Below, piece by piece: positions 1 to 64,000 of a stretch of 64,000 bases of DNA (the stretch's first letter is position 1; each line of letters opens with the position of its first letter). Origin of the DNA: Zanthoxylum bungeanum (Eukaryota; Streptophyta; Magnoliopsida; Sapindales; Rutaceae); the NCBI GenBank assembly GCA_019454045.1, contig SKCR01033666.1:186001-250000 (forward strand). The letters are read 5' to 3'. The position numbers were made by a program, and so were the translations under genes. Under the pieces are notes generated by a model. It was not told where the DNA came from and ran no database searches. It saw only the letters and a list, made by a program, of their open reading frames with translations.

Positions 1-1224
1 ATCTCCCATGGCCCGAAGCAAGAAACATCAGCTCTCATATAATCCAAATATCAGATAAGCTTAATGGACCAAATTAGGTTATAGTATATTCAATTATAAT
101 AAAAGAATCAGTTGCTTATGCACGCAACAATTGCATGCAACAATCAATTGTTGCTGTTTTTTTTTTTATTACAACGTGAACACACACACACACACACATA
201 TATATATAGTATTGGATTTGTTTTAATTGCATCATAATAAAATAAGGTCAATCCAAAATCTCTCCAAATCAAATTTGGTCTCTTAAAATTTTTTCCAAAA
301 TAAATTAGGATACTTAATCAAATTTAGGAATCCTAATTAAATAAAGACTTCCTTATTTAATCTTAATTAGGATTCCTATTAATTTGGGTGCTAGTCCACT
401 ATATTAAAGCCAACAGATTAAATATTATTTTGGCATAATAATTAATTAATTATTAATTAATTAATAACTTACTTAATTTTAATTAACAATTAATTAAAAT
501 TACATTTAATTTATTTAATATAAATATCAAATATTTATTTAAACAATTAACTCTAATTTTATATTTCGAATTTAGTAATCAAATTAATATTTCTGAAATC
601 TCTCAAATATCCTAATCCAATTAGGAAAAGCCAAAATAATCATTTAATAACTTTTAATAAACATCATTGAATTTGTAACATAGACGAGAACTATATTGTG
701 CGACCGTCCTAAGTTCATTATCCAGTAGCAGTGGAATAATATTAACTTTTTAATAATTCATCTCTATGATATTCCACAGACCATGGGTAATCGCCAAGCA
801 GCAAGCCATGGCCCATAGTCGATGAATGAAGTTAGAAAATATATGAACCTGTTAGAATACACTTCGAGCATATCATCTCATTCCTACCGATATTTATATT
901 TCTTATCGAGTCTGGGATCATAGTAATATTGAATTTGTATACTCGACATATCTTTAAAATATATCTTTTGAATTTGATATCTCTAAGATATCGACTACTT
1001 TGGCCAAAGACTTATATCCTCAACTTTAAGTTTCCTTGAAACATCTCTAACTTTTATTATCAAAGTAATCGGATCCCATCTTGAAGTATACGTGACTTCG
1101 TAAGTCAATCACTCAAGGCCATCTACCATTTATTCAAACAACATGGATAGTCAAATGAGGATATATTAGTGAACCAAGGTTACTATCACACAAATCATCA
1201 TATGATCTCAGGTCAGAGTATATG
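1..1224 (-). mobile_element. Old copia element, outer part of its 3' LTR (AT-rich, non-coding)
   Basis: This stretch has no credible coding frame. It is continuous with 9587-10050 once Athila-A and one copy of its ATATG target duplication are removed. The right-hand piece ends in a copia-type LTR terminus (TGTTAGAGTG on the minus strand) next to a polypurine tract, so I assign this stretch to the same LTR. It has AT-rich palindromic runs of the TAATTAAT type around 430-480 and a CA/TA microsatellite at 181-208. The outer LTR end is not identified; it may lie left of the window, or part of this stretch may be pre-insertion host DNA. Confidence 0.55.
181..208. repeat. (CA)n(TA)n microsatellite
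   Basis: A run of CA dinucleotides followed directly by TA dinucleotides, seen directly in the sequence. It is a plausible length-polymorphic site within old LTR DNA. Confidence 0.9.
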
Positions 1225-2022
1225 TGACCGGTGCGTAATCACACGAGTATAATGCAAGCGCACGTATCGTTCAAGTAGTATAAAAAGTATCGATCCCACG
1301 AAGACTTAATACCTAATCTATTAATTTTATGAGGTCAAATGATTACTAGTATCTAACAGGTTGATTGATTGATTTGAAATGGTGATGATTTTAAATTTAA
1401 AAACAAGTAAATAAAATTGCACGAAAGTAGGTTTAAGAAAATTCAATATTAGGAAACTATCTAGGGTTGTGAATCTTTCTAATATCTTTTAAAAGATGAA
1501 GCAGTTATTTCATGTTTGTGTAATAAATCGATTTACTAACCTGGAACACTAAATTATGCGAAAGCCTCTGTCGATGGTCAGATGCAAATACCCAGTATAA
1601 CCCAATTAAACCATATGTCTGTCAACCAAATTACCTGGATTCATTAAATTTAAGTTCCAATTATGGCTACCCCCGCTCGACAGGTATATGTCTATCCTGT
1701 AAGGAAATCTATTAAAGGATTATCTATCCTCAAGGAAGATCATGGGCTATTAAGTCTAAGGTTGAAACCAAAAATTCCTTTGTCAAGTTTATTTTAGATT
1801 TACCAGATCAATCTTATTAGTGACCAATTAACAAGATGCATTAAGCTTAAGACTTGATAAGTAAACCTTTAAATTACCCAAACTATAAAATAACCCCTTA
1901 TAAACCGGTGATATTAGAATTCATCACAACCCCAGATAACTAACTTAGTTACGACACATAACTAGGGCTAGTAAAAACTTAAATAAAATAAAAGACATAA
2001 AGTAAAATACTGAAAAGTAAAT

Positions 2023-2200
2023 GACAGAAAGTAAATGATGAAATTAAATACTGAAAATTAAATGCTGAAAAGTAAATGCTGAAAGTAAATTACTGAAAAG
2101 TAAATGCTGAAAGTAAATTGCTGAAAGTAAATTGCTGAAAAGTAATTGCTGAAAGTAAATTGCTGAAAAGTAAAAAAAGTAAAAGTACAATAAAAGAAAA
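2023..2200. repeat. Short-unit minisatellite in Athila LTR
   Basis: Irregular head-to-tail copies of units like GCTGAAAGTAAATT and GCTGAAAAGTAAAT, about 13-15 bp each. Homologous arrays of different length lie in the other minus-strand Athila LTRs at about 8385-8570 and 61489-61760. The array in Athila-F is clearly longer, so copy number changes between family members. Confidence 0.85.
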
Positions 2201-2280
2201 TGATGAGGTAAAAGGATCCACTTTTATTACTTCTATTTTAGATATCTCCATCAATATAATATATTAACTTTGCATGATAA

Positions 2281-2455
2281 TTACTGACCAGCCATATAGG
2301 CGGTATCCAGATTAAGTCAAATTAATAATTAATTACCAACCGACCAATCGGGCGGTATCCAGTTTAGTCAGGTTAAAACCAATTTAAATAATTACCAACC
2401 GACCAATATGGCGGTGTCCTCGTTAAGACAGGTTTTAACTAGTTTATATATTATA
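2281..2455. repeat. Triplicated ~60-bp segment in Athila LTR
   Basis: Three imperfect copies of a unit built around ACCAACCGACCAAT, GGCGGTATCC and AGTCAGGTT. The partner LTR keeps only one copy (about 8650-8695), which accounts for most of the LTR length difference. Athila-F has three (61845-62010), and Athila-D has the same module in reverse orientation (about 38750-38910). The triplet is therefore ancestral and the 7610-9581 LTR lost two copies. Confidence 0.8.
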
Positions 2456-3376
2456 ATTGAGGGAGATTAATCTAAATATTAGTAATAAAAGTTTTACCTT
2501 TTACCTCAGCAAAGGGGAGTTACCTCCTCATTACTAAAAAGTAAAAACTGAAAATTAAAGAAAGAAAAGTATTGTGCGTAAAAGTAAATTGCCGAAAGTA
2601 AAAACTGAAAAGTAAAGAAAATAAAATGCGAAAGTGGAAATTAATTACTGAAAGCTGTAAATAAAAAAATAAGATATAATCTTCTTAGTATTCTTAAGGA
2701 ATTCCTTAGAAGAAAGTATGAATTTACAAATGAAATGGCTTGATATTTATAGGCAAAATTTTGCCTCCATCAAATCATCCACCAAATGTATTATTAATTG
2801 CTCCACTAATTTCTCCACTAATTACTCCACCAAATCCATTATTAATTACTCCACTAATTGCTTATCATGTTTGGTGGTGATTTGATAATTTTTATTATTT
2901 ATTTATTATTTTTTTTTTTGCTTTGAAAATGATTGAAAATGACTTTAATAATTACACACAACACACTTCTGGATGGTTCATCAATTTCGGGCATGAAATC
3001 TTCAGAATTCGAAAATATTTTGTCTTTCAAAGTTGTAGATCTTTGCGTCTTATTTAATCTGGAACTTGAATAAGCTCAATCCGATATCGGAGTAAAATGT
3101 TCTGCCCAAAATACGACAGATGCGCAAAACTGGAATTTCCAAAACTGCACTTCGTTAAAACGCCCTTTCAAGTTTCCAATCTCCAAAATTAATATGTCAA
3201 GTCCAATTTTTGCCCTTATTTGACCCACATTTCGTCCTAAATGATTTCATTGTATCCCAATATTATTTTATCTGAAAAATAAACTAAAACACATCAAAAC
3301 GTTCATCAAACCCGAGAAACTAAACAAAATATTAAGTAAAATGGGCGGTAAATATTGATATATTTTCCACTCATCA

Positions 3377-4795
3377 CACCCCCAAACCTAACATTTTGCT
3401 AGTCCTCGAGCAAAAAAACAAAATAAAATATAAGAAATAATTAAAATTAAACTATGCTACTTTCGTAGGGATCACGGTTGCATTTAGCATATGCAACAAG
3501 CCTTTAAACCCCTAGGTGTCCTTAGTGGACGAGTTATAGTCTCGTGAGGACTTACAGCAACGATACCCACAAACGTTTTACAAAAGTAAAAAGATAATAA
3601 AACTAATGCACACAAAAGCAAAAAGACAAGAGAAAATAGAATAAAGAAGTTAGTGACTAATAAGGTGAAACTTCTACTCCAAGTTACTAGGTGTTTTCTT
3701 TCTTTCTAAATTACTGAATAAGTAAATTCTCCGATTATATTTACCATTCTCCATATGCACAGCCGACAAAATATTAATCAACTCATTTTTTCCACAACAG
3801 TCACAAGTGTAGTTGATAAGAGAGTAATATTTTTGTCCTAAAGTTTTATCAGAATTCACACATTTTTGCAGCAATGAAATAATTTTTCTGATTTTTCTCA
3901 TTTTTTTCTTTGATTTTTGATTTTTTTTATTTATATACAATATCTTCCATCTATGTAGCGAGTGTTGGGTCGGTGGCTCCCAAACCAGTTGGCTTTAGGG
4001 CACCAGGTGTTAAGACACCCTTACGGACTTAATTACCCAGACTTCAGATATATATATATATATATTTGCAACATCCATGATCCATGTAGCGAACTTTGGG
4101 CCAGTGACTCCCAAACCAGTTGGCTTTACGGCACTAGGTGTTAAAACACCCTTACAGACTTAATAACTCGGATCTCAGAAATTTTTTTTTACTCCATCAC
4201 TTTTTGAGATGCTTTCTCCAATTAAACTAGAGCACTAAATATTATAAATTTTTCAATTACAACTCATGTCTGTATGTTACTATGCATGTTGATAATACCT
4301 GACAACTGAGCATATGAAGATCCATTTTAGTCAGTATTATGGAGAATTCACAAATTAAATAATTCAAAATGAAATAAACAAAAATTAACTTGTTCCGAAA
4401 TAGGTTTTAGACACGTCTCAGGAGTGGAAACTCCTTACTCAGCTATCTCTTACCAATTTCACCTTTTTAGTCAAAATAAAAACACAAAAACGCAAAATAT
4501 TTTTATAATTTTTGAAAAAAAATCAATTTTTTTTTTTTATATTTTTCGAAAAATTTTGGACTAAAAATAAAAACAACACAAAAATAAAATACTACAACTA
4601 TTCCCCACCCCCAAACCTAGATGAGACATTGTCTCCAATGTCTTAAAAAGTAGAAAATGAGTTTAGAAGATAGTACCTGATTAGCTGAAATTCTACATCT
4701 AAAATGGAAATTAAAGGTTAAGATCCAAATTGCATGGGTTGCCTCCCTGCTAGCGCTAAGTTTAAAGTCGTCAGCTAGACATGACTTCCCGAACG
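3377..4795 (-). other. Athila-A non-coding 3' region with polypurine tract
   Basis: This lies between the integrase remnant and the 3' LTR. No convincing protein is visible; the short open frames are AT-rich and match nothing I know. It contains a tandem duplication (3955-4177) and a segment (about 4163-4735) that is clearly homologous to 48505-49028 in Athila-F. Near 4735 is a short element-specific sequence, TTGCCTCCCTGCTAGCGC, repeated at about 59270 in Athila-F. The stretch just before it, GGTTAAGATCC (about 4715), matches the last codons of the LOG-like ORF in Athila-F. Confidence 0.75.
3955..4177. repeat. Tandem duplication of ~95-bp segment
   Basis: Two imperfect copies, at about 3955-4052 and 4083-4177, share CCAAACCAGTTGGCTTTA, GGTGTTAA and ACACCCTTAC. 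A (TA)n run at 4050-4065 lies between them. The second copy continues into the segment shared with Athila-F. Confidence 0.8.
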
Positions 4796-5128
4796 TTAGG
4801 CTGGATCTGAAAGTGTGACACTTTCTTTTTGTCGCTCAATTGATTCTCCCCAGTAGTGCTTGACACACTTGTTTTTAACCTTGGATGTTTTATTGGAGTC
4901 GGGATCATGTAACTCAACGGCTCTATCAGGTAAAACCTTGGTGATTAGGAATGGACTTGACCACTGAGATTTTGGCTTCCATGGGAAGAGTTTCAACCTT
5001 GATTTGTTTAACAGTATCTTCTGCCCTAGTTCCAGTTGTATGCGCACTAACTTCTCATTATGTTTCTTTCTGGCCTTTTCTTTGTATAATTTGGCATTCT
5101 CAAAAGGATGAATGTGAAATTCCTCCAA
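4796..5128 (-). pseudogene. Integrase C-terminal fragment (Athila-A)
   Basis: The 110-residue frame resembles the region after the catalytic core of Ty3/Athila integrases: an ENAKLYKEKARKKHNEK helix, then a small beta-rich domain with LGQKILL, SRLKLFPWK and WSSPFLITKV, the usual order for the GPY-like end of these proteins. The listed Met is internal; the frame continues upstream for a few residues (QFHQFNELEE). The zinc-binding N-terminus and the DDE core are absent. It begins only about 30 bp after the protease frame stops, so one deletion removed RT, RNase H and most of integrase. It is not functional as integrase. Confidence 0.85.
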
Positions 5129-5155
5129 TTCATTGAACTGGTGGAACTGTTTCTC

Positions 5156-6454
5156 TTATGTTGCTTGTAGTGCAAGAATAGGCTTATTTAGTACGCAGTG
5201 CGCTTTATCTTCAGGCTCCACAGGCAATTGACATGCTTTAAGTTTGTCAGCAGAACTTTGCATTGCATTGGAGGTCTGGATGGTACTATTTATCACATCA
5301 AGTCTGAAATATTCCTCTTTCCCGTCATTCGGGAAATTCATGGCTTTAAAAACATTGAATATTACTTCTTGGTCTTGTACCCTCATGGTTAGTTCTCCTT
5401 TTTGTACATCAATAATGGTTCGCCCGGTAGCCAAGAATGGTCTCCCGAGGATGATGGGCACGTCTTCATCTTCCTCCATATCAAGGACAATAAAATCTGC
5501 TGGGAAAATAAATTTGTCAACCTTGACCAGCACATCCTCAACTACGCCTCTTGGAAATACGAGCGTTCTATCAGCAAGTTGTAGAGAGACTGAAGTTGGT
5601 ATTATTTCTCCAATCTGTAATTTCCTGAAAATAGAAAAAGGCATCAAGTTAACACTCGCACCTAGATCACACAGAGCCTTACCGAAGTCATGTTCTCCTA
5701 TGGTGCAAGGAACAGTGAAACTGTCAGGATCTTTCAACTTTGGAGGAAGTTTTCTCTGAATGATGGCGCTGCATTCTTCTGATAATGCTATTGTCTCATA
5801 ATCTCCCAATCTCCGCTTTCGTGAAAGAATGTCTTTCATAAATTTGGCATAGCTGGGCATTTGTTCCAACGCTTCTGCAAATGGAATATTGATATGCAGC
5901 TTTTTAAACACCTCCATGAAACGAGTAAACTGTTTGTCCAGTTTGTTTTTCTGAAGACGCTGAGGAAAATGTGGAGGTAGAGTGATCTGTTCTTTTTTCT
6001 TTGCTTCTTTTTCCTCCATCTGTTGCTTTGTTTCTTTTGGAACTTCATCAGCAGTTGTTTTAGCTCCAACATCTTTGTTGATTTCAGTACTGCTTTTTAA
6101 TATGATGGCATGACATTGCTCATTCCCCATGTTCCTCGGATTTGATTCAGTGTTGCTAGGAAGGTTACTCGGCGGTCTGTAACTCTGAGCATTGGCCAGT
6201 TGTCCAATTTGATTCTCCAGTGCTTTAATAGAAGCAGGTTGACTTTGAATTAATGTTGCTTGGGATTGAAACATAGCATCATATCTTGCTGCTTGAGAGT
6301 CGTGTTTTGCTTCTATCTTTTTCAAGTGGGTCAACACTTCTGTTATTCCTGATTCATTTGCCTGCTTCTGGCCTTTGTTCTGTTGTTGGAATTCGGGTGG
6401 TGGATTGTTCATTTGCCCTGAATTGTTGCTCCATGCGAAATTGGGATGATTCAT
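5156..6454 (-). CDS. Gag C-terminal region plus aspartic protease (Athila-A)
   Basis: This 432-residue frame starts in the gag linker region (NHPNFAWSNNSGQ near the start, glutamine-rich, then ALENQIGQLANAQSY at 78-92). It continues through a charged Lys/Glu segment into a retroviral-type aspartic protease. The protease shows DLGASVNLMP at 263-272, with D263 the expected catalytic Asp, and the second signature ILGRPFLATG at 335-344. The protease would cleave the gag-pol precursor in virus-like particles. The frame overlaps the preceding gag frame by 4 bp at 6451-6454 in a different phase, so gag and protease are joined by a frameshift, either mutational or sequencing. It ends shortly after VINSTIQTSNAMQ, where the pol deletion begins. 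Confidence 0.88.
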   Translation of the reverse strand: MNHPNFAWSNNSGQMNNPPPEFQQQNKGQKQANESGITEVLTHLKKIEAKHDSQAARYDAMFQSQATLIQSQPASIKALENQIGQLANAQSYRPPSNLPSNTESNPRNMGNEQCHAIILKSSTEINKDVGAKTTADEVPKETKQQMEEKEAKKKEQITLPPHFPQRLQKNKLDKQFTRFMEVFKKLHINIPFAEALEQMPSYAKFMKDILSRKRRLGDYETIALSEECSAIIQRKLPPKLKDPDSFTVPCTIGEHDFGKALCDLGASVNLMPFSIFRKLQIGEIIPTSVSLQLADRTLVFPRGVVEDVLVKVDKFIFPADFIVLDMEEDEDVPIILGRPFLATGRTIIDVQKGELTMRVQDQEVIFNVFKAMNFPNDGKEEYFRLDVINSTIQTSNAMQSSADKLKACQLPVEPEDKAHCVLNKPILALQAT

Positions 6455-7502
6455 CCACCCTGGGTTGTAGGTGTCGGAATATGGATTGTTCTCTGTCTGT
6501 TGAAATTGTTGACATGATTCACCGTCTCTTTATATTGGTTTGAAGATTCTGACTCAGGTGCTCCTCCAAATGGTGAACTTGTGGATCCATCATTAACCTT
6601 CATGTTAAGAGTTTCCAGATTTTTACAAATCTGATCCAGCTTGGCATTTACTACAGTGTTGGCTTCAATTTCATAAATTCCAGCAATTAGTTGAATCAAG
6701 CTCCTTTATGTTGGCCACAAGGAGTTGTTGTTGGCCATTTCTTCAATTAAGTCACAGGCTTGATCTTCTCCTTTTGCCATTAGCGCTCCTCCAGCAGCAG
6801 CATCAATTGTGGTTCTCATTATTCCAGAAAGTCCATTGTAAAAGGTTTGAACTTGTAGCCATCTGTAATCTCATGGTGAGGATATTTCCGAAGTAAATCT
6901 TTGAATCTTTCCCAAGCTTCACAAGGGGATTCTGAATCTTGTTGCACGAAGGATGTGATGTCATTCCTCAATTTTACAGTTCTGGCTGGTGGAAAGTACT
7001 TTGCAAGGAATTTGGTGGCTAGAGTGTTCCAAGTTGTGATGGAACCTACTGGTAACGAATGTAGCCAAGCTTTGGCTATGTCTTTCAAGGAATATGGAAA
7101 AACTCGTAGTCTCATAGCTTCTTCAGCTGATCGGTTGTAGTTGAAAGTACCGCAAACTTCCAGGAAGTTGCTAATGCGGGCATTAGGATCTTTAGTTGCA
7201 TTCCCCCCAAACTGAACTGACTGCTGAATCATCTGGATGCATGTTTTGATGTCACATGTATTTGCTGGTAAGAGAGGAAGTACAATACAGGAAATGAAGG
7301 CGTCAACCACCGGAATGGTTCTGTCTCGAATGGGAATTGGTGGTGCAACCTCCAAAGGTTCAGGTTCCATATTGATCAGTGCTTCTTGGCCTTCTCGCCT
7401 TTCCCTTCTCAACTGTCTGATGGTTCTTTCAATTTCTGGGTCAAGCGGTCGGAGTTCAAAGCTTCTGGTTCGTCTCATGTAGTTTCTGAGAACCTGAAAC
7501 AC
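6451..7502 (-). pseudogene. Gag N-terminal region (Athila-A), frameshifted
   Basis: Frames 6819-7502 (227 residues) and 6451-6699 together make the Athila gag core. The N-terminus is basic (RRTRSFELRPLDPEIERTIRQL). It is followed by the retrotransposon capsid-like region: CIQMIQQSVQFGG, the segment KAWLHSLPVGSITTW, and the stretch around FPPARTVKLRNDITSF. The frame breaks at about 6820-6700 and again at 6452. The CCHC zinc knuckle usual at the gag C-terminus is not recognisable. Athila-D gag (43540-45010) is a close relative and lacks it at the same place. Upstream of the likely start, the minus strand has a polypyrimidine run ending in TTTCAG at about 7495-7530. Confidence 0.85.
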
Positions 7503-7585
7503 AAGAAAACAAAAAAAATAAGTAAAAAGAAATTAGATACAAGTAATGTATCTAACCCCAAAACTAATAGTGAAAGATAAATAAG

Positions 7586-7603
7586 TCCCCGGCAACGGTG
7601 CCA
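7586..7603 (-). promoter_or_regulatory. Primer binding site, tRNA-Asp type (Athila-A)
   Basis: On the minus strand this reads TGGCACCGTTGCCGGGGA, complementary to the 3' end of plant tRNA-Asp apart from one changed base relative to the sites at 39791 and 60688. It lies 6 bp inside the 5' LTR. It primes minus-strand DNA synthesis and fixes the element's orientation. Confidence 0.9.
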
Positions 7604-7609
7604 AAAACT

Positions 7610-9581
7610 TGACTGGTGCGTAATCACACGCGTATAACGTAAGCGCACGTATCGTTCAAGTAGTATAAAAAGTATTGATCTCACGAAGACTTAATACCTA
7701 ATCTATTAATTCTATGAGGTCAAATCATTACTAGTATCTAACAGGTTGATTGATTGATTTGAAATGGTGATGATTTTAAATTTAAAATAAGTAAATAAAA
7801 TTGCACGAAAGTAGGTTTAAGAAAATTCAATATTAGGAAACTATCTAGGGTTGTGAATCTTTCTAATATCTTTTAAAAGATGAATCAGTTATTTCATGTT
7901 TGTGTAATAAATCGGTTACTAACCTGGAACACTAAATTATACGAAAGCCTCTGTTGATGGTCAGATGCAAATACCCAGTATAACTCAATTGAACCATATG
8001 TTTATGTCAACCAAATTACCTGGATTCATTAAGTTTAAGTTCCAATTATGGCTACCCCCGCCCGACAGGTATAGGTCTATCCTGTAAGGAAATCTATTAA
8101 AGGGTTATCTATCCTCAAGGAAGATCGTGGGCTATTAAGTCTAAGACTGAAACCTAAAATTCTTTTGTCAAGTTTATTTTAGATTTACCCGATCAATCTT
8201 ATTAGTGGCCAATTAACAAGACGCACTAAGCTTAAGACTTAATAAGTAAACCTTTAAATTACCTAAACTATAAAATAACCCCTTATAAACCGGTGATATT
8301 AGAATTCATCACCACTCCAGATAACTAACTTAGTTACGACACATAACTAGGGCTAGTAAAAACTTAAGTAAAATAAAAGACATAAAGTAAAATACTGAAA
8401 AGTAAATGACGGAAGGTAAATGCTGAAATTAAATACTGAAAATTAAATGCTGAAAAGTAAATGCTGAAAGTAAATTACTGAAAAGTAAATGCTGAAAGTA
8501 AATTGCTGAAAAGTAATTGCTGAAAGTAAATTGCTAAAAAGTAAATAAAGTAAAAGTACAATAAAAGAAAATGCTGAGGTAAAAGGATCCACTTTTATTA
8601 CTTCTATTTTAGATATCTCCCTCAATATAATATATTAACTTTGCATGATAATTACCGACCAGTCATATAGGCGGTATCCAGTTTAGTCAGGTTAATCTAA
8701 ATATTAGTAATAAAAGTCTTACCTTTTACCCCAGCAAAGGGGAGTTACCTCCTCATTACTGAAAAGTAAAAACTGAAAATTAAAGAAAGAAAAGTACTGT
8801 GCGTAAAAGTAAATGGCGGAAAATAAAAACTGAAAAGTAAAGAAAAGAAAGTGCGAAAGCGGAAATTAATTACTGAAAGCTATAAATAAACAAACAAGAT
8901 ACAATCTTCTTAGTATTCTTAAGGAATTCCTTAGAAGAAAGTATGAATTTACAAATGAAATGGCTTCGTATTTATAGGCAAAATTTTGCCTCCATCAAAT
9001 CATCCACCAAATCCATTATTAATTGCTCCACTAATTGCTCCACTAATTGCTCCACCAAATCCATTATTAATTGCTCTACTAATTGCTTATCATTTTTGGT
9101 GGTGATTTGATAATATTTATTAATTTATTTTTTTGCTTTGAAAATGACTTTAATAATTACATACAACACACTTCTGGATGGTTCATCAATTTCAGGCATG
9201 AAATTTTTAGAATTCGAAATTATTTTGTCTTTCAAAGTTGTAGATCTTTAAGTCTTCTTTAATTTGGAACTTGAATAAGCTCAATCTGATATCGGAGTAA
9301 AATCTTATGCCCAAAATACGACATATGCGCAAAATTGGAATTTCCAAAACTGCACTTCGTTAAAACACCCTTTCAAGTTTCCAATCTCCAAAATTAATAT
9401 GTCAAGTCCAATATTTGCCCTTATTTGACCCACATTTCATCCTAAATGATTTCATTGTGTCCCAATATTATTTTATCTGCAAAATAAGCTAAAACACATC
9501 AAAACGTTCATCAAACCCGAGAAATTAAACAAAATATTAAGTAAAAGGGGCGGTAAATATTGATATATTTTCCGCTCATCA
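7610..9581 (-). repeat. Athila-A 5' LTR
   Basis: Bounded by TGACTGGTGCG on the left and CCGCTCATCA on the right (plus strand), about 1972 bp. It is followed at 9582 by ATATG, the target duplication also found at 1220-1224. It carries the GCTGAAAGTAAAT minisatellite and a single copy of the 60-bp segment that is triplicated in its partner. It should contain the promoter, but I cannot pinpoint a TATA box with confidence. Confidence 0.92.
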
Positions 9582-9586
9582 ATATG

Positions 9587-10050
9587 ATGACACTAATGTA
9601 TTATTACGAATATCAATGAAATTATTTAACATTACCATGTAATCTTACGTTTCTGTTGTCATTTTCAATATTTCATTCTACTTATGAAACATTTATTGTC
9701 TGTGTCCTTATGATATGAGACTCATCATCCATTTTATTAACATCATATGTCAATCTAGGCAACACACAACAATATTAGTCAGGTGATATATTATTATCAT
9801 GTATAACAATAACATTTTACTAAGAACTTAATTTAAGACATATATAAATATCGCTGACTCTCATAATCGCAAACATCTTTTGGATTAACGATATTTATTT
9901 GACATAATATCTCGGGACATACACATAAAATATGGATGTAATAATGTGTAGTTAACAAATTCCTTTTATTATTAAATAATGAATTATATTACAAATGTTA
10001 TGTCTTAAACCATTACATTCATAACTGGTTTTAGGTCATACACTCTAACA
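9587..10050 (-). repeat. Old copia element, inner part of 3' LTR
   Basis: This resumes after the ATATG duplication of Athila-A and ends at CACTCTAACA, which on the minus strand is an LTR start TGTTAGAGTG. Directly outside is AACTCCCACTTT, the complement of a copia-type polypurine tract. There is no coding frame. Confidence 0.75.
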
Positions 10051-10875
10051 AACTCCCACTTTCAGTTTTTAAGATACCAAATGCCCAACATCAATGTCTG
10101 TCTGAAGTCCGAGTCCGTAAACACCCTTCCACTTAGTTTTGGTGATCCGTAAGTCAATATCTATCCATAGTTTTCTTATGTACTTGAGGATTGCCTTGAC
10201 TGCTATCTAATGATTTTCTCCTAGATCAAACTGGAATCTACTTGTTACACTAACAGCAAATGCGATATCCCGTCTTATACATAACATGGCATACGTGAGA
10301 CTACATATGGTAGATGCATATATACTGACTCATGCGTGCTCTTTCTTGAGGTGTCTTGGACTCATCGATCTAGATAGATAATTTGCATGCCTACAAGGCA
10401 ACAAAAAACTCTCTTAAAGTCCAACATATGAATCTCTTAAGAACTTTTTCTATGTTACAGACTTTGGAACAACCAATCATTCTTCTTAATCTATCTCTAT
10501 AGATTCTTATGCCAAGAATATAATTGTTTCTTTCCCAAGCTTTCATTGAGAATGTTTTAGATAACCAAAGTTTGACTGAAGTCATCAATAGCGCAATACA
10601 TTCCCAATAGTAATAAGTCATCCACATATAAGATGAAAAACATTATGGCCTCCACGGACCTTTTGTAACCAATGGCTATCTATATTTTTTATGAAACCAA
10701 ACCATTTTGATTGCATCATCAAATCGTAGATTCCAACTCCTAGATGCTTGCTTTAGACCATATATAGATTCTTTACAACTACATACTTTATCAATATCAC
10801 ATTTAGATGTTAACCTTCTTGGTCATTTCATATAATTTCATATAAAAAATCCTTAAGAAACACAATGTTTTTTAC
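10051..10875 (-). pseudogene. Old copia element: C-terminal RT remnant
   Basis: On the minus strand this encodes degraded Ty1/copia reverse transcriptase. The clearest part is 10391-10627, with a YILGIRIYRDR segment that follows the YVDD active site in copia RTs; the active-site region itself is mutated. Downstream, 10141-10390 still resembles the RT end and the start of RNase H, but most of RNase H is gone before the polypurine tract at 10051. The upstream end stops inside the RT motif MDVKT, where copia-B inserted; RT continues at 20395. Many stops and frameshifts show that this is the oldest element here. Confidence 0.8.
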
Positions 10876-13271
10876 TGAAGGGGTTATTTAGGGTGAATCC
10901 GGTAACGCAGCGGAAGCGGTGAAAATCCGATTTTCAGATTTCAAAACTTTTTCTCGGATAAATTAAATAAACATATTTATTTAATATTCCAATATTCAAA
11001 TAATGAAATAAAATTCAAATGAATCATATTCAAGTGAAATTACCAAATTACCCTTATATGGTATTTTGTCCATTTTAGTCCGAAATTGATCCAATCAATT
11101 TTGAATGATTCTAAATCATTTCTAAGATGAACTTAGCATGTTCAAAACATCAAAACACACCAAAAGCAACCAAAAATCCAAAAATCAATTTCTTGGCCGA
11201 ATGCTTCAATTTGGGGGCATTTGTGCTTTTAGTCATTTCATGCTTCAAAACACATCCAAATGTAATCCAATCAACATGAAACTTTATATGCATCATATAC
11301 ACATCCTAATGCACAACATATCTCAAAACCCCCAAATTTAGAATAGGTTATGAACCCTAATTTTTCAATTTCCACAAATTGGGCAAATTAGGCCATTTAC
11401 ATTAAATCAAATGTTTCAATCATCAATCTTTCATCCAATTCAAGTCTCAACACAATGAAACAACTCAAGATCAAATCTAGGTCATTAAGAGTGGGTCAAC
11501 AACTCTAGAATAGCAACATGGTTTCAAAAACCTTGAAAGAATGTTTACACTACACTAGTTACAAACTTCCATCATCATACATGCTTACAATTTCACCAAA
11601 GCTTCCATCAACAAAAACAAAAAGAACAAAGAAAGAATAACCTAAAGATATCATATATTGAAGCCTAGATCCTAAGGAACATTTCCTTACTAATAGTAAG
11701 TTGAAAAAACTTACTAAAATCAAGCTTCCTTTGGATTTTCTTTCTTTCTCAAGTTTCTTTAAGTTCCTTCAATGGTGTTTGCTTTTGTGAAATGTGTATT
11801 AGGTTTTAAAAATAAAATGAAAAGCAAATGAAACACAATATATACTTGTGAAAAAAAAGCCTTGGCCGAAATTATACACCAGCTATACACCAAATTTTCA
11901 TTTCAATTTCATTTCAAATGCATTTAGTCAACTTTATAAATATCTAAAACTTTATGGATATTATTTTGGTCAACAAATGCAACTAACATCATTAACTTTA
12001 AATATCCTAACATAAGATATTTATATTTTAATTAATTTAATCATTTAACAATTAAATAATTAATTAATTAATCAAATACAAATATATTAAATATATGTAT
12101 AATATTTACATTAAATATTAAAAACATATATTCATTTAGGATAAGTCAAATAACTCATTTTGACTATTAATTAATGTGTATTTAAATTAATCAAGTATTA
12201 AATGTAAATACACAATAATTAAGGAAATGACTATCTAGTCTCTTTAGCATGTATCTTGCGTTTAACCATTAAACGACTTTATAAATAATCAATATTATTT
12301 ATTTATGTTGCTCTAGTGCTCAACGAGTATGTTTCATTATTGAGACTCTCTAGGTTCAGGTATATCCGTCACGAAATCAATTTCGTGTCCATAATCTATC
12401 CACCCGTAGATTATGACGATCACGGATAATCTCGCTGAACCATACAGGTCGAGGTCATGGCAAATGTATAATTCCTCCGTCACAGGTATCCGGATAAATC
12501 CCAGAGATATAGATGTAAACGTCAAATCTCTATCGGGACTATCCAGTCGACTATTCTATTAGCAATCTCAAAAAGAATGTTTAGAACTAGCTTCTAAACT
12601 TACCACGGCCCATGGTTTTATCTGATTGCTAATCATATGGACTACCTATGCTCTGGTACACAGAACTGACGGATCCTATCTTGATACACATAGGACACCC
12701 TGAGGATCTATCTACACCCAACGAACAGGCGGAGGTCTGATCTAAATAGATCGGTGACGTGACTGCCGTCTAAGTGTAGAAGATGTCTCATGTGCCCACA
12801 ATGGCATCTCAAGTCTAAGAATCACAAGTGCTACTCAACCCAAGAAGATTCTTATTGACGCTGGTGTACCATCCATTAAGAATCTTCGGTGAGTCGTTCA
12901 GTGTTTATCCGCTATAAACACCTACACGTCTATACTAGTCTCCAAGACTAATGGTTCATTGAGAAACCATTGGAATCATATATTCCAGTATACGACATGT
13001 ACCGGTCTCAACGGGTTTACTATACTGACCAAGTAGTGTAAACCTTGACCAGGAACTGTCTGAGAATGACAACGTCATGATACATCTCAATGTCCGTTGC
13101 GACGCTTTTGCAACTGTATCATGACTAATCATTCTAAGGTCATTACGTCTTTACCATATAAAAGATAGATTATATTATAGAAACTGCATATATTATTACT
13201 GATAATAATGTTTTACAGAAGTATTTAACAAAAATACAACCGGGAATTGGCGCTCTGAGCACCAACCTACA
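10876..13271 (-). repeat. Copia-B 3' LTR
   Basis: Begins TGAAGGGGTT and ends AACCTACA on the plus strand. It pairs with 17993-20389. The polypurine tract (AAGTGGGAGATTT on the minus strand) follows immediately at 13272. The left half is very AT-rich; the right half (12300-13250) is of mixed composition and holds the ends of several short inverted words. There is no coding capacity. Confidence 0.95.
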
Positions 13272-13287
13272 AAATCTCCCACTTGCT

Positions 13288-13593
13288 CTAGTGCCAATAT
13301 CGATTGTATCTAATACCCATCGACTCCACGTGTTTATCAAACAACTTCGGAGGTATGGCCTTCGTCAGCGGGTCTGCTACATTATCTTCACTCGGTACCT
13401 TGCACACGACAATATCCCCTCGCGACACGATCTCTCGAATGATGTGGTACTTGCGTTCCACATGCTTCGACTTCTGATGCGCCCTCGGTTCCTTTGCTTG
13501 CGCAATGGCTCCAGTATTATCACAGTATAACGGAATCGCATTCTCGATACTTGGGACAACTCCCAATTCTGTGATAAAGTTCTTTATCCACAC
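13288..13593 (-). CDS. RNase H C-terminal part (copia-B)
   Basis: The 101-residue frame matches the end of copia RNase H: WIKNFITELG, then IPLYCDNTGAIAQAKEP with the catalytic-region Asp, then HVERKYHIIREIV and the conserved tail NVADPLTKAI. It degrades RNA in the RNA-DNA hybrid during reverse transcription. It overlaps the end of the main pol frame (to 13584) in another phase, so one frameshift separates it from the rest of RNase H. It ends a few bases before the polypurine tract and 3' LTR. Confidence 0.9.
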   Translation of the reverse strand: MWIKNFITELGVVPSIENAIPLYCDNTGAIAQAKEPRAHQKSKHVERKYHIIREIVSRGDIVVCKVPSEDNVADPLTKAIPPKLFDKHVESMGIRYNRYWH

Positions 13594-15410
13594 AGCCTCT
13601 TTTGCAGCTTCAGAAGCTGCAATATATTCCGCCTCAGTGGTGGAATCAGCTGTTCGATCCCTGTTTGGAACTCTTCCAACAACTGCACCTCCGTTAAGGG
13701 TAAAGACAAATCCAGATGTAGACTTTCTATCATCGGGATCCGATTGAAATCGGAGTCTGTATACCCATTAACCTGCAGTTCGTTTCCTCCATATATTATC
13801 AACTTATCCTTAGTACCTTTAAGATACTTTAGGATATGTTTAATGGCCATCCAATGGTCATTACCTGGATTGGACTGATATCGACTAGTTACGCTAACAG
13901 CGAAACTGATATCAGGCCTCGTACATAACATGGCATACATTATGCTACCCAAACACGAAGCATAAGGTTGGTTAGACATTCTAACCTTCTCATCTTCTGT
14001 TTGTGGACACATCTTCTTAGAAAGATGAATCCCATGTCTGAACGGTATGTTTGCTGTCTTACAGTTACCAAAACTATACCGTTCCAAGATCTTATCTACG
14101 TACGTTGATTGGGATAACCCAATCAGCCTCCTTTGTCTATCTCGATAGAGTTTTATCCCTAAAACATAGGAAGCTTCTCCCAGGTCCTTCATGGAGAAAT
14201 TCTTACAGAGATACGCTTTAACGCTTTGTAACATACCTAAATCATTCCCAATGATTAGGATGTCATCAACATATAGGACTAAAAATACGACCATGCTCCC
14301 ACTGGCCTTCTGATACACACAGGATTCTTCCGAATTCTTGAGAAAACCAGACGATCTAATAATCTCATCGAATCGAAGATTCCAACTTCGTGAAGCTTGT
14401 TTAAGTCCATAAATGGACTTCTTAAGCTTACATACCATACCCGAGGTTTCGCTGGATGTGAAACCTTCCGGCTGTTCCATATAGATTTCTTCATCAAGAA
14501 ATCCATTTAGAAAAGCCGTTTTGACATCCATTTGCCAAATCTCGTAGTCATGATACGCAGCTATAGAAAGCAAAATCCGGATAGACTTAAGCATTGCTAC
14601 CGGCGAAAAAGTTTCATCGTAGTCGACGCCAGGTCGCTGCGTGTAACCTTTTGCTACCAGTCGGGCCTTGTAAGTTTCAACCTTACCGTCAGGCCCGCGC
14701 TTCCTCTTGTAAACCCATTTACAACCGATAGGAACAATTCCTTCGGGAAGCGGAATCAAGTCCCAAACTTGATTTTCATGCATTGAGTCTATCTCGGATT
14801 TCATGGCACTTTGCCATTTCACGGAGTCGATGTCCAACATCGATTCTCTATAGGTGAAAGGATCTGTCTCTTCAACTAAGAGAACATCCAGACTCTTTTC
14901 TTGTATCAAATACAAGCGTTCAGGAGGTCTAGATACCCTTTCCGACCTACGGAGTGTGTGTGTTGAAGGTCCTTCATCTACTTGAACTTCAGGTTCCTCC
15001 GTTGGTTCGTTGTTTTCAGGTTGGACTTCATCAAGCTCAACCTGTCTATGATCACCACCTTCTGACAAAAATTCTACTTCTAGAAATTTTGCGAAGCGAG
15101 CTACGAACACATTTCGATGCTCGGTATCATAGAACAGATATCCCCTCGTGTTCGAGGGATATCCAACAAACCTAAACTTTTGCCCTCGAGGCGAAAGCTT
15201 ACTTTGCTGAGTTACCCTGACATAGGCAGGACAACCCCAAACCTTAATATAATTAAGATTCGGTCTCCTACCGAACCATATCTGATACGGTGTCGTAGGA
15301 ACAGCCTTTGAAGGAATCTTATTCAAAAGATGTGCGGCTGTTAAGAGACAGTAGCCCCATAAGTAATAGGGCAAATCTGTGAAACTCAACATCGATCGGA
15401 CCATATCCAA
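13584..15410 (-). CDS. Integrase C-terminus, reverse transcriptase and RNase H start (copia-B)
   Basis: The 608-residue frame starts in the integrase C-terminal domain (LWGYCLLTAAHLLNKIPSK at 18-35, WGCPAYVR near 58-65), passes a Pro/Glu-rich linker (130-165), and then gives a full copia RT. RT landmarks are WQSAMKSEIDSM (199-210), GCKWVYKRK (229-237), MDVKTAFLNG (294-303), KSIYGLKQASR (331-341) and the catalytic YVDD (380-383). RNase H begins around GYTDSDF, where the frame shifts. The first Met listed is internal; translation would be as a gag-pol polyprotein. RT copies element RNA into cDNA inside virus-like particles. Confidence 0.93.
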   Translation of the reverse strand: MDMVRSMLSFTDLPYYLWGYCLLTAAHLLNKIPSKAVPTTPYQIWFGRRPNLNYIKVWGCPAYVRVTQQSKLSPRGQKFRFVGYPSNTRGYLFYDTEHRNVFVARFAKFLEVEFLSEGGDHRQVELDEVQPENNEPTEEPEVQVDEGPSTHTLRRSERVSRPPERLYLIQEKSLDVLLVEETDPFTYRESMLDIDSVKWQSAMKSEIDSMHENQVWDLIPLPEGIVPIGCKWVYKRKRGPDGKVETYKARLVAKGYTQRPGVDYDETFSPVAMLKSIRILLSIAAYHDYEIWQMDVKTAFLNGFLDEEIYMEQPEGFTSSETSGMVCKLKKSIYGLKQASRSWNLRFDEIIRSSGFLKNSEESCVYQKASGSMVVFLVLYVDDILIIGNDLGMLQSVKAYLCKNFSMKDLGEASYVLGIKLYRDRQRRLIGLSQSTYVDKILERYSFGNCKTANIPFRHGIHLSKKMCPQTEDEKVRMSNQPYASCLGSIMYAMLCTRPDISFAVSVTSRYQSNPGNDHWMAIKHILKYLKGTKDKLIIYGGNELQVNGYTDSDFNRIPMIESLHLDLSLPLTEVQLLEEFQTGIEQLIPPLRRNILQLLKLQKRLCG

Positions 15411-15509
15411 TAAAGTCCGATTTCTCCTTTCAGATACACCATTGTGTGTGGTGTACCTGGAGGAGTATATTGAGCGAGAATCCCATTCTCCTTCATATAA
15501 TCCATGAAC

Positions 15510-15794
15510 TCACCACCACATATATTCGCCGCCTCGATCTGATCGAAGGCATTTAATATATTTACCAGTTTGTTTTTCTACTTCATTTCGGAACTCTTTG
15601 AACTTTTCAAAGGTTTCCGATTTATGTCGCATCAAATACACATAACCGTACCGTGATAAATCATCGGTAAAGGTAACGAAGTACGAATAACCACTGTGAG
15701 CAGTTTGACTTAGTGGACCACATACATCAGAATGTACGAGTTCCAGTAAGTTTGTGGCGCGGTGTCCAACACCAGAAAATGGGGCTTTGGTCAT
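15510..15794 (-). CDS. Integrase catalytic core, N-terminal half (copia-B)
   Basis: The 94-residue frame covers the first part of the copia integrase core: LELVHSDVCGPL with the first catalytic Asp, SGYSYFVTFTDDLSRYGYVYL, then CLRSDRGGEY with the second Asp. The third acidic residue should fall in the gap 15411-15509, where the frame is broken: the expected TPPGTPQHNG segment shows an indel near 15450. It should insert the cDNA into the host genome. It overlaps the gag-protease frame at 15791-15794. Confidence 0.88.
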   Translation of the reverse strand: MTKAPFSGVGHRATNLLELVHSDVCGPLSQTAHSGYSYFVTFTDDLSRYGYVYLMRHKSETFEKFKEFRNEVEKQTGKYIKCLRSDRGGEYMWW

Positions 15795-16819
15795 CTTACC
15801 CTGAATACAGGATTCACAAGTTGGATAGGATCAATGGTAAGATCTGATATCAAACCATTCCTAACCAATTGGGTAAGGCGTTTAACGCCAATGTGACCAA
15901 GTCTCATATGCCAAAGTTCAGTATTATTAATTACAGGTAAACTACGTTTATTAACTCCAGTATTTAATATATCTTTTGAAGTTTGCAATGTATAATGACC
16001 ATGCTGGTTTGGACAACTAAGGATCTGAATATTATTTTTATCATATAAATACAAAGAACTATTCTTAATATTAATACAATAGCCTTCTGTATCTAATACA
16101 AAAAGTGATATAATATTAGCGACACATCCCGGTACAAAATGACAGTCATATAACAAAAGTGTCCCATTCGGTAATGAGATCTCGCATACTCCCACTGCAA
16201 CTGCATCCAAAGAGTCTCCACTCCCGAATCGCAACTGCATCTCTCCAGGCTTCAGCCTCCTACTTTCCTTCAGCACCTGCAACGAATTGCAAATGTGAAT
16301 GGGACAAGCAGAATCTAAAATCCAGCTGGATGTAACGGCTTCACAAGCCAAAGATAAATCAATAACTGGAAAAATAAAAGTACCTGATGTAGAAGCTCTG
16401 TCTCTCCTCATTTGGGCAATGTAATCAGGACAGTTCCTTTTCCAGTGCCCAACTTTGCCGCAGTGGTGGCATTTGTCTTCAGAAGCCCTTTTGGGCTTTG
16501 CAATCTTCGCCTGTTGTTGAGGACCAAAAGCCTTCTTCTTCTTCTTGCCTTTCTTGTTCTTTCCCTTGGACCATCCTTGGGAAGAAGCCGAAAGAGAAGT
16601 AGTTCTAGGAGGGCGAGTCGGTACTCCCTTCTTAAGGTCCTCTTCTGCCGTGAGCAACATCCTATGTAGCTCCTGGTAGGTACAGACAGTCCCGTGCATG
16701 TTGAAGTACATCACGAACTGGCGAAATGAAGCTGGCAGTGAACCAAGAATGACACTCCTACCGAGAATGTCATTCAAGATGAGATTATGTTGCCTCAATT
16801 GATCGATCAAATCGATCAT
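15791..16819 (-). CDS. Gag C-terminal part, zinc knuckle, protease and GAG-pre-integrase domain (copia-B)
   Basis: The 342-residue frame holds the end of the copia capsid domain (LPASFRQFVMYFN at 28-40), a lysine-rich linker, and a CCHC knuckle CHHCGKVGHWKRNC (117-130) for RNA packaging. The aspartic protease region follows with WILDSACPIHIC (166-177); the usual third motif residue is Gly/Thr-like, so Ala here is a possible weakening. The GAG-pre-integrase motif LWHMRLGHIG lies near residues 308-317. The N-terminal third of gag is in another frame (17019-17306), so the frame is broken between 17019 and 16819. Confidence 0.9.
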   Translation of the reverse strand: MIDLIDQLRQHNLILNDILGRSVILGSLPASFRQFVMYFNMHGTVCTYQELHRMLLTAEEDLKKGVPTRPPRTTSLSASSQGWSKGKNKKGKKKKKAFGPQQQAKIAKPKRASEDKCHHCGKVGHWKRNCPDYIAQMRRDRASTSGTFIFPVIDLSLACEAVTSSWILDSACPIHICNSLQVLKESRRLKPGEMQLRFGSGDSLDAVAVGVCEISLPNGTLLLYDCHFVPGCVANIISLFVLDTEGYCINIKNSSLYLYDKNNIQILSCPNQHGHYTLQTSKDILNTGVNKRSLPVINNTELWHMRLGHIGVKRLTQLVRNGLISDLTIDPIQLVNPVFRVR

Positions 16820-17018
16820 CTGAAGAACATGTGGGCTACACTCTGCCCCTCATCCAGACGCGCATGGAACAGTTCCATGGCGACTTTGTGAACAATAACT
16901 TGTTCCTGGTTCTCAAACGATTGTCTCAATCGCGTCATCATACTATAGGAATCTAACATACCATAGTATTGTTGCTTGAGTTTCGGAGACAGTGAACTAA
17001 GGATGTATGATTTAACCC

Positions 17019-17306
17019 TTAAATCATCATCCTTCCAAGTTTCAAAAACTTGGCGTTCCTCCTCCGAAGCATCCCACCCACTGCAAGGGGCAACGGACCC
17101 TCAAGAACATAACCCAGCTTTTCGGAATCGAGGACAATCCTCAAATCCAATTCCCAGTCTGCAAAGTTCTCAGCGCCTTTCAGTTTGTTCGCATCAAGCA
17201 TACGCGCAAACTGATTTGTGGATTGTGCCGCCATCGCCAATCTATCATATAGATCACGAAAAACGGTTAGCAGAAATAAAGCAGTTTCATATAATATCAA
17301 AAGCAT
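17019..17306 (-). pseudogene. Gag N-terminus (copia-B), frameshifted
   Basis: The likely gag start is the Met at 17234-17232 (MAAQSTNQFARMLDANKL), followed by GAENFADWELDLRIVLDSEK, the N-terminal pattern of copia gag proteins. The upstream Met of the open frame at 17306 gives an AT-rich extension that is probably leader. The frame is lost near 17090, and gag sequence continues in other phases to 16819. This is one of several small indels in an otherwise young element. Confidence 0.82.
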
Positions 17307-17977
17307 AAACTAGATCATGGATTTTTAATCTAATATGCCCCTCCCACTAAATCATGCAATACTGTAATCCCAAAACAGAATACAAATATTAATAATTAAA
17401 TTAAATACTAATAGTGAAAAGTGGATCCCGTGAATATATTTCGGCTCACAGCAGAGGCACGGTCTCGCCTACGTATATTCATCAGGTAGACAACTCATTT
17501 GTCAATCATTCACTAATGACTCCTAAGTATCCGGTCCTGGCCGTTTCTCGTTGTCGCTGCGAAGGCAGGCCCACAAGGAGACGTACCAAGGTAAACTCGT
17601 CAATGATAAACTCAAGTTACTTACGTAATCCTGACAGCTAGGGCACGTTCAGAATTCCGCTTTTACTTGAATTTACCTAGTATCTGATATACATCCGGTA
17701 TAAATAAATCTTTATCGGCTACACCCTCACAGCAGAGGCACGGTCTCGGATGTAGTCACAAAGAAGTATTCATAAACCGTATTGACAAGACGGACCATAT
17801 AACATGCATCAAATACAAATTACATTCAAACCTTATTATTAGGGATTTTCCGCTAAGTGTCATACACCCTAAATCTAACCAATTTAGATCCTAATAAGCA
17901 TGCATAAAGTCAAGAAAACATGATTAAACATTGATTCAATGAAGGCTAATCATATTAGGTGGCCTAGAATCAGACTC
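17235..17977 (-). other. Copia-B leader with repeated motif
   Basis: Untranslated leader between PBS and gag, about 740 bp. Two exact copies of TCACAGCAGAGGCACGGTCT occur at about 17446 and 17727, each next to a similar CTACG/TACA context. No coding frame is credible; the open frame on the opposite strand at 17414-17641 is probably chance. The leader probably holds the packaging signal, but that is inference from position. Confidence 0.7.
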
Positions 17978-17989
17978 GCTCTGATACCA
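17978..17989 (-). promoter_or_regulatory. Primer binding site, initiator Met tRNA type (copia-B)
   Basis: Minus strand TGGTATCAGAGC, complementary to the 3' end of plant initiator tRNA-Met. It lies 3 bp from the 5' LTR end at 17993. Confidence 0.95.
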
Positions 17990-17992
17990 TTT

Positions 17993-20389
17993 TGAGGGGT
18001 TATTTAGGGGGTGAATCCGGTAACGCAGCGGAAGCGGTGAAAATCCGATTTTCAGATTTCAAAACTTTTTCTCGGATAAATTAAATAAACATATTTATTT
18101 AATATTCCAATAATCAAATATGAAATAAAATTCAAATGAATCATTTCAAGTGAAATTACCAAATTACCCTTATATGGTATTTTGTCCATTTTAGTCCGAA
18201 ATTGATCCAATCAATTTTGAATGATTCTAAATCATTTCTAAGATGAACTTAGCATGTTCAAAACATCAAAACACACAAAAGCAACCAAAAATCCAAAAAT
18301 CAATTTCTTGGCCGAATGCTTCATTTTGGGGGCATTTGTGCTTTTGTCATTTCATGCTTCAAAACACATCCAATGTAATCCAATCAACATGAAACTTTAT
18401 ATGCATCATATACACACCTAATGCACAACATATATCAAAACCCCCAAATTTGAATAGGTTATGAACCCTAATTTTTCAATTTCCACAAATTGGACAAATT
18501 AGGCCATTTACATTAAATCAATTGTTTCAATCATCAATCTTCATCCAATTCAAGTCTCAACACAATGAAACAACTCAAGATCAAATCTAGGTCATTTAAG
18601 AGTGGGTCAACAACTCTAGAATAGCAACATGGTTTCAAAAACCTTGAAAGAATGTTTACAACTACAATAGTTACAACTTCCTCATCATACATGCTTTACA
18701 ATTTCACCAAAGCTTCCATCAACAAAAACACAAAGAACAAAGAAAGAAATAACCTAAAGATATCATATATGAAGCCTAGATCCTAAGGAACAATTTCTTA
18801 CTAATAGTAAGTTGGAAAAAACTTACTAAAATCAAGCTTCCTTTGGATTTTCTTTCTTTCTCAAGCTTTCTTTAAGTTTCCTTCAATGGGTTTTTGCTTT
18901 TGTGAAATGTGTATTAGGTTAAAAATAAAATGAAAAGCAAATGAAAACAATATATACTTGTGAAAAAAAAGCCTTGGCCGAAATTATCACAAGCATATAC
19001 AACAATTTTCATTTCAATTTCATTTCAAATGCATTTAGTCAACTTTAATAAATCTAAAAACTTTATGGATATTTATTTTGTCAACAAATGCAACTAACAT
19101 CATTAACTTTAAATATCCTAACATAAGATATTTATATTTTAATTAATTTAATCATTTAACAATTAAATAATTAATTAATTAATCAAATACAAATATATTA
19201 AATATATGTATAATATTTACATTAAATATTAAAAACATATATTCATTTAGGATAAAAGTCAAATAACTCATTTTGACTATTAATTAATGTGTATTTAAAT
19301 TAATCAAGTATTAAATGTAAATACACAATAATTAAGAAATGACTATCTAGTCTCTTTAGCATGTATCTTGCGTTTAACCATTAAACGACTTTATAAATAA
19401 TCAATATTATTTATTTATGTTGCTCTAGTGCTCACGAGTATGTTTCATTATTGAGACTCTCTAGGTTCAGGTATATCCGTCACGAAATCAAATTTCGTGT
19501 CCATAATCTATCCACCCGTAGATTATGACGATCACGGATAATCTCGCTGAACCATACAGGTCGAGGTCATGGCAAATGTATAATTCCTCCTCCGTCACAG
19601 GTATCCGGATAAATCCCAGAGATATAGATGTAAACGTCAAATCTCTATCGGGACTATCCAGTCGACTATTCTATTAGCAATCTCAAAAAGAATGTTTAGA
19701 ACTAGCTTCTAAACTTACCACGGGCCCATGGTTTTATCTGATTGCTAATCATATGGACTACCTATGCTCTGGTACACAGAACTGACGGATCCTATCTTGA
19801 TACACATAGGACACCCTGAGGATCTATCTACACCCAACGAACAGGCGGAGGTCTGATCTAAATAGATCGGTGACGTGACTGCCGTCTAAGTGTAGAAGAT
19901 GTCTCATGTGCCCACAATGGCATCTCAAGTCTAAGAATCACAAGTGCTACTCAACCCAAGAAGATTCTTATTGACGCTGGTGTACCATCCATTAAGAATC
20001 TTCGGTGAGTCGTTCAGTGTTTATCCGCTATAAACACCTACACGTCTATACTAGTCTCCAAGACTATGGTTCATTGAGAAACCATTGGAATCATATATTC
20101 CAGTATACGACATGTACCGGTCTCAACGGGTTTACTATACTGACCAAGTAGTGTAAACCTTGACCAGGAACTGTCTGAGAATGACAACGTCATGATACAT
20201 CTCAATGTCCGTTGCGACGCTTTTGCAACTGTATCATGACTAATCATTCTAGGGTCATTACGTCTTTACCATATAAAAGAATAGATTATATTATAGAAAC
20301 TGCATATATTATTACTGATAATAACGTTTTACAGAAGTATTTAACAAAAATACAACCGGGAATTGGCGCTCTGAGCACCAACCCCTACA
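17993..20389 (-). repeat. Copia-B 5' LTR
   Basis: Begins TGAGGGGTTAT and ends AACCCCTACA on the plus strand, followed by the TTTAC target duplication at 20390-20394. It is about 2397 bp, essentially the same as its partner, with scattered one-base indels in or near homopolymers. Confidence 0.95.
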
Positions 20390-20394
20390 TTTAC

Positions 20395-21780
20395 ATCCAT
20401 TTGTCAATCTCATAGTTTAAACTAAGCTGCAATAGATAAACAATTCTAATGAATTTTAGCATAGCTACTGGTGAAAGTGTCTCCTCATAATCAACTTCTT
20501 ATTTATGAGTATATTCTTTTGCCACTAGTCTAGCTTTATAAATCTCTATTTTTTCATCATTTCCAATCTTCTCTTGAAAGCCCATTTACACCCAATAGGA
20601 CTGATTCCTTCAGAAGATCAACAAGTTTCCACACTTGATTGGAATACATGGATTCCATTTCAGAATTCATAGCTTCAAGCCATCTAGAATAGTCAATGTC
20701 TGACATTGGTTCTTCGTAGTTTCTTGGGTCATCAACATGGATCGCTTCATCTATAATAAAAGATTCAAAATCTTGTTGATTGACTAGGGTATATCTCAGT
20801 GGCATGCGAGATTCCCTAAGTGACCTACGAAGTGGTTGTGTTTCTTGAGGTGCTTATTTTTCTACTTGTTCTAGTTCTTTCTAAGGTGAGTCAATTTGTT
20901 TTTCAGAAGTCTCTTCTAGGTCCACTTCTTTCCCAATACTTCCTTCTTGAACCAAATGGTCCTCAAGGAATGTAGCATTCCTACTAACCACTATCTTATG
21001 ATCAGAGGGAATGTAAAAGTAATATCCCATCGAATCCCTGAGATATCTTTTGAATTGACATTTTTCAGATCTTGAGTCTAAATTTTTTGTAAAGAATTTC
21101 CTTATATAAGTTGGACTACCCCAAATCTTCAAATATCCTAAATTAGGACGTTTCTAATACCATATCTCAAATGGGGTTTTGGGAACGAATTTGGTTGGAA
21201 CTCTATATAGAACATGAAAGGCCGCTTGGAGAGCATATCCTCAAAAGGACGTCAGTATATCAACAAAACTCATCATAAAACGTACCATATCTAATAAGGT
21301 ACAATTTCTCCTTTCAGATATACCATTATATTGAGGTGTATAAGGAGATGTTACATGTGATACTATTCCATGTTCCTTGAGATAATCTTGAAATTCAATA
21401 CTTAAGTATTCCCCTCAACGATTAGATCGTAGATTTTTAATACTTTTTCCAAATTGGTTTTCAACTTCATCCTCATACTCTTTGAACTTTTAAAAAGTTT
21501 CTGACTTATGTTTCATTAGGTACAAATACACAAATCTTGAACAATCATCAGTGAACATAACGAATTATTGAAAACCACATTTGGCCACTATGTTAAGTGG
21601 GCAGTATACAATAGTATGTATGAGTTCCAAGGTTCATTTGGCTCTTCGTTTTGTCCTAAAAAAGGTGATTTGGTCATTTTTTTCCTTTGAGACATGATTC
21701 GCAAGTTGGATAAGGTTCTAAACCTAATGAAGGAAGTAAGCCTTCCTTCTCCAATTGTGAAATTTTTTCTCTCCAATATG
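20395..21780 (-). pseudogene. Old copia element: integrase and N-terminal RT remnant
   Basis: Short frames on the minus strand form a decayed copia pol. 20557-20805 has the RT entry region (WLEAMNSEMESMYSNQVW). 20881-21132 has the post-core integrase segment (MKIWGSPTYIRKF, then KCQFKRYLRDSMGYYFY). 21180-21776 gives integrase core fragments. The RT reading is cut at about 20395 by the TTTAC target site of copia-B and continues at 10875. Numerous stops make it non-functional. Confidence 0.85.
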
Positions 21781-22500
21781 ACCCAATCTTAAGTGCCAAA
21801 AGAATCCTGAATTAGGATTATCTCTTAGTTTTTTTTTGTTATTGTATTTAATTCTTTGTTATGGTTCTCATTCATTTACAAGACATACAATCCATTTACG
21901 TTTAATGCAACACCAATAAATTTATTCAGATAATAAATATTACATTTCTTATTGATAAAATAAAATTCATAATTACATTTTATAAATACTGGAATGGAAA
22001 TAATGTTCCTTATTGTACTAGAAAAATGTAAAACTTTATCTAATAAAATTAAATATTTTGATGGCCGAAGTTGACATGTCCCTACGGTGGTTGCAGAGAC
22101 AAGCTCTTCATTCCCAACTTTCAGGACCACTTCTCATTCCTTAAGTGACCTCTTACTTTTTAGAATCTGTAGAGACATACAAATATGAGAGGTCGCAGTA
22201 AAATCTAAAATCCATGAATGAGATATGGAACTTATTCCAAGATCCATTTCAATAACAAAGAGATGTACATTTTTTTGCTTCTTCAAGCTCGCAAGGTACT
22301 GAGGACAATTCCTCTTCCAGTGTCCCTTCTTCTTGCAATATAAGTACTCATTTTGGGCCTTCTTTTACTTCTTTTTCTTTAATATGCCTCTAGTGGACTT
22401 AGATTTCTTAAAGGCTTGTTTCTTGCCATTGTGAGGACCAGAGACAGCAAGAACAACCCCTTTATCATTTCCCTCAACCTTCAAGATGTTTTCGATTTTT
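21781..22500 (-). pseudogene. Old copia element: protease and zinc-knuckle remnant
   Basis: The frame 21876-22130 has protease-side features such as VLKVGNEELVSATTVGTCQL and the following VLHFSSTIRNIIS segment. Around 22300-22345 the minus strand encodes a nucleocapsid-like YCKKKGHWKRNCPQYL. The catalytic protease segment between them is decayed (about 22130-22260). The order, knuckle then protease then integrase, fits Ty1/copia. Confidence 0.75.
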
Positions 22501-22511
22501 TCATAGGTTTT

Positions 22512-23050
22512 TTATGAGCCATTAAGCTCATTAAGTGACCTAGTTGATCTAATCAACTTGTTCATATTGAAATTGGAGATGAAGCCCTTGAATGCGGGAG
22601 TCAAGGACTGTATGATCAAATTCACCTTAACCTTAAGCATTGGTCCTAGATCAAATGTATCGATTTGATCAATCAAATTGATCATTTGGAGCATATGATC
22701 GGAGACTAGAGTCTCATCCTTCATCTTTATCCTGAATAACTTGCTAGTTACATTGTATCTAGCAGTTTCACTACTTTCACCATACAACTCTTCTAGGTGT
22801 TCCATGATTTCCACCGAATAATCCACCCTCTCATATTGCTTTTACAGAGTTGAGCTCATAGAGGCTTTGATGTAGCTTCTTACCTTAAGCTCATCATCTT
22901 TCCACTTATAATAAACAGCAGCCTCTTCAATAGGAGTATCATCATCAATAGGACCGAGATTTATCATATCGAGAACATAATAGAGACATTCGTAATCCAA
23001 GATAATCTTAAGCTCATGATGCCAATCTAGGAAATTAGGGCCAGTGAGTT
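22512..23050 (-). pseudogene. Old copia element: gag remnant
   Basis: The frame 22512-22826 (104 residues) is a copia gag segment: EIMEHLEELYGESS, then VSDHMLQMINLIDQ, then SLTPAFKGFISNFNM, the capsid pattern of plant copia elements. Weaker similarity continues upstream to about 23050 in broken frames. It is the counterpart of copia-B gag but quite diverged, so the two are different families. Confidence 0.82.
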
Positions 23051-23099
23051 CATCTTTGTCAAGTATTGATGCTAGTAGATTTATTTTGTATCACGTACT

Positions 23100-23611
23100 T
23101 TGTTGACAACACAAGTTTGTTAATGATTTTTAATAGATATTTAACCAAAATTTAAGGTCTTTTAAATAATATTGCTCCCACTAATTTTACTCGAATTTCA
23201 CATTTTCCTATACGGAAGATAGAAATATTATTGGATATATTTGCAGTGGGACGTCGAGTTCTCATTGTTAATGTCATACCTCACCTAATGGGTTCTGGCA
23301 CTTCATTTCCAATGAGTCAAAACTCATTTTGTTTGTATCTTTATACAAGGTTCGACCTTACCACCTCTAGTGAACATGCCTCACCTAATGGGTTTTAAAA
23401 TCTTCACTAGATAAGATAGGCCCAAAACCTTCCATCACGTAACACATGTGATTGGCCCTACCTAATGGGTTTGGGTTTGCAATCATTAGGCTACATTTAG
23501 GAACAAGTCAAATAGTATTTAAATATATAAGGATCCCTCACCTAATGGGTTTTGGGATTACCAAAATATATTTTGTGGGTTATTTGATTGTGTTGGAAGG
23601 TTAATGCTTAA
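23100..23611 (-). other. Old copia leader with four copies of a CACCTAATGGGTT motif
   Basis: Non-coding leader of the old copia. The motif CCTCACCTAATGGGTT or a close variant occurs at about 23279, 23379, 23456 and 23536, giving spacings near 100, 78 and 79 bp. Tat-C inserted at the right end, with target duplication CTTAA at 23607-23611. Confidence 0.75.
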
Positions 23612-24377
23612 TGTGGGAACACAGGAATCTGGGGCGACGCATGTTGTCCCGGGCTCGCGGCCCGGTCGGGAGTACGGAGTAGCCACGGAGGACTAAACCG
23701 GAGAATAATGGAGTCGCCACCCGGTGTGAACCGGGACAAAGATTTAAGGCCGCACTCACCCCTCGCAAGGGAAGACCTCAAACCGTTGGGTTCGGAATGG
23801 TCCCTTACTTATGTCACTTGTAATGAAAGGATTTACATAATAATTTAATCAGGCTTAAGTAACACTTATTCCTAAGAATATCATGCTTCTATATTCACGG
23901 GTACAAAATAACACTTATACATACATTTCGCATATATCTCATATCTAATAACACATGCCTAAAAATACCTCATAGTAACAATGAACATACAACTTCATTC
24001 AGCATATCATATTCATGAAAACACAAGCATACATAATATCCGCACAAGCATACATGTGAGCATTTTTCCAAGTGATACGTGGAATTGTATCCCAAGTACA
24101 GACCGCATTACCGTCCATTCGGAATCGGCTACGGAATTTATGTCTGGGTTTCCATCCGATATATCACAAGAAATAATACTCCAAAGTCATCATGGCATAG
24201 GCATATGAATCGTAATGCGTTAAATCAAGACTAAGGCAAACGACGCAACTAATGGAATAAACATACTTTTCATTATTATGTGCACAAAGATAAGAATGAC
24301 TATGTGTGGTTCCATAAAAAATCACCTAAGAAACAATTATATGTGGCATGTGATGAATATGTCTCAGTTCAGTGTGT

Positions 24378-24640
24378 TCGAGTTCGTAAACGCGTTCGAA
24401 CGGAAATGAAACAGAATGCTCACGTTCGTATGGCGTTTGTTAACGCGTTCGAACGGAAATGAAACAGAATGCTCACGTTCGTATGGCGTTTGTTAACGCG
24501 TTCGAACGGAAGTGAAACAGAATGCTCACGTTCGTATGGCGTTCGTGAACGCGTTCGAACGGAAATGAGACCTGATGCATGATAAGGCAAAATGTATGCG
24601 CGTTCGAGTTGCGTTCGTAAACGCGTTCGAACGGGAACAG
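24378..24640. repeat. 53-bp tandem array with GCGTTCGAACG palindrome (Tat-C LTR)
   Basis: About five head-to-tail units. Two central units (from 24424 and 24477) are 53 bp and nearly identical, carrying GTTAACGCGTTCGAACGGAA and ACAGAATGCTCAC; the outer units diverge. The counterpart is at about 35510-35790 in the other LTR. The embedded palindrome is CpG-rich against an AT-rich background. Confidence 0.9.
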
Positions 24641-24687
24641 ACCTGATGCATGAAATGGGACGCAATACATAAACAACAAAATAAAGG

Positions 24688-25170
24688 GGCGCGGCGAAGT
24701 ACTGCCGTAAAGGTGGCCTTTTGGGGCTCTTGGTCTCTCAAAGAAAGGACCTTTAGACCAACATACTAAGCCCATGCGCGTCACATCACACATACAAAAA
24801 TAGAGCCAATCATATCAAAACCAAGTATGCCCGATTGAACACATCTTACATCCAATCCGAACACACATCAACCGGCGCGGCAAAGCATCGTGGTAAAGGG
24901 TTTTAACTCCTCCCCATAAGGGATCTTTCATTCCACTTACTAAGCCCATGCGCTTGTTGAACCATGCATAAAAAGATAAAGTCAATAATATCAAACTAAG
25001 TATGCCCGATTGAACGTATCTTGCATCCAACCGAACACACATCAACCGGCGCGGCGAAGTAGTGTCACAAAGGTGGCCTTTTCGGCTCTTCGTCTCTCAA
25101 ATAGAGGACCTTTGGACTAACTCACTAAGCCCATGCGCTTGATTGAATCATGCATAAATAAACAACATAC
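24688..25170. repeat. Triplicated ~180-bp unit in Tat-C LTR
   Basis: Three units start with GGCGCGGCGAAG-like sequence at 24688, 24874 and 25048, giving periods of 186 and 174 bp. Each contains CTAAGCCCATGCGC, and the unit joins share AAGTATGCCCGATTGAAC. The homologous triplet lies at about 35834-36290 in the other LTR. Confidence 0.85.
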
Positions 25171-26964
25171 ATAATTCAAATGACGAAAAATAAACAAACC
25201 AAAGCAACACAAGGCAAAAGATAGTGCCGTTTACTCAAGGGGTACGTGGAGTTGTGTCTCGAGTACATATCATATTACCGTCCATTCGGAATCGGCTATG
25301 AAATTTATGTCCGGGTTTCCATCCGATATACCGCGAGAGTTAACACATTTCTCATTCATCCCATACCCACAACACACATCATACATAAACAGGATTCAAC
25401 GAATAAGTAAAATATAATCAAAATAAATAACAAAAATCACGTAGAGATGGGAGTGAAAAGTACCCTCAGGTCTAACCTTTTAAGCCGTCTCTCGGACTCG
25501 CGTTTCACGAAGATCGGAAGGGGTAAAGCTCCGCAACTTTTCTGGTTCACTGGTTCAGCGTCCTAGCTCACTGTTTTTCTGTTTTGCTTGCGGTTCGAAC
25601 TCCGTTCTGCTCCTGTTCGGCCTCTGTCTTGCTGCTCACTACTCGGGCCACCTGTTTTACGTTTTCAATGAACTGTTCCAAGTTTGCGTGGGTTCTTAGT
25701 GCAGTTGTGTGTGATTATTTTTAAGATTATCTATGCAGTTTTTGTGTTACTGTTTTTAAGGTTTTTAGGGACTATTTTAAGAGGATTTGGGCTGCTGTTT
25801 TAAGGTGATTCAGGGGCTGTTTTTGAGTGTTTGTTAGGGGGTGTTTTAGTGGTTGTAAGGGCTGTATGGGGGGATGTGTTCTCGGTGAAGGAGGGGAGTG
25901 TTTTGATTCAGCTAAGGAGGGTTATTGCTTGTGGTGGTCTCGACTTTGAAGGATTTTGGTGTTCTGGATTCGGCTAAGGGTGAGTTTGGTTTGTTTTAGA
26001 TTCGGCTATGGTGGTTATTGGTGCTTTGGATTCGGCTATGGAGGAGATGGTTAGGGCTCTTTCTTCTCTTTTTTGTGTATATGTGAAGTGTCTTGGGCGT
26101 GTATTAGAGAGAGTTGGGCGTGAATTCTATGTGTCAAGGAGAGGATGGCTTTAGGGGTTGTTTATATAGAAGAGAGCTAGGGTTTGCCCTTGTCTCACAA
26201 GGAAGAGATCTAGTTTCCAAATTAGGAGTCCTAAGGATGTCATACACAAGATTGAGGGGGGATAAAATATTTTAAATTAGGAAGTCAACTATTTTAAATT
26301 GGTAGATGTCTTATTAGATTAGGAAGTCAAATATTTGATTGGTTTTAATTGGTTAAGATTGATTTTAATTAGGCATATCTTCTTTTTAATTTTAGTTTAA
26401 GTTTGGAAAATGTTTTATTTAATTGGTAAATGGTTTAAATATTTTATTTAATGTTTAATATTTAAATTAATATTTATTTATTTAATTTGGGATGTGTTTT
26501 ATGGGCTTTGGGGAGCTAAATGGGCTGGGGTGTGAGGCTAGCAGCAAAACCAGAATTACCGACACCGTTCGAACGCTTCCTCGAACGCGACACGAACGCC
26601 CGCAATCTGTTTGACGTTCGAACGAAGTAACGAACGCAGCACTAACGAAGACAGTGAGCTTGTTTATTCTGAATTTCCCCTTCCGATATCCGTTTCCCGC
26701 GGCTTCCGTGACTCAAAAGGTAGTGCCTCCAAATGAGACTCATCATCGGGTTTCACATGCAAAAATACAATGCCTACAGTCGCCCCCACTTTGATGGGGC
26801 TTGTGCAGTGTGTGACATTGACAGTCCTATCAAAGTCTATGCAATGCATTTTTTTACTTACCTGGCTAGCTAGCTGTCTCGAGCTGAGCTGATACTGCAG
26901 TGGACCTCGATCCTGAGACGCATCTCGATACTGCTGATGATGTGGGCCTCGCCTGCAAAATGAT

Positions 26965-27480
26965 GTGATGTGGAGCCTCGCTCCTCAGCCGATATGGGCT
27001 TCGCCCCCAAGCTGATATAATGTGATGTGGAGCCTCGCTCCTCAGTCGATATGGGCTTCGCCCCCAAGCTGATATAATGTGATGTGGAGCCTCACTCCTC
27101 AGCCGATATGGGCTTCGCCCCCAAGCTGATATGATGTGATGTGGAGCTTCGCTCCTCAGCCGATATGGGCTTCGCCCCCAAGCTGATATAATGTGATGTA
27201 GAGCCTCGCTCCTCAGCCGATATGGGCTTCGCCCCCAAGCTGATATGATGTGATGTGGAGCCTCGCTCCTCAGCCGATATGGGCTTCGCCCCCAAGCTGA
27301 TATAATATGATGTGGAGCCTCGTTCCTCAGGCGATATGGGCTTCGCCCCCAAGCTGATATAATGTGATGTGGAGCCTCGCTCCTCAGCCGATATGGGCTT
27401 CGCCCCCAAGCTGATATAATGTGATGTGGAGCCTCGCTCCTCGGCCGATATGGGCTTCGCCCCCAAGCTGATATGATGTG
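26965..27480 (-). repeat. 57-bp tandem array in Tat-C 3' region
   Basis: About nine head-to-tail copies of a 57-bp unit containing GAGCCTCGCTCCTCAGCC, GATATGGGCTTCGCCCCC and AAGCTGATAT. Unit length is an exact multiple of three, so the minus strand stays open through most of the array and would read a 19-residue repeat (GAKPISAEERGSTSHYISL), with frames at 27092-27466 and 26870-27067. Single substitutions distinguish units. It lies between integrase and the polypurine tract, where Tat elements often carry tandem repeats. I treat it as non-coding. Confidence 0.92.
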
Positions 27481-27630
27481 AGGCTTACTGCTCGCTCTTT
27501 TCCGTCTTCAACACCTGTTTACACAAAACAGAACAAACACAAAAATATGCAATATAGGTTACGTGTATGCATGTATGCAGGAGTTTTCTTATTCCGTTGG
27601 GTTAGGTCTTCCACTGGCGACCAAGTCTTC

Positions 27631-28728
27631 TCAGGCAAAGTACAACTTCAACCTGTCAACATTGATTGGTTCTGTGAATTCATTTCCCTTGAGGTCTGAC
27701 AACTTCACTGCTCCATTTCCCATGACTTTCTGAACGATGTAAGGTCCTTCCCAGTTCGGCCTGAATTTCCCTCTCGGATCTGTCGTCGACGACCTCGACT
27801 GCTTAAGTACCAAATCACCCTTTCTGATCTTTGTGGGACGTACTTTCTTGTTGAAGGCCCGGGCCAGTCTCTTCTGATACAATTGCATGTGATGTAAGGC
27901 TCTTATCCTTTTCTCGTCCAGAAGTACTAACTGATCAAATCTCTGTGCGGCCCATTCTGACTCAGGTAACTCTGTCTCTGCTAATACCCTCATAGACTGT
28001 ATTTCCATTTCCACCGGCAGTACCGCCTCCATCCCGTACACTAAAGAGTAAGGTGTTGCACCCGTTGCTGTTCTGACTGACGTTCTGTACCCCCACAAGG
28101 CATACGGTAGTCTCTCAGCCCAATCCCTGCAGTTCTCTGTCATCTTAGCCAGAATTGTCTTTACAGTCTTGTTGGCTGCCTCAACTGCCCCATTCGCTTG
28201 TGGCCTGTAAGGTGATGACTTATGATGGCCTATCCCGTACCTTTGCAGCATTGCCTTTGTCTCTCCTTGAAACTGTACCCCATTGTCCGTGACCACGTGG
28301 TGCGGCATACCATACCGACAAATGAGATTCCGTGCTATGAACTTGGCCATCTGTTTTGCTGTAACGTTCCGGAACGACTCAGCTTCTACCCATTTTGAAA
28401 AGTAATCCACTGCTTCAACTATGAAGCGATGCCCATTAGATGCATTTGGTCGAATTTCCCCGATCATGTCAATCCCCCATGCTGAGAACGGCCATGGCTC
28501 TGACAGCCCGTGCAACTCTGTATGTGGCAGATGACTCAGATTGCCATGTATCTGACAGTCGTGACAGTGCTTTACCATCCTTACGTAGTCTGTCTCCATA
28601 GTCGACCAATAAAACCCCTGTCTCACTATTTTGCGGGACAAGTTCAACCCATTCATGTGCAGACCACATACCCCGACATGTACCTCTTCCATCACTTTCT
28701 GAGCTTCTTCTTTTCTCAAACATTTCAA
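27631..28728 (-). CDS. Integrase (Tat-C)
   Basis: The open frame of 365 residues has the whole Ty3-type integrase. Zinc-binding HHCC: H17, H24, C55, C58. Catalytic core: D87 (WGIDMIG), D148 (VVTDNGVQF) and E183 (QANGAVEAANK). C-terminal part: RKGDLVLKQ and PNWEGPYIVQKV. It ends with VDRLKLYFA and a stop. It inserts element cDNA into the chromosome. It is in polyprotein context with the RNase H frame 28744-29844, about 15 bp upstream in another phase, so a small frameshift or sequencing indel separates them. No chromodomain is visible, consistent with the Tat group. Confidence 0.95.
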   Translation of the reverse strand: MKCLRKEEAQKVMEEVHVGVCGLHMNGLNLSRKIVRQGFYWSTMETDYVRMVKHCHDCQIHGNLSHLPHTELHGLSEPWPFSAWGIDMIGEIRPNASNGHRFIVEAVDYFSKWVEAESFRNVTAKQMAKFIARNLICRYGMPHHVVTDNGVQFQGETKAMLQRYGIGHHKSSPYRPQANGAVEAANKTVKTILAKMTENCRDWAERLPYALWGYRTSVRTATGATPYSLVYGMEAVLPVEMEIQSMRVLAETELPESEWAAQRFDQLVLLDEKRIRALHHMQLYQKRLARAFNKKVRPTKIRKGDLVLKQSRSSTTDPRGKFRPNWEGPYIVQKVMGNGAVKLSDLKGNEFTEPINVDRLKLYFA

Positions 28729-28743
28729 CTGAATGCCGTTTGC

Positions 28744-29844
28744 TTACCTTTTGTACAGTTCCCCTTTTAAGATTACATACTGGGAAGCCAACTTCTGAAT
28801 GGCTATTCTGTCTTTTCTGCATGCCCCTTCCGGGAGTTCACCATATTCCAGATACCTCTGGATGTCATAATACCAAGGTTTACCATCATCGACCTCAACT
28901 CCCAGAATTCTTTCTATCTCATAAACAGGTATGCTCGCTGTTGTCAGTATCAACGGTCTCATTACTAACTTCTCTGGATTTTCCCAAGTTACTGCAAGTG
29001 TAGCCAATGCATCTGCCATCTGATTCTCTTCTCTCGGTAGGTGCTGAAACTTACACTCGGGGATAACCTGTGCCAACTTTCTGAGGTGAAAAAGGTAAGG
29101 TTTCAACCGTTCTTCTTTCAATTCCCATTCTCCTCGCATCTGCTGGACTACCAACATAGAATCTCCGTAGACTTCCATACTCCCGGCCTTCAAGGCTATC
29201 AATGCTGTCAAACCAAAAGCACATGCTTCATACTCGGCCATGTTATTAGTCACTCTGAATGTCAACCTCTTGGCTAAAGGCAAAGTCTCCCCTTCGGGGG
29301 TCACTATCACGATCCCAATTTCGGCTCCCTTGCAATTCACTGCCCCGTCGAAATACATCTTCCATCTCTGAACTGTTATTGCTTGGATCTCTTCATCTGG
29401 AAATTCAAACTTATACTGATCCCCCTCAACAGGTTGCATTGCCAGAAACTCCGCTACTGCTCGCCCTTTGATCACTTTGGAGGTGAGATATTCAATGTCA
29501 AACTCTGTCAGCAATACCAACCATCTGCCCAACTTTCCCACTAGTGAAGGCACCGAATGAAGATACTTCAGAGGATTCTCCTTTGCCACTACCTGGATCT
29601 TGTATGACTGGAAGTAATGCCGCAATTTTCTGGAAGCCCATACCACTGCAAGACAGATCTTCTCAACTTCTTGATACCGAGCCTCATACGGGAGCATCTT
29701 ATTACTCAGATAATAAACTGCATGTTCTACCCATGTCTCATCTGCCTGTACCATCATTGCCCCCAGTGCTTCTGATTCTATAGCCAAATACAATATCAAA
29801 GGTCTGCCCGGCCTCGGAGGTTTCAATACAGGAGGCTTTACCAA
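28744..29844 (-). CDS. Dual RNase H region (Tat-C)
   Basis: The 366-residue frame holds two RNase H domains in a row. First comes the Ty3-type domain (residues about 14-130): LILYLAIESEALGAM, AVYYLSNKML, KICLAVVWASRKLRHYF. Then comes a second domain (about 160-290) with WKMYFDGAVNCKGAEIGIVI (D166), NNMAEYEACAFGL (E204) and YGDSMLVVQQM (D228), ending in LPREENQMADALATLA. The second, archaeal-like RNase H is the known mark of the Tat lineage. The C-terminal ~75 residues lead to integrase. It removes RNA from the RNA-DNA hybrid. Confidence 0.94.
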   Translation of the reverse strand: MVKPPVLKPPRPGRPLILYLAIESEALGAMMVQADETWVEHAVYYLSNKMLPYEARYQEVEKICLAVVWASRKLRHYFQSYKIQVVAKENPLKYLHSVPSLVGKLGRWLVLLTEFDIEYLTSKVIKGRAVAEFLAMQPVEGDQYKFEFPDEEIQAITVQRWKMYFDGAVNCKGAEIGIVIVTPEGETLPLAKRLTFRVTNNMAEYEACAFGLTALIALKAGSMEVYGDSMLVVQQMRGEWELKEERLKPYLFHLRKLAQVIPECKFQHLPREENQMADALATLAVTWENPEKLVMRPLILTTASIPVYEIERILGVEVDDGKPWYYDIQRYLEYGELPEGACRKDRIAIQKLASQYVILKGELYKR

Positions 29845-29877
29845 GTACTCTCTGATCTTGTCGAAGGCTGTCTGACA

Positions 29878-30664
29878 TCATTCATTCCATCTCACTGGCT
29901 GATCTTTTCTCAACAGTTTGAAGATAGGCTCACATACTGATGTCAACTTGGCGATGAACCGACTGATGTACTGAATCTTTCCCAAGATGCTCTGACTTCT
30001 TTTTCTGTCTTCGGTGCAGGCATTTCTTGATTGCTTGATCTTCTCGGAGTCTACCTCTATTCGCCCATTCCCACTGTATGACCAAGCAAATTCCCTGATG
30101 TCACCCCAAAACACACATATCTTGGGATTTAGCGCGCGTTCGGTTATATCTGTCAACTCTCTGAAGGAACCTTTCCAGTGCTTCAATATGCCCAACTCTT
30201 GTTTCTGATTTCACCATCATGTCATCCACATACACCTCAATCTCTTTGTGCATTAAGTCGTGGAAAAGTGTGGTGGCCATCCGCTGATAGGTAGCCCCCG
30301 CATTCTTAAGTCCAAACGGCATAACCTTGTAACAATAAGTACCCACTCGGTAACAAATGCAGTCTTGTGTTTATCTTCTTCCCATAAGAACCTGATTGTA
30401 ACCTGAAAATCCATCTGCAAATGAATACATAGCAGATAAAGCCGCACTATCAACCAGAACATCTATATGCGGCAGAGGAAAATCATTTTTCGGACAAGCC
30501 TTGTTGAGATCTCTGTAGTCTACACACATTCTGACTTTCCCATCTTTCTTTGGTACCGGCACTATATTATCCAACCACTCTGGATATTTTACTACTTCCA
30601 GGAACCCCACATCTATCTGTTTCTTAACTTCCTCTCTGACTTTCTCAGCCCATTCTGGTCTCAT
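29878..30664 (-). pseudogene. Reverse transcriptase (Tat-C), frameshifted
   Basis: RT is spread over four overlapping frames. 30371-30664: PEWLDNIVPVPKKDGKVRMC, DYRDLNKACPKNDFPLPHID, SFADGFSGYNQ. 30253-30462: continuation out of phase. 30101-30346: YKVMPFGLKNAGATYQRM and the catalytic YVDDMM. 29878-30195: KIQYISRFIAKLTSVCEPIF. All RT blocks are present in order, so the gene is complete but carries at least three frameshifts. It would synthesise element cDNA if repaired. Confidence 0.9.
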
Positions 30665-31373
30665 CCGTCGGAGTTTTGTTTTATTGGCCTCATATTCGGA
30701 TAAGTTGGTATCGTGTGTTGGGCAATGTTTCTGTCTACCCCAGGCATGTCCTCATAGGACCAAGCAAACACTTTGGCATATCTGACCAACACTTCTTCTA
30801 GTTTCTCCCTCTCTTCGGAGGTTACTTCACTTGCAATCAGAATTCCTTGGGGTTCTCAAGTGTACCCCAAGTTGAAATGCAGTAGTTCTGGTGAACTGAT
30901 ATCAAATATGCTTGATTCGTGCAGAGCAAATGGAAATGACTCAGGCAAGTAAGCAAAAGAAATGTCTTTATTATTGGATAATGCGGAAGTACATTCAAAA
31001 AAATCAGGAAGATAAATGTCTTCACTCTATAGACACTTCTTCCTCTGCAATCAGATCTTCCTCAGGCTTTTCGTCCTCTCCCAGAGTCAGGCTTTCCAAC
31101 TTCATCAATTCTTCTTCCCAATCTCTGCTTCCACAGCTTCTTTAACCAGCGGCTTCTCACCCAACCAATCCTGGAAGATCTCAAATCCCGGTACCACAAT
31201 TCCATTAACTTCCACAGGTTCAGGCTCCCTTGATATCCTGAAGCTTTCAAAAACATTCCATCAGTTTCAGGCCCTTTTTCTTGACCTTTGGCTTTTCTTC
31301 ATCAGACTTATACCCCAAACCTTTCCGAGTGGTCTGTCCTCTGAAATCTGGCAATTTTGAACCTTCACCCGGT
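30665..31373 (-). other. Tat-C protease-RT linker, no clear frame
   Basis: About 700 bp between protease and RT. In Tat elements this is part of pol. Here only short broken frames remain and I cannot assign residues. Nothing indicates an unrelated insert. Confidence 0.5.
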
Positions 31374-32190
31374 TCAAATTTCATTTCTCCATAATCCTAG
31401 CCACCCTAGATCCACCCATTCCTCAAAAGTAGCTGACACCTGAAACCTTGTGAAAGGTTGTATCTCCAAGGCAGCCACGGCATTATCTACCTCAGCCCGG
31501 ATAGTAACAACTTCTCCCTCATACGGGAACTTGATCATCTGATGCAAAGTGGAAGGCACGCCCCCAAGTTTGTGAAACCAAGGCCTTCCCAACAATAAGG
31601 CAAAAGTGGCTGGGATGTCCAGCACTGTGAACTCAACCCTCATCTTCAATCGGTCCTACCTTGACCATAGCCACAAAAGTACCCTCAACTCCCATTTTAC
31701 TGTCATCATAAGCTTTAATAGTCATACTGGAGGGGTCCAAGTCTGTTGCTTTCATACCCAATTTTGCCAGAATTTTCAACGGGCACACATTGATGGACGA
31801 ACCGTCATCCACCATTACACATGAAGTTTTCTTGCCCCTCACTTCGGCCCTGATAAATAAAGGCCTATTATGATTCCTCCCCTCCGGCGGGAGATCATCC
31901 TCAGAAAAAGATATCTGCAAAGCTTCCTTCTGAACTGACCCAACAAACATTGCAGGGTTGGCGTCTTCTGGTACCACAATTTTGCTCAAGGCCTCAACCA
32001 TGGCCTGTCTATGCTCTCGGGATGCACATAACAGTTCCCAGATACTCACTTGTGCTCTAGTCTTCCTCAATTGCCTTAGCACTATATCCCCCTCAGTATT
32101 TTCTGCAGTCTCAACCACTTCTATACCATCTGTCAAAACTCTCTTACCCTTCTCCGCCATATCATTGTAAAAGTGACCGCTACGCGTCAT
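31374..32190 (-). pseudogene. Aspartic protease region (Tat-C), frameshifted
   Basis: The frame 31633-32190 (185 residues) ends gag-pro and contains LFIRAEVRGKKTSCVMVDDG then SSINVCPL, the retroviral-type protease active-site segment with its Asp-Gly-Ser. The frame 31374-31649 continues with VEFTVLDIPATFALLLGRPW, the second protease signature, in another phase. A frameshift lies near 31640. It cleaves the polyprotein in Tat elements. Between here and RT (30665-31373) is a weakly conserved linker with no clear frame. Confidence 0.88.
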
Positions 32191-32420
32191 TCCCTTACTT
32201 CTTCCTCATCACTGCTAGAGAAATCAAGCCAAAAGATTTTCCCTGCTTTGCCTCATCTTCACTAGTACTATCCCAGATTCCAAGGCAAAAGGCTTGAGGG
32301 TGGAAGGATTTTAGGACAAGGTCTTCTGGGAGGCCAGAATTGATCATGTAGATTGGTGGGGGTACTGCTCGGTAATTGGGTAAGGGGTTTCTGTTTGTGT
32401 CTGGTTGTTCGGTTTCGGGG

Positions 32421-33558
32421 TCAGGTATCTTTTGGAGTCAATGAGGTCTTGGATCTCGTGGCGCAGTCGGGCACAATTGTCAGTGTCATGGCCCTTCTGC
32501 TGATGAAATAACAGTAAATGTTGAGATTGAAATGTGGTGGTGGTGGGTTTGGGATAGGTTTGGCTTCCAAAGGCTTTAAAAGCCCTTGCCTCTTCAGTTT
32601 CTCTAGCACTTTTGACAGGGGCCTTCCCAAGTTAGAAAACCGCCGGTTCCGGATAGTGGCAATCAGCTCAGCAGAAACGAGCTTTGCTCCCGATGTTCCC
32701 CCAATGGGCCTCCTGTTCAGACCATAGAATTTTCTATTCTCGGCCTCTTCTTCCTCAATGTCCATGACAGTTTCCCTCAACTGCCGAAAATCAGTAATCA
32801 TGGAGGCATCCTCCTCAGTTTCCCATAGATGGAGGGCTTGGTGCCCTTGATGATCATTTTAATCTGGTCCTTCTCTGAGGGCCTAGTCTGCATTTTCAAC
32901 AACTGACCCCTCCATCGGTCCACGTACTCCTTAAAACTCTCCTCCGATTTCTTTTAACATTCTCCAGATCGCGGAGTGACAGATCGATCTCTAGGTCAGT
33001 GACATACTGCTTCAGGAGAAAGCATCAGCTAACTCCCTCCAATCTTCCTTCACTTTCTTCTCTAAACTGTGGTACCACACCACGGGAGCTCCTTCAAGCG
33101 ACATCCCGAACATTTTCTGCACTTGGCGCTGAGATAGCCAACTGAACTCATGACTGATACAAACTGTCGGAGATGCACCCTTGGATCCCCATTCTCGTTA
33201 AACTTAGCCATATCAGGCATCTTGAACTGTGCCGGCAACTGTTCCTCGAAAGTCAGTGTGTCATAATCCAGCAGATCCTCATTCTTACCCCTCATCTTGC
33301 GGGTAACCGACTCAACCTGATCCCGGAGTTTCTGTAACTCTGCCTGAGACCCGATACTCTACCTGCTGCATACTCTGCCATATCATCATCAAAAACGGGG
33401 GTATCATCCCCCAATCTGTTCGGATATTCCTCTTGCCTCACATCCCCAGAATTAACCCCGGTACGAGACCCAGCTATACCAGCCATAGCAGTAGTCAAAG
33501 CCTGCAACTGTTCAGTGATCTTGGCGAGACCGTTCTCTAACTGATCCATACGGGACAC
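32421..33558 (-). pseudogene. Gag (Tat-C), frameshifted
   Basis: 33292-33558 begins with a likely start MSRMDQLENGLAKITEQLQA, a coiled-coil-like N-terminus usual in Tat gag. 33062-33295 carries FKMPDMAKFNENGDPRVHL, the capsid entry pattern (PDMxKFxGxGDPxxHL in relatives). 32421-32801 ends in YCYF, where the knuckle-like segment that should read CxxHxxxGHxTxxC is shifted out of frame. At least three frameshifts occur, at about 33292, 32950 and 32490. The structural role is capsid formation and RNA binding. Confidence 0.87.
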
Positions 33559-34738
33559 TCATTATCGGATTCACTCATACTTGTTCTTTTAGTGAGTCTG
33601 GTTCCTTCCCTAACCCAAACGGTATCTATGGTGTCTTTTTTAAGACACAGAGGATGTCAACAAGGTATATGTATGCATGAGTGATGATAAGAAGTAATAA
33701 CATATATTAAATCAAATAAAATTCTCAAACAAATCGGCCTATTATCATTTAGAAGCTTTTGGGACAACTGTCATAAGAGTGAACCCGTCCCAGTTTAAAT
33801 GGCCCAACGAGTTCATGTCTTATGGCAAAGAGCCCAACTAAATCCAAATGATAATATTCCGAACACAATCATAAAATGGCCCATTGTTATTTAGAAACCT
33901 TTTGGCCCAATCGTCATAAGATGTGTTCTTGTCCCAGTTTAAATGGCCCAACAAGCCCATATCCCATGATAAATGGTCCAAATGGATCCAAACAACGATG
34001 TTCCCAAACACAAGCATAAAAGAAAGATGATGCAAAGATGACATAATAATTTTTACAAAGTGGCCCATCAACATTTCAGAAGCTTTTGGCCTAATAGTCA
34101 TAAGGTGTGAACTTGCCCCAGTTTAAATGGCCCAGCAAGCCCACATTTCTGACAATAGTCCAACGGCATCCAAATGAGGATGGTCCACAAGCACATATTC
34201 AAGGAAATAATTGTTACTTTAGCCAACCCGGTCTATGGGTGGGTTAGCAAGAGTATAGACAAAGGTTCTCACCGGCGAAGGATAGCCCACAACTAGGTCT
34301 CCCCACTCAAGGGTTCGAGCAACCAAGTGAGCGCACCCTTTTTATACACTAAGGTACGTGCCAATGAGCTATGGTGTGTGACGGACTGTCAAATGGATTT
34401 TCCATTGTAGATCCCCCAGAGGGAAGGTGGAGCGAGGCTCACTTAAATACCCAAGCCTCTTAGGCTCTTATCGCTTGTTGTCAGGAATAAACAACGAGTC
34501 CTCCAAATTAGTCCATCACAATAGGCTACAAGTAGATGGCTATCTAGGTGCCTTCACAGCTTTTCCTTCTAGAAAGGTAGTGAATGAAGGAAGACACCAA
34601 ACCATTACCTAGCCTTAAAATGCCTTTGATTAAACCCTCACTTTATCCACTATAGACACGGTCAATTAAAACATAAATCCAAACATCACAAGACAATATT
34701 TCGGGGCCGATTCTCTATCCCCAGTGGAGTCGCCAGAC
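33559..34738 (-). other. Tat-C leader with three long imperfect repeats and PBS
   Basis: Long untranslated leader. Three imperfect copies of a 130-190 bp unit start near 33738, 33871 and 34058. Each has a version of AAATGGCCCA, AGAAGCTTTTGG and CCAGTTTAAATGGCCCA. From 34200 to 34700 there is no coding frame. The PBS lies at 34719-34735. Confidence 0.75.
34719..34735 (-). promoter_or_regulatory. Primer binding site (Tat-C)
   Basis: Minus strand TGGCGACTCCACTGGGG, three bases inside the 5' LTR. It is of the type used by Tat/Ogre elements. I believe the primer is tRNA-Arg, but I cannot verify the match here. Confidence 0.8.
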
Positions 34739-37700
34739 TGTGGGAACACAGGAATTTGGGGCGACGCATGCTGTCCCGGGCTCGCGGCCCGGTCGGAGTG
34801 GGAGTAGCCACGGAGGACTAAACGGAGGAGAATAAACCGAGAATAATGGAGTCGCCACCCGGTGTGAACCGGGACAAAGATTTAAGGCCGCACTCACCCC
34901 TCGCAAGGGAAGACCTCAAACCGTTGGGTTCGGAATGGTCCCTTACTTATGTCATTGTAATGAAAGGATTTACATAATAATTTAATCAGGCTTAAGTAAC
35001 ACTTATTCCTAAGAATATCATGCTTCTATATTCACGGGTACAAAATAACACTTATACATACATTTCGCATATATCTCATATCTAATAACACATGCCTAAA
35101 AATACCTCATAGTAACAATGAACATACAACTTCATTCAGCATATCATATTCATGAAAACACAAGCATACATAAATCCGCACAAGCATACATATGAGCATT
35201 TTTCAAGTGATACGTGGAATTGTATCCCAAGTACAGACCGCATTACCGTCCATTCGGAATCGGCTACGGAATTTATGTCTGGGTTTCCATCCGATATATC
35301 ACAAGAAATAATACTCCAAAGTCATCATGGCATAGGCATATGAATCGTAATGCGTTAAATCAAGACTAAGGCAAACGACGCAACTAATGAAATAAACATG
35401 CTTTTCATTATTATGTGCACAAAGATAAGAATGACTATGTGTGGTTCCATAAAAAATCACCTAAGAAACAATTATACGTGGCATGTGATGAATATGTCTC
35501 AGTTCAGTATGTTCGCGTTCGTGTAGCATTTGTAAACGCGTTCGAACGGAAATGAAACAGAATGCTCACGTTCGTATGGCGTTTGTTAACGCGTTCGAAC
35601 GGAAATGAAACAGAATGCTCACGTTCGTATGGCGTTTGTTAACGCGTTCGAACGGAAGTGAAACAGAATGCTCACGTTCGTATGGCGTTCATGAACGGGT
35701 TCGAACGGAAATGAGTCCTGATGCATGATAAGGCAAAATGAATGCGCGTTCGAGTTGCGTTCGTAAACGCGTTCGAACGGGAACAGACCTGATGCATGAA
35801 ATGGGACGCAATACATAAACACACCAAATAAAGGGGCGCGGCGAAGTACTGCCGTAAAGGTGGCCTTTTGGGGCTCTTGGTCTCTCAAAGAGAGGACCTT
35901 TAGACCAACATACTGCCCATGCGCGTCACATCACACATACAAAAATAGAGCCAATCATATCAAAACCAAGTATGCCCGATTGAACACATCTTACATCCAA
36001 TCCGAACACACATCAACCGGAGCGGCAAAGCATCGTGGTAAAGGGTTTTAACCCATCCCCATAAGGGATCTTTCATTCCACTTACTAAGCCCATGCGCTT
36101 GGTTGAACCATGCATAAAAAGATAAAGTCAATAATATCAAACTAAGTATGCCCGATTGAACGTATCTTGCATCCAACCGAACACATATCAACCGGTGCGG
36201 TGAAGTAGTGTCACAAAGGTGGCCTTTTCGGCTCTTCGTCTCTCAAATAGAGGACCTTTGGACTAACTCACTAAGCCCATGCGCTTGATTGAATCATGCA
36301 TAAATAAACAACATACAGAATTCAAATGACGAAAAATAAACAAACCAAAGCAACACAAGGCAAAAGATAGTGCCGTTTACTCAAGCGGTACGTGGAGTTG
36401 TGTCCCGAGTACAGATCATATTACCGTCCATTCGGAATCGGCTATGAAATTTATGTCCGGGTTTCCATCCGATATACCGGGAGAGTTAACACATTTCTCA
36501 TTCATCCCATACCCACAACACACATCATACATAAACAGGATTCAACGAATAAGTAAAATATAATCAAAATAAATAACAAAAATCACGTAGAGATGGGTGT
36601 GAAAAGTACCCTCAGGTCTAACATTTTAAGCCGTCTCTCAGACTCGCGTTTCACGAAGATCGGAAGGGGTAAAGCTCCGCAACTTTTCTGGTTCACTGGT
36701 TCAGCGTCCTAGCTCACTGTTTTGCTGTTTTGCTTGCGGTTCGAACTCCGTTCTGCTCCTGTTCGGCCTCTGTCTTGATGCTCACTGCTCGGGCCACATG
36801 TTTTAACGTTTTCAATGAACTGTTCCAAGTTTGCGTGGGTTCTTAGTGCAGTTCTGTGTGATTATTTTTAAGATTATCTATGCAGTTTTTATGTTACTGT
36901 TTTTAAGGTTTTTAGGGACTGTTTTAAGAGGATTTGGGCTGCTGTTTTAAGGTGATTCAGGGGCTATTTTTGAGTGTTTGTTAGGGGGTGTTTTAGTGGT
37001 TGTAAGGGCTGTATTGGGGGGATGTGTTCTCGGTGAAGGAGGGGAGTGTTTTGATTCGGCTAAGGAGGGTTATTGCTTGTGGTGGTCTCGACTTTGAAGG
37101 ATTTTGGTGTTCTGGATTCGGCTAAGGGTGAGTTGGTTTGTTTTAGATTCGGCTATGGTGGTTATTGGTGCTTTGGATTCGGCTATGGAGGAGATGTTAG
37201 GGCTCTTGTTTCTCTCTTTTTTGTGTATATGTGAAGTGTCTTGGGCGTGTATTAGAGAGAGTTGGGCGTGAATTCTATGTGTCAAGGGAGGATGGCTTTA
37301 GGGGTTGTTTATATAGAAGAGAGCTAGGGTTTGCCCTTGTCTTACAAGGAAGAGATCTAGTTTCCAAATTAGGAGTCCTAAGGATGGTATACACAGATTG
37401 AGGGGGGACAAAATATTTTAAATTAGGAAGTCAACTATTTTAAATTGGTAGATGTCTTATTAGATTAGGAAGTCAAATATTTGATTGGTTTTTAATTGGT
37501 TAAGATTGATTTTAATTAGGCATATCTTCTTTTTAATTTTAGTTTAAGTTTGGTAAATGTTTTATTTAATTGGTAATGGTTTAAATATTTTATTTAATGT
37601 TTAATATTTAAATTAATATTTATTTATTTAATTTGGGATGTGTTTTATGGGCTTTGGGGAGCTAAATGGGCTGGGGTGTGAGGCTAGCACAGCAAAACCA

Positions 37701-37926
37701 GAATTACCGACACCGTTTGAACGCTTCCTCGAACGCGACATGAACGCCCGCAATCTGTTTGACGTTCGAACGAAGTAACGAACGTAGCACTAACGAAGAC
37801 AGTGAGCTTGTTTATTCTGAATTTCCCCTTCCGATATCCGTTTCCCGCGGCTTCCGTGACTCAAAAGGTAGTGTCTCCAAATGAGACTCATCATCGGGTT
37901 TCACATGCAACAATACAATGCCTACA
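34739..37926 (-). repeat. Tat-C 5' LTR
   Basis: Begins TGTGGGAACACAGG and ends ATGCCTACA, followed by the target duplication CTTAA at 37927-37931. It contains the same internal repeats as its partner: the TTCGAA array at about 35510-35790 and the ~180-bp triplet at about 35834-36290. Small indels separate the two LTRs. Confidence 0.94.
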
Positions 37927-37931
37927 CTTAA

Positions 37932-38015
37932 TATTCAATATTGGGGATTATTCAATTAGTCATATCTTATATGATTTCGGTCTTTTCTTTTAATGCGTCT
38001 TGATATTTTTGTATC
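37932..38015 (-). other. 84-bp scrap of pre-insertion sequence
   Basis: Sequence between the CTTAA duplication of Tat-C and the start of Athila-D. By position it is the continuation of the old copia leader, but it is too short and AT-rich to confirm. Confidence 0.45.
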
Positions 38016-39784
38016 AGATAAGCGGAAAATATATCAATATTTACCGCCCCTTTGACTTAATATTTTGTTTAGTTTCTTGAGTTTTGTGAATATTTTGATG
38101 TGTTTTGTGTATTTTGTAGATAAATAAGGTTTCAGGGATCACTGAAATCAAATCGGGGACAAAATAGTGAAAACCGGACAAAAAAGGCAAAATTGACATT
38201 TCGGCGTCGCGACGCGCACAACCTCTGCGTCGCAATACGATGACATCATCAGCCTTCCGACACTTATCATCATGATGTCAGCACAATAATTCAACCTACC
38301 GACACCATGCGTCATTGCTTACGTCATCATGACATCAGCGTCGTGACGCACATAATTTCACGCGTAGTGACGCCGAGTCAATAATTCTGCTGACAGCCAC
38401 ATGTCATCATCTCAGCAAAAGCGTGTACACATGTCGAAGATCAACGGTGCGTCGCGACGCGCAAGACTTCCCGCGTCGCGATGCGCAGGCCTTTACCTAT
38501 AAGTTGAGGCCGAATTCATTTGATTTTTTTATACCTTCTTCTGGGGAATTCCTTAAAATACTAAGAATATTGTATCTTGTTTGTTTATTTACAGCTTTCT
38601 TGTATTTAATTTTTATTTTATGCAGTAGTTCTTGCTTTATTTTGCTTTAAAGTATGAGGAGATAACTCCCCTCTATTGGGGTGAAATGTTAAGCTTTTAT
38701 TATTAATATTTAGATCAATCTCCCTTAATTATAATATATAAACTATTTTAAAACCTGACTTAATGGAATACCACATTTATGGTCGATTGGACTTAATTAA
38801 ATTGATTTTAACTGACTAAACTGGATACCGCATTTATGGTATGTTGGAATTAATCATAAATCTAACTTAATCAGGATACCGCTTTTATAGTCGGTTGGTA
38901 ATGTCATGCAAGTTTATATATTATAATAAGAGAGATATCTAAATTAGAAGTAATAAAAATGGATACTCTAACCCCAATATTTTCTTTATTATTAATTTAT
39001 CTTTTTAATTTCCAAGCTTTACTTTATGTCATTTACTTTATTTATGTCTTTATTAATCCTAGATGTGTGATGAATTCCAATCATATCTAGGGTTGTGATG
39101 AATTCCAATATCACCATTTTATAAGAGGTTATTTTATGCCTTGGGTATTATAAAGGTTTATTTATTGAGTCTTAAGCTTAATGATTCTTGTTAACTGGCC
39201 ATTAATAAGATTGATTAGGTAAACTTAAAATGAACTTGGAAAAGGGATTTTAGGTTTAGCCTTAGACTCAATAGCTCACGATCTCACCTTGGGGCAAGAG
39301 ACTCTTAGGTAGATTTCTTTACAGGATATGAATATATCTGTCGGGCGGAGGTAGCCATAATTGGAACTCAAACTTAATGAATTCAGATAACTTGGTTAAC
39401 ATAGGAATATAGTTAATTGGGTTACTTTGGGTGTTTGCATCTGACCATCGGAAGAGGGTTTTGTATATTTTCGTGCTCCAGGATAATAAACCGATATATT
39501 GCATAAACATGAGATAATCACTTCATCCTTAAAAGATATTGGAAGGATTCACAACCCTGGATAGTTTTATAATGTTGAATTTTCTTTAATTTATTTTCGC
39601 ATTGTTTAATTTACTTGTTTCAGACAAAAATCATCATTCAAACAACAATCAATCTATTAGATACTCGTTGACATTTAACTTCAATCAATAAATAGCTAAG
39701 GTATTAAGTCTTCGTGGGATCAATACATTTTATACTACTTGAGTGATACGTAGGCTTGCGTTACATGAGTGATTTCACCGATCA
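38016..39784 (+). repeat. Athila-D 5' LTR
   Basis: The left end reads AGATAAGCGGAAAATATATC, matching the TGATGAGCGGAAAATATATC start of the minus-strand Athila LTRs with the terminal T mutated. The right end is CGATCA, directly before the PBS. Homology to the other Athila LTRs covers both flanks; the middle differs and holds a CpG-rich block with GCGTCGCGACGC words (38201-38490). Confidence 0.88.
38201..38490. repeat. GTCGCGAC-rich block in Athila-D LTR
   Basis: Repeated near-palindromes: GCGTCGCGACGCGC near 38203 and 38450, plus variants GCGTCGTGACGC, GCGTAGTGACGC and GCGTCGCGATGCGC, scattered over about 290 bp. It is CpG-rich within an AT-rich LTR. The other Athila LTRs in this window do not have it at the equivalent place. 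Confidence 0.8.
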
Positions 39785-39790
39785 AGTTTT

Positions 39791-39808
39791 TGGCGCCGTT
39801 GCCGGGAA
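39791..39808 (+). promoter_or_regulatory. Primer binding site, tRNA-Asp type (Athila-D)
   Basis: TGGCGCCGTTGCCGGGAA, matching the 3' end of plant tRNA-Asp except for the last position(s). It is 6 bp from the LTR end. Only 7 bp further on is the CACTA insertion. Confidence 0.9.
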
Positions 39809-39839
39809 CTTATTTCACTACAAGAAAAAAGGCCTTTAC

Positions 39840-40135
39840 TGACACTAAGGTTAGTGACACTAGGCTAAAAGTGTCAGAAACGACGTGTAAATGTGCCTAT
39901 TTCCGTGTTTTTCACTTAAATATCAATAATTACTGACACTATGGTATCAGTGATTTTAGTGTCAGTAATTACTATTACCATAGTATCAGTAAGAAATAAA
40001 AAAAAAAAAAAAACGCGTAGTCGTCTGGAGTCGAACCAACACCTCACGGAAGTGACGTTTTTCGCATATATTACTGACACTATAGTATCAGTAAATTTAG
40101 TGTCAGTAATTAATGATACCTTAGTATCAGTAAAA
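39840..40135. repeat. CACTA left subterminal repeats
   Basis: Many copies of ACTGACACTA and AGTATCAGTAA in direct and inverted orientation, mirrored at about 43130-43440. In CACTA elements such arrays bind the transposase. Confidence 0.88.
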
Positions 40136-40197
40136 AAAATTTAAAAAAAAAATTATTTCCTTAAAATCAAACCCTCATCTCCACTATCCGCTTCTCA

Positions 40198-40440
40198 AAA
40201 CTCTCCCCATTCCTCTCAAAACACCTCATCTCCACCTCCACCAACTCCATAACAACAATCACTTCCCCATCTCCCTTCCCCTCTCTCCTCTTCAGCCGCC
40301 GCTCCGTCGCCCCTCTCTCCCACGCCGTCCAGTCCCTATCTCCCTCCACCACTCGCTTCTCCCAAATGCGATGTTGTGTCAACCGCTCCGGAAAGCCCGC
40401 CTACTCCCCCCTCAACTCCGGCTCCAACTTCAGCGACCGG
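40198..40440 (+). pseudogene. Captured MORF-like exon 1 fragment inside the CACTA element
   Basis: The plus-strand frame reads a Ser/Thr/Pro/Arg-rich, transit-peptide-like stretch (LLFSRRSVAPLSHAVQ) and then NRSGKPAYSPLNSGSNFSDR at 40381-40440. The last part is the start of the mature region of plastid multiple organellar RNA editing factors (MORF2/MORF9 or DAG-like), where the motif SPLNSGSNFSDRPPTEM is highly conserved. Here the similarity stops exactly after SDR and an AT-rich sequence follows, with a stop three codons later. No N-terminal Met is visible in frame, and the MORF core (CDYEHWLIVM) is absent. It is a gene fragment, not a working gene. It is GC-rich against its surroundings. 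Confidence 0.8.
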
Positions 40441-43129
40441 CATTATATTTGAATAAAGGTCCTAATTTTCGTGTTGCCCTTGTGTGTTTTTCTTTTATGT
40501 ATTTGAATGAGATCCGTCTCACACCTCTTATTTGTTCAGGGCCGGCGGCGTGAACTCTGATTCGATCTGTTTTGGGATTCAGATTTTCAACTATTTGTAA
40601 ACGGGTGCTTAATTGAACTGCGTTGTTGATCTATGCTATAATTATTTAAAACATACTTCCTCATTTTTATTTATTTATTTATTTGCATTATATATATAGA
40701 AGTGTTCTAACTTTCTGTCAGGACACATGATTTTGTTCACATCCAAAGTGCCAATATAGTGCTCTTATCATTAAATATTTGCTGGCTAAGGTCATTGAAT
40801 TAGTGTTCACTCCACTGCAATAATTGAAAGGGATTTCAGGGACATTGCCTGTAGTTTTAAAGAAAAGTGACAATAGAACGGCAGAGTTTAGTGTGCTGCC
40901 TATTGACAGAACTCTCATTTTCCTTTGTGAATTGTTTTATTTGTTTGACTGATTATCCTGTTCCTATCATGGTTGTGATTTCTGAAATATTGGGTTTTGT
41001 TGCAGTGATGCATTATAGAATTAGTTAGAAACTCTCCTAGAAAATCTTGTGGCGGCATTTTTTAATTGATTAATTTCTTTTGATTAGGTTGATACTTTTG
41101 AAGACATCTGCCTCTTTTTTGTTTTTAATTGTTTTAATTGGTGCTTTTGTTCTTACAGCCTGGTCCTAGTGGCAGCAAATTATGTTTTGCCTGTGAACAA
41201 GGATACTTCTGGTTCAGATGAACATTTGGGTAAGTTAAGGGAGATTTGTCTGTAAAGATCAATCTCGTTTGCATTCATAATTTCAAGGTATGTGTATGGG
41301 TAAAAGTCCTCTCCATGTGTTTGATGAAATGCCTGTGAGAAATAATTTTATCATGTAAAAACATTTGACACTTCGTTTGGATAAGAGATCAATAAGAGGG
41401 AAAGAAATCGTGTGGAATTTTTCGTCGAAAATAATTTTTGAAACCCTGAAATCTCCTGGCATTTTATGTGTTCACTGAGTTCTATACCAGGGAGGGACTA
41501 CTGCTGGACTCTAAAACATAGGTTGGAAATTTAAATGCCAAACTTAGTATAATATTTGTTAGTTTAAGTTTAGGATTTAAAAAGCGTGTTGCGAGTAGGT
41601 GTCTGCAAGTGTATGTTTCGAAATCTAATACTAATGTGCTGGAAAGCTCTCATATTAATGTGTCGCTATAACATCATCCTCCGTATATATGCTTTTGATA
41701 AGCATGCCTGTGTATGTGAATAGCTTGTGTATGTGAATTTGTGATTTATATTAGCCTCAATAATGATTTTATGCATAAAAAATGAATTAGATATAATAGG
41801 GATTGGATGTATTCCATTGTTTTTTACTTTTTTATGTAAATTGAATTTTACACCTCAATCGGCTGAGGACGGTGTATGTCAAGACTAAATGCGTAATGTT
41901 GACAATTTCTGACTGGAACTAGCTGATTTTGAGAAGCAATGGTTTGAACCTAATTTTCGTAACATCCATGCTTGAGAGAAAGAATGAGACTTGTCGAACA
42001 AACATTTCTTAAAGCATCTCAAATTGTTCACCAATAAGTAAACATAGTATTTTCTGATGCATGTTAATAGTTTTTTATTTATGTGCTACATGCCTACACA
42101 TGCTTTTACAAATCAAGGAAACATTTAATGCTTACATCCTCTATATGAATGCAAACTTTATCCAATCCCCATGTGATAATAAAATATAAAGTACCTATGA
42201 TATGAGCCTTTGTAAATTCTTCATGTTTTTGCTCCTTACTGGAAAAGAGCTCAAGCTTTTCGAAAGGAAATCTCCAGCTGTACCATCTAACATCAAAAAG
42301 ACTGTCTTCACGCCATTTTATGCTTTAACTTGATTTGCATTTTTATTTTGTGTCTAAGCTGTTTTGAATATTGTTTTCTGCATTATATTCCAAATTAATA
42401 CATTTCTTTCATTTATCAAATGATCGATGAAAGATACATTTGGGCAATACTAGCCTCTGCCCTAGATGTTTCTCTTTATTTCTATGCTTTTTATTGTATG
42501 TTATTGATTTGTTTGTTTTGGTGATTATGTAGCGGTATGAAAGATACAACTTGTTATTATGGATGTCATTTGGTTTTTTATATGCATGCTCTTAGGTTGT
42601 TGGTATGGTTATTGTCAATAAGTGCTTTATGTGACAAAAATTAGATTAGGGTTATATTTTGTATTTATATTTTGTATTTTTATTTGGATGTATTTAATGT
42701 TTTTATTTATGAAGATATCGATTTTTTTTGGAAGTCCATCTAATTCTTAACATTTGGTTTATAATTTCAGATTTTGTGCCAGATATCATATTGTTGGGGG
42801 ATTGTTGCAGGCTTCTCAACAAGTATCATGAATTTTGGTGGGGGCATGACATTTTGGTGGGACTTTAAGAGTAGTTTTTGAAATATATATATGTTAATTT
42901 AAAGATTGTCTATGGAGTTTTTGTATTCATCATGTGATACTGTTGAATTGATTAATACGATTAATCTATTATATTGCGAATTTTATATAAATGTAATTTT
43001 TTAGTTTTTTATTTCATTGAGTTGGTATATATATATATATTTATTTTATGATTAATTTAATTACAAAACATAAGAAATATAATTGTGAAATAATACGATT
43101 TTTAAATTTTAAAAGATATTGACGGATAT
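40441..43129 (+). other. CACTA interior, intron-like and unidentified sequence
   Basis: No long frame. Possible splice acceptors with polypyrimidine runs ending in CAG occur at about 41004 (TTTTGTTGCAG) and 41158 (TTGTTCTTACAG). The latter is followed by a short exon-like stretch to about 41230 and a possible GTAAG donor. This suggests a host gene region was captured with introns, but I cannot tell which gene beyond the MORF-like exon. Confidence 0.5.
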
Positions 43130-43539
43130 TGATACTATAGTAACAATAATTACTGACACTAAAAATCAAATATATGCGATATACTGATACTGCAGTAACA
43201 AAATTTACTGACACTATAGTATCACTAAATACTGATGTTATAGTGTCAATAATTTACTGACACTAAAATAGTGTGAGAGATTACTGATACCATAGTGTCA
43301 ATAATTTTCTGATACTACAGTATTAACGTTTACTGACACTAGAAACTAGTGTCAGTGATTTCTGGCTGCGGCAACACTGACACATTTAATTAGTGTCAGT
43401 AAAACCCTTTTACTGACACTAATTTAGTATCAGTAAAAGCCTTTTTTCTTGTAGTATTTATCTTTCAATATTAATTTTAGGGTTAGATACATTAACTTGT
43501 GTCTAATTTCTTTTTACTTATTATTTTTATTTTCTTGTG

Positions 43540-45471
43540 TTTCAGGTTCTCAGACACTACATGAGAAGAACCAGAAGCTTTGAAATCCGTCTGCTTGACC
43601 CAGAAATTGAAAAAACCATCAGACAGTTGATAAGGGATAGGCGATAAGGTCAAGAAGCACTGATCAACATGGAACCTGAACCTTTGGAGGTTGCACCACC
43701 AATTCCCATTTGAAATAGAACTATTCTGGTGGTTGACAGCTTCATTTCATGCATTGTATTTCTTTCCTTGCCAGCAAATGCGTGTGACATCAAAACATGC
43801 ATTCAGATGATACAACAATCAGTTCAGTTTGGAGGGAATGCAACTGAAGATCCTAATGCCCACATCAGCAACTTCCTGGAAGTTTACGACACATTTAATT
43901 ACAACCGAGTGGCTGAAGAAGCAATGAGATTGCTTGTTTTTCATATTCCTTGAAAGACACAGCTAAAGCTTGGCTACATTCACTACCAGTAGGTTTCATC
44001 ATAACTTGGAACACTCTAGCCACCAAATTCCTTGCAAAATACTTTCCCCTAGCCAGAACTGTAAAGCTGAGGAATGACATTACATCTTTTGTGCAACATG
44101 ACTCAGAATCCCTCTGCGAAGCTTGGGAAAGATACAAGGAGTTACTCCAGAAATGTCCTCACCATGAGATTGCAAAGTGGCTACAAGTCCAAACCTTCTA
44201 TAATGGACTTTATGGACAAATGAGAACCATAATAGATGCTGCTGCTAGAGGAGCATTAATGGAAAAAGAGAAGATTAGACCTAGGACCTAATTGAAGAAA
44301 TAGCCAACAATAATTTTTTGTGGCCAACAGAAATGAGCATGATTCAACTAATAGTAGGAATCTATGAAGTCGGAGCCAACACAGCAATGAATGCCAAGCT
44401 GGATCAGATATGCAAATTCATGGAAACTCTTAGCATGCAAGGTAATGCTGGATCTATAAGTTCACCATATGGAGGAGCACCGGAGGTAGAATCTTACAAC
44501 CAACATGATGAAACGGTGAATTATGTCAGCAATTTCAACAGAAAGGGGAACAATCCATATTCCAACACCTCTAACCCAAGGTGGAGGAATCATCATAATT
44601 TCGCATGGAGCAACAATTCAGGGCAAGGGAACAATCCACCACTACGATTCCAACAGCAAAACAAAAGTAAGGAATATGAAAAAGAACCAGGAATAACAGA
44701 AGTGTTGGCCCACTTGAGAAAGTTAGAAGCAAAATACGACTCTCAAGCATCATTAATTCCAAACCAAGCAGATTCTATTAAAGCGCTGTAAAATCAAATG
44801 GGATAAATGGCCAATGCTCAAAGTTACAGACCGCAAGGTACCCTTCCTAGTAATACAGAACCAAATCCAAGGAATAGAGGGAAGAAGCAATGTCAAGCCA
44901 TCACTTTGAAAAGAGGCACTGAAATCAACAAAGATGATGGAGTCAAGGCAACCACTGAGAAAGTTCCAAAAGGAAGCAGTGAAGCAGAACCACAGATGGA
45001 GGAAAAATAGGCAAAAGAAAAAGATCGAGAAAGATTCACTCCACCTCCACCATTTCCACAGCGTCTCAGAAACATAAACTGGACAAATAATTTTCTCGAT
45101 TCTTGGAGATCTTCAAAATGATGCATATCAACATTCCATTCGCAGAAGCATTGGAATAAAATTCATGAAAGATATTCTATCACGAAAGAGAATATTGGGA
45201 GATTACGAGACAGTAGCATTGACAGAAGAATACAGCGCTATCATTCAGAGGAAGCTTCCTCCGAATTTGAAAGATCCTGGCAGTTTCACCATCCCGTGCA
45301 CCGTTGGCAAACATTACTTCGGTAAGGCTTTGTGAGATTTATGAGCCAATATTAACTTGATGCCTCTGTCTATTTATAGGAAACTGCATATTGGAGAAAC
45401 AAAGCCCACCTCAGTTACTCGACAACTTACTGATAGATCGCTCACATTTCCGAGAGGTGTAGTAGAATATG
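43540..45471 (+). pseudogene. Gag and protease N-terminus (Athila-D), decayed
   Basis: Plus-strand homologue of Athila-A gag: RRTRSFEIRLLDPEIE near 43565, with stops where Athila-A reads Arg (about 43645 and 43712). It continues through frames 43729-43953, 43950-44291, 44318-44791 and 44807-45010. The capsid landmarks CIQMIQQSVQFGGNAT and KAWLHSLPVGFIITW are clear. The protease start reads DLWANINLMP in place of DLGASVNLMP, with a stop just before it. The frame is lost at 45471, where copia-E LTR begins. It is non-functional. Confidence 0.88.
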
Positions 45472-47944
45472 TGTTGGGGCAGTTGTGGAACCCCTAGGAT
45501 CGGATCGATGCCTCGGGCAGCGGAAATGGGTCTAACCCATGGATATCAAGTATGAGTGTAATTTTAAATCATTTGATGAAATACTATATTCCATTACGAG
45601 TGTATAGGAAAAAATTGGGACAGAATCAGAGTCCGGAAGCTCCCGAACGAATCAAACAAAATCAGCGCGCACGAAGAGCGCCACTCGCGTGTGCCACACG
45701 CGCTACAGTGCATGCGCACTGCACTCGTGAACAGTGCGGCACTGTAGTGCGCAGCCCCTTTATTTATTTTTTTTTTTTTTTTGGTTTACTAAGTAGCACC
45801 TCTAATTCCAGAAAGCTGCAATATGAGGGTTTATAACCCAATAAATTTCCGGTCTTCTCTAAACACTTCAAAAACACCCAAAATTAATTTTTAATTTCAA
45901 AACCAACATAAACACATGTTATAGAATAAAAATCTAGTTTTTTAAAATATCAAATATTTTTCAAAAAACATAAATTTATTCTAAATACGCATTTGCGTAA
46001 ATTTTTAATCCAATACACAAACCATTTTAGAATCCCAATTAGAAATGTCTCATGAACAATTCTAGTCCACCTAAAGGTGGTCAAGTGAATCTAGAATGGT
46101 AGCCATAGCTCTAAGCTTTAATTTAGAGTTCCAAACTCTTATTAATTATTTCATGTCCAACATGAACATTTTGACCTAATTACAAGCATGTTGTGTTTAT
46201 ACTTCTAAAGTATCCTAACACAATTGATTAGCCTTATTCAACATTAAGCTATGTGATCATGCATCTAATACACAAATAAACATAGCTTTGGAGAGGATCA
46301 AACATTACCTAGCAAGCTTGATGCAAGATCCTATCTACTTCTCCTTTGTTGAAATTGTTGGAGAACCTCTAAGGTGTGCAAGCTTGACTCCAAGATCCAA
46401 TCTTGTTTCCAATGCTTCCAAGCTTCACTTCAAGATCCAATCTTGATTTCTCCTAGATGAAATGTTGTAGAGACCTCACAAGCTTCTCTAAACACTTCTC
46501 TAACTTAGGCTAATCTCTCAAGAATTTGCTTATGCTTGTATTTGAACTTATAATTAAAACCTTCCTAAAGCTTGCTATTTATAGCAAAACTTAGGCAATT
46601 TTTAATTAATAAAATTGTTAATCAACTTTTAAGTGGGCTTAATCTAATTTGTCCAAATATGTATAATTAGGTGTGACTAATCTCCATTGTCTCCCACTTT
46701 AATTTAATACAATTAAATCAAGCCAAAGATTAGGAAATGGATTAGTTAAATTTTTGCCACATTGATTTAATCCAATTAAATAAAGCCAAAACCACCTATT
46801 ATTACATACTTACAATTACCATAATATCCTCAAATGGTAGAGATAATTATGATTTTACAATTAAGCCATTGTGTAATTATTAAATTAATCCAATTAATGT
46901 AATTAGGTCAAAGTAAATAATCAACGTTATCCAATAACACTTGATTATCTTAGTTGATAATTATAATATCGAATATTATATTTTATCAAAAATAATCGGC
47001 TACCCAAGTGCTCAACGAGTACACTTCATATTGGGACTCTCTAAGTTCAGACAAGTTTGTCATATAAGTCTAACTAATATGTACACAATTCGGCCACCTC
47101 TGAATTCGCGAAGAACACGAACGACCTTTCTGAACTATACAAGTCGAGGTCATCACATATGTTTAACAATCCCTCCGTCGTAGGCTATCCGAGTTGTGCT
47201 TAGGAAACATAGAATATACCGTCAAGTTTCCAAGACGCACATCTCATGTCGACATGTCCATGATTCACCCTAGGTGATCGACTTTGGCCAAAGATTTAAG
47301 AATCGTGACCTTACTAACATGGATACCTAAACCTCTTATGGTACACATACGGGCTTTAAGATCATATCTTGCTTCACATTTGATTATTGAGTGCATCGGT
47401 CCACACCCAACGAACATCTAGAGGCCAGACCATGAAAGGTTTCTGACATACATGGCATCTAAGTGTGGAGGATCTCACACAAAATCAATGTTATCCTATA
47501 GTCAAAGGATTACATATGCTACTTGACTCGGGGAGATTCCTATTGACGATGGTGTGTACTTCCAACTATTAGGAATCACCAATGAGTCATTCAGTATTCG
47601 CTCCAACGAATACCCACATGTCAATACGAGTTTCCAAAACTCATGGTACATCGCGTTAAACCACTGGAACTCCAATTCCAATATACGATATGTGCTAGTC
47701 TTCTAGGTTATAGGAATTCGACCGTTTTCAAAAACCAACGACTAGGAATATTTACTTTAAGAATAGTTTACACCCAGTGTCAAAACTATTCTAAGGTCGA
47801 TGTCATTCTTAGGATAACGATACATCAATTTAATACGCTAATGACAATACCATTAATAGGGTATGAAATGAAAAATGTAGTTATTTTATTAATAAATAAT
47901 AAAATGTACAATTCAGATTGGCACTCCAAGCACCAACTCCATCA
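45472..47944 (-). repeat. Copia-E 3' LTR
   Basis: Begins TGTTGGGGCAG and ends CTCCATCA on the plus strand, with the polypurine tract (AAGTGGGAGTT on the minus strand) directly after it. About 2473 bp. A CpG-rich block with GCGCAC and GCGTG words lies at 45660-45760. Its partner 5' LTR is missing because of the deletion at 48504. It is a different family from copia-B, although overall organisation is similar. Confidence 0.9.
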
Positions 47945-47984
47945 AACTCCCACTTGCTTAGTGCCAATCTGGATGGTATCGTAG

Positions 47985-48504
47985 TCATATCTCCTCCACA
48001 TTTTTATCGAATATCTTAGGAGGTAAGGCCTTTGTAAGTGGGTCTGCTATGTTGTCTTGTCCTTGAACCTTTAAGACCACTATGTCTTTTCGTTCAATTA
48101 TCTCTCTAATTACGCGGTATTTCCTTTCCACGTGTTTAGACTTGGAATGCGCCCTCGGCTCTTTAGCCTGCGCAATGGCTCCGTTATTATCACAGTATAA
48201 TGGGATCGAATCCGCAATACTAGGCACAACGCCAAGTTCTGTGATAAAATTTCTAATCCAAGCAGCTTCTTTAGCAGCTTTTGAAGCCACTATAAATTCT
48301 GCCTCAGTGGTGGAATCAGATGTTGAGCCTTGCTTTGAACAACGCCAACTAATTGCACCACCATTAAGGGTAAATATGTATTCTGATGTAGATTTTCTAT
48401 CATCTGGATCTCCTTGGAAGTCGGAGTCTATATAACCCTTAACTTGTAGCTCATCTTCTCCATATAACAGAAACTTATCCTTGGTGCCTTTAAGATATTT
48501 TAGG
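47985..48504 (-). pseudogene. RNase H fragment (copia-E), truncated
   Basis: A continuous minus-strand frame of about 173 codons from the junction at 48504 to the TGA at 47985. It holds the copia RNase H domain: GYIDSDFQGDPDDRKSTS with the first catalytic Asp, STTEAEFIVASKAAKEAAW, IPLYCDNNGAIAQAKEP, HVERKYRVIREII and NIADPLTKALPPK. Upstream, RT and the rest of the element are absent because Athila-F sequence begins at 48505. The listed start (GTG at 48290) is internal. The domain itself is undamaged, so the truncation is not very old. Confidence 0.9.
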
Positions 48505-49028
48505 AATAACTCGGATCTCAGACGTTTTTTTTTATTCCATCACTTTTTGAGATGCTTCCTCCAATTAAACTATAGCACTGAATATTACAAACTTTTCAAT
48601 TTTAGCTCATGTCCGTATGTTACTATGTATGTTGATAATATCTGCTAACTGAGCATATGAATATCCATTTTAGTCAGTTTTATGGAGAATTCACAAATTA
48701 AATAATTTAAAATGAAATAAACAAAAATTAACTTGTTCCGAAATAGGTTTGAGATACGTCTCAAGAGTGGAAACTCCTTACTCAGCTATCTCTTACCAAT
48801 TTCACCTTTTTAGTCAAAATAAAAACACAAAAACACAAAATATTTTTGTAATTTTTGAAAAAATTTCAATTTTTTTTTTGTATTTTTCGAAAAAAATTTG
48901 GAATAAAAAAAAAAAAAACAACACACAAACTAAAAACAAGGTTCTGATCAACTAATTTCCTCCCCTAAATGAGACATTGTCCCCAATGTCTTAAACAGTA
49001 GAAGAAGAGTTTAGAAGATAATACATGG
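48505..49028 (-). other. Athila-F 3' non-coding region (distal part)
   Basis: About 520 bp, clearly homologous to Athila-A 4163-4690 (shared CTCGGATCTCAG, TGAGATGCTT, ACGTCTCA and ACTCAGCTATCTCTTACC), with no credible frame. The left edge is the deletion junction with copia-E; the right edge is the CATGG target of the solo LTR. Confidence 0.85.
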
Positions 49029-49217
49029 TGATAAGTGTGGTTTATACCCACTTATTACGGTATTTTTAGCTTATTGTTTTGTTATATTTCGAGATATTTA
49101 AATGTTATTTATAGGTTATTTCATGTTTTATTTGTAGGAGCATTAATACATGGATCCTGGAATATTTACAAGTATCTTGGGAACTTTTGGGAAGACAGAA
49201 CGAGTACAGGAGCATAA

Positions 49218-49440
49218 GGCACCATGGCGCCACCATCCTATACAATTTCCAGAGGGATGGGTGCCATGGCGCCCATCAATTATAAGTAAGTGGCTTACCT
49301 AAAGTAAATGGCGCCTTGGCGCCCACATTTACCAAAGGTACCATGGCGCCTAACCAACCAAATACAAGGGCGCCATGGCGCCCCCCAAGTTGCACGCACC
49401 CATACAAATTTCCCGAGACTTCGGCGCCGTGGCGCTGCGG
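49218..49440. repeat. CCATGGCGCC-rich block in the solo LTR
   Basis: Eight GGCGCC words by my count within about 220 bp, most inside CCATGGCGCC, with AT-rich DNA on both sides. Irregularly spaced, so it is a word cluster more than a tandem array. Confidence 0.85.
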
Positions 49441-50238
49441 GTGCAATATATCAGACACGCTTCAGGATTTAATTATTAGGGTTTGTAAGATCCCTAATGC
49501 TACCCAAAGACTCCCAGCCTCCAGTATAAATATAACAGTTCGTCCAGAATTAAAGAGGAGGCTAATACACTGCACAAAACATAGAAACAAATATTTTTAG
49601 AGATCCAAGGAGAGGATTGAAGAGCGAAAATAGGAGATTAAGGCGGTGACATCCGAGGAAGAAGAGATTCAATTCGGGTTTTATCTTCTAATTTCTTTCT
49701 TAGAACTCTAATGATTTCCATTAGATTCATGACTTGTTTATTATTGTTTTTATCTTTTGTCATGAACTAAACTCCTTAATTCTGGAGAATGATGTAATCG
49801 ATGCTTGAACCTTGTATTTTGTTTATCAATTTTGTTATGAAGTTTTACTAATTTATTTATATTCTTTTGAGTTTAATGCTTCTTGATTGTTGGCCACAAT
49901 TGAAGATGATGAATGTTTAGAATCTATCACTCGAGAGAGGGGATTTTGAATAGATCTAGAGAATATGACCTAGGATTTTATATAGTTCAAGAGAATTTGT
50001 AGTCCTTTGAAGTCGTTAATATAGAATCACAAATCGTAATGAGTTGTTAACTATTGGATTTTTATAGAGATATCGAAGTCTATAGTTGATGATATTTTCA
50101 CTCAGCACTCGAGAGAGGGAGTGAATATTTTAGGAGTCTTGACTTATAAACAATATAACTGAACATGGATTAATTGGCATGACAAATCCATAGGCGACAG
50201 CTAGGTGAAATCAGGATCCAGAATCTCTATCGTATTAG

Positions 50239-52282
50239 TGTGATACCTTATATAAAAAAAAAAAAAAAAATTGATAAGATAGCAGTGGGGCTAAAAAAAA
50301 ATGTGTTTGGCTATAAAAAAAAACGTGTGGGGGATGAATGATTTCATTTTCAATTTCTGTCTCTCTCTACTAATTTTTATTTCTTCTTTCTTCTCTCACT
50401 CTCTCTCACTGCCAACTTCAAACCGCCTCCGCCGCTTCACCGCCGGCCATCAGCCACCACGCGCCGGACTGCCAGAAAGCTGCCGCCAGAAAGCTTTCCA
50501 TAGCCGCTGAGATCGAGCTTATCCGCTGCCGGACGCTCCTCCACGCGTCGCTTGAAGGGAGCGACTCGCCGCCGGTTCTTCTGCAATTTCCGGCCACCTC
50601 CGATCACTTCTGACGTCACCTCCGGCGAGTGGGCACTTTTCAGGCCGATATCTTTCCAACGCCGGTGGTCACCTTCTGATCCGACATCGTTTGGGTTGTT
50701 TTCCGTTTTATATCTACCGGTAATTCAGGATTTGTACTAGAAGTTGAGATCCGACCGTTGGATCGGCGATCCGATCGCATCAGATTGTTGCTCTCGATTA
50801 TACGAGCATTTTGGTATATTTTTTCACCGTTGAAAGTTTCTGGTGGTGGGGCCCGCTTTTTAGTTGTGGGGCCCGATCTTCGTTATGGGGCCCGCTTGCC
50901 TCGTTAAGCGTATCAGCAAATTCTGAAGCCGTCGCTGTGATTCTTGAGATATTGGCTGACTAGTGGATCTTTCTTTGAGAGATTTGGAGATCGTTGGAGC
51001 TCGGTATGTAATTATTACCGTTTTGGGGTGTAAATGATAGAATTGGAAAGTTTTGGATATAATTGTAAATTTGCATAATTAAGAGGGTAAAATTATAAAT
51101 TCTGCTAATTAGGGATTAAATAGTAGTATTTAAGAATTTTAGTACTATTTGGGCAATCGGAAAAGTTTAGGGGTAAAATCGTAATTTTGGATAAATTGAG
51201 GGACCTGATCGTAATTTTACATTTTTCAGATTCTTGGCGAGGATATAGATTTATTCAGAGCTTTTGCATGGATAGAGGTAAGTACACTCTGTGGTGATTC
51301 TCTTAACATATTGTTTGATGTTTGATGATTGTTGTGAGAGTCGGTATATATAAATATAATGGTATATATTATATATATATTTATATTATATATATATATA
51401 TATTGTGGAGATATAATATTGAGATATTGAAAGCATGATAATATGAAATCATGATTGTTGAGATGAGTTTGATTAGATTGGATGCGAGATGTGATTGTAT
51501 TGGATGATGTGTGTTGTTGTGATATGCTGCCGGGTTTGGTATAATAGTGGTCGGATTTGAGATGAGATGTGATGATAAATCAGATGAGATGAGATGTGAT
51601 GATACATCAGATGAGATGATATGGGGGAGTACGGGGGCTTCCTCATTGAGTACATTTTACTCACATTTTACGAGTTGATATGGTTGGAAACCTTGGAAGT
51701 TGTCATTGAGGACTTTCCATTGGTTTTGATATGGGGGAGTACGGGGGCTTCCTCATTGAGTATATTTCAATCCTCTGTTATACTAGACCCGGAGTAGCAG
51801 CCATGATTGATGGATGTTTGTACTGTTGAGGTGGGATGTTTGTTGTAATGATATTATAATATATGTTATTTTCATATATTATATATATATATATATCTAC
51901 ATATTATATAATCCATATTTTGTTGGTGAGGTCATGTTGAGAATGAGTGTTTACTTGCTGAGCTTTTTAAGCTCATTCCCCTCTTCCCCCAAACATTTCA
52001 GGTAGTTCGCGAGAATAGCAGGAGCAGTACCAGATTGGGATCCACGTGCCACAGTTGTATTTTCTTGGGTTGGTCCAGACATTCGAGTCGTCATTTGCAT
52101 TTTTTTTTTAAAAGTCTTGTGTTGTAAACCATAAAGGTGGTGTATACTTTATGAGTTTGTAATTTGTGATGTATTATTTGTGTGTTTTAAATTGGTTGAT
52201 TTGGCATATAGAGTGCTCGAGCTGAAGTTGATCGCGGACCTCTTTCTAGGGTTGGGCCCGCCCTAGGGAGGGGGTCGTGACA
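50239..52282 (+). repeat. Chromovirus H 5' LTR
   Basis: TGTGATACCTTATAT followed by poly-A, GC-rich CGCCGCC-type sequence at 50420-50660, several GGGGCCCGC words near 50850-50890, (TA)n runs near 51370-51400, and the end GGGTCGTGACA. Short frames in the GC-rich part are repeated in the 3' LTR and are not genes. Confidence 0.94.
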
Positions 52283-52286
52283 GATT

Positions 52287-52298
52287 TGGTATCAGAGC
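52287..52298 (+). promoter_or_regulatory. Primer binding site, initiator Met tRNA (chromovirus H)
   Basis: TGGTATCAGAGC, four bases after the LTR end, complementary to the 3' end of plant initiator tRNA-Met. Confidence 0.95.
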
Positions 52299-52373
52299 TT
52301 AGGGTTTTAGGTTCTGTAGACATGTTGCATTAGATGAGAGTATTAAAAGGGTAGTTTTGTGTCTTTAGAAAAA

Positions 52374-52700
52374 ATGTCTGGACGTGGCCGTGGTACTGGT
52401 ACTCAACGTGGGAGAGGGATAGTTTGACGATACCCGAGAATGACGTGTAATAGTGTAGAGAGACCTCACACTCAGCCGATAAATTTTGAATTTGTTATAA
52501 CTTATTTGGTGTTCATCCGATTGTTGAGGATAACAAGGAGTTTAGATTTATACCATCAGTAGTTTTGACAATTGCCCTTTTTGCTATTTCCGTAGTTGTA
52601 TCTGACGTGATTTCTACAGTGGTACCTAATGTGAATTTGTTGCTGTCGTAGTTATAACATCGTCGTGAGTGAGTAAGTCGAAGACATTAGAATTTTGGTG
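52374..52700 (+). pseudogene. Gag N-terminal remnant (chromovirus H)
   Basis: ATG at 52374 opens a short Arg/Gly-rich start, MSGRGRGTGTQRGRGI, as in chromovirus gag proteins, and meets a stop within about 20 codons. Following sequence to about 52700 is decayed and I cannot follow the capsid domain. Confidence 0.6.
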
Positions 52701-52797
52701 TTTGAGAAAGAAGGAATAAGAGTTTATTGACACTTTTGTTTAAGCAAACAAATGCCATAATACCAAGCAGTACCAAAATATAAGATTTATGATTACA

Positions 52798-53902
52798 TTA
52801 TGGAATATAACAACTTGGTTGTGTTGCAAGGACAGGATCATCTTCGAATTGATAACCTTCCCATTGGCGTTTCGCACGTAGAGACATTGGAATGAGGCCG
52901 TCGATGACTTGGATTTCGAGACTGTCGGGAAACTTGATTTTATTGTAACCTTGGACGATACTTCTAGATGACTCTTCGATAGTAGTGAAGATTTGCCAGT
53001 CTTTATCATTGGTATTACTTTCTAGGCTTCGACGGACTGAGTCTGCGGAGAGAGCTCTAAGATCACAGGATTGACGAAAGGTAATATCTGCTGGGAAAAT
53101 ATCATCGTATCCATAGTAAGCTCTAAGCTTCGGTCTAGATGGCCAACTACTGAGTCTCCAATTAGTGAGTTGATGTGATGGTATGATTCTTATAGATGAA
53201 TTGGGTGATAAACGAGCGAATAGTCATCTGACCATTCTGGAGTAATGGTTTCAATCCAGACAGTAATACTTTTATGTCGTTTATACCATCGATGTAAAAT
53301 ATTACTGATGAAGGAGGAAGCTCACTTAGGCTGGCTTCTGAGATACCAGGATAGTTGGGATGGATTGGACTTGGTCCAAGAATAAATCCATTTAGGAAAC
53401 CAAGTTCAAACAAGGTGCCGAGACTCAATTGGCAATGATTGAAGAAATCATGGCTGTTGATGAAAACTGTGGAATGGAATCTGTGATATCCACAATGAAC
53501 AATCGCAGAATTATTTTTGTATTGGATTAAACCATCTGTTTTTCCATTCCAAATGGTTCTAAGAATGAAACACCATCTCAAGAAGTTTGTAGGAACTCTT
53601 GCCACGATATCCATTGCAATCTCCTTGGGCAGAAGAGCGGATGGAGCTTCATTGAGACAATCGTGGATGTCTCTCCAAAGGTCTCGAACATATTTAGAGT
53701 CTATAATTGCACGATCAGTGACTGGCCATTTACAAAGCTTTTGGTATATCACCTTAGCTCTAGCAGATTTTGAACAGGGATTAGGATTGGTAGAGGAGGA
53801 TGCCATGAAAGAAATTTGAGTAATTCCATAAGAACTTATGCATTTCTTTATAGGGGTGATAGCAATAATTTCTTCGTGAAAAGACGTTTTCACAGTATCC
53901 AT
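52798..53902 (-). CDS. Unidentified antisense ORF inside chromovirus H, one frameshift
   Basis: Frame 53162-53902 (246 codons) and a second frame ending at 52798 read as one protein with a single frameshift near 53190. The likely start is the Met at 53806 (MASSSTNPNPCSKSARAKVI), giving about 335 residues; the upstream Met at 53902 adds 32 residues. The protein has balanced composition, rich in Trp, Tyr, Phe, His and Cys, with segments such as YVRDLWRDIHDCLNEAPSAL, FINSHDFFNHCQLSLGTLFE and PPSSVIFYIDGINDIKVLL, and later YYGYDDIFPADITF. It has no signal peptide or membrane segment. I do not recognise the family. It is opposite to gag-pol, in an element whose own pol is ruined, yet it is far less decayed. 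It may be a captured gene, an antisense accessory ORF, or a remnant of another mobile element. Confidence 0.55.
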
Positions 53903-54400
53903 GCATAATTGGAAGGGATAATAATTGTCGTGATGATTAGATGTAAAGCAGATGTATGAGGGACATGCAAATCCTCTTTTCGATAGTGGGAATCTTAAGG
54001 TGGTGGATTTTGCGAAAATGCTAAAAACTCTTTACAGTTGTTGTCTGAGCGGGACCCTTAGGTGGAGCCTTTTCCTTTGGAGACAAGATAGTTGGTTCGT
54101 AAGTTATAGCACAGGTTAGAATAATGATAATAATTGAGGGCATTATTCATATGATGGTGAGTGTGAGATGTATAATGATCGATAGAGTTGAAATATGTTT
54201 CCAATCAGAAATATCTGAATTTTGGTGATAGATACGTTGGATGGAGTTTCTAAGTAACTGTGGTTGTACTACTGATTAGTATTCAGAAAAGATTAATGAA
54301 GTTACTGATACACTGAGTGGGAAGAATGTGAGATAATTTTTGAGCGGAGAGAGAATGTTCGAGGAGATGACATTGGTATGTTTGACTTTTGGATTGTTCA
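53903..54400 (+). other. Chromovirus H interior, decayed pol or unknown
   Basis: About 500 bp with no convincing frame on either strand. By position it lies between the antisense ORF and the integrase remnant, where RT and RNase H would be expected. I cannot find RT motifs. Confidence 0.45.
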
Positions 54401-54579
54401 ATAGTAGGAGTATTCTTGACTATATGAAGGTTTGACCCACACCGTTAGATAGAATTACTATAGCACAAGGCGGTTTGACCAATATGGAAATTAGGGAGCC
54501 GAGATTGTGAGGAATGGGGACTACTACTTTCAGATTGAGTTCATAGAATGTATAATTATTAATGATAAAGTCGTGATAC

Positions 54580-55600
54580 CATATAATAGAAAGCTCAAGT
54601 GGGAGATCTTGGACGAGACATACGATAATCATTATTATATGAAATTTGAGAGCACTAAGATGTATCAAATCTAAAGAAGACTTAATGGTGGTTGGGAATG
54701 AAGAGATAGATTTAAGTGTTTATATCTCGGTGTTTAGTTTGTCAGTGGGATAAAAGAGAGCATCGATATCCAGCTGGATTATTCCAGTCTTCACCTAGAC
54801 CTGAGTGGCCATGGAAAATATCGTGATGGATTTTGTGGTATGGTTGTCAAAGACGCGGTATGGTTATGATGCAATTTGTGTAGCATGGAATCGATTGTAT
54901 AGGTCTGCTCACTTTTTAGCGATTCGAGTGACGTGTGGACCAGATAGACTAGTGATATTTAGTTGTGGAGCAGATTGTACGATTACATAGTGTACCCTTA
55001 TCGATTGTATCGGATAGAGTTCTCGGTTTTACTTCTCATTTTCGGGAGAGTTTCTAGAAGACTATCGGATCAAAGATTTATACGAGCACCTCATTCCATC
55101 CTCAAACAGACGGTCAGTCAGAGCGGACTATTCAGATGTTAGAAGATTTGTTGAGGGTGTGTGTTGTGACATAAATGGGAGTTGGGAGTGAACATTTGTA
55201 TTTGATCGAGTTTGCCTATAACTATAGCTTTTTGACTAGAATCGACATGACTTCATTTAAGGCTTTACGAGAGAGGCGATTTAGGACTTTTGTTTATTGG
55301 AGTGAGATTGGAGACAGACAGATTCATGGCTCAGACTTGGTAGATTGATGACTAATAAGATCAGGTTGATCCGAGTGAGACTGTTGGTTGAGTAGAACGA
55401 TAGAAGAGTTTGGTAAACAGTAGGGGGTATGACCTTGAGTTCCAAGTTGGAGATATAGTATTTTGAAAGTTTTCTTATTAGAAGGGAGGATTGAGTTTTG
55501 TCTGGAAGAGAAAGTTTTCGCCGAGCTGTATTGGTTCTTTTGAAATTTTGGAGAAAGTGTGAAAAGTGGCATATCATCTAGCATTATTACCGTGATTAGA
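54580..55600 (+). pseudogene. Integrase remnant (chromovirus H)
   Basis: Out-of-frame pieces in the right order. A zinc-finger region reads as ILDETHD, YYMKFESTKMYQ and PEWPWKIS near 54600-54810. The core start is ENIVMDFVVWLSKTRYGYDA and RSAHFLAIRVT (frame 54805-54990). The later core is STSFHPQTDGQSERTIQMLE near 55080-55140. The C-terminal GPF-like part KFSPSCIGSFEILEKV is near 55515-55560. Stops and shifts are frequent. This matches the chromovirus integrase layout. Confidence 0.85.
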
Positions 55601-55734
55601 AAGGATTCATTTAGTGTTTTGCGTATTCGTTCTAAAGAAGATGGTACTAGACCATTCTCCGATTCTAGAGAGTCAACCGAAGGAGCCGAGCGGGAACTTG
55701 ATTTATAAGGAAAGCGTGTGAAGATCGTAGATTG

Positions 55735-55867
55735 GAAGGTTCAAGAGTTGAGATCCAGATGTATTTCTCTTGTAAAGGTTTTGTGGACTAATCATCACAT
55801 TCAGGATGCGACTTGGGAAGTGGAACATGATTTGAAGGAGAAATATCCAGAACCATTTGAGGATTGA
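55735..55867 (+). pseudogene. Chromodomain (chromovirus H pol C-terminus)
   Basis: An open frame ending TGA at 55865-55867 reads SLVKVLWTNHHIQDATWEVE then HDLKEKYPEPFED, the core of a retrotransposon chromodomain with its conserved aromatic positions (VLW, ATWE). In chromoviruses this domain sits at the integrase C-terminus and directs insertion toward particular chromatin. It is the best-preserved coding piece of this element's own pol. Confidence 0.82.
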
Positions 55868-55905
55868 GAAATTTCGGGGACGAAATTTTTGTAAGGTGGG
55901 TAGAT

Positions 55906-57942
55906 TGTGATACCTTATATAAAAAAAAAAAATTGATAAGATAGCAGTGGGGCTAAAAAAAAATGTGTTTGGCTATAAAAAAAAACGTGTGGGGGATGAA
56001 TGATTTCATTTTCAATTTCTTTCTCTCTCTCCTAATTTTTATTTCTTCTTTCTTCTCTCACTCTCTCTCACTGCCAACTTCAAACCGCCTCCGCCGCTTC
56101 ACCGCCGGCCATCAGCCACCACGCGCCGGACCGCCAGAAAGCTGCCGCCGTCAGCTTTCCATAGCCGCCGAGATCGAGCCGATCCGCTGCCGGACGCTCC
56201 TCCACGCGCCGCTTGAAGGGAGCGACTCGCCGCCGGTTCTTCTGCAATTTCCGGCCACCTCCGATCACTTCTGACGTCACCTCCGGCGAGTGGGCACTTT
56301 TCAGGCCGAGATCTTTCCAACGCCGGTGGTCACTTCCCGATCCGACATCGTTTGGGTTGTTTTCCGTTTTATATCTACCGGTAATTCGGGATTTGTACTG
56401 GAAGTTGAGATCCGACCGTTGGATCGGCGATCCGAACGCATCAGATTGTTGCTCTCGATTATACGAGCGTTTTGGTATATTTTTTCACCGTTGAAAGTTT
56501 CTGGTGGTGGGGCCCGCTTTTTAGTTGTGGGGCCCGATCTTCGTTGTGGGGCCCGCTTGCCTCGTTAAGCGTATCAGCAAATTCTGAAGCCGTCGCTGTG
56601 ATTCTTGAGATATTGGCTGACTAGTGGATCTTTCTTTGAGAGATTTGGAGATCGTTGGAGCTCGGTATGTAATTATTACCGTTTTGGGGTGTAAATGATA
56701 GATTGAAAGTTTTGGATATAATTGTAAATTGCATAATTAAGAGGGTAAAATTATAAATTCTGCTAATTAGGGATTAAATAGTAGTATTTAAGAATTTTAG
56801 TACTATTTGGGCATATCGGAAAAGTTTAGGGGTAAAATCGTAATTTTGGATAAATTGAGGGACCTGATCGTAATTTTACATTTTTCAGATTCTTGGCGAG
56901 GATATAGATTTATTCAGAGCTTTTGCATGGATAGAGGTAAGTACACTCTGTGGTGATTCTCTTAACATAATTGTTTGATGTTTGATGATTGTTGTGAGAG
57001 TTGGTATATATAAATATAATGGTATATTATATATATATTTATATTATATATATATATTGTGGAGATATAATATTGAGATATTGAAAGCATGATAATATGA
57101 AATCATGATTGTTGAGATGAGTTTGATTGGATTGGATGCGAGATGTGATTGTATTGGATGATGTGTGTTGTTGTGATATGCTGCCGGGTTTGGTATAATA
57201 GTGGTCGGATTTGAGATGAGATGTGATGATACATCAGATGAGATGAGATGTGATGATACATCAGATGAGATGATATGGGGGAGTACGGGGGCTTCCTCAT
57301 TGAGTACATTTTACTCACATTTTACGAGTTGATATGGTTGGAAACCTTGGAAGTTGTCATTGAGGACTTTTCCATTGGTTTTGATATGGGGGAGTACGGG
57401 GGCTTCCTTATTGAGTATATTTCAATCCTCTGTTATACTAGACCCGGAGTAGCAGCCATGATTGATGGATGTTTGTACTGTTGAGGTGGGATGTTTGTTG
57501 TAATGATATTATAATATATGCTATTTTCATATATTATATTATATATATATATCTACATATTTATATAATCCATATTTTGTTGGTGAGGTCATGTTGAGAG
57601 AATGAGTGTTTACTTGCTGAGCTTTTTAAGCTCATTCCCCCTCTTCCCCCAAACATTTCAGGTAGTTCGCGAGAATAGCAGGAGCAGTACCAGATTGGGA
57701 TCCACGTGCCACAGTTGTATTTTCGGGTTGGTCCAGACATTCGAGTCGTCATTTGCATTTTTTTTTTTAAAAAGTCTTGTGTTGTAAACCATAAAGGTGG
57801 TGTATACTTTATGAGTTTGTAATTTGTGATGTATTATTTGTGTGTTTTAAATTGGTTGATTTGGCATATAGAGTGCTGGAGCTGAAGTTGATCGCGGACC
57901 TCTTTCTAGGGTTGGGCCCGCCCTAGGGAGGGGGTCGTGACA
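55906..57942 (+). repeat. Chromovirus H 3' LTR
   Basis: Pairs with 50239-52282 at very high identity by eye, with differences mostly in short indels and (TA)n length. It ends GTCGTGACA and is followed by the ATTAG duplication. Confidence 0.94.
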
Positions 57943-58170
57943 ATTAGTTCCTCATATTTTATTGTTTTTATATTTTATTTATTTATTAAAATCTTTATTA
58001 ATTATTTTCTAAATAAAGTTAGGATTATCAATTGTAGTACTTAGTGCGAGTTAACGCAATCCATGTGGGTTCGACACTCTAAACTCATTTATACTAAAAC
58101 TTGACACCGTACACTTGCGATACAATATAAAAATATCACAACACCTGGTTAATTGAAATTTTACAGGAAA

Positions 58171-58824
58171 TTAAAGGTTAAGATCCAGATTAATCCGACG
58201 CATCTTACCACGATCATCGTCGGACCAATTTATCTTTGAAAGGATATGGTCAATTTGTGGTTCATAGGCTAAGATTTGGTCAATTAGATCCATAGCAGTT
58301 CTGGCAGTATAGAGGAGTTCTTTTAAAGGTTTTGACACGAACCCATTTCTCTGAGCATCATCAAGAAACACACAAAGAAAATCATAAAATCCATCAATGT
58401 TAAACAACCCAATTGGTTTCTGGTGTATGTCCAGGTTCGCCCAAGATAGCACTATAAAAATTTCCTCCAATGTGCCCAAGCCACCTGGCAAAGCAATAAA
58501 AGCATCAGCATGGTTAATCATTTCTACCAATCGTTCAGACATACCTGGCACAATAAGTTCCTCTCTGTTTGATGGTTCAATAAGATTTGCCTCAGCCAAG
58601 GGTTTTGGGATGATTCCCAAAAGGTGACTGCATCCTTCCTGTATGGCCTTTGAAACGATCCCCATTAGTCCAAGATTGCCTTCGCCATATATTAAGTGCA
58701 TATTCCTTGCAGCTAAGACTCGACCCAATTCATGTGCTGCTTCTACGTATTGTGACTTAGTACCAACACTAGTACCGCAAAACACACAGATGTTTTCAAC
58801 TCGTCTTCTTGAAGTAGCTTCCAT
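58171..58824 (-). CDS. LOG-like cytokinin riboside 5'-monophosphate phosphoribohydrolase, intronless copy inside Athila-F
   Basis: The complete 217-codon frame matches the length of plant LONELY GUY enzymes, which release free cytokinin from cytokinin nucleotide. Visible features: N-terminal ICVFCGTSVG (12-21); nucleotide-binding LIYGEGNLGLMG (44-55), where the family usually has GGG, so G48 to E is a notable change; R98 in MSERLVEM; and PGGLGTLEE (113-121) with E121. R98 and E121 are the residues reported as catalytic in the family. The tail is INLDLNL. Host LOG genes have several introns and this has none, so it arose through an RNA copy. It lies between the element's spacer and its 3' non-coding region, on the element's sense strand. 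There are no stops, so it may be recent or under constraint. Activity is uncertain because of the GEG change. Confidence 0.87.
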   Translation of the reverse strand: MEATSRRRVENICVFCGTSVGTKSQYVEAAHELGRVLAARNMHLIYGEGNLGLMGIVSKAIQEGCSHLLGIIPKPLAEANLIEPSNREELIVPGMSERLVEMINHADAFIALPGGLGTLEEIFIVLSWANLDIHQKPIGLFNIDGFYDFLCVFLDDAQRNGFVSKPLKELLYTARTAMDLIDQILAYEPQIDHILSKINWSDDDRGKMRRINLDLNL

Positions 58825-59760
58825 GTTTTACTCTGGATGTCTTCAAAAGTGCAATGATCAGTTGAATTTATAACACTTGAAAAGGGTGAGTAATAATAGC
58901 ACTAGTATCTTCCAAAGGACGATAGTTAGCTAAACAATAAAAGAAATTGTGAACGGTCAAAAAGTCTGGATTCTGTCTACAAAAATAAAGATAATTACAA
59001 CAGAAAAGCAAATCAAAGCAATAATTAAGGCAACAGAATTGTGTACGTAATACGCCATTCGCTTAGTATAAATTCATTAGGATACGTCTCAAGAATCCAT
59101 TCCTTACTCAGCCATCGCTAATGAATTATCTCTTATTTTTGCCAAATACCATTCCTTCTGTCATATGCTTTGGTTGAGATTTTCCCTATAAAAATAGCAC
59201 ACAAAATTAAAAACTCTACAACATGTATACATAAAATATAAAAATATAAATTACAACAAAGTGCATGGGTTGCCTCCCTGCTAGCGCTAAATTTTTCGTC
59301 TTCAGCTAGACGTGACTGAAATCTATCCGTCAATGAGGTTTCAACGTCGTTTTGGACGTCCGATTAAAGACAATCTCGTGTGCGTTACTTTTGAAGGGTC
59401 TCTTCCAACGGTAAATGGGTAAAAAGACTTTTGTCCCACTCAGTGCTTGTGCTACCTTTTTAACCTTTGTTGCTCCAGTGGTTCCTGAAAAGAAAGAAAG
59501 AAAATCAAGAGGTCTTGTATGGTGCTTGACTTGGAATATGAGTTCCATTCTGTCAAGCTTCTGGGTGATATCTTTGATTTCTACTCCCCAAAACAGTGAT
59601 GTTTAGCCTGAATGCATTGGATTCTCAATAAGTTCAGACATTTGCTCTGCTTCTTGCTTTACCTTTTCTTCACAGATGTATTTTAAAATTTCCGTATTCA
59701 ATTCTTCATCCGTCATCTGTGAAATGCATGCTCCATAAGTATCAATCTGAGGATGTAAAG
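58825..59760 (-). other. Athila-F spacer upstream of the LOG-like ORF
   Basis: No recognised protein. It contains TTGCCTCCCTGCTAGCGC at about 59270, shared with Athila-A, and a segment near 59075-59130 (ACGTCTCAAGA, then CTTACTCAGCCATC) that is a diverged copy of the element's own 3' non-coding region (48752-48800). The LOG-like ORF is thus flanked on both sides by related element sequence. A 72-codon minus-strand frame at 59330-59548 sits where Athila-A has its integrase tail but does not resemble it. Confidence 0.6.
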
Positions 59761-60144
59761 TTATGTTGTTTTTAGGTCTTCATCCTCTGATCTGAGTGAA
59801 ATGATTGGCTCAGGTAGATCTTCTTCAAACATTTGTGCAATGGAAGCTCCAAGATCTTCATTTGGAGGAAAGAAAGTTTCATTCTCCTTTGTTGGTGTAG
59901 TTGGTACAAATAGCTTAGCTTCTTTATCCTCGTCAGAGTCAGAATAATAAAAATCAAATTGAGACTTTGTTGGTTCAGGCTCCTGAACTGATACCTCTGA
60001 TTCTTGATACTGCTTAGCCTCGTCCTCTGTTATGATGTCATGATGAATCTCAGGATAATCGAAGGCTTCTTCAGTATTATTTGAATTTGCTCCGTGAGAT
60101 ATGTGATTCAGGTTATCTGTTAATTGTCTAACTTGATCTGTCAT
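59761..60144 (-). CDS. Acidic gag-linker ORF (Athila-F)
   Basis: 127 codons, strongly acidic, starting MTDQVRQLTDNLNHISHG. This start corresponds to the ALENQIGQLANAQSY linker of Athila-A gag. It then runs through Glu/Asp-rich sequence (YYSDSDEDKEAKLF) with no known domain. It is separated from the frame at 60148-60453 by one stop codon, so the two were probably one gag-derived protein. Function unknown. Confidence 0.6.
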   Translation of the reverse strand: MTDQVRQLTDNLNHISHGANSNNTEEAFDYPEIHHDIITEDEAKQYQESEVSVQEPEPTKSQFDFYYSDSDEDKEAKLFVPTTPTKENETFFPPNEDLGASIAQMFEEDLPEPIISLRSEDEDLKTT

Positions 60145-60147
60145 CCT

Positions 60148-60453
60148 CTATATAGACACCGCTTGACTCTGAATTTGTGCATCAAATTGAGTTTCCCGTT
60201 CCTCGAAGCAATATTTGAGCATGTGAATCAACTGATCTTCCTCTGACGGTTCTGGTTTTTTGTGAAGATCGTAGATGGATGGTGGATAAGATGGAAAGTA
60301 TGATAGTTCTTCATACCATGAAGGATTTTGATAGCTCTGCCACCCTGGATTGTAGTTGTACTCACAATGATCTCTCGGATGGTTACCATTACATATGTCA
60401 CATCTCCCCATTGCGTCTTGTTGAGAAAATGTGGTATTGCTTGGTTCTGGCAT
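60148..60453 (-). CDS. Gag-derived ORF with zinc knuckle (Athila-F)
   Basis: 101 codons with CDICNGNHPRDHC (about residues 18-30), a CCHC-type zinc knuckle, followed by YNPGWQSYQNPSWY, which corresponds to the post-knuckle part of Athila gag. Then come an acidic segment and RETQFDAQIQSQAVSI. The capsid domain upstream is absent: only about 100 bp separate it from the leader. It would bind RNA but cannot form capsid alone. Confidence 0.72.
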   Translation of the reverse strand: MPEPSNTTFSQQDAMGRCDICNGNHPRDHCEYNYNPGWQSYQNPSWYEELSYFPSYPPSIYDLHKKPEPSEEDQLIHMLKYCFEERETQFDAQIQSQAVSI

Positions 60454-60687
60454 CCAGTGATAATTGTTGGGCTGGACAACAGGCCTCAGAAAATCAGACT
60501 GTTGCTCCCAGATTTGGGGTGTATCTTCTTCTAGTAAAGCTCATAATCTTTCAATCTCTCAATAATGTTCCATTTTTTTAATCACCTGAAAACAAAAAAA
60601 AAGAAATAAAAATTACAGATAAAAATAAAGAAAATTAGATACAAGTAAATTAGATAGCTTCAAAATTAATAACTCAATAAAAAGAAG

Positions 60688-60705
60688 TCCCCGGCAACGG
60701 CGCCA
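60688..60705 (-). promoter_or_regulatory. Primer binding site, tRNA-Asp type (Athila-F)
   Basis: Minus strand TGGCGCCGTTGCCGGGGA, a full match to the 3' end of plant tRNA-Asp, 6 bp from the 5' LTR. Confidence 0.93.
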
Positions 60706-60711
60706 AAAACT

Positions 60712-62906
60712 TGACCAGCGTAAACACACACGTATAATGCAAGCGCACGTATCGTTCAAGTAGTATAAAAATATCGATCCCACGAGGTCTTAATTCCTAC
60801 TATTGTTATTAATTGTTGAATCTATTTATTTACAAATATCTAATTAAATGGAGAAGAGAATGATTGTTTGATTGGTTGAATGTGGTTTTCCTTAATTAAA
60901 ATAAATAAATAAAAAAGAAAATACTAAGGAAAATAACAAAAGACTCAAAGATCTAGGGTTGTGAATCTTTCTAATATCTTTTAAAAGATGAAGTGATTAT
61001 TTTATGTTTGTGTAATAAATTGGTTTACTACCTTGGAACACGAAATTATGCGAAAGCCTCTGTCGATGGTCAGACGTAAATACCCAGTTTAACCCAATTG
61101 AACCATATGTCTATGTCAACCAAATTACCTGGATTCATTAAGTTTAAGTTCCAATTATGGCTACCCCCGCCCGACAGGTATATGTCTATCCTGTAAGGAA
61201 ATCTATTAAAGGGTTATCTATCCTCAAGGAAGATCGTGGGCTATTAAGTCTAAGGCTGAAACCTAAAATTCTTTTGTCAAGTTTATTTTAGATTTTACCA
61301 CATCAATCTTATTAGTGATCAGACAACAATAAGCATTAAGCTTAAGACTAAATAAGTAAACCTTTAAATTACCCAAACTATAAAATAACCCCTTATAAAC
61401 CGGTGATATTGGATTTCATCACAACCCCAGATAACTGGCTTAGTTACAGCACATATTTACGGGTAGTAAAAACTTAAATAAAATAAAAGACATAAAGTAA
61501 AATGCTGAAAAGTAAATGACGGAAAGTAAATGCTGAAATTAAATACTGAAAATTAAATGCTGAAAAGTAAATGCTGAAAGTAAATTACTGAAAAGTAAAT
61601 GCTGAAAGTAAATTGCTGAAAGTAAATTGCTGAAAAGTAAATGCTGAAAGTAAATTGCTGAAAAGTAAATGACGGAAAGTAAATGCTGAAGTAAATTGCT
61701 GAAAGTAAATTGCTGAAAAGTAAATTGCTGAAAAGTAAATAAAGTAAAAGTACAATAAAAGAAAATGCTGAGGTAAAAAGATCCACTTTTATTACTTCTA
61801 TTTTAGATATCTCCCTTAATATAATATATTAACTTTGCATGATAATTACCAACCAGCCATATAGGCGGTATCCAGATTAAGTCAAGTTAATAATTAATTA
61901 CCAACCGACCAATCAGGCGGTATCCAGTTTAGTCAGGTTAAAACCAATTTAAATAATTACCAACCGATCAATATGGCGGTATCCTCGTTAAGTCAGGTTT
62001 TAACTAGTTTATATATTATAATTAAGGGAGATTAATCTAATATTAGTAATAAAAGTTTTACCTTTTACCCCAGCAAAGGGGAGTTACCTCCTCATTACTG
62101 AAAAGTAAAAACTGAAAATTAAAGAAAGAAAAGTATTGTGCGTAAAAGTAAATTGCGGAAAGTAAAAACTGAAAAGTAAAGAAAATAAAGTGCAAAAGCG
62201 GAAATTAATTACTGAAAGCTGTAAATAAACAAATAAGATACAATCTTCTTAGTATTCTTAAGGAATTCCTTAGAAGAAAGTATGAATTTACAAATGAAAT
62301 GGCTTGGTATTTATAGGCAAAATTTTGCCTCCATCAAATCATCCACCAAATCCATTATTAATTGCTCCATTAATTGCTCCACTAAATCCATTATTAATTG
62401 CTCCACTAATTTCTTATCATGTTTGGTGGTGATTTGATAATTTTTATTATTTATTTTTTGCTTTGAAAATGACTTTAATAATTACACACAACACACTTCT
62501 GGATGGTTCATCCATTTCGGGCATGAAATATTCAGAATTAGAAATTATTTTGTATTTCAAAGTTGTAGATCTTTGAGTCTTCTTTAATCTGGAACTTGAA
62601 TCAGCTCAATCCGATATCGGAGTAAAAATTTATGCCCAAAATAATACATATACGCAAAACTGGAATTTCCAAAACTGCACTTCGTTGAAACGCCCTTTCA
62701 AGTTTCCAATCTCCAAAATTAATATGTCAAGTCCAATTTTTGCCCTTATTTGACCCACATTTCTTCCTAAATGATTTCATTGTGTCCCAATATTATTTTA
62801 TCTGCAAAATAAACTAAAACACATCAAAACGTTCATCAAACCCGAGAAACTAAACAAAATATTAAGTAAAATGGGCAGTAAATATTGATATATTTTCCGC
62901 TCATCA
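60712..62906 (-). repeat. Athila-F 5' LTR
   Basis: Begins TGACCAGCGTAAAC and ends CCGCTCATCA. About 2195 bp, close to the Athila-A LTRs, with a longer GCTGAAAGTAAAT minisatellite (61489-61760) and all three copies of the 60-bp segment (61845-62010). It is followed by Athila-D pol sequence at 62907. Confidence 0.9.
61489..61760. repeat. Expanded minisatellite in Athila-F LTR
   Basis: Roughly twenty head-to-tail units of GCTGAAAGTAAATT or GCTGAAAAGTAAAT type, more than in either Athila-A LTR. Confidence 0.85.
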
Positions 62907-63840
62907 AGTATCATCCAGAATACTAATGCAATGCAACTTTCCACAGAAAAACTTGAAGCTTGCATCACCAACATGACTGATAGAGAGCTAGATGATGAAA
63001 TTCTGGAATGTATCGACTATCTTGATGGAGCAACTAGGTTCAAAATAACGCCACAGGTGGAAGGTTTGGAATTATCGAAAAATGAGAGAATCAAGCCCTC
63101 GATTGAAGAACAACCACAGTTGGAGCTAAAGCCACTTTCGAACGATCTCAGGTATGCATTCTTAGAAAATTCTTCTAATTTACCTATGATTATTTCTTCG
63201 TCCCTAACATTGGTGCGAGAAGATAAGTTGCTGAGAGTGCTTCGTGAGCACAAGAAAGCCATTGGTTAGACTATAGCAGACATTCGAGGCATTATTCAAT
63301 TATTTTGCATGCATAAAATTCTGATGAACGACGAGTACACAGCCACAGTGGAGCATCAACAGAGACTAAATCCAATCATTAAGGATGTCATAAAGAAAGA
63401 AATAATTAAATGGTTGGATGTTGGCATCATCTACACTATCTCTGATAGCACTTGGGTGAGTCTTATGCAATGTGTACACAAGAAAGGAGGAATGACAGCA
63501 GTCACAAATGAAAAAAAATGAGCTGATTCCAACAAAAACAGTGACTAGATGGAGAGTATGCATGGACTACAGGAAGCTGAACAAAGCAACAAGGAATTAT
63601 CATTTTTCGTTGCCATTCATTGACCAGATGCTAGACAGATTGGCAGGACATGAATTCTACTATTTTCTGGACCGATACTCGGGGTATAATCAAATTGCCA
63701 TCGCCCCAGAAGATCAGGAGAAAACCATTTTTACATGTCTGTATGGTACTTTTGCTATCCGCAGGAAGCCATTTGGACTATTTAATGCTTCTGCCACATT
63801 TCAATGTTGCATGATGGCCATCTTGTTCAGATATGTTGGA
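62907..63840 (+). pseudogene. Reverse transcriptase N-terminal part (Athila-D)
   Basis: Three plus-strand frames. 62931-63269 is the protease-RT spacer, ending LVREDKLLRVLREHKKAIG. 63309-63521 is the RT entry (RLNPIIKDVIKKEIIKWLDV). 63508-63846 has WRVCMDYRKLNKATRNYHF, FYYFLDRYSGYNQIAIAPED and KPFGLFNASATFQ. These are Athila RT blocks. Sequence stops before the catalytic aspartates and meets LTR sequence at 63841. Several residues are mutated (PFGL without the preceding Met), with stops between frames. Confidence 0.9.
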
Positions 63841-63918
63841 TCATAAGCGGTAAATATATCAATATATATCGTTCCTTTTACTTAATATTTTGTATAGTTT
63901 CTTGAGTTTTGTGAATAT
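63841..63918 (+). repeat. Athila-D 3' LTR fragment
   Basis: TCATAAGCGGTAAATATATC onward matches the start of the 5' LTR (38016) for 78 bp to GTGAATAT, then similarity ends. It joins RT directly, so a deletion removed the rest of pol, and a second break at 63918 removed most of the LTR. Confidence 0.85.
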
Positions 63919-64000
63919 AGCAACTCACATCTTGAATCTTCATTATCTTTGTGAGTGCCCAAGTGTATTTCTTAAATCTTTTTATCAAACATTTGTGGTT
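63919..64000. other. Unassigned sequence at window end
   Basis: 82 bp unlike the matching part of the Athila-D LTR and without a frame. It is beyond the deletion break and may be pre-insertion DNA or another element. Confidence 0.4.

What the first reader, a model, noticed from the sequence alone, without database searches (positions are those of the whole stretch)
58171..58824. Full-length intronless LOG-like cytokinin-activating enzyme carried by an Athila-type retrotransposon
An uninterrupted 217-codon LOG-like frame lies inside Athila-F on its sense strand, with element sequence on both sides. R98 and the PGGxGTxxE motif are kept. Host LOG genes have introns, so this is a cDNA-derived capture. 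An LTR element spreading a hormone-activating enzyme would be an unusual route to new LOG copies. The lack of stops in a region full of ruined genes argues for recency or constraint.
Basis: partly seen in the sequence, partly recalled or inferred. Interest (0 to 1): 0.9.

Follow-up and report, generated by a model that had tools for sequence, protein, structure and literature searches.

The report
Cytokinin-enzyme gene riding a jumping element
A plant jumping element with many copies carries its own intron-free version of the LOG gene, which likely activates the growth hormone cytokinin; in the copies checked it sits at the same place and selection keeps it while the element moves, so this mobile DNA may steer its host's hormones to its own advantage.

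Summary
The 217-codon LOG-like frame at 58824-58171 (minus strand) is real and is element cargo: all 47 other copies examined share the element sequence on both sides, and 45 of 47 have the 3' LTR start a median 1,327 bp after the LOG stop. Two complete relatives have LTR pairs and 5-bp target duplications. The element lacks room for a polymerase and is likely a non-autonomous Athila type. Host LOG genes in the same genome are intron-split and 41-52% identical by the measures used, so the capture is old. Between two subfamilies picked by DNA alone net dN/dS is 0.25; the window copy itself looks neutral, is split by nested insertions and has an altered glycine loop. LOG in Ty3/gypsy elements is not new: PMC9289625 reports the domain in Citrus and Populus. 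What looks new is the copy number, the fixed place, the measured constraint, a basic plus LxLxL (EAR-like) tail in 74 of 95 relatives and 0 of 120 canonical LOGs, and, in the long form, a second gene matching a plant RNA-virus nucleic-acid-binding family. New variant of a known kind.

The parts
58171..58824 (-). LOG-like ORF, 217 codons (cargo gene)
58825..59006 (-). leader before LOG, shared by all 47 other copies examined; TATAAATT in 47 of 48 and TTTTCA[AG]G in 46 of 48 copies (function untested)
59761..60144 (-). piece of the broken gag-like region (127-aa ORF, no Pfam match); a zinc-knuckle-like CDICNGNHPRDHC motif lies just upstream (read by eye)
60688..60705 (-). primer binding site TGGCGCCGTTGCCGGGGA, exact
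60712..62906 (-). 5' LTR (TGATGAG...GGTCA)
48505..49029 (-). continuation of the LOG element downstream of LOG, beyond the nested insertion; broken off at 48505
49030..58139 (.). nested insertion that splits the LOG element 31 bp after the LOG frame
50239..57942 (.). younger LTR element inside that insertion (LTRs 50239-52282 and 55906-57942, K2P 0.012; target duplication ATTAG)
1225..9581 (-). LOG-less relative with LTRs 1225-3376 and about 7610-9581 and gag; keeps 22 nt of a LOG 3' end with its stop at 4706-4727, so LOG was deleted

Best explanation
This is an intronless LOG gene carried, at the same place in the copies checked, between the gag side and the 3' LTR of a high-copy LTR retrotransposon without polymerase (likely of the Athila type); purifying selection acts on it between element subfamilies, likely because it makes active cytokinin in cells where the element is expressed. 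Shown: gene identity, fold, fixed place, LTRs, PBS, target duplications, only 1.9 kb between PBS and LOG, constraint between subfamilies, near-neutral change in the window copy. Inferred: an old cDNA capture of a plant LOG; movement by enzymes supplied by an autonomous relative; expression from a separate RNA (spliced, or from the TATA-like box before LOG); catalytic activity of open copies. Proposed benefit (untested): free cytokinin keeps the expressing cell dividing or meristematic, so that new insertions more often reach the germ line. The window copy is a decaying one and need not be active.
For: LOG identity and fold. Same flanks in 47 of 47 copies, 3' LTR in 45 of 47. LTR pairs in L055, L056, L057 and target duplications GGTAT (L056), ATGAA (L057). 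Host LOGs intron-split in 6 of 6 loci looked at. Net dN/dS 0.25 between two DNA-picked subfamilies, bootstrap over copies 0.22-0.28; fixed-like differences at codon position 3 in 21 of 39 against 103 of 300 singletons, p 0.021. Slope of dN on dS 0.16 +- 0.04 over 38 copies. R98 and PGGxGTxxE kept.
Against: No transcript, enzyme assay or cytokinin measurement. The window copy's glycine loop is altered. A relative lost LOG and still has two LTRs, so LOG is not strictly needed to be moved. Within the window's own subfamily the codon-position test is not significant (p 0.40), and dN/dS in the lowest-divergence bin is 0.41, not near 1. The family-level result uses copies that align without gaps.
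Confidence: 0.5

Rival explanations
1. The cargo LOG has become a nuclear regulator: the fold is kept, but the C-terminal basic cluster plus LxLxL tail (EAR-like, by recall) likely recruits host corepressors for the element, and hormone release is secondary.
For: Tail in 74 of 95 full-length cargo-type proteins and 0 of 120 canonical LOGs; tail kept in most copies; predicted to be unstructured.
Against: Catalytic motifs are kept as well; nuclear location and corepressor binding untested; 21 of 95 lack the exact pattern, some ending in the basic cluster alone.
Confidence: 0.2
2. The constraint comes from the host: a few element-borne LOGs were domesticated as host genes, and the sampled copies descend from them or are kept for host benefit.
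For: LOG controls cytokinin in plants (recalled; cited in PMC9289625); relatives are annotated as host genes in Populus.
Against: All 47 copies examined still sit in element sequence; open frames are a minority (12 of 29; 6 of 19); window copy looks neutral.
Confidence: 0.15
3. LOG is a neutral passenger, and the low dN/dS between subfamilies is left over from its time as a host gene.
For: Neutral-like change in the window copy; LOG lost in a relative.
Against: Net dN/dS 0.25 between subfamilies that both sit in elements; neutral passengers would give about 1 on those branches.
Confidence: 0.1
4. It is a nearby host retrogene, with the element beside it by chance.
For: Intronless frame.
Against: 47 of 47 copies share element flanks; LOG lies between the LTRs of complete elements with target duplications.
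Confidence: 0.02

Closest known systems
YgdH/LOG domain in Ty3/gypsy consensus elements of Citrus sinensis, C. clementina and Populus trichocarpa (PMC9289625, section 12 read; it cites Steinbauerova et al. 2011, which is not held and was not seen)
   Same: LOG-family domain inside plant Ty3/gypsy elements.
   Different: The section does not give lineage, position, selection or tail; here the place, flanks, constraint, tail and a companion gene are described in another genome.
Canonical plant LOG genes (Arabidopsis LOG3, 2a33; LOG8, 1ydh)
   Same: Fold and catalytic motifs.
   Different: Host copies are intron-split, 41-43% identical over the alignment, and lack the LxLxL tail.
Additional ORFs of plant LTR retrotransposons between pol and 3' LTR (PMC7264820, passages)
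   Same: Sense ORF in the 3' part of the element.
   Different: Decarboxylase, lysine and cytokinin do not occur in that text; here the ORF is a recognisable enzyme.
ALKBH-type demethylase acquired by orchid Ty3/gypsy elements (PMC9289625)
   Same: Enzyme gained by a plant Ty3/gypsy lineage and spread in many copies.
   Different: Different enzyme; there function was tested, here it is inferred.

Membership tests
Type-I LOG (cytokinin riboside 5'-monophosphate phosphoribohydrolase) | LOG fold and sequence family | tested here: met
Type-I LOG (cytokinin riboside 5'-monophosphate phosphoribohydrolase) | R98 and PGGxGTxxE motif (named by recall) | tested here: met
   window copy and most of 38 copies; glycine loop altered in the window copy
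Type-I LOG (cytokinin riboside 5'-monophosphate phosphoribohydrolase) | release of free cytokinin base from the ribotide | not testable with these tools
   needs an enzyme assay
Non-autonomous LTR retrotransposon | LTR pair and target site duplication | tested here: met
   L055-L057 LTR pairs 94.6, 96.2, 96.9%; duplications in L056 and L057, none made out in L055; the window copy has only its 5' LTR
Non-autonomous LTR retrotransposon | no polymerase of its own | tested here: met
   1.9 kb between PBS and LOG, one ORF of 120 aa or more there, without Pfam match; L055-L057 align to the window across this stretch. For long-form copies only selected ORFs were scanned
Athila lineage of Ty3/gypsy | place in a reverse transcriptase/integrase tree | not tested
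   no such domain in the element; an autonomous partner was not sought
Athila lineage of Ty3/gypsy | PBS and gag of the type expected | tested here: inconclusive
   PBS complementary to tRNA-Asp by recall; PMC6317226 passages list tRNA-Asp among several used by non-chromoviruses; gag PF03732 in the LOG-less relative

The most novel reading that the evidence does not exclude
An LTR retrotransposon lineage evolved a virus-like accessory kit: a nuclear, corepressor-recruiting cytokinin enzyme (LOG with a basic plus EAR-like tail) and, in its long form, a plant-RNA-virus-type nucleic-acid-binding protein that blocks silencing, so that the element both escapes RNA silencing and pushes its host cell to keep dividing.
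Probability: 0.18. Interest if true: 0.9.

Novelty: new variant of a known kind. Interest (0 to 1): 0.62.

Why it matters
Plant LTR elements rarely keep host genes. Here a hormone-activating enzyme family member is held by selection while the element moves, long enough to fall to about half identity with host LOGs, and it is present in many copies. That makes a concrete question testable: does a retrotransposon gain by altering its host's cytokinin state? It also warns that LOG gene counts in plant annotations may include element-borne copies, and the virus-type companion gene points to an accessory-gene class in these elements that deserves its own study.

Tried and rejected
Nearby host retrogene: rejected. 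Recent capture of a host LOG: rejected by distance and tree. Open frame of the window copy as a sign of constraint: rejected. Binning dN/dS by dS inflates the ratio in the lowest bin and was replaced. A neutral simulation of open frames gave 4-43% open for 1-4% change, but its indel rate was my guess, so I rest nothing on it. Leader conservation near LOG (0.90-0.95 identity in 20-base blocks from column 260 on) is hardly above LOG third positions (0.896), so it is no proof of a promoter or splice site. Species: matK was asked for and not answered; not pursued. An autonomous partner element was not sought. Literature: six searches touching LOG in retrotransposons; I opened PMC9289625, PMC7264820, PMC11963269 and PMC6317226 and of these only PMC9289625 reports it; the other listed papers were not opened. 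For the virus-type gene: (listings) and passages of PMC2714080 and PMC3136472 showed no report of it in retrotransposons. The library lacks most subscription journals.

Full report

Anatomy. Reading the minus strand: 5' LTR 62906 to 60712, PBS 60705-60688 (exact), a broken gag-like stretch (ORF 60144-59761; zinc-knuckle-like motif by eye), a leader, LOG, and 31 bp later an insertion. The inserted 9.1 kb holds a younger LTR element 50239-57942 with target duplication ATTAG and LTR divergence K2P 0.012. The LOG element resumes at 49029 and breaks off at 48505. I found no 3' LTR of this copy in the window. Between PBS and LOG there are only about 1.9 kb with one ORF of 120 aa or more, without Pfam match.

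It is cargo. I took the flanks of 47 other LOG copies from the same genome: L001-L008 picked by Pfam profile, L010-L038 by DNA, L044-L053 by a canonical LOG protein. All 47 have the element sequence just upstream and the post-LOG region downstream; 45 have the 3' LTR start after LOG, at a median 1,327 bp, range 1,062-1,391. L005 and L006 look like one locus held twice, so the 47 may not all be separate insertions. Three copies with both LTRs, L055, L056 and L057, have LTR identities of 94.6, 96.2 and 96.9% (K2P 0.036, 0.030, 0.028). The flanks printed show target duplications GGTAT (L056) and ATGAA (L057), read by eye; none could be made out for L055. At a recalled rate of 1.3e-8 per site and year this is 1.1-1.4 million years, at 5e-9 2.8-3.6.

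Two forms. Seven of the 47 (L004, L005, L006, L008, L044, L048, L053) carry another ORF just before LOG; the 10-kb stretches L039 and L043 also have it, after gag-like and protease-like pieces (protease matches below Pfam's cut-off) and an integrase-end-like piece seen by eye. The window copy and its near relatives lack it. A relative without LOG sits at 1225-9581 of the window and keeps 22 nt of a LOG 3' end with the stop at 4706-4727: it lost LOG by deletion, so LOG is not strictly needed for a copy to be moved.

Host LOG genes. With a canonical 72-residue C-terminal query, 27 places match at 63-90% identity, 25 of them ending at query residue 50-57; the capped list then falls to cargo-type LOGs at 39-44% over nearly the whole query. 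In all six loci fetched (L058-L063, which include likely duplicates) a canonical LOG3 matches in separate pieces: host LOGs are intron-split. With a canonical 200-aa query all 150 scored places are uninterrupted LOGs of 49-52% identity, 5 of them with one stop.

Age and kinship. In a tree of 54 proteins, 16 canonical LOGs form one clade (100/100). The cargo LOGs of this genome group with unnamed sequences and, further out, with proteins from Populus and Reevesia; two Xanthoceras and two unnamed proteins fall on the canonical side of the midpoint. The window LOG is 41-43% identical to six canonical LOGs and 48-87% to 29 cargo-type ones. Whether the proteins of other plants are element-borne was not tested; PMC9289625 (section 12) reports the YgdH/LOG domain in Ty3/gypsy consensus elements of two Citrus species and, without its n5 filter, P. 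trichocarpa. So the kind is known, and one old capture is the simplest reading, not a proven one.

Selection. To avoid picking copies by reading frame, I compared two groups picked by DNA similarity: 22 copies (the window's and 21 of the 29 others fetched; seven with gaps and one with an end frameshift dropped) and 19 copies of another subfamily (20 of 39 listed fetched; one dropped for length). dN/dS is 0.71 and 0.37 within groups, 0.33 between, and 0.25 net between (bootstrap over copies 0.22-0.28). Fixed-like differences fall on codon position 3 in 21 of 39 cases, singletons in 103 of 300, p 0.021. Over 38 copies from all searches the slope of dN on dS is 0.16 +- 0.04, and shared variants are richer in position 3 (71 of 145) than singletons (42 of 166), p 2e-5; part of that set was picked by protein score, which favours low dN. 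Against this: within the window's subfamily alone the test is not significant (19 of 54 against 45 of 155, p 0.40), and the lowest-divergence bin gives 0.41 (14 pairs), not 1. The window copy's private changes are 6 nonsynonymous and 2 synonymous. 12 of 29 nearest copies and 6 of 19 in the other group (one of the six lacks the final stop) are open. Reading: selection acts on the moving lineage; inserted copies mostly drift, and the window copy's open frame is unremarkable.

The tail. 74 of 95 full-length proteins among the best 120 of the cargo-type search end in a basic cluster followed by LxLxL, as here (RRINLDLNL); 0 of 120 canonical LOGs do. By recall LxLxL is the EAR motif that binds TOPLESS-type corepressors, and a basic cluster can act as a nuclear signal. 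Neither was tested.

The second accessory gene. The ORF before LOG in the long form (182-192 aa) matches Pfam Viral_NABP over its cut-off (7.1e-7 in L039, 6e-6 in L043) and Carla_C4 (over cut-off in L043 only), both plant RNA-virus nucleic-acid-binding families. A database search gives 383 relatives; the best 120 are 55-87% identical, with named ones from Populus, Xanthoceras, Acer, Rhamnella and Orobanche. 23 and 22 of 26 aligned members match Carla_C4 and Viral_NABP at E 0.01. Between four copies (six pairs, 130 codons) dN/dS is 0.27-0.37. No solved structure matched. That such viral proteins suppress silencing is recall, and the virus-to-element or element-to-virus direction is open. Searches found no report of it in retrotransposons.

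How it likely works. The element is likely transcribed from its LTR, and LOG from a separate RNA: TATAAATT (47 of 48 copies) and an acceptor-like TTTTCA[AG]G (46 of 48) lie before its ATG, though this leader is hardly better conserved than LOG third positions. Open copies would turn cytokinin ribotides into free cytokinin in the expressing cell and favour division of cells in which the element is active. Activity, expression and benefit are inferred; fixed place, structure and constraint are shown.

Verdict. The interpretation needs two changes: the capture is old, and the constraint is on the lineage, not on this copy. LOG inside Ty3/gypsy elements was known; the measured constraint, the tail and the virus-type companion make this a new variant of a known kind.

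Noticed in passing
L043:5674-6252 and L039:6975-7523 (plus), also L004, L005, L006, L008, L044, L048, L053 before LOG: A conserved 182-192 aa ORF matching Viral_NABP and Carla_C4 (plant RNA-virus nucleic-acid-binding proteins), with 383 relatives in the protein database, named ones in Populus, Xanthoceras, Acer, Rhamnella and Orobanche.
   Followed up: partly
window 38017-39808 and 43455-45477 (plus): A third member of the element family in opposite orientation: LTR from 38017, PBS 39791-39808 with one mismatch, gag-like region similar to 5527-7583.
   Followed up: no
window 61494-61740, 1999-2174, 8384-8546: A 14/28/42-bp tandem repeat (AAAGTAAATGCTGA) inside the LTRs of this element family.
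   Followed up: no
window 26963-27481: A 57-bp tandem repeat, 9.1 copies, open as a repetitive 124-aa frame (GAKPISAEERGSTSHYISL), between the LTR pair 23612-26778 / 34739-37926.
   Followed up: no
window 53162-53902 (minus): A 246-aa ORF without Pfam match inside the younger nested LTR element 50239-57942.
   Followed up: no
window 63000-63830 (plus): What looks by eye like a reverse transcriptase remnant of another element, into which the LOG element seems to have inserted (no profile search made).
   Followed up: no
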